From IMG/VR virus record IMGVR_UViG_3300032562_000209, positions 1-20,435 of that record: a stretch of DNA of 20,435 nt; one strand, written 5' to 3'. The notes below the pieces were generated by a model. That model was not told where the DNA came from and made no database searches. It saw only the letters and a program-made list of their open reading frames with translations. Numbering within the stretch: position 1 is the first letter of the stretch; each line of letters starts with the position of its first letter. The position numbers and the translations under genes were made by a program. Shown one piece after another: positions 1 through 20,435 of this stretch. The stretch comes from a virus.

Positions 1-2
1 GC

Positions 3-833
3 GTGAACCACTTGACCATGTTCATCGACGTGCAGGGAGCGCTGCTGTTCTGGATAGTCTGCGGCTGGGAAGAGGATTTCACGGGGTATGTTCTGGACTA
101 CGGCGAATACCCCGACCAGAAGCGTGCACATTACACGTTGCGCGACGCTCGCCGTACGCTCATGGCCGTTCACAAGGGCACCGGCCAAGAAGGGGCTATC
201 TACGCAGGCCTGGAGGCACTCACCTCCGACCGCGTGTCCCGCAAGTATCGGCGCGACGACGGTGCGGAGATGACCGTCGAACGCTGCCTGATCGATGCCA
301 ACTGGGGCAACTCGACAGACGTGGTCTACCAGTTCTGCCGCCAAAGCGCCCACGCCGCCATCCTCATGCCCAGCCACGGCCGTTACGTGGGGGCAGCCAG
401 TACACCGTTCTCCGATTACAAGCCCAAGCGCGGCGACCGCGTAGGGCTGCACTGGCGTGTGCCGGGCATCACGGGCAAGCGAGCGGTGCGATACACCCTG
501 ATCGACACCAATTACTGGAAGAGCTTCGTCCATGCCCGCCTGGCCGTGCCCATGGGCGATCCCGGCTGCCTGTCCCTTTTCGCGGGACACGACCACCGCC
601 TGCTATCCGAGCACCTGACCTCTGAGTACCGGGTCAAGACGCAGGGGCGTGGCCGGGAACTGGAGGAATGGAAGATCCGTACCCCGGGCACCGACAACCA
701 TTGGCTGGACGGCCTGGTCGGTTGCGCTGTCGCCGGGTCCATGCAGGGTGCCGTGCTCTTTGGCACTGAGACCAGACGAGACTCGCGCAAACCTCGCCTG
801 CGGCTCTCAGACCTCCAAGGGAGGCGGAGATGA
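3..833 (+). CDS. Phage terminase large subunit (GpA-like), C-terminal nuclease part, truncated by window start
   Basis: The terminase large subunit cuts concatemeric phage DNA and drives it into the prohead through the portal. Only the C-terminal 276 residues are visible. The frame is open to the left edge, so the GTG at position 3 is probably not the real start and the ATPase half lies outside. The visible part fits the RNase H-like nuclease domain of GpA-type terminases. An early acidic residue sits in FIDVQ (D9), a second in CLIDANWG (D98), and the last in NHWLDGLVG (D236), the spacing expected for a metal-binding acidic triad. The 3' end overlaps the next ATG by ATGA, so the two genes are translationally coupled. 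The portal follows about 1.8 kb downstream, after an antisense gene. Identity is by motif and context, with fair certainty for the family. Confidence 0.85.
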   Translation: MNHLTMFIDVQGALLFWIVCGWEEDFTGYVLDYGEYPDQKRAHYTLRDARRTLMAVHKGTGQEGAIYAGLEALTSDRVSRKYRRDDGAEMTVERCLIDANWGNSTDVVYQFCRQSAHAAILMPSHGRYVGAASTPFSDYKPKRGDRVGLHWRVPGITGKRAVRYTLIDTNYWKSFVHARLAVPMGDPGCLSLFAGHDHRLLSEHLTSEYRVKTQGRGRELEEWKIRTPGTDNHWLDGLVGCAVAGSMQGAVLFGTETRRDSRKPRLRLSDLQGRRR

Positions 834-1018
834 TCGAGCCAACCAAGAAGAATGCCGCTGAGGACGTGCCTAAGGGCCTGGTATGCCGCACCTGCGGATG
901 CGGACATTTTCGGGTGTTGTACACCCGCCGCGCCTTAGGCGGCCGCGTGCTGCGTCGCCGCATCTGCCGCTATTGCGAACGACGAGTGACTACTTATGAA
1001 CGTGTCGCCGAGGCATAG
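830..1018 (+). CDS. Small NrdR-like zinc-ribbon protein
   Basis: This 62-residue protein has two CxxC pairs (C19/C22 and C46/C49), which should bind one zinc ion as a zinc ribbon. The second half, RRRICRYCERRVTTYERV, closely matches the end of the zinc-ribbon domain of the transcriptional repressor NrdR, where an arginine run, CxxC and TTYER/TTFER are typical. The ATP-cone domain of NrdR is absent, so this is a stand-alone DNA- or RNA-binding ribbon, not a complete NrdR. The start is ATG within an ATGA overlap with the terminase and is preceded by GGGAGG. It may be a small phage regulator or a packaging accessory; its function is not known. Confidence 0.75.
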   Translation: MIEPTKKNAAEDVPKGLVCRTCGCGHFRVLYTRRALGGRVLRRRICRYCERRVTTYERVAEA

Positions 1019-1034
1019 CGGAGCACACCTGAGA

Positions 1035-2252
1035 TCATGGAAGCGGAGGCCCCGTCAAACGCGTGCGCAACATTGCATGCTTGCGCACCGTCATCACGCC
1101 GAACCGATGTGTCAATTGGGCGATAAAACGGGCAGGGTCGTTGCGGGAGATGCCAACCAACACTCGCAGTTCTCGAAGATCCAGAATGTGGAACATGGCG
1201 CCAGACCTCTGCGCTGCCGTCAGAAGCTGCGTGCCTATTGCCTCCCAATCCACGCCGGGCAGCATTTCGGAGACCATCACAATTGCGTGCCGGTGTTGGC
1301 CTGTAGCCGGTCCAAGAATTAAAGGCACGCCCTTCTTCGTCTGCAGCGGCAGTCCATTATTTAGCGTCCTCAGAGCTCCACTCAGCTGGACAACACCCTT
1401 GTCAATCTGCTTCTGAACGGAGGTTGTGCGCCGGACCGTCGTTCGGTCCAGCCTTGTTGACAAAATTGCCGCATTCTTTGCCTCAAATAGACAAAGACCT
1501 GTACTGGCTACTGCCATGATATCGGTCAGTTCGCGCGGACTGCACCCTTCAAGAAACTGCGGCGAGTGATACAGCATCGGTCCGAACAGGTTCTCCAACA
1601 AGTGCCATGTGGACTGCTCAAACCCACGGCCCTCATCGGGATCGTCTAACCTAAAGTCGATAATGTCGTTGAGTCCGATCGCTGTCATCTTCGCCGTTTC
1701 AACGCGGGACAGCGTTAGCGGAATCGTCACAAATGCTGGCCTGTGCTTCGATGCGGCGGCGATGTGCGGGTCAGAATGGCTTTGCACTTCATCCAGGACC
1801 TCTTCGAGCAGAGCTGTCCACGCACCCACGTATCGCTGACCGGGCATAGAAATCATCTCGGAACACGCAGCACATTCGGGGGAGGACAACACGCATTCTG
1901 CGCGGGCGACAGGTCGGGTTAGCTCGTCGAAGAATACCATCAACGTCCGGCCGAGGCGCAAGATGTTGTCCAACGCCACCTGCTCTTCTCCGTGTCGAAG
2001 TATTCCGGAGAGCATTAGGGGTGCAGCTGGGTCATCGTTAACTGTTAGTGTTGTCCCGAGGACGATGCCGTTAGGTGTATTCGCTCGCGCAACTGTTAAT
2101 GACATTGGACAATGGCGATACGCTGCCTTGATCACTGATGCTGGCATCTTTGTGACAAGTGCATATTCATTCCCATGGTTGATCGGAAGGGGCCAGGAGC
2201 CTGCTGCCTCGTACTGCATCTCCTTCCAGTTTCGATCAGATGGCGTGAACAT
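1035..2252 (-). CDS. Putative PD-(D/E)xK-type nuclease, antisense cargo gene
   Basis: This is a 405-residue protein on the opposite strand to the surrounding head genes. Numbered from the ATG at 2252, the centre (about residues 212-300) reads like a restriction-endonuclease fold. A glutamate-containing helix (HLLENLFG) is followed by RELTDIMAV with D244, a hydrophobic strand GLCLFEAKN giving the ExK pair E257/K259, and a later K/Q-rich helix. An N-terminal region of about 200 residues is not recognised and holds a small Cys cluster (C120, C127, C130). An in-frame ATG five codons upstream (2267) is possible, but the ATG at 2252 has GGGAGG seven bases before it and is preferred. The GC content is visibly lower than that of the neighbours and the gene is convergent with the zinc-ribbon gene. 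A defence or superinfection-exclusion role is inferred from placement only. Confidence 0.65.
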   Translation of the reverse strand: MFTPSDRNWKEMQYEAAGSWPLPINHGNEYALVTKMPASVIKAAYRHCPMSLTVARANTPNGIVLGTTLTVNDDPAAPLMLSGILRHGEEQVALDNILRLGRTLMVFFDELTRPVARAECVLSSPECAACSEMISMPGQRYVGAWTALLEEVLDEVQSHSDPHIAAASKHRPAFVTIPLTLSRVETAKMTAIGLNDIIDFRLDDPDEGRGFEQSTWHLLENLFGPMLYHSPQFLEGCSPRELTDIMAVASTGLCLFEAKNAAILSTRLDRTTVRRTTSVQKQIDKGVVQLSGALRTLNNGLPLQTKKGVPLILGPATGQHRHAIVMVSEMLPGVDWEAIGTQLLTAAQRSGAMFHILDLRELRVLVGISRNDPARFIAQLTHRFGVMTVRKHAMLRTRLTGPPLP

Positions 2253-2307
2253 ATTACTGCCTCCCATCGCGTGGCATTCCCGTCCGCCGTCAAGTTACAG
2301 CCCTTCG

Positions 2308-2325
2308 GGTTCTACCGCTAGAACC
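2308..2325. repeat. Perfect 7-bp inverted repeat upstream of the antisense gene
   Basis: GGTTCTA, a four-base spacer CCGC, then TAGAACC. It lies about 56 bases before the preferred start of the antisense gene, in its promoter or leader. It could be an operator for a dimeric regulator or a leader hairpin. No convincing -35/-10 pair was identified. Confidence 0.5.
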
Positions 2326-2337
2326 GGTGCGTCTTCA

Positions 2338-2351
2338 TCGAAATAATTCGA
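2338..2351. repeat. Second short inverted repeat, AT-rich
   Basis: TCGAA, spacer ATAA, TTCGA. Its centre is 28 bp from that of the 2308-2325 repeat, in the most AT-rich stretch between the antisense gene and the pre-portal gene. This suggests a regulatory patch, but the arms are short and chance cannot be excluded. Confidence 0.35.
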
Positions 2352-2425
2352 GCCATTTTGGGCGAGGCGCAGGGGTCAGCACGGCATAGGTAACCAGAGT
2401 CAGGGCACCTTGCCGGAGCAACACC

Positions 2426-2623
2426 GTGGGCGACGACCTCAAAGACACCATCCGCCAGAACGCTGCCGGTCCCAAGCGGGCCAAGGGCGACTCCGGCGAG
2501 TTGGAGCAGCACTCGCTGCCTAACCAGATTGCCGCCGACCGCTACCTGGCCAGCAAGAGCGCCACGCGAAAGAGAGGCTTGGGCATAGGGCTCAAGAAGC
2601 TGCTGCCCCCGGGGACGGAGTGA
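2426..2623 (+). CDS. Small pre-portal protein of unknown function
   Basis: A 65-residue basic, polar protein directly upstream of the portal. It starts with GTG, and GGAG at 2415-2418 lies seven bases before it, which supports the start. The stop overlaps the portal ATG (TGATG), implying coupled translation. The C-terminal half (QIAADRYLASKSA, then a glycine-rich stretch ending KKLLPPGTE) resembles short conserved proteins I recall encoded just before lambda-type portals in many prophages, the position held by head-tail joining or stabilising proteins in lambda. No catalytic motif, signal peptide or membrane segment is visible. A structural or packaging role is inferred from position alone. 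Confidence 0.7.
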   Translation: MGDDLKDTIRQNAAGPKRAKGDSGELEQHSLPNQIAADRYLASKSATRKRGLGIGLKKLLPPGTE

Positions 2624-4083
2624 TGTTGGGATTTCTCAAGAACATCTTCGCTGCCAAACCGGCCCCGCGCTCGACGCGCCTGGTGCCGGTCTCACTGGCA
2701 CCGGTGCGGGGCCGCTATGACGCGGCGACCACGACCGACGAGAACCGTCGACATTGGGCGGCCGCCGACAACCTCTCGGCCAACGCCGCCAACCAGCCCA
2801 ACGTCCGCCGGGTTCTCCGCAGCCGTGCCCGCTACGAAGTCGCCAACAACTCTTACGCCCGTGGAATCGTGCTGACCCTGGCCAACGACACCATCGGAAC
2901 CGGGCCGCGTCTGCAAATGATGACCGATGATGATGCTGGCAACTCCCTGATTGAGGATGCCTTCAGCCAATGGGCCGATGCCATCCACCTGGCCGACAGG
3001 CTCCGCACCATGCGGATGGCCAGAGCCGAATCAGGCGAGTGCTTTGCTCTCCTGGTTGCCAATTCGCTGGTCGATTCTCCGGTGAAGCTCGACGTGCGGC
3101 TGATCGAAGCCGACCAGGTTGCCACGCCCATTCCGGTCATCCAGCCGTATCCCAATGGCACCGTCGACGGAATCGTCTATGACCACCATGGCAATGTGGT
3201 CCAGTACCACATCCTCAAGAGCCACCCGGGCGACCGCTGGATTCTGACCGCCCTGCAATACGACACGGTCCCGGCGTCTTCGGTCATCCACTACTACCGG
3301 GTCGAACGTCCTGGCCAGAGCCGGGGCATCCCCGAGATCACGCCGGCGATCCCGCTGTTTGCCCAGCTCCGCCGCTATACCCTTGCGGTGATCGCCGCCG
3401 CCGAGACGGCCGCCGACTTCGCTGCCGTCCTGTACACGGATGCCCCGGCCAACGGTGAGGCCGATGCCGTAGAGCCGATGGACCTGGTGGAACTGGAACG
3501 CCGGATGGCGACCGTGCTGCCAGGCGGCTGGAAACTCGGCCAAGTCGCCGCCGAGCAGCCGGCCACGACCTATGGCGAGTTCAAGCAGCAGATCCTCAAC
3601 GAGATCGCCCGCTGTTTGAACATGCCGTTCAACATCGCGGCGGGGAATTCCTCGGGCTACAACTATGCCTCGGGGCGTCTGGACCACCAGACCTACTACA
3701 AGTCCATCCGCGTTGACCAGGAGCAGATCGGCCGGATTGTGCTCGACCACATCCTGCAGGCCTGGATCGACGAGGCCATTCTCATTCCTGACTTCCTGCC
3801 CCAGTGGCTGCGGAACATCCCGTTCCGCCAGCTTGAGCACCAGTGGTTCTGGGATGGCGTGGAGCACGTGGACCCTTCCAAGGAAGCCACCGCCCAGGCA
3901 GTGCGCCTGGCCAGCAACACCACCACCCTGGCTTACGAGTACGCCCGGCAGGGTCGGGACTGGGAATCCGAGCTGCGTCAACGGGGCAAGGAGATCGCTT
4001 TGATGGAGGAACTCGGCCTGCCTTTGCCCAACACCGGCACCAACACCCCACAGCCTCCCGACACCGAAGGTTCCGATGAGTGA
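2623..4083 (+). CDS. Phage portal protein, lambda family
   Basis: The portal forms the dodecameric ring at one capsid vertex through which DNA enters and leaves and on which the tail is mounted. The 486-residue length fits the lambda gpB-type family. Recognisable stretches in order are the N-terminal helix RSRARYEVANNSYARGIV leading to NDTIGTGPRLQM, the clip and wing region with MRMARAESGECFALL, the stem region IPEITPAIPLFAQLRRYTLA, and the late FNIAAGNSSGYNYASGRLDHQ with a following long helix. The start is the ATG at 2623 in a TGATG overlap; a GTG one codon earlier is possible. The 3' end overlaps the capsid fusion gene by 8 bases, so portal and capsid are co-translated. Family assignment is strong. 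Confidence 0.93.
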   Translation: MLGFLKNIFAAKPAPRSTRLVPVSLAPVRGRYDAATTTDENRRHWAAADNLSANAANQPNVRRVLRSRARYEVANNSYARGIVLTLANDTIGTGPRLQMMTDDDAGNSLIEDAFSQWADAIHLADRLRTMRMARAESGECFALLVANSLVDSPVKLDVRLIEADQVATPIPVIQPYPNGTVDGIVYDHHGNVVQYHILKSHPGDRWILTALQYDTVPASSVIHYYRVERPGQSRGIPEITPAIPLFAQLRRYTLAVIAAAETAADFAAVLYTDAPANGEADAVEPMDLVELERRMATVLPGGWKLGQVAAEQPATTYGEFKQQILNEIARCLNMPFNIAAGNSSGYNYASGRLDHQTYYKSIRVDQEQIGRIVLDHILQAWIDEAILIPDFLPQWLRNIPFRQLEHQWFWDGVEHVDPSKEATAQAVRLASNTTTLAYEYARQGRDWESELRQRGKEIALMEELGLPLPNTGTNTPQPPDTEGSDE

Positions 4084-6121
4084 GACACCCCAGACAACCT
4101 CCGCCCTGGCCCTGGTCGCGGCAATGCAGATCGACCTGGCCGCCGATGCCCCGGCGGTCGCCGGGACGCCCGCCTCGCTGCCGCGATTCCATATGGTCGC
4201 CTATACCGGCGGCCAGATGCGCGTGGCCGCATGGCGCTATCCGGTGGTCGTGGACCTGGCTGGTCTGACCATTCCCAGCCAGAGTCGGCCCATCCGTTTT
4301 GGCCATGACGCCTCGTCGGGGGTGGGCCATACCGATGCCATCCGCGTGGAGAACGGGCAGTTAGTCGCCATGGGCGTCGTGTCGCGCGACACCGCTGCGG
4401 CCAGGGAGATCGTCGTCTCGAGCAAGAACGGCTTCCCCTGGCAGGCCAGCATCGGCGCCAGCGTCGATGAGTTCGAGTTCGTCAAGGAGAACCAGAAGGT
4501 TCTGGTCAACGGGCGGTCGTTCGACGGCCCGGTCAACGTCGTCCGCAAGTCAACGCTTGGAGAGATCAGTTTTGTGGATCTGGGCGCTGATTCGGCCACC
4601 TCCGCTCAGGTGGCTGCGATCCGCCCTCAGCAGGAGCACCCCGTAATGGAAACGATCACCGCTCAAGCCAATGCCCAGTCTTCGACCACCCCGGCTGCAC
4701 CCCAGACGCCCGCCGCCTCCGCAGCCCCGGCGGTGCAGGCCGCCGCCCCGGCTCCGACCACGGCTGCGCCGGCGGAAGCCACGCCCACCGCTGCGGACAT
4801 TCGTGCGGAGGCACTGGCGGAGACCAACCGCATTTCCGGTATCCGGCAGGTCTGCAACGGCCGTTTCGCGGACATCGAGGCCAAGGCCATAAGCGATGGA
4901 TGGGACGCCACGCGCACCGAGCTGGAGGTCCTCCGCGCCGCCCGCCCCAAGGCTCCAGTTCCCAGCGCCCCACAGGTAATGGTGCGCAGCACTGACGGCG
5001 GCGTCACCGCGCACGTGCTGGAGGCGGCCTGCTTCCTGACCGCCAAGCTCGAGGGCGTCGAAAAGCTCTTTGATGATGCGACCCTGGCCGCGGCCGATGC
5101 GCACTTCCGGGGCGGGCTGGGGCTGCAGGAACTGCTCCTGGAAGCCGCCTGGGCCAACGGTTACACCGGGAAGAACTTCCGGGACACCAAGGCGGTCATG
5201 CAGTACGCCTTCCCCGCGATCCGCGCCAGCGATTCGACCATTGATATCGGCGGCATCCTGTCCAACGTCGCCAATAAGTTCCTCCTGGAGGGTTTCTTCT
5301 CCGTCGAGCGCACCTGGCGGAACATCTGTGCCGTCCGCAACGTCAACGACTTCAAGACCGTCACCAGCTACCGCCTGATCGGCACCGACCAGTACGAACA
5401 GGTCGCCCCAGGCGGTGAGCTCAAGCACGGCACTCTGGGCAACGAGACCTACACCAACAAGGCCGACACCTATGGCCTGATGCTGGCCGTCGACCGCCGG
5501 GACATCATCAACGATGACCTGGGGGCGATCACCACGGTGCCGCGGAAGCTGGGACGCGGGTCTGGCCTGAAGATCAACGATGTGTTCTGGGCGCTGTTCC
5601 TCAACAACGCCGCCTTCTTCACCAGCGGCAACAAGAACTACCTGACCGGTGCGGATACGGTCCTGGGCATCGATGGCCTGACCAAGGCGGAGGTCGCGTT
5701 CATGGACCAGGTGGATTCCGATGGCAAGCCCATCGGCATCATGCCGGCCATCATCCTGACGCCCACGGCGCTCTCGGCCATCGGCACGCAGCTCTACAAG
5801 AGCACCGAGATCCGCGATACCACCGCCAGCACCAGGTACCCGGTGGCCAATCCGCACCAGGGCAAGTACCGCCAGGAGGTTTCGCGTTACCTGGGCAACG
5901 CCCGGTACGCGGGCAACTCCACCAAGGCCTGGTATCTGCTGGCCGATGCCAACGATCTGCCGCTGATCGAGGTCGCCTTCCTCAATGGCCAGGAGAGCCC
6001 GACCATCGAGTCGGCGGAGGCCGACTTCAACTACCTGGGCATTCAAATGCGCGGCTACCACGACTTCGGCGTGGCCCTGCAAGACCCCCGTGGCGGCATC
6101 AAGAGCAAGGGCGAGGCGTAA
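4076..6121 (+). CDS. Prohead protease fused to major capsid protein (Mu gpT-like)
   Basis: A 681-residue fusion. Residues about 40-180 resemble the HK97/herpes-type prohead serine protease: FGHD supplies a candidate catalytic His (H77), WQASIGA the Ser (S125), and GEISFVD a candidate acidic partner (E163). The protease trims scaffold and capsid proteins during maturation. Residues about 195-245 are an Ala/Pro/Thr-rich linker. Residues about 245-681 resemble the Mu gpT-like major head protein family, including RTWRNICAVRNVNDFKT and an ESPTIESAEADFNYLGIQMRGYHDFG-type end (described in part). Such protease/capsid fusions are a known phage arrangement. The start ATG overlaps the portal stop and follows GAAGG. 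An in-frame internal ATG (codon 191) with its own Shine-Dalgarno could make the capsid part alone. Confidence 0.9.
   Translation: MSETPQTTSALALVAAMQIDLAADAPAVAGTPASLPRFHMVAYTGGQMRVAAWRYPVVVDLAGLTIPSQSRPIRFGHDASSGVGHTDAIRVENGQLVAMGVVSRDTAAAREIVVSSKNGFPWQASIGASVDEFEFVKENQKVLVNGRSFDGPVNVVRKSTLGEISFVDLGADSATSAQVAAIRPQQEHPVMETITAQANAQSSTTPAAPQTPAASAAPAVQAAAPAPTTAAPAEATPTAADIRAEALAETNRISGIRQVCNGRFADIEAKAISDGWDATRTELEVLRAARPKAPVPSAPQVMVRSTDGGVTAHVLEAACFLTAKLEGVEKLFDDATLAAADAHFRGGLGLQELLLEAAWANGYTGKNFRDTKAVMQYAFPAIRASDSTIDIGGILSNVANKFLLEGFFSVERTWRNICAVRNVNDFKTVTSYRLIGTDQYEQVAPGGELKHGTLGNETYTNKADTYGLMLAVDRRDIINDDLGAITTVPRKLGRGSGLKINDVFWALFLNNAAFFTSGNKNYLTGADTVLGIDGLTKAEVAFMDQVDSDGKPIGIMPAIILTPTALSAIGTQLYKSTEIRDTTASTRYPVANPHQGKYRQEVSRYLGNARYAGNSTKAWYLLADANDLPLIEVAFLNGQESPTIESAEADFNYLGIQMRGYHDFGVALQDPRGGIKSKGEA
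4632..4648 (+). promoter_or_regulatory. Internal ribosome binding site and in-frame start inside the capsid fusion
   Basis: AGGAG at 4632-4636 lies nine bases before an ATG at 4646-4648 that is in frame with the protease-capsid fusion (codon 191). The position falls exactly between the end of the protease domain and the Ala/Pro-rich linker. Starting there would give a protein of about 491 residues with the linker or scaffold segment and the capsid domain. This resembles the nested C/Nu3 start of phage lambda. Use of the site is inferred from sequence. Confidence 0.6.
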
Positions 6122-6122
6122 A

Positions 6123-6136
6123 CCGCAGCTCTGCGG
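6123..6136 (+). other. Short GC-rich hairpin after the capsid gene
   Basis: CCGCAG CT CTGCGG is a perfect palindrome starting two bases after the capsid stop codon. It has no T-run behind it, so it is unlikely to be a full rho-independent terminator. It may protect the 3' end of the capsid message or reduce read-through. Confidence 0.45.
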
Positions 6137-6153
6137 ATGCGTGAATCGAGACT

Positions 6154-6169
6154 GCGGCCCGTCGGCCGC
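6154..6169 (+). other. Second GC-rich hairpin in the capsid-decoration gap
   Basis: GCGGCC, loop CGTC, GGCCGC: six perfect GC pairs with a four-base loop, ending 15 bases before the AAGGAG of the next gene. With the hairpin at 6123-6136 it makes a two-stem leader in an otherwise compact operon. No T-run follows. A role in mRNA processing or stability is inferred. Confidence 0.45.
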
Positions 6170-6195
6170 CTGACCATCAAGATCAAGGAGCACAC

Positions 6196-6528
6196 ATGGG
6201 TGCCATTTACGTGCAAGATGACTATGTGATCGACTACACCCCCAGTGCGGCCGTCGCCGCCGGTGATGTGGTCGTCCAGGGCGACCTGTTGGGCGTGGCG
6301 ATTCGGCCTATTCCGGCCAACACACTGGGCTCACTGACTGTCGAGGGTATCTACGATTTTCCCAAGGCGACCAGCGCCGGCAGCGGCATCGTCTCCGGAA
6401 CCACCGTCTACTGGGATTCGACCAACTTGGTCATCACCGCAACCGCCCAGGGCAACAAGCTTGCCGGCAAGACCACCCGTGACGCCGCCGATGGCGATGC
6501 CACGGTGAGGGTGCGGCTCCATCAATAG
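6196..6528 (+). CDS. Capsid decoration/cement protein, DUF2190-like
   Basis: A 110-residue beta-rich protein right after the major capsid gene. The pattern VAAGDVVVQGDLLGVAIRPI, then VEGIYDFPKA, TTVYWDSTN, and a C-terminal GDATVRVRL resembles the DUF2190 family of small phage capsid proteins, which bind the outer capsid lattice and stabilise it. The ATG at 6196 has AAGGAG five bases upstream. The gene is separated from the capsid gene by 74 bases holding two hairpins. Glycine and alanine are frequent and there is no cysteine. Position and pattern agree; the exact family would need a profile search. Confidence 0.8.
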   Translation: MGAIYVQDDYVIDYTPSAAVAAGDVVVQGDLLGVAIRPIPANTLGSLTVEGIYDFPKATSAGSGIVSGTTVYWDSTNLVITATAQGNKLAGKTTRDAADGDATVRVRLHQ

Positions 6529-6535
6529 GAAGGGC

Positions 6536-6898
6536 ATGGCGAACCTGCTGGAACAAGCATCCAACTGGCTGGAAGACCAGCGGACACGGTTTGCAGCTTC
6601 CCTGGTGACCTACCAGAGCGGGAGTACCGCCATCCAAGTCCTGGCCACGGTTGGCAAGACGTTGTTTCAGACCGATGACGGCGCCGGCGCAGCGATCCTT
6701 ACTGAATCACGCGATTACCTGATCCTGGCCTCTGACCTAGCGATTGAGCCACAGCCAGGTGACCAGGTTGTGGAATCCGCCGGGAGCGCCACGAAGACCT
6801 ATGAGGTGGCCCGATTCGGCTCCGAGCCATGTTGGCGCTGGTCGGACAACTTCTTCAAGACCCGCCGCATCCACACCAAGCTCCTGACGACGTTGTAG
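6536..6898 (+). CDS. Head-tail connector / head completion protein
   Basis: A 120-residue protein seven bases after the decoration gene, with AGGAAGGG close before its ATG. An N-terminal helix (LLEQASNWLEDQRTRF) is followed by beta-strand-like stretches and a conserved-looking end, PQPGDQVVES then YEVARFGSEPCWRWSD and RRIHTK. This type of C-terminus is familiar from small proteins next to capsid genes in many prophages and is usually assigned to the neck or head completion. The function is inferred from position between capsid and tail genes. There is no signal peptide or membrane segment. Confidence 0.65.
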   Translation: MANLLEQASNWLEDQRTRFAASLVTYQSGSTAIQVLATVGKTLFQTDDGAGAAILTESRDYLILASDLAIEPQPGDQVVESAGSATKTYEVARFGSEPCWRWSDNFFKTRRIHTKLLTTL

Positions 6899-6926
6899 GG
6901 ATCGGCTGCAGAAAGGCAGAGCAATC

Positions 6927-7175
6927 ATGATCCGGCTATTGGCCATAGCGACTACTGCGGCGGCATACCTGGGCGGGCTCATGCTTGGAGACGCCCTGGG
7001 AACGGCGGCCAACCTCTCCATCATCGTCGGCGGGGTCATTGGTCTGGTCGCCGCCACGTGGAACCTGGTTCACCGCATCGACATGGTGATGTTGAAGGTC
7101 GAAGGCCTGGAACGGTCATTGAAGAACCTGCCGTGCCATGAAGGCGGGTGCGCGTGCCGAAAAGAGCATAGATGA
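6927..7175 (+). CDS. Small two-helix membrane protein, holin-like, with C-terminal Cys/His cluster
   Basis: An 82-residue protein with two predicted membrane helices (about residues 4-22 and 30-48) joined by a short loop. A short charged amphipathic stretch follows, and the end CHEGGCACRKEH has three Cys and two His in 12 residues. The size and two-helix layout resemble class II holins, but such proteins also occur as unassigned membrane proteins between connector genes. The Cys/His tail could bind metal. The stop overlaps the next start (ATGA), so the gene belongs to the head-tail operon. No lysis enzyme lies next to it, which weakens a holin call. Confidence 0.6.
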   Translation: MIRLLAIATTAAAYLGGLMLGDALGTAANLSIIVGGVIGLVAATWNLVHRIDMVMLKVEGLERSLKNLPCHEGGCACRKEHR

Positions 7176-7612
7176 CCAATGACGCGACTGTTGCTGTCGC
7201 CGATGCCGTCGTGGGGCTGCTCAATAGCCCGGCCACGGCGACCTTCACGCCATCCTTTACCGCCGTTCGGTCCTACCGGCCCATGTACAGCCTGGAAGAC
7301 CTGAAAACGCTACGGGTGACCGTGGTCCCGCGGGGAATTGCCGAGGAGGCAATCACCCGGACAACGAGCCAGGACGACCCGACCGTGAACGTTGCCGTCC
7401 AGCAATGGTGCTCGAACACCGCCAACGCAACGCTGGACCCGCTGATGGGGCTTGTGGACCAGATCCGCCAGGCCCTGAGGCTGCAAAGGCTCGATTCGCC
7501 ATCGGCCATGTGGATCAAGACCGAGACCAACCCGATCTACTCGGCCGAGCATCTGGACCAGCACAAGGTGTTCACCAGCGTCCTGGCGGTGACGTACCGC
7601 ATCATCCGCTGA
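7172..7612 (+). CDS. Tail terminator / minor tail protein-like
   Basis: A 146-residue soluble protein that overlaps the membrane-protein gene by 4 bases (ATGA). The sequence runs from an N-terminal helix (VAVADAVVGLLNSP) to YRPMYSLEDLKTLRVTVVP, a helix NATLDPLMGLVDQIRQAL, and a final strand pattern FTSVLAVTYRII. This layout and the position between the connector and the tail-tube block fit small tail-terminator or tail-completion proteins (lambda gpU-type role), which cap the tail tube and join it to the head. Assignment rests on size, order and general fold impression, not on a diagnostic motif. Confidence 0.6.
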   Translation: MTNDATVAVADAVVGLLNSPATATFTPSFTAVRSYRPMYSLEDLKTLRVTVVPRGIAEEAITRTTSQDDPTVNVAVQQWCSNTANATLDPLMGLVDQIRQALRLQRLDSPSAMWIKTETNPIYSAEHLDQHKVFTSVLAVTYRIIR

Positions 7613-7619
7613 GGCAACC

Positions 7620-7889
7620 ATGGCCAATCAGACCGTCATGCGAAGGGTCAACGTGACCGCCGACTACGCGCCCCTGTCGGCTGTGCCGCTCGTCGTCAGC
7701 GTGTGCATCTCCTGTCCGCCCGGCAACGGAGCGGCGGTGGAGTTTCTGGGAGATGATGGCTCGGACGTGCCGTGGATTCCCGGGCAGTGGGTTGAGTTCA
7801 GGCATGTGGATCTGTCGCAGATTCAGGTGAAGGGCACGCCTGGCGACACGGTCGTGATCCTGGGTTGGGCCGGCGGCAGCCGCGATTAA
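7620..7889 (+). CDS. Small beta-rich structural protein, unknown function
   Basis: An 89-residue protein seven bases after the tail-terminator-like gene, with GAGG just before the ATG. Alternating hydrophobic residues suggest a small beta sandwich: VNVTADYAPLSAVPLVVSVCISCPP, then VPWIPGQWVEFRHVDLSQIQVKG and DTVVILGWAGG (parts quoted). There is no catalytic motif or membrane helix. Small beta proteins at this place may decorate the virion or the fibre encoded next. I do not recognise a named family. Confidence 0.6.
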   Translation: MANQTVMRRVNVTADYAPLSAVPLVVSVCISCPPGNGAAVEFLGDDGSDVPWIPGQWVEFRHVDLSQIQVKGTPGDTVVILGWAGGSRD

Positions 7890-7898
7890 AGGTGAATC

Positions 7899-9230
7899 AT
7901 GGGTTACACATCCGGTGCTACCGGGACCGTCAACCTCGAACTTGCCCTGGCCATGGGCAACACCGCTCCCGATAGCGACCTTGGGCCGGTCAATGAACTG
8001 TTCGCCGAGAGCTTTGGCGGCGGCAGCAACGGCATCGGTGCCGCCCTGGAGACGCTGCTGGAGGGCAACGGGGTCATTCCCACCATTGAATTCTCCTGGC
8101 CAAGCAGCAGCGACCAATTCCGCGTGGGTATCGGGCAGATGTACGGCTACGGCCAGTTCGTCATGGATGACGTGACCAACAGCATCCGGATGGTCATGGC
8201 CGGACAATACCGCAACGGCAACGAGCTGGTCTGGTTCAACACCGGCGGCAATCCCAGCGTGGTCATGCACAATCTGTACCTGGACACCTACGGCGGTGGG
8301 TCTTCCGAGGTCGGCGAGTATCTGGCCACCCTGGGAAGTAACTTCGACGCCTACGGCGCGGCACAGGACGTGCGCATGTCGCTCAACACCGCCGCCACGG
8401 ATACCAATATATCCGCCGATGGAAGCGGCAATTTGACTGCCACCGATATACACATTGGCTGGGAGTATGGCGTCAATACCACTATGGGTGCAGCCGTTTG
8501 TTCAGGGGGCAGCGGCATGTTCTATTCGACAGGTGACAGCCATGTGTACAAAGACAATAACATAACCAGTGATGGCTATGGCAATATAACCGCTAACCAA
8601 ATAAACGTTTGGGGCAATGGCGTCTTACCCATAATCGTAAACAATGGTGCCGCCAAGGTAGACAACGAAGGCAATGCCACTTTTGCCGACATAACCCTTA
8701 CCGACGTTGGCAGTAGCTTTTCAGTGGCCACAGCCTTTAACGGACTCCAAAACAACGCCGGAAACGGAACCCAATACATGCTATGCGGGGGAAGTGGTTG
8801 CATGTATGTGGATACCAACATAACCACGGACGGGAGCGGAAACCTAAGCGTCAATAACCTTGCATTACGGGGACAAGGGGGTTTATGTTGGATGGATACC
8901 GGCGCTGGCTCAGTTTGGTGCGATGCCAACATCCTGCCGAATGGCGAAGGGTGGCTTAAGTTCACCGGCGGAGGGTCCGGGATCGAGTTCGATGACAGCA
9001 GCAACGGCATCTCGCTGGGCGCGGCCAGCAGACTGAATATGGCGGCGGGCGGCCCCTATTCCTACGGGCGCCTGGCCCTCCCGGACATCTCCCACCAGTC
9101 CACGGTGGAAAACTCCCTGGTCGCCAATACCGCATGGGCGACCCTTGACGAAATCAACAGCAACCTTGTCTTTTCCGTTTTGCTGAGCGACGGGCAAACC
9201 GTGAAACATGGAACCGTCGCACTTTCATAG
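7899..9230 (+). CDS. Fibre-like virion protein with repeated DGxGN units
   Basis: A 443-residue Gly/Asn/Thr-rich protein. From about residue 170 a degenerate unit recurs: NIxxDGSGNLTATDI (D174), DGYGNITANQI (D225), NEGNATFADI (about 255), DGSGNLSVNNL (D311), and a worn copy near 347. Such units are typical of phage fibre shafts and tail-fibre-like proteins, where they build beta-helical or triple-stranded stalks. Residues 1-160 probably form the virion-attachment part and about 380-443 the tip or trimerisation end. The start ATG follows AAGGTGA. The DNA from about 8400 to 8900 is lower in GC and uses ATA codons freely, unlike its flanks. Receptor binding is inferred. Confidence 0.65.
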   Translation: MGYTSGATGTVNLELALAMGNTAPDSDLGPVNELFAESFGGGSNGIGAALETLLEGNGVIPTIEFSWPSSSDQFRVGIGQMYGYGQFVMDDVTNSIRMVMAGQYRNGNELVWFNTGGNPSVVMHNLYLDTYGGGSSEVGEYLATLGSNFDAYGAAQDVRMSLNTAATDTNISADGSGNLTATDIHIGWEYGVNTTMGAAVCSGGSGMFYSTGDSHVYKDNNITSDGYGNITANQINVWGNGVLPIIVNNGAAKVDNEGNATFADITLTDVGSSFSVATAFNGLQNNAGNGTQYMLCGGSGCMYVDTNITTDGSGNLSVNNLALRGQGGLCWMDTGAGSVWCDANILPNGEGWLKFTGGGSGIEFDDSSNGISLGAASRLNMAAGGPYSYGRLALPDISHQSTVENSLVANTAWATLDEINSNLVFSVLLSDGQTVKHGTVALS

Positions 9231-9238
9231 GAGCCTCA

Positions 9239-9535
9239 ATGGCCAGCACGCTTTACAACCCGTTCCTGACTTCCCCAGCCGGACAGCTCGTCCAGGCCCT
9301 TAGCAACCTGGACGCCCAGATCGCCCTCCAGGTCACGCGCATGGTTCAGCAGAGCGAGCAGGCGCTCACCCAGATCACCGCCGCCGTGGCGCGGATCGGC
9401 CTGGCGACGTTCAACGCCGCCCTGGAGGCCAACCAGGCCGGCAGTTCTGCGACCTTCGCCACGCAGTTTGCGGCGGCCGTGGCCAGCGTCCAGGCCCAGG
9501 ATGCCTCGTTCACCTGCGCTCTGCCGACCAAGTAA
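9239..9535 (+). CDS. Small alpha-helical protein, unknown function
   Basis: A 98-residue Ala/Gln-rich protein made almost entirely of helix-forming residues, with long amphipathic stretches (SNLDAQIALQVTRMVQQSEQ and following). AGGAG lies five bases before the ATG, and the stop overlaps the next start (TAATG). It may be a coiled-coil partner or chaperone of the preceding fibre-like protein, because it follows directly in the operon. There is no signal peptide, cysteine cluster or enzyme motif; I do not recognise the family. Confidence 0.6.
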   Translation: MASTLYNPFLTSPAGQLVQALSNLDAQIALQVTRMVQQSEQALTQITAAVARIGLATFNAALEANQAGSSATFATQFAAAVASVQAQDASFTCALPTK

Positions 9536-9933
9536 TGGTCACTATGAAGGCCAAGACCGAGTGGGACCCTCGCGCCGTGAAGGTTGCCCAGAAGCTCGGC
9601 ATGGTCAAGAGCCTGACGCAGGCGGGCGGCGCGATACGCAAGACGGCCCAGCGGCGGATCAAGATCAACCCCAAGCCCTCGCCGCCGGGAACATCGCCCA
9701 ATAGCCGCCAGGGTGCCTTCCGCAACGCCATTCAGTATGCCGTCGACAAGTACCGCATCAGTTGCCTGATTGGACCCAGCGCCGACATCGTGGCGGATGT
9801 CGGCCAGCCCATGGAGTTCGGGGGATTGTTCCGCGGCCAGCACTACCCGGTTCGCCCAACCATGAAGCCGGCTTTGGACATCGTGATGCCTCGGTTGCCG
9901 GAGTTCTGGAAAGATTCAGTCAAAGCTCAGTAG
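9535..9933 (+). CDS. HK97 gp10-like tail completion protein
   Basis: A 132-residue basic protein with the layout of HK97 gp10-like tail-completion proteins: an N-terminal helix (VAQKLGMVKSLTQAGGAIRK), a basic TAQRRIKINPKPSPPGTSP stretch, a middle strand region with IGPSADIVADVGQPMEFGG, and a final RPTMKPALDIVMPRLPEFW. The PSPPG(T)SP and YP-RPTMKPAL patterns are characteristic of that family. These proteins join the tail terminator to the neck. The ATG at 9535 overlaps the previous stop by one base; a second ATG lies three codons in. The tail tube gene follows nine bases later. Confidence 0.75.
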   Translation: MVTMKAKTEWDPRAVKVAQKLGMVKSLTQAGGAIRKTAQRRIKINPKPSPPGTSPNSRQGAFRNAIQYAVDKYRISCLIGPSADIVADVGQPMEFGGLFRGQHYPVRPTMKPALDIVMPRLPEFWKDSVKAQ

Positions 9934-9942
9934 GAGGAAGAC

Positions 9943-10443
9943 ATGTTCGGTGCAAAGTACGGCCTCGATGCGAAACTCTACCTGGCTGTTGGCGCGGGTG
10001 GCTCTGCCGCAACAAACGGCATAGGCATCGGCGGCACCGCCGGCGTGTCCAGCGGCACATCTGCCGGCTGGCTGGAAATGGGCAATGCCAAGACGGTGAC
10101 GCTGAACCTGCAGTCCGGCGAGAGCGACACCACCACCCGGGCCAACAGCGGCTGGAAGGCTTCCGATCCCGTGCTCAAGGAGGCCAGCATCGAATGGGAA
10201 ATGGTCTGGAACACCGGTGACCAGGGTTTTACCCTGATCCAGCAGGCCTACTTCAACAAGAGCATCATCGGCATCGCCGTCATGGACGGGGCCATCAACG
10301 TCTCGGGCAACCAGGGGCTGCTGGCCGACTGCAAGATCCACAACTTCACCCGGGATGAGCCGCTGACCGAGGCGATCACCGTCAAGGTGACGGCCAAGCC
10401 CGCCTATTCCGTGAACGCGCCCACCTGGTACACGGCGGCCTAA
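9943..10443 (+). CDS. Major tail tube protein
   Basis: A 166-residue protein with a strong GGAGG site before its ATG, in the usual place between tail completion and the tail chaperones. It has a Gly/Ser-rich loop near residues 20-45, a strand pattern AKTVTLNLQSGESDTTTRANS and SIEWEMVWNTGDQGF, and the C-terminal EAITVKVTAKPAY typical of tail tube proteins of siphoviruses (parts quoted). These proteins stack as hexameric rings to form the tail tube. The size and the SGWKASDPV-like middle fit. High expression is expected from the strong ribosome binding site. Confidence 0.82.
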   Translation: MFGAKYGLDAKLYLAVGAGGSAATNGIGIGGTAGVSSGTSAGWLEMGNAKTVTLNLQSGESDTTTRANSGWKASDPVLKEASIEWEMVWNTGDQGFTLIQQAYFNKSIIGIAVMDGAINVSGNQGLLADCKIHNFTRDEPLTEAITVKVTAKPAYSVNAPTWYTAA

Positions 10444-10474
10444 GTCTGTCGACACTGGTTGCGAGGAGGACGTT

Positions 10475-10999
10475 GTGACTGCGTTGATCATAGCAGGACT
10501 CTGGCCGGAGTTGGGCGGTACGGCCGAATCGTTGCAGGAGCTGGCCGATAGCCTCCAGGCGGCCTGTCCCGCCGCCAAGGTTCTGGTCCGTCATTGGGAC
10601 GCCGACCTGAACGAACTGATCCAGGTAATCCAGCAACTTGGAGGGCCGTACCTGATCATTGGCCATAGCTTCGGAGGCTCCACTGCCGTCGCATTGTCTG
10701 CCGCATGGGGCCAGAAGATCGACAGGATGATCCTTCTCGATCCGGTCCCGCATGACGATCCGTTGATGGTTCGCACGAAGGTCGAGGACCAATGGGTAGA
10801 CGCCTTTGCCATACCCGAGGCTGTCATTCGGTGTGACTGCTACCTCCGCCACGCCGGGATCATCCCCCCGTACTCGAAGCCCGTTGCTTCGACTTCCAAC
10901 GTGACGAACACCTACATGGACCTGGGCCACTCTGAGTTCTGCTCGAATCCGACCGTCTTGGATCACATTGACTCTGCTGCAAAGGAGTTGTGCGTATGA
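10475..10999 (+). CDS. Alpha/beta hydrolase (lipase/esterase-like) in the tail module
   Basis: A 174-residue protein with a clear nucleophile elbow GHSFGGS (S65) after the strand YLIIGHSF, a following LLDP (D89), and a late GHSEF (H152) that can supply the catalytic histidine. The protein is short for the alpha/beta-hydrolase fold (usually over 200 residues), so the core is minimal. GTG is the start, supported by GAGGAGG five bases upstream. The stop overlaps the chaperone ATG (ATGA). Possible roles are cleavage of an envelope ester or lipid during entry or release, or modification of a virion protein; this is inference. The substrate is unknown. Confidence 0.75.
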   Translation: MTALIIAGLWPELGGTAESLQELADSLQAACPAAKVLVRHWDADLNELIQVIQQLGGPYLIIGHSFGGSTAVALSAAWGQKIDRMILLDPVPHDDPLMVRTKVEDQWVDAFAIPEAVIRCDCYLRHAGIIPPYSKPVASTSNVTNTYMDLGHSEFCSNPTVLDHIDSAAKELCV

Positions 11000-11493
11000 G
11001 GACCTTCAAGGACAACGCCGGCCGCGATTGGACGGTTGCGATCAACGTCGATGTGGTCCAGCGCGTCCGCGACCTGCTCAAACTTGACCTGCTGGGAGTG
11101 CTCGATGGCGAGCTGACCCAGAAGCTCATTGACGACCCAGTGCTACTGTGCAACGTGGTCTACGTCGTCTGCAAGCCGGAAGCCGACGCCAAGAACGTTA
11201 AGGATACCGATTTCGGCCGGGCGATGGCCGGCGATGCCATCGATGCCGCGACGACCACGCTCCTGGAGGAACTGGTTGATTTTTTCCCCAAGTCCAGGAG
11301 GGGGCTGCTCGCCACGGCCCTGAGGAAGCTCAGGGAGGTCGAGCGGAAGGCTGTGGCCCTGGCACAGATGCGGCTGGACGGTCCGGAACTGGACCGCAAG
11401 ATCGACGAGCATCTGAGCGCGCTTGGGACGTCATCTGGCAGTGCGCCGGGGTCCTCGCTCTCCATCCCGGCCCCTTCACCCTCAGGCAGTTGA
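10996..11493 (+). CDS. Tail assembly chaperone, first frame (lambda gpG-like)
   Basis: A 165-residue soluble, charged helical protein just before the tape measure region. The start ATG at 10996 has AAGGAG eight bases upstream and overlaps the hydrolase stop; a GTG two codons earlier is too close to that site. It opens with MRTFKDNAGRDWTVAINV and then a helical DDPVLLCNVVYVVCKPEAD and LLEELVDFFPKSRRGLL part. The last 25 residues are Ser/Pro/Gly-rich and overlap a conserved-looking coding stretch in the -1 frame. Tail assembly chaperones bind the tape measure and are often followed by a second frame reached by -1 frameshifting. Assignment is by position, size and this overlap. Confidence 0.75.
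   Translation: MRTFKDNAGRDWTVAINVDVVQRVRDLLKLDLLGVLDGELTQKLIDDPVLLCNVVYVVCKPEADAKNVKDTDFGRAMAGDAIDAATTTLLEELVDFFPKSRRGLLATALRKLREVERKAVALAQMRLDGPELDRKIDEHLSALGTSSGSAPGSSLSIPAPSPSGS
11412..11492 (+). other. Dual-coding overlap: -1 frame reads as conserved N-terminal part of the second chaperone frame
   Basis: Upstream of the ATG at 11493 the same frame encodes SERAWDVIWQ, then CAGVLALHPG and PFTLRQLMAMT, which looks like genuine protein. The zero frame is Ser/Pro/Gly low-complexity there. No ATG, GTG or TTG start exists in that frame between its upstream stop (11277-11279) and the TTG at 11490. The stretch can therefore be translated only by a -1 shift from the first chaperone. No convincing slippery heptamer was found in 11380-11450. 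Confidence 0.55.
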
Positions 11494-11702
11494 TGGCCAT
11501 GACCAACGCTCGCACGGACGAGGCGTGGAATCACACCTCGGCGGTTCTGGCCATGCTCCACAACGTGAACCGCGGGCAAAACCAAAGTCCGGCCACGCCG
11601 GCGGACTTTCATCCCGGCTCCAAACGGCAGGACACGCTGCCGCCTCTCAAAGTACCTGTGAAATCGTTGCGGGGCATCTTCGTCAAAGAGCCCCACCCCT
11701 GA
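11493..11702 (+). CDS. Tail assembly chaperone second frame (lambda gpT-like extension)
   Basis: From the ATG at 11493 (TGATG overlap with the first frame) this encodes 69 residues: NARTDEAWNHTSAVLAMLHNVNRG, then PADFHPGSK, and a short basic end (parts quoted). The W..T..(L)LA...N pattern followed by DFHP is familiar from small proteins between chaperone and tape measure in many prophages. It lies in the -1 frame relative to the first chaperone, like lambda T relative to G. The convincing coding signal begins about 80 bases before the ATG, so the main product may be a frameshift fusion and not this free-standing protein. Both forms are possible. Confidence 0.6.
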   Translation: MAMTNARTDEAWNHTSAVLAMLHNVNRGQNQSPATPADFHPGSKRQDTLPPLKVPVKSLRGIFVKEPHP

Positions 11703-11734
11703 CGGCAGAACACACCTAATACAAAGGAGATTCC

Positions 11735-12433
11735 ATGCGGACCACCAGGATCATGCTTGTTTCTATCTTCCTCCCGCTGCTCGTTGTCGTAGGTTGCAAC
11801 CTCAGCAGCCCGACCACGACCGCTGATCAGGCGACTATCGCCAGCCTCCAGTCGCAACTGGCTTCCGCCCAGAAGCAGCTCGTGCCGGCAACCCAGGCGG
11901 TCGTTACCGCACAGAATGTCGTGGCGACCCAGCCGACGGCTGATAACAGTACCGCCCTGGCCGCACTCCAGTCGCAGTCTGCGGCGCTGCAGCAGCAGGT
12001 GACCTCGCTCAATGGGCAACTGGCGGCGGCTCAGTCCAAATACCAGGCTGACATGACGGATTTGAAGGCATCGGTAGCAACGAGCGTGACGGCGGCCGTT
12101 GCCGCCGCAGCTCCGGCTGCGCCACCGCCTTGGAACTTACTTATCACCGGCCTAGCCATTCTCGGCGGCGCTATCGCCCACGGGATTCTGACCAAGCCTG
12201 CAAACCAGTCGACGGCCACGAACATGGCTGATTCCGCTGTGTCGGTGGTTCCGTCACTGGTGACAGCGCTCACGGCCAGCAACCAGGCCCACGCCACGAC
12301 CGCCCAGGCGGCGGTGGCTGCCCTTAACGCGGCGACGCCGGCGCTGACGGCGGTGACACCTGCCGCACTGCAACCGGCTGTCGCTCCCGTCGTGGCTGCC
12401 GTTGATGCCGTGGTAGCCCCGAAGGCCACATAA
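11735..12433 (+). CDS. Phage lipoprotein with coiled coil and internal membrane helix, spanin-like candidate
   Basis: A 232-residue Ala/Gln/Thr-rich protein. It opens with a type II signal peptide: positive N-terminus, hydrophobic core, and lipobox VVVGC with C21 as the lipidated cysteine. Residues about 31-110 form a predicted coiled coil (repeats of LQSQLA and LQQQV type). Residues about 134-152 (LLITGLAILGGAIAHGI) are a membrane helix, followed by 75 residues of Ala/Val/Thr-rich helix. N-terminal lipid anchor, helical linker and later membrane helix is the plan of unimolecular spanins, but the long tail after the helix is atypical. The gene lies between chaperones and tape measure, with AAGGAG before the ATG. 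A superinfection-exclusion lipoprotein is the alternative. Confidence 0.65.
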   Translation: MRTTRIMLVSIFLPLLVVVGCNLSSPTTTADQATIASLQSQLASAQKQLVPATQAVVTAQNVVATQPTADNSTALAALQSQSAALQQQVTSLNGQLAAAQSKYQADMTDLKASVATSVTAAVAAAAPAAPPPWNLLITGLAILGGAIAHGILTKPANQSTATNMADSAVSVVPSLVTALTASNQAHATTAQAAVAALNAATPALTAVTPAALQPAVAPVVAAVDAVVAPKAT

Positions 12434-12448
12434 GTCACCGGAGCCCAG

Positions 12449-14440
12449 ATGCCCAGCCAATCCAACATCCGAGCTGGCGGCGCGTTCGTCGAGCTCCTGG
12501 TCAATGATTCCAAGCTGGCCAAGGGTCTGGACGATGCCGGGAAGAAGCTGCGCAAGTTCGGGGATGGCATCGGGGACATAGGCAAGAAGGTCGCCGGCGT
12601 GGGTGCTCTGGTGGCAGCGCCCATGCTGGCTTTTGCCAAGGTCTTCTCCGGGGGCGCTCACGAGATCGAAAAGATGTCTGCCCGCACGGGTATCGGGGTG
12701 GAATCGCTTTCCGCCCTGGGCTATGCCGCCGAAATGAGTGGCGTTGAGATGGAGAGCCTGGCCGGCGGCATCAACAGGATGCAGCGGACCATCGTGGAAG
12801 CCGCCTCGGGCTCGTACGAGGCACAGGAGTCACTGGCCGAGTTGGGGCTGACAGTCAAAGACCTGGATCACCTGTCTCCCGACAAGCAGTTCGCGGTGAT
12901 CGCCGACAAGCTGGCCGCCATCCAGAACCCAACAATCCGCGCTGCGATGGCCATGAAGATCTTCGGCCGCGGCGCTGGTGAACTGCTGCCGCTGTTGTCC
13001 ATGGGCTCCAAGGGCATCGAGCAGTGGATGGAACAGGCCCGGCAGATGGGGCTGACGACCGATCGGAACGCTGTGGAATCGGGTGTGCGGCTGGACCAGG
13101 TGCTCAAGACCCTGTGGATGCAGATGGAGAAGGTCGGCAAGACCATCGGCTCCGCCTTGGCTCCCATGCTCACCAGCCTGGGAAAGAAAGCAGAGCTGAT
13201 CGCGGCGTCGACAATCGCCTGGATCAAGGCCAATAAGCAGGTCGTGATTACCGTCTTCGAGGTCGCTGCCGGGGTAGTTGCCGCCGGGGCTGCCATTATG
13301 GTCCTGGGATATGCCATCTCCGCTCTGGGCACGGTGTTTTCGGCCCTGGGTGCTGTGGTCGGGGTCGTGGTGACGGCCTTCTCAATGGCCGCCGGCGTTA
13401 TTGGGGCGATCCTCACGCCTGTTGGCCTGGTGGTTACTGCCGTGGTTGCCCTGGGGGCGTATGTCGCCGTTGCCAGCGGAGCCGCCGGCAAGGCCCTTCA
13501 GTGGCTGGGCGACAGGTTCACCGACCTTAAGGACTTCGTGGGGGAGGCCTGGGAGGGAATTGCTGACGCCCTGGCATGCGGGGACATCGCCCTGGCCGCG
13601 AAGATCATGTGGCTCACCGTGAAGTTGGTCTGGCAGAAAGGGGTCGCTGGGGTCGAGGATGTCTGGCACGAGTTCCAGGGGTGGCTGGTCAAAGTCGCTG
13701 TCGGCGCCTTCGAGGGGTTCCTGGCAGCCGTCGAGATCGTCTGGCACGGCGTCAAGGTCGCCTGGATTGAGGGCACTGCTTTCATCCGCCGGACCTGGTC
13801 GACGCTCATGGAGTGGCACCAGAAGGCCGTCGAAGGCCTGGCCGAGGCGATGGTGTCGGCCTGGCTATGGGCGCAGGAGAAGACCGGAGCCATCACCCCC
13901 GAGGACAGGCAATTTCAGCAGCAATACGCCGATGAGGACTTTGGCCGCCAATCCAAGGAGTCGGAAGACCAACGGAAGAAACAGCGGGCGGAGGCCGATG
14001 CCGACCTTAAGAAGTCGCGGGATGAGGAATCCAAACGGCACACGGACCGGATGGCGGGCATCGGTCAGGATTACGAAGACATCGCCGCCGCCGTGGACAA
14101 GAACAACGCCGATGCCCGGGCCAAAGCGCAGGCCGACCTGGACAAGGCCCGCCAGGAGTGGAAGGACGCCATCGCGGCCGCCAAGGCGAAAAAGGGCAAG
14201 GGGATGGGTGACAAGGAGCCTCCCAAGGCCCCGCCTGGTCCAGGCGACCTCGATGAATCCCTGGATATCATGCGCCGGAAGGTGGGCGTCATGGGGACGT
14301 TCAATGCCGCCGCCGTGCGGGGATTCGCCAGCGGCAGCAATGATCATGTCGCCAGGGCTGCCAACGCCGCCGAGAAGGTTGCCAAAGGGGTCGGCGACAT
14401 CGCCACGGCCGTGAAGGCGGGCATGAACTTCGGAGCATGA
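12449..14440 (+). CDS. Tail tape measure protein
   Basis: A 663-residue protein that should set tail length and sit inside the tail tube. The N-terminal region has helical GKKLRKFGDGIGDIGKKVAG and ARTGIGVESLSALGYAAEMS, typical of tape measure starts. Residues about 264-347 are almost continuously hydrophobic with Ala/Val/Gly (several membrane-like helices), and about 480-590 are highly charged coiled coil (SKESEDQRKKQRAEADADLK). The end GTFNAAAVRGFASG and the final amphipathic helix are a frequent tape measure C-terminus. At about 1.5 angstrom per residue, the rule of thumb for tape measures, a tail near 100 nm is implied. GGAG precedes the ATG. The chaperone pair lies upstream, with the lipoprotein gene between. 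Confidence 0.9.
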   Translation: MPSQSNIRAGGAFVELLVNDSKLAKGLDDAGKKLRKFGDGIGDIGKKVAGVGALVAAPMLAFAKVFSGGAHEIEKMSARTGIGVESLSALGYAAEMSGVEMESLAGGINRMQRTIVEAASGSYEAQESLAELGLTVKDLDHLSPDKQFAVIADKLAAIQNPTIRAAMAMKIFGRGAGELLPLLSMGSKGIEQWMEQARQMGLTTDRNAVESGVRLDQVLKTLWMQMEKVGKTIGSALAPMLTSLGKKAELIAASTIAWIKANKQVVITVFEVAAGVVAAGAAIMVLGYAISALGTVFSALGAVVGVVVTAFSMAAGVIGAILTPVGLVVTAVVALGAYVAVASGAAGKALQWLGDRFTDLKDFVGEAWEGIADALACGDIALAAKIMWLTVKLVWQKGVAGVEDVWHEFQGWLVKVAVGAFEGFLAAVEIVWHGVKVAWIEGTAFIRRTWSTLMEWHQKAVEGLAEAMVSAWLWAQEKTGAITPEDRQFQQQYADEDFGRQSKESEDQRKKQRAEADADLKKSRDEESKRHTDRMAGIGQDYEDIAAAVDKNNADARAKAQADLDKARQEWKDAIAAAKAKKGKGMGDKEPPKAPPGPGDLDESLDIMRRKVGVMGTFNAAAVRGFASGSNDHVARAANAAEKVAKGVGDIATAVKAGMNFGA

Positions 14441-14441
14441 C

Positions 14442-15266
14442 GTGGCCATCACCTGTGATGAAAAGTTCCAGAGCCGCAAGACCACCGGAGGCGATCAGCC
14501 GGCCGAGGACCTGATCTTCATCCTCCGGGGCTCCGATGACGAAGTTGCCCTCCTGACCACGATCCTCAACGCCACTACTCTGTATTACAACGGCATGATC
14601 CGTAAGACCTGGGACGTCGAGCAGGTGGACAATAGCCTGTGGATCGGCACGGTGAAGTATGGCCGGATCGATACCGCCCGCTGGCCGGTCGGGACGATCA
14701 CCATCGCCGCCGACACCACTGGCGGCCAGATGCACCTGTCCCAGAGCATTACCACCGTCAATAAGTATGCCCCGGCCGGCAAGACAGCACCCGACTTCAA
14801 GGGTGCCATCGGCGTTACCCAAGATGCGGTGGAAGGCGTCGATGTCCCGGCCCCGGAGTTCAAGTTCACGGTCACCAAGGTGTTTGCCAAGGGCACGACG
14901 CCGGACCTGGGCGCGTGCTACAAGCTCAAGAACAACACCAATGCCAGTTCCTTCACGGTGACAGACACCTTCACCGGCATCACGATCACGCTGAACCCAG
15001 GCGAGTGCCAGTTCCTGGGTCTGAAGTTCACCGGGCAGCGGTTCGATACCAATATCGAAATCTGCTACGAGTTCATGGCCGCGCCGAACGTCACCGGCCT
15101 GACGGTGGGAGACATCACCGGCATTGCCAAGAACGGCTTTGACTACCTCTGGACGCGGTATGACGAGGTGGTGGATACCACGGCCAACCGCCTGGTCCGC
15201 CGGCCAACCGCAGTGTACGTTGAGCAGGTGTTCAACTCCGGCGACTTCACGGTCCTGGGCATTTAG
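14442..15266 (+). CDS. Distal tail-like structural protein
   Basis: A 274-residue beta-rich protein directly after the tape measure, in the place of distal tail proteins. It starts at GTG, one base after the tape measure stop, with GGAG six bases upstream. The sequence holds repeated short strands, for example SLWIGTVKYGRI, TITLNPGECQFLGLKFTGQR, and a C-terminal FDYLWTRYDEVVDTTANRLVRRPTAVYVEQVF end (parts quoted). There is no enzyme motif. I recall similar hypothetical proteins at this locus in other high-GC prophages. A role as distal tail or baseplate hub component is inferred from position. Confidence 0.6.
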   Translation: MAITCDEKFQSRKTTGGDQPAEDLIFILRGSDDEVALLTTILNATTLYYNGMIRKTWDVEQVDNSLWIGTVKYGRIDTARWPVGTITIAADTTGGQMHLSQSITTVNKYAPAGKTAPDFKGAIGVTQDAVEGVDVPAPEFKFTVTKVFAKGTTPDLGACYKLKNNTNASSFTVTDTFTGITITLNPGECQFLGLKFTGQRFDTNIEICYEFMAAPNVTGLTVGDITGIAKNGFDYLWTRYDEVVDTTANRLVRRPTAVYVEQVFNSGDFTVLGI

Positions 15267-15274
15267 GAGATGAC

Positions 15275-16306
15275 ATGGGCGACCCCCTCAAACACGTCAG
15301 CCAGGGCGATCCGATCAACTTAAGCGCCACGGCGTGGAATGCATTCATTGATGCCGCCAAGGATTATCAGCGCCGGCGCCTGAGCGGCGGCATGTCCTCC
15401 ACCCCGACCTCGCGGGATGGCACTATCATAAGCCTCCAGAATAATACCGGTTCGGCCATAGGCCGCTTCTCCGTGCTTTCGCTCAGCGGGCCATGCTTCG
15501 ACCCTCCCAGTGTCAGCGGCACGAATGACACCGATTTCTTCAATCGCACCGCCTTCTACGGATACACGCCCCAGAACTCCGATGTTGGCACAGGGAAGTT
15601 CGCTGTCACGCTCGCCCCAGCCGGCCCTGGTGACGTTGTAGACGGCTTTGCCGCCGGCGTGTTCCCGGTCATCCTACAGTACCCACCGCCCAGTAACTCG
15701 GCATCCGCTTCACTCAACCGTGCTGACGTCGTGCCTGGTGATTGCACGATGCTGGCCGCCAATGCTACCGGCCCTGCCTCTGTGCTCTGGTCTGACACGG
15801 TGCCGGATGGAGGTGGAACTGTCGCCGCCATTGTCCGGCTCGGCGACCCTGTTCCCCAGTCCCCTGTGGTCGTCTACCTGACGGGCACTAACGACTATAA
15901 GAGCGGATTCTATGAGGGCTACTATCTAGACCGCACGGGCTCAATCATGACCTGTGTCACCGTGCAGAATGCCGCCGAGGCATTCTGTATCAACCCGGCG
16001 GCAGCGCCGGTGCATCTACTCGACACCGACATCGGACCTACCGGCAACTTCCATGTTGGCGTCCTGAGCCTGATTGCCCCGGACAACACCAATCGTGCAC
16101 TGGTTACCATCGACACCGACTCCGTGGGTAACACTGATGCCGGAGACAACAACGGTAGCGGTGACATGGTGACGGAATGGGCGAGGGGTGATGGATTCGG
16201 CGCCACCCTGACGGTGGTAATCAAGAACTACACGGGGGGAACGGGACTTGCCAGCCTCCGATGGGATGCGTTCGGGCACCTGTATTACGTGGCCATTATC
16301 GGATGA
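15275..16306 (+). CDS. Tail tip / baseplate-like structural protein, last gene of the rightward operon
   Basis: A 343-residue beta-rich protein with AGGAGA before its ATG. It opens with GDPLKHVSQGDPINLSATAWNAFIDAAKDY, a start I recall from proteins near the tail end of other prophages in high-GC hosts (quoted in part). Many short strands follow, with Asn/Asp/Gly-rich loops such as DNTNRAL and DAGDNNGSGD, and a final WDAFGHLYYVAIIG. This fits a tail tip, adaptor or short fibre. It is the last rightward gene; the stop lies inside the left arm of the inverted repeat at 16300-16378. No catalytic motif is visible. Confidence 0.6.
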   Translation: MGDPLKHVSQGDPINLSATAWNAFIDAAKDYQRRRLSGGMSSTPTSRDGTIISLQNNTGSAIGRFSVLSLSGPCFDPPSVSGTNDTDFFNRTAFYGYTPQNSDVGTGKFAVTLAPAGPGDVVDGFAAGVFPVILQYPPPSNSASASLNRADVVPGDCTMLAANATGPASVLWSDTVPDGGGTVAAIVRLGDPVPQSPVVVYLTGTNDYKSGFYEGYYLDRTGSIMTCVTVQNAAEAFCINPAAAPVHLLDTDIGPTGNFHVGVLSLIAPDNTNRALVTIDTDSVGNTDAGDNNGSGDMVTEWARGDGFGATLTVVIKNYTGGTGLASLRWDAFGHLYYVAIIG

Positions 16307-16378
16307 AGGACGCGTTTGCCCGTTGAGTCACCTCTGGCACTGGTCATGCCAATATGCGAGAGCGCGTTCCTTCATCCG
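16300..16378. terminator. Long imperfect inverted repeat at the convergence point, candidate bidirectional terminator
   Basis: The left arm at 16300-16314 (CGGATGAAGGACGCG) pairs with the right arm at 16363-16378, which is its reverse complement with one extra T. The arms enclose 48 bases with an inner stem TGGCA / TGCCA (16335-16339 and 16347-16351). It overlaps the stop of the last tail gene and lies before the end of the leftward operon. After the right arm comes a T-rich but mixed stretch, not a clean T-run. A terminator is the simplest reading; a site for a recombinase or DNA-binding protein is an alternative. Confidence 0.55.
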
Positions 16379-16446
16379 CGCTGGGGTTTCTTGCTTGTTG
16401 CCTGTTTGATGCGGGCCACAGTGCGGTCGATAACCTGGCTGAGGCT

Positions 16447-17307
16447 CTAAAGGGCCGCAGCTACTTTCGCCTTGATGCGGAAATAGGTGGCACGCGAGGC
16501 CCCCGTGGTCGCAGTAAAACGAGCAACCCGCTCCTGCTCGGAATGCAACTCTGGGTCGTGTTGTATGGCTATAGCACAGGCCGCACGGCTGTCCGGGATG
16601 ATCATCTGCAGGAGACTGTTGCGCCAATCCTCCAACCCCGCCCGGCGTAGCTGCGATCCTTTGCAGTAATGCCGCATGGATATCGCCGGAACGACCGGTA
16701 TCAACTTCCCCAAGAACTCGTACACTTCCTGGTCGTCGAACCACTGGCTGACCTTGCGATGCACCTCTTCGTTGGGCGGAGAGAAGTGCAGAATGATGGC
16801 CCGGTCCTCCAACGCGCGCACGTTCGGATTGAGGCTCTTCCACTCATTGGCGATGAGAATCACGCTGCTGGCGGTCGTGAACGACGACGGCAGCGCCCCG
16901 TCGTTCATGGTCAGGTTCGTAAGCCAATGGAGCCGTTTCTCGCGCACGGTGTTGCACAGCGGTTTGAGCAGGCGCACGCAGTCCGGATCGGCGTAAAGCC
17001 GGTCCAGGTCATCGAGGATTATGGGGCAGTTGCGGTAATCCCACAGCTGGCGGTACAGGCCAAAGGGCTGCATGTGGCCCTCCACGTACAACGCGCCTTG
17101 GTCTGCGCTCGGTGCGCAGTCAGAGGTCTGGGGGTTGGAAAAGATCTGGCGTACGCTCTCGGTCTTACCGGTACCGTGGCGGCCCAGAAGCAAGACCAGC
17201 CCCAGGTCTCCGCGGGCGAACTTCGCCAGGTACAGGTCCAGTTGCGCGTAGGCCGACAGACGAATGACTTCGCGCGGCAGGGCCGGAGATCTTGGTCGGG
17301 TGGTCAT
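16447..17307 (-). CDS. AAA+ ATPase with C-terminal helix-turn-helix-like end
   Basis: A 286-residue AAA+ protein with Walker A GRHGTGKT (42-49), Walker B CPIILDD (94-100), a sensor-1-like LIANEW (N154), and a nearby arginine in RALEDR. The end VARFTATTGASRATYFRIK (about 261-279) looks like a helix-turn-helix for DNA binding. It is the last gene of the leftward operon. AAA+ proteins of this size act as DNA-binding regulators, replication loaders or transposition targeting factors (MuB/TniB type), but no transposase is near. The ATG at 17307 is preferred; a GTG at 17367 would add 20 residues. No good Shine-Dalgarno precedes either. Walker A lacks the ParA signature lysine pattern. Confidence 0.75.
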   Translation of the reverse strand: MTTRPRSPALPREVIRLSAYAQLDLYLAKFARGDLGLVLLLGRHGTGKTESVRQIFSNPQTSDCAPSADQGALYVEGHMQPFGLYRQLWDYRNCPIILDDLDRLYADPDCVRLLKPLCNTVREKRLHWLTNLTMNDGALPSSFTTASSVILIANEWKSLNPNVRALEDRAIILHFSPPNEEVHRKVSQWFDDQEVYEFLGKLIPVVPAISMRHYCKGSQLRRAGLEDWRNSLLQMIIPDSRAACAIAIQHDPELHSEQERVARFTATTGASRATYFRIKAKVAAAL

Positions 17308-17314
17308 GGGCAAG

Positions 17315-17328
17315 GCCCCCAGGGGGGC
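17315..17328 (-). promoter_or_regulatory. GC-rich hairpin just before the AAA+ start
   Basis: On the minus strand GCCCCC, two bases, GGGGGC, then seven bases and the ATG at 17307. It covers the position where a ribosome binding site should be, so it may limit translation of the ATPase, or the start may be elsewhere. Confidence 0.35.
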
Positions 17329-17336
17329 GTAGGATG

Positions 17337-17354
17337 CAAAAATGCGAGTTTTTG
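17337..17354. repeat. AT-rich inverted repeat between the repeat-protein gene and the ATPase gene
   Basis: CAAAAA, six bases, TTTTTG. It is the most AT-rich spot of the leftward operon and lies within an 80-base gap, the only sizeable gap in that operon. Possible promoter or protein-binding site; weak evidence. Confidence 0.3.
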
Positions 17355-17371
17355 AGATTGGGCACACAAAA

Positions 17372-17395
17372 CCGCGTTTCTAGGGTTCTACGCGG
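17372..17395 (-). terminator. Possible weak terminator at the end of the repeat-protein gene
   Basis: On the minus strand CCGCGT (17395-17390), 12-base loop, ACGCGG (17377-17372), then TTTT. It overlaps the TAG stop of the upstream gene. The T-run is short and the loop large, so it might only attenuate transcription into the ATPase gene. Confidence 0.3.
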
Positions 17396-18299
17396 GGTGA
17401 TCCGGTCGCACCACGCCAGTGGGTTGCGACTGTTTTGAGCTCGGCTCTCTTGTGCCGGGAATCTGGGGCGGCTCCTTTCTCTGAGGAGACACTCGGTAGG
17501 CGTCGGGGTCCAAGCCCGCCGCCGCTAAAGCATTGCTCCAATTCTTCAAGTGGCGGCGAGCCGCCCGGTAAAGGCCCCGATCCTCGCGTGCCAGCGAACG
17601 GGCATTCATGTGCTTACGCTCGCGCAGCCGCGCGTGAATGGCGGTAATTACCAGTTCTTTGGTCCACAGTTGGCGCGGCTGGTGTACGGCCCTAGGCCGG
17701 GGCGCTCGCTGCCGTGGAGCTTGGGGCTCCTTGGGACGCGCCGGGAGCAATGGGATGGCCTTGAGGTCCAGCCCGGCCGCTGTGACCGCCGCCGTCCAAT
17801 TGCCAAAGAGACGCTCCCCGGCTACCGCCAATGAGCGCGGTTCGACATCGTGTGGAGCCAGCGATTCATTTCGCAGGGCGCGGGTCAGAATGGCTTCGAT
17901 GACCCGGCCCTGGTTCCACGGCACGATGCGCTGGAGCCGAGTCGGATCGACTCCGGCCGCCAACACCGCCTTGGTCCAGGAACCATAGTACCGGCGCGCC
18001 GCCGACATCATGCTGCCGTACCGCCGCTCCAACTGCGGGCCGCTCAGGGGCCGGTCGCGGTGGGCCAGGCGGCGGATGATCATCAGCACCTTCGCCGGCG
18101 ACCATCGCTCCCAGGTCAAAACGCGCTCCGGCATGATCCCAGCGGCCCGGATCGCGTTCCGCCATGAGCCGAAGAACCGCCGAGCCGCCTGATACAGCAA
18201 GTTATCCACGCCATCGCGGCCGGCATGTAACGGGAGACCCTTGGCCTCACGCTCCAGCACATGACGAATGATCCGCTCCCGTGTCCATTGGTGTCGCAT
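17388..18299 (-). CDS. Protein of four homing-endonuclease-associated-type DNA-binding repeats
   Basis: A 303-residue very basic protein built of four copies of one unit, roughly residues 5-55, 66-117, 128-177 and 212-263. Each copy runs from a Trp (W5, W66, W128, W212) through a helix with an isoleucine/valine pattern, a loop, then an Ala/Arg helix ending FGSW or similar, and A..AAG. This matches the repeat known beside homing endonucleases (HNH_repeat type), thought to contact DNA. A Pro/Arg-rich linker separates copies 3 and 4, and the last 40 residues are disordered-looking. No HNH, GIY-YIG or other nuclease motif is visible, so it is a binder without an obvious blade. It starts two bases after the second ParB-like gene, with GAGG upstream. 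Confidence 0.75.
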   Translation of the reverse strand: MRHQWTRERIIRHVLEREAKGLPLHAGRDGVDNLLYQAARRFFGSWRNAIRAAGIMPERVLTWERWSPAKVLMIIRRLAHRDRPLSGPQLERRYGSMMSAARRYYGSWTKAVLAAGVDPTRLQRIVPWNQGRVIEAILTRALRNESLAPHDVEPRSLAVAGERLFGNWTAAVTAAGLDLKAIPLLPARPKEPQAPRQRAPRPRAVHQPRQLWTKELVITAIHARLRERKHMNARSLAREDRGLYRAARRHLKNWSNALAAAGLDPDAYRVSPQRKEPPQIPGTREPSSKQSQPTGVVRPDHPA

Positions 18300-18301
18300 G
18301 G

Positions 18302-19156
18302 CTATCCTCGTGCATCGGCGATGATGCCTTCAAACCGCGCCACGATCTCCGAGTGGTGCTGGTCCAGGTATTCCCGCAGGCGCTGGTTGGTTAGCAGCGA
18401 GCGTGCGTAGATCGCCAGGCGCAGCAGATCGGCCGTGTATTGCTTGTAGAGCTGCGAGTAGAAGTCATGCTTCTGCTCGGCTTCGGTCAACTTCTTGAGC
18501 AAATCGTTCTTTCTCTGCGTTGTCTTATCCCACGGGTTATGTTTGCGGCCCCGGCTCTCGCGCTCGTGCGGCGGGGTCTTGACCACCAACGTGCGGGCGA
18601 AAGTGGTGCTGTAGTCCTTGTAGCTCTCCATCGTTTGGAGGATTTCCCGCTGGCGAGCAGGCTTGACGTGTGTGAACTCGCGGGCGCACACACGGGTGAT
18701 CTTGCCGGCGTCGAAAGCTGCTGCCACATCGGGGTGGAGTTGCTTGAGCAGCGTCTTCCTAAGCCGGTGCGCCAGCCCGGAGATACCCAGTGCCGCGGCG
18801 ATGGCGGCCTCATCTACCTCGGCCAGAGACCTTTCGATCATCCGGTGCTCCTGGATGGGCGAGACCCGGTTGACCATGCGGTTGCTGGTGAAGGCTTCGC
18901 GCTGCTTGCCCAGAATACATGGCACGACCTCCACGCCCAACGCCACCAGCGCCCGATAACACTGCGCGCCATCGAGAATCACGTAGCCATCGCCGTCGGG
19001 ATAGATTACCAGGGGCTCGATCAGGCCCACGGCCTTGATGCTGGCAATGATGCGGTCGTACTCGCGCTTTGTGATCTTGCGTTCACGCAGCGGCCGCAGA
19101 CGCGCGACGGGGAGGTCGAGGCCCACGGAGTCTTTCATGAGCTCGGTTTGGTTCAT
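18302..19156 (-). CDS. ParB-like protein, second of a tandem pair
   Basis: A 284-residue protein. Residues about 15-85 form a ParB N-terminal fold: LRPLRERKITKREYDRIIAS, GLIEPLVIYPDGDGYVILDGAQCYRALVALG (parts quoted). The usual GERRxRA box is replaced by DGAQCYRAL, keeping only the last arginine. A helical middle (about 105-190) may hold a helix-turn-helix. The C-terminal 80 residues form a charged helix with NQRLREYLDQHHSEIVARF. The ATG at 19156 overlaps the previous stop (ATGA) and has AGGAG seven bases upstream; an open frame continues 39 codons further up but overlaps the first ParB-like gene. The partner is the RepB-like protein before it. Role in partition, replication control or DNA bridging is unproven. 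Confidence 0.78.
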   Translation of the reverse strand: MNQTELMKDSVGLDLPVARLRPLRERKITKREYDRIIASIKAVGLIEPLVIYPDGDGYVILDGAQCYRALVALGVEVVPCILGKQREAFTSNRMVNRVSPIQEHRMIERSLAEVDEAAIAAALGISGLAHRLRKTLLKQLHPDVAAAFDAGKITRVCAREFTHVKPARQREILQTMESYKDYSTTFARTLVVKTPPHERESRGRKHNPWDKTTQRKNDLLKKLTEAEQKHDFYSQLYKQYTADLLRLAIYARSLLTNQRLREYLDQHHSEIVARFEGIIADARG

Positions 19157-20064
19157 GGGATGGCTCCTGCCAGATTGGAATTGTGGGCGGCGATGTTGTA
19201 CTTGCCGGTGAGATCGGGGCGCTGGTCGAGTTTCTCGTCCACAAGCAGTTGCGCGAAATCCGGGTCTTTCCATAGCACCTCAAGCCCGTCCAGGAGCATG
19301 TAGAGGCGGCTTTCCTTCCCTTGGGCTTCGCGGGCAAACGAATCCTTGGCCTGCGTGGCACTGGCGATGTCCTGGGTCAGCGTCGCGACGGTGTAATCCT
19401 CGGGTTGGGTTCCTCTTCGTTTGCGCCGGTCGAGCCGCGCGGTGATGATGGCGCGGGCGCGGGCGAAGTTGTTGGAGTTGACGATCCCCTGGTCGAAGGC
19501 GTCCATGAGGACGTTCTGGATCGTGCCGTCATCGGCTTGGGCGACCAGCACGGCAAACGAGATGGGGAACACATCCTGCTCGACGCCTTGGATCAGTCGG
19601 TCCTCGCCGTTCTCCACCAGTCGGATGTACTGGCGGATGTATTCCGGGCTCCGGCAGGCGATCCTGGCGATCTTCTCATAGTCCCAGCCTTCATCATGTA
19701 GGGCTTTGAGTTCCCGCGCAAAGTGCATGGTGCCGGGGCGCGTGCGGGCGAGGTTCTCGACCAGCGATTCGAGGTAGGCCTGCTTGCGGCTGCAGGTGAC
19801 GATCTCGGCGCGGATGTGCGTCTTGCTCAGGCGTTGATGGGCTATCAGACGCCCCTCGCCACAGATCAGCTCGTAGAAGCCGTCTTTGGCCAGGAACTTA
19901 TCGTTCACCCGGATGTCCTTAATCTGGCCGACGGCGTCGATGCTTTGGACGTTGAGGGCAAACTGTCCTTCATCACGCTCGCGGTGATTAAGGACCAGGA
20001 CTTTCTCGACGGGGATCATCTCCCGCCGGCGGTCTTTCATGAGTCGGATGGTTACGTGTTCCAT
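19153..20064 (-). CDS. RepB/ParB-like protein, first of a tandem pair
   Basis: A 303-residue protein. Residues about 16-105 are a ParB/RepB-type N-terminal domain: IPVEKVLVLNHR, VQSIDAVGQIKDIRV, and the box CGEGRLIAHQRL (69-79), a variant of the nucleotide-contacting GERRxRA. A helix-turn-helix follows (DYEKIARIACRSPEYIRQYIRL, about 128-149; quoted in part). The C-terminus, LEVLWKDPDFAQLLVDEKLD, fits the RepB partition C-terminal family as I recall it. The start abuts the previous stop (TGA-ATG) with GAGG just upstream. Canonical ParB proteins spread on DNA from parS with CTP; whether this one does is unknown, and no ParA partner is visible. Confidence 0.8.
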   Translation of the reverse strand: MEHVTIRLMKDRRREMIPVEKVLVLNHRERDEGQFALNVQSIDAVGQIKDIRVNDKFLAKDGFYELICGEGRLIAHQRLSKTHIRAEIVTCSRKQAYLESLVENLARTRPGTMHFARELKALHDEGWDYEKIARIACRSPEYIRQYIRLVENGEDRLIQGVEQDVFPISFAVLVAQADDGTIQNVLMDAFDQGIVNSNNFARARAIITARLDRRKRRGTQPEDYTVATLTQDIASATQAKDSFAREAQGKESRLYMLLDGLEVLWKDPDFAQLLVDEKLDQRPDLTGKYNIAAHNSNLAGAIP

Positions 20065-20435
20065 TCATGACCTCGCAAGTTTGGAAATGAACTCCAGTCC
20101 GGTGTGCCCATACATGTCGAGGCGAGTTTCGGAGCTGCCGAACACGCGAATACCGTGATCGCGCACCAAGAGGCGCGGCAGCGCGACGTAGCCCAAAATC
20201 TGCGGTCCCTCGCTGGAAGACACTGGCACGCCCAGCGTGATGTCGACGACGCCCCGCAGGTCGGGGCGAAAGTACCAATACTGGTTGAAGCCATACGGCA
20301 CGGGCACCGATGGCTGGATCAAAACGGTGAACTTGCCATTGACCACCAGGAAATCGTCGTAAGCGTCGACCTGCTCGACCGCCTCGCGCAGGAGCGTCTC
20401 GACCTGGGTGCGGACCTCGACGGCGGCGGTGCGAA
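20065..20435 (-). CDS. Unrecognised protein, C-terminal part, cut by the window end
   Basis: An open frame enters from the right edge and stops directly before the RepB-like start. At least 123 residues are readable. A helical charged part (VRTQVETLLREAVEQVDAYD) comes first, then a beta-rich part with FTVLIQPSVPVPYGFNQYWY, ITLGVPVSSS and VALPRLLVRDHGIRVFGS. A GTG at 20346 is probably internal, because the frame continues upstream with protein-like sequence. It is the first visible gene of the leftward operon, abutting the RepB-like gene. I do not recognise the family. Confidence 0.6.
   Translation of the reverse strand, partial: RTAAVEVRTQVETLLREAVEQVDAYDDFLVVNGKFTVLIQPSVPVPYGFNQYWYFRPDLRGVVDITLGVPVSSSEGPQILGYVALPRLLVRDHGIRVFGSSETRLDMYGHTGLEFISKLARS

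Follow-up and report, generated by a model that had tools for sequence, protein, structure and literature searches.

The nearest described system found for the locus examined here is an ssrA-island module of Dehalococcoides, which contains a large serine recombinase (DsiB), a small serine recombinase (DsiA), and a ParBc protein (PMC3146451). The two are compared by gene content and by their described mode of working. In both, a ParB-domain gene shares one module with a large serine recombinase (about 500-540 aa), and the module lies where a mobile island ends (PMC3146451). The Dehalococcoides islands are found in tandem and some lack a module of their own, which is counted here as a likeness (PMC3146451). 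Their site is the T-loop of tmRNA (PMC3146451), which can be compared with the T-arm-like border motif found on Rhizobiaceae plasmids, and DsiA is similar in idea to short resolvase-domain ORFs upstream of the recombinase in some copies of the present module. There are also differences. The Dehalococcoides module has one ParB gene, whereas two are present here, and it has neither a protein with homing-endonuclease-associated (HNH) repeats nor an AAA+ protein. In their place it carries RecF-like, Mom-like, and RNA-polymerase-like genes. In the literature searched, it was the only close case of a recombinase in an operon with ParB or RepB genes.

Three other groups can be compared. Orthologous operons on Pseudomonadota plasmids encode a recombinase followed by two RepB C-terminal proteins, but lack the repeat protein and the AAA+ protein, and their ParB1 usually has GQGR in place of GEGR. 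Large serine integrases such as those of phiC31 and SPbeta (YokA/SprA) share the Resolvase domain and PF07508. The phiC31 and SPbeta enzymes use a directionality factor, while the recombinase described here has no zinc ribbon and has ParB-like operon partners instead. The CTPase clamps Spo0J, Noc, and KorB match ParB1 in sequence, and G[EQ]xR and ENxxR are kept. Unlike them, ParB1 has no ParA partner and is paired with a motif-divergent ParB2 and a recombinase.

The window, that is, the whole stretch of DNA analyzed, is a 20.4-kb virus record. Its cassette (16447-20435) lies on the minus strand and has four complete ORFs and one ORF cut by the end of the contig. The cut ORF (20065..20433) corresponds to the last 122 aa, at the C-terminus, of a large serine recombinase. 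It is followed on the same strand by ParB1 (19153..20064), ParB2 (18302..19156), a protein with four homing-endonuclease-associated repeats (17388..18299), and an AAA+ ATPase with a C-terminal helical, HTH-like tail (16447..17307). The start of ParB2 is the ATG at 19156, rather than 19273. The AAA+ gene has an ATG start at 17307 and an alternative, longer GTG start at 17367. The junctions are 0 nt, an ATGA overlap, 2 nt, and 80 nt. These coordinates and gaps confirm the arrangement given by an earlier, sequence-only reading of this DNA, which had also placed the cassette facing a phage structural operon. PHROG matches bear this out: the plus strand (1..16306), outside the module, encodes terminase, portal, head protease/capsid, decoration, major tail, and tail tape measure proteins. 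Related phages, with portal proteins about 70% identical, are represented by the window and two other contigs (L004 and L009). In all three the module holds the same position, next to the tail operon. The L009 phage, on a 37-kb contig, has a Prim-Pol gene away from the module. A gene with a DarT-like (ssDNA ADP-ribosyltransferase) domain is also present on the phage contig of L009 (L051:2792-4387). The cassette is not a chance assembly, because the gene order repeats in independent relatives.

The sequence-only reading had found no integrase or transposase in view. This has to be corrected: an integrase seemed to be missing because the window ends inside the recombinase gene. Another contig of the same phage, L002, is 100% identical to window positions 8350-20435 (12.1 kb) and runs 3 kb beyond the end of the window. 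There, the fifth gene is complete (L002:1888-3402, about 504 aa), and its product, a large serine recombinase, contains both a Resolvase (PF00239) and a Recombinase (PF07508) domain, the latter matched at E=4e-22 in a profile search. The catalytic serine and arginine motifs, YYRHS and DVSRWGR, are intact in it and in every planctomycete relative tested, and a profile search matches the protein to SPbeta YokA structures in their recombinase domain. The zinc ribbon PF13408 is common but not universal among large serine recombinases. A profile search of the L002 protein found no match to it, and no cysteines are located after residue 300 in the recombinases of L002, L005, and L009. An HNH-repeat unit in place of the zinc ribbon at the C-terminus was considered and set aside; it gave a weak hint alone (Pfam E=0.25 in one of seven, hhalign probability 30%).

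Upstream of the recombinase on L002 is a winged-helix gene (Trans_reg_C). Resolvase-domain ORFs of 110-137 aa are also found upstream of the recombinase in L002 and in some Pirellulaceae loci. Those resembling the recombinase catalytic domain alone are L002:1482-1895, L022:7832-8224, L026:7809-8216, and L027:7836-8222, and the one in L002 seems to be without a catalytic serine. In L005, L007, L009, L010, and L012, there is no space for such an ORF between the winged-helix gene and the recombinase.

The sequence-only reading had recognized two ParB-fold proteins, a four-repeat DNA binder, and an AAA+ ATPase, and the profiles agree. ParB1 has a weak ParB_N match and clear ParB/Spo0J-type matches, including Spo0J/Noc profiles, and matches the structures of Spo0J, Noc, and KorB in sequence. 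In ParB proteins, a GExR-type box II and an ENxxR box III form the CTP pocket. In the window these motifs are intact as GEGRLIA and ENLAR, and they are kept as G[EQ]GR and EN[IVL]AR in 26 of 26 ParB1 sequences. ParB2 matches the same fold, with ParB_N and RepB profiles (RepB C-terminal, PF07506, E=4e-7), but does not conserve the CTP-pocket motifs. Its relatives have L[DN]Gxx without GExR, and no ENxxR at the aligned box III. A ParABS partition system was rejected, since neither the module of the window nor that of any locus compared with it includes a ParA, as had been noted for the window before, and the only ATPase is the AAA+ protein.

The repeat protein contains four HNH_repeat stretches (PF18780, E=1e-15) and is predicted to fold as beads, with separate small helical units. 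A structure search with it gave no significant match to solved structures. The AAA+ protein (AAA_16, phrog_1250) has visible Walker A and B motifs and the C-terminal helical tail. Its predicted fold is generic for AAA+ proteins, with Z of about 12-13 to many AAA+ chains. MuB chains are in the Foldseek list for this model, amid many AAA+ proteins that score alike, and the fold does not single out MuB, TnsC, or any other subfamily.

Scanning genomes with ParB1 identified 21 loci, nearly all on contigs titled planctomycete. The module was found in nine of 294 sampled Planctomycetota genomes (about 3%), and also in a few phage contigs. Planctomycete loci seldom depart from the order recombinase-ParB1-ParB2-repeat protein(s). 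A winged-helix gene in front and an AAA+ gene at the end are variable members; one subclade gains the winged helix and usually the AAA+ gene too. A Pirellulaceae-like subclade has one to four repeat proteins, with no AAA+ gene found. The AAA+ protein is missing from many copies of the module and is dispensable. The sequence-only reading had asked whether all four complete genes stay together. They do so in one planctomycete subclade only; elsewhere the AAA+ protein is absent, or both it and the repeat protein are. Some planctomycete copies are decayed (L026 and L027), with ParB1 and ParB2 interrupted by other genes in both.

The orthologous triad, recombinase-ParB1-ParB2, is present on plasmids of Agrobacterium, Pseudomonas, Paraburkholderia, Sphingobium, Xanthobacter, and Roseomonas. 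In these Pseudomonadota copies the gene order is the same and the recombinase is matched across nearly its whole length. RefSeq annotates them as a 'recombinase family protein' and two 'RepB C-terminal' proteins. The earlier statement that mobile elements are known to carry RepB/ParB genes in tandem was right. The repeat protein and the AAA+ protein are both absent from them, and among the loci examined the repeat protein is confined to planctomycetes. Over 25 loci, the identity matrices of the recombinase, ParB1, and ParB2 correlate pairwise with r=0.95-0.97; the observed value for recombinase and ParB1 was reached in none of 1000 permutations. The triad has therefore, for the most part, been inherited as one unit and is, judged from sequence, a conserved operon across phyla. 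The gene combination had rightly been called unusual, with the reservation that one of its genes might be a regular part of a well-described operon. This reservation applies in part: the ParB genes are indeed regular in the recombinase-RepB-RepB operon, but the literature searched held no published study of the function of that operon.

Evidence for mobility comes from comparing sequences of A. fabrum and other Rhizobiaceae and of Pirellulaceae. On the A. fabrum plasmid pAt, the triad and a small ORF form a discrete 3.9-kb block that is 97% identical to a copy in a different context in strain 1D1460. The borders of this block carry a motif of about 20 bp, CCTTGANNGGNNTYGAACC, which resembles a tRNA T-arm in antisense. 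Other Rhizobiaceae plasmids have this motif, or its AA variant, at the borders of Fic, AbiE, and VapBC modules. A stretch of 138 kb contained nine exact matches, all in a single orientation, where simulation gave a mean of 0. Sites that border these modules or the triad are located at 4915 and 8797 in L030, 8888 in L036, 9918 in L037, 9924 and 10813 in L038, 2491 in L042, and 2493 in both L043 and L045. The motif-bordered Fic, AbiE, and VapBC modules and the triad sometimes stand in tandem on Rhizobiaceae plasmids, like an integron cassette array, and a 1.3-kb Fic module has identical ends in many different plasmids. The triad is not always a mobile unit, because the Sphingobium plasmid copies sit within a conserved stretch. 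For the Pseudomonas megaplasmid, a search for an empty site found no related plasmid without the insertion. Searched with Rfam, neither the window nor two Agrobacterium loci gave matches, and no tmRNA was found in the window.

Among the planctomycete copies, those of Pirellulaceae share one left end, GCCGCTTGATGACTGC, across five contexts with differing flanks. In four contexts the right end falls at the stop codon that closes the last repeat gene, and in R. obstinata the right end coincides with a boundary in another genome, G387. The T-arm-like motif was sought at the ends of planctomycete modules and was not found. Neither the window phage nor any planctomycete copy yielded an att site, an attL/attR pair, or a clean empty site; the search among Pirellulaceae islands showed a relic and a right-end breakpoint, and no clean empty site. 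The relic, in genome G345 (L111:11252-11547), is roughly 300 bp of the left end of the module joined to a right flank known from Rhodopirellula rubra. The joint was apparently made by a deletion with GCCGGG microhomology.

Several copies adjoin defense-type genes. In two Pirellulaceae genomes a DISARM operon (drmA, drmB, and drmC) is directly upstream of the module (L026:1248-7570 and L027:1574-7591), and the two operons are about 90-95% identical. On a contig from a virus collection (L005), a 1056-aa SIR2-pAgo fusion is encoded upstream of the module (3543-6713, PADLOC about 1300 bits). The same contig has a second large serine recombinase, in which a zinc ribbon is present (927-2498). Genes for an Hma-like helicase (L007), a DrmD-like protein (L013), and a TmtA-like protein (L016) adjoin the module elsewhere. 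When 68 flanking proteins were compared with 68 control proteins from the same genomes, many defense matches were found in both sets and no enrichment near the module was demonstrated; those in the control set include PD-T4-6, a UvrD-type helicase model, and DrmD/DrmMI. Transfer RNA genes adjoin the module in three loci, as an array of 32 in L006 (10101-14592) and as clusters at whose start the contigs end in L015 (8194-8992) and L020 (12712-12988).

The cassette is a conserved recombination module with unusual accessories, namely two ParB proteins, a repeat protein, and an AAA+ protein. It probably serves a temperate planctomycete phage for site-specific recombination (integration/excision), and the window phage is best read as one example among the carriers of a broader class of mobile elements, built on a ParB pair and a large serine recombinase. 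In such a module, the recombinase would cut and join the attachment sites. ParB1, probably as a CTP-dependent clamp, and ParB2, as a non-CTP partner, would bind near the site and could control synapsis or direction in place of the missing zinc ribbon of the recombinase. The repeat protein may add further site-specific DNA contacts, and the AAA+ protein, where present, may remodel or load the complex. These last two cannot be essential for recombination generally, because the Pseudomonadota copies lack both. A more specific version is tentative and rather doubtful. It holds that a CTP-switched ParB1 clamp and a non-CTP ParB2 set the site and direction of the recombinase, with the HNH-repeat proteins and the AAA+ protein as added layers, and that the Rhizobiaceae triad might mobilize neighboring toxin-antitoxin and Fic cassettes in trans through the shared T-arm-like site, as a serine-recombinase integron.

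Since the accessory proteins are ParB-like and the triad is common on plasmids, the module could instead serve maintenance, with the ParB pair partitioning a circular prophage and the recombinase resolving dimers. This is unlikely, as the module has no ParA or other partner at any locus, PF07508 in the recombinase is a domain of large integrases and transposases and sets it apart from a small resolvase, and copies occur both on contigs of bacteria and, as a discrete block, on large plasmids. It is also improbable that the module is cargo or a defense or competition device in which the recombinase switches or moves defense genes instead of integrating the phage. Several bacterial copies do adjoin DISARM, pAgo, Hma-like, DrmD-like, and TmtA-like genes, and inversion by the serine recombinase PinQ is reported to alter phage susceptibility (PMC12529663). 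However, the small control from the same genomes also held defense genes, and no PADLOC model matched the module proteins apart from a marginal match of a ParB domain to a methyltransferase model. The sequence-only reading had suggested loading, positioning, protecting, or replicating phage DNA, and a site-specific recombination module explains the cassette better. A replication or DNA-loading module, built of an initiator-like AAA+ protein and DNA binders, is very improbable: the AAA+ fold is like that of initiator and clamp-loader proteins, among many others, but the related phage has its Prim-Pol gene elsewhere, many copies lack the AAA+ protein, and the constant partner is the recombinase.

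In large serine recombinases, which are in wide use as tools for genome engineering, it is normally a small partner protein that sets the direction. A conserved operon in which such an enzyme is joined by one ParB CTPase-like protein and one further ParB suggests that control works by another mechanism. Read as a recombination module, the recurrent annotation of a 'recombinase family protein' with two 'plasmid partitioning protein RepB C-terminal' genes would be explained as a mobility module, and the operons annotated in this way would be tied to phages and to islands of defense genes.
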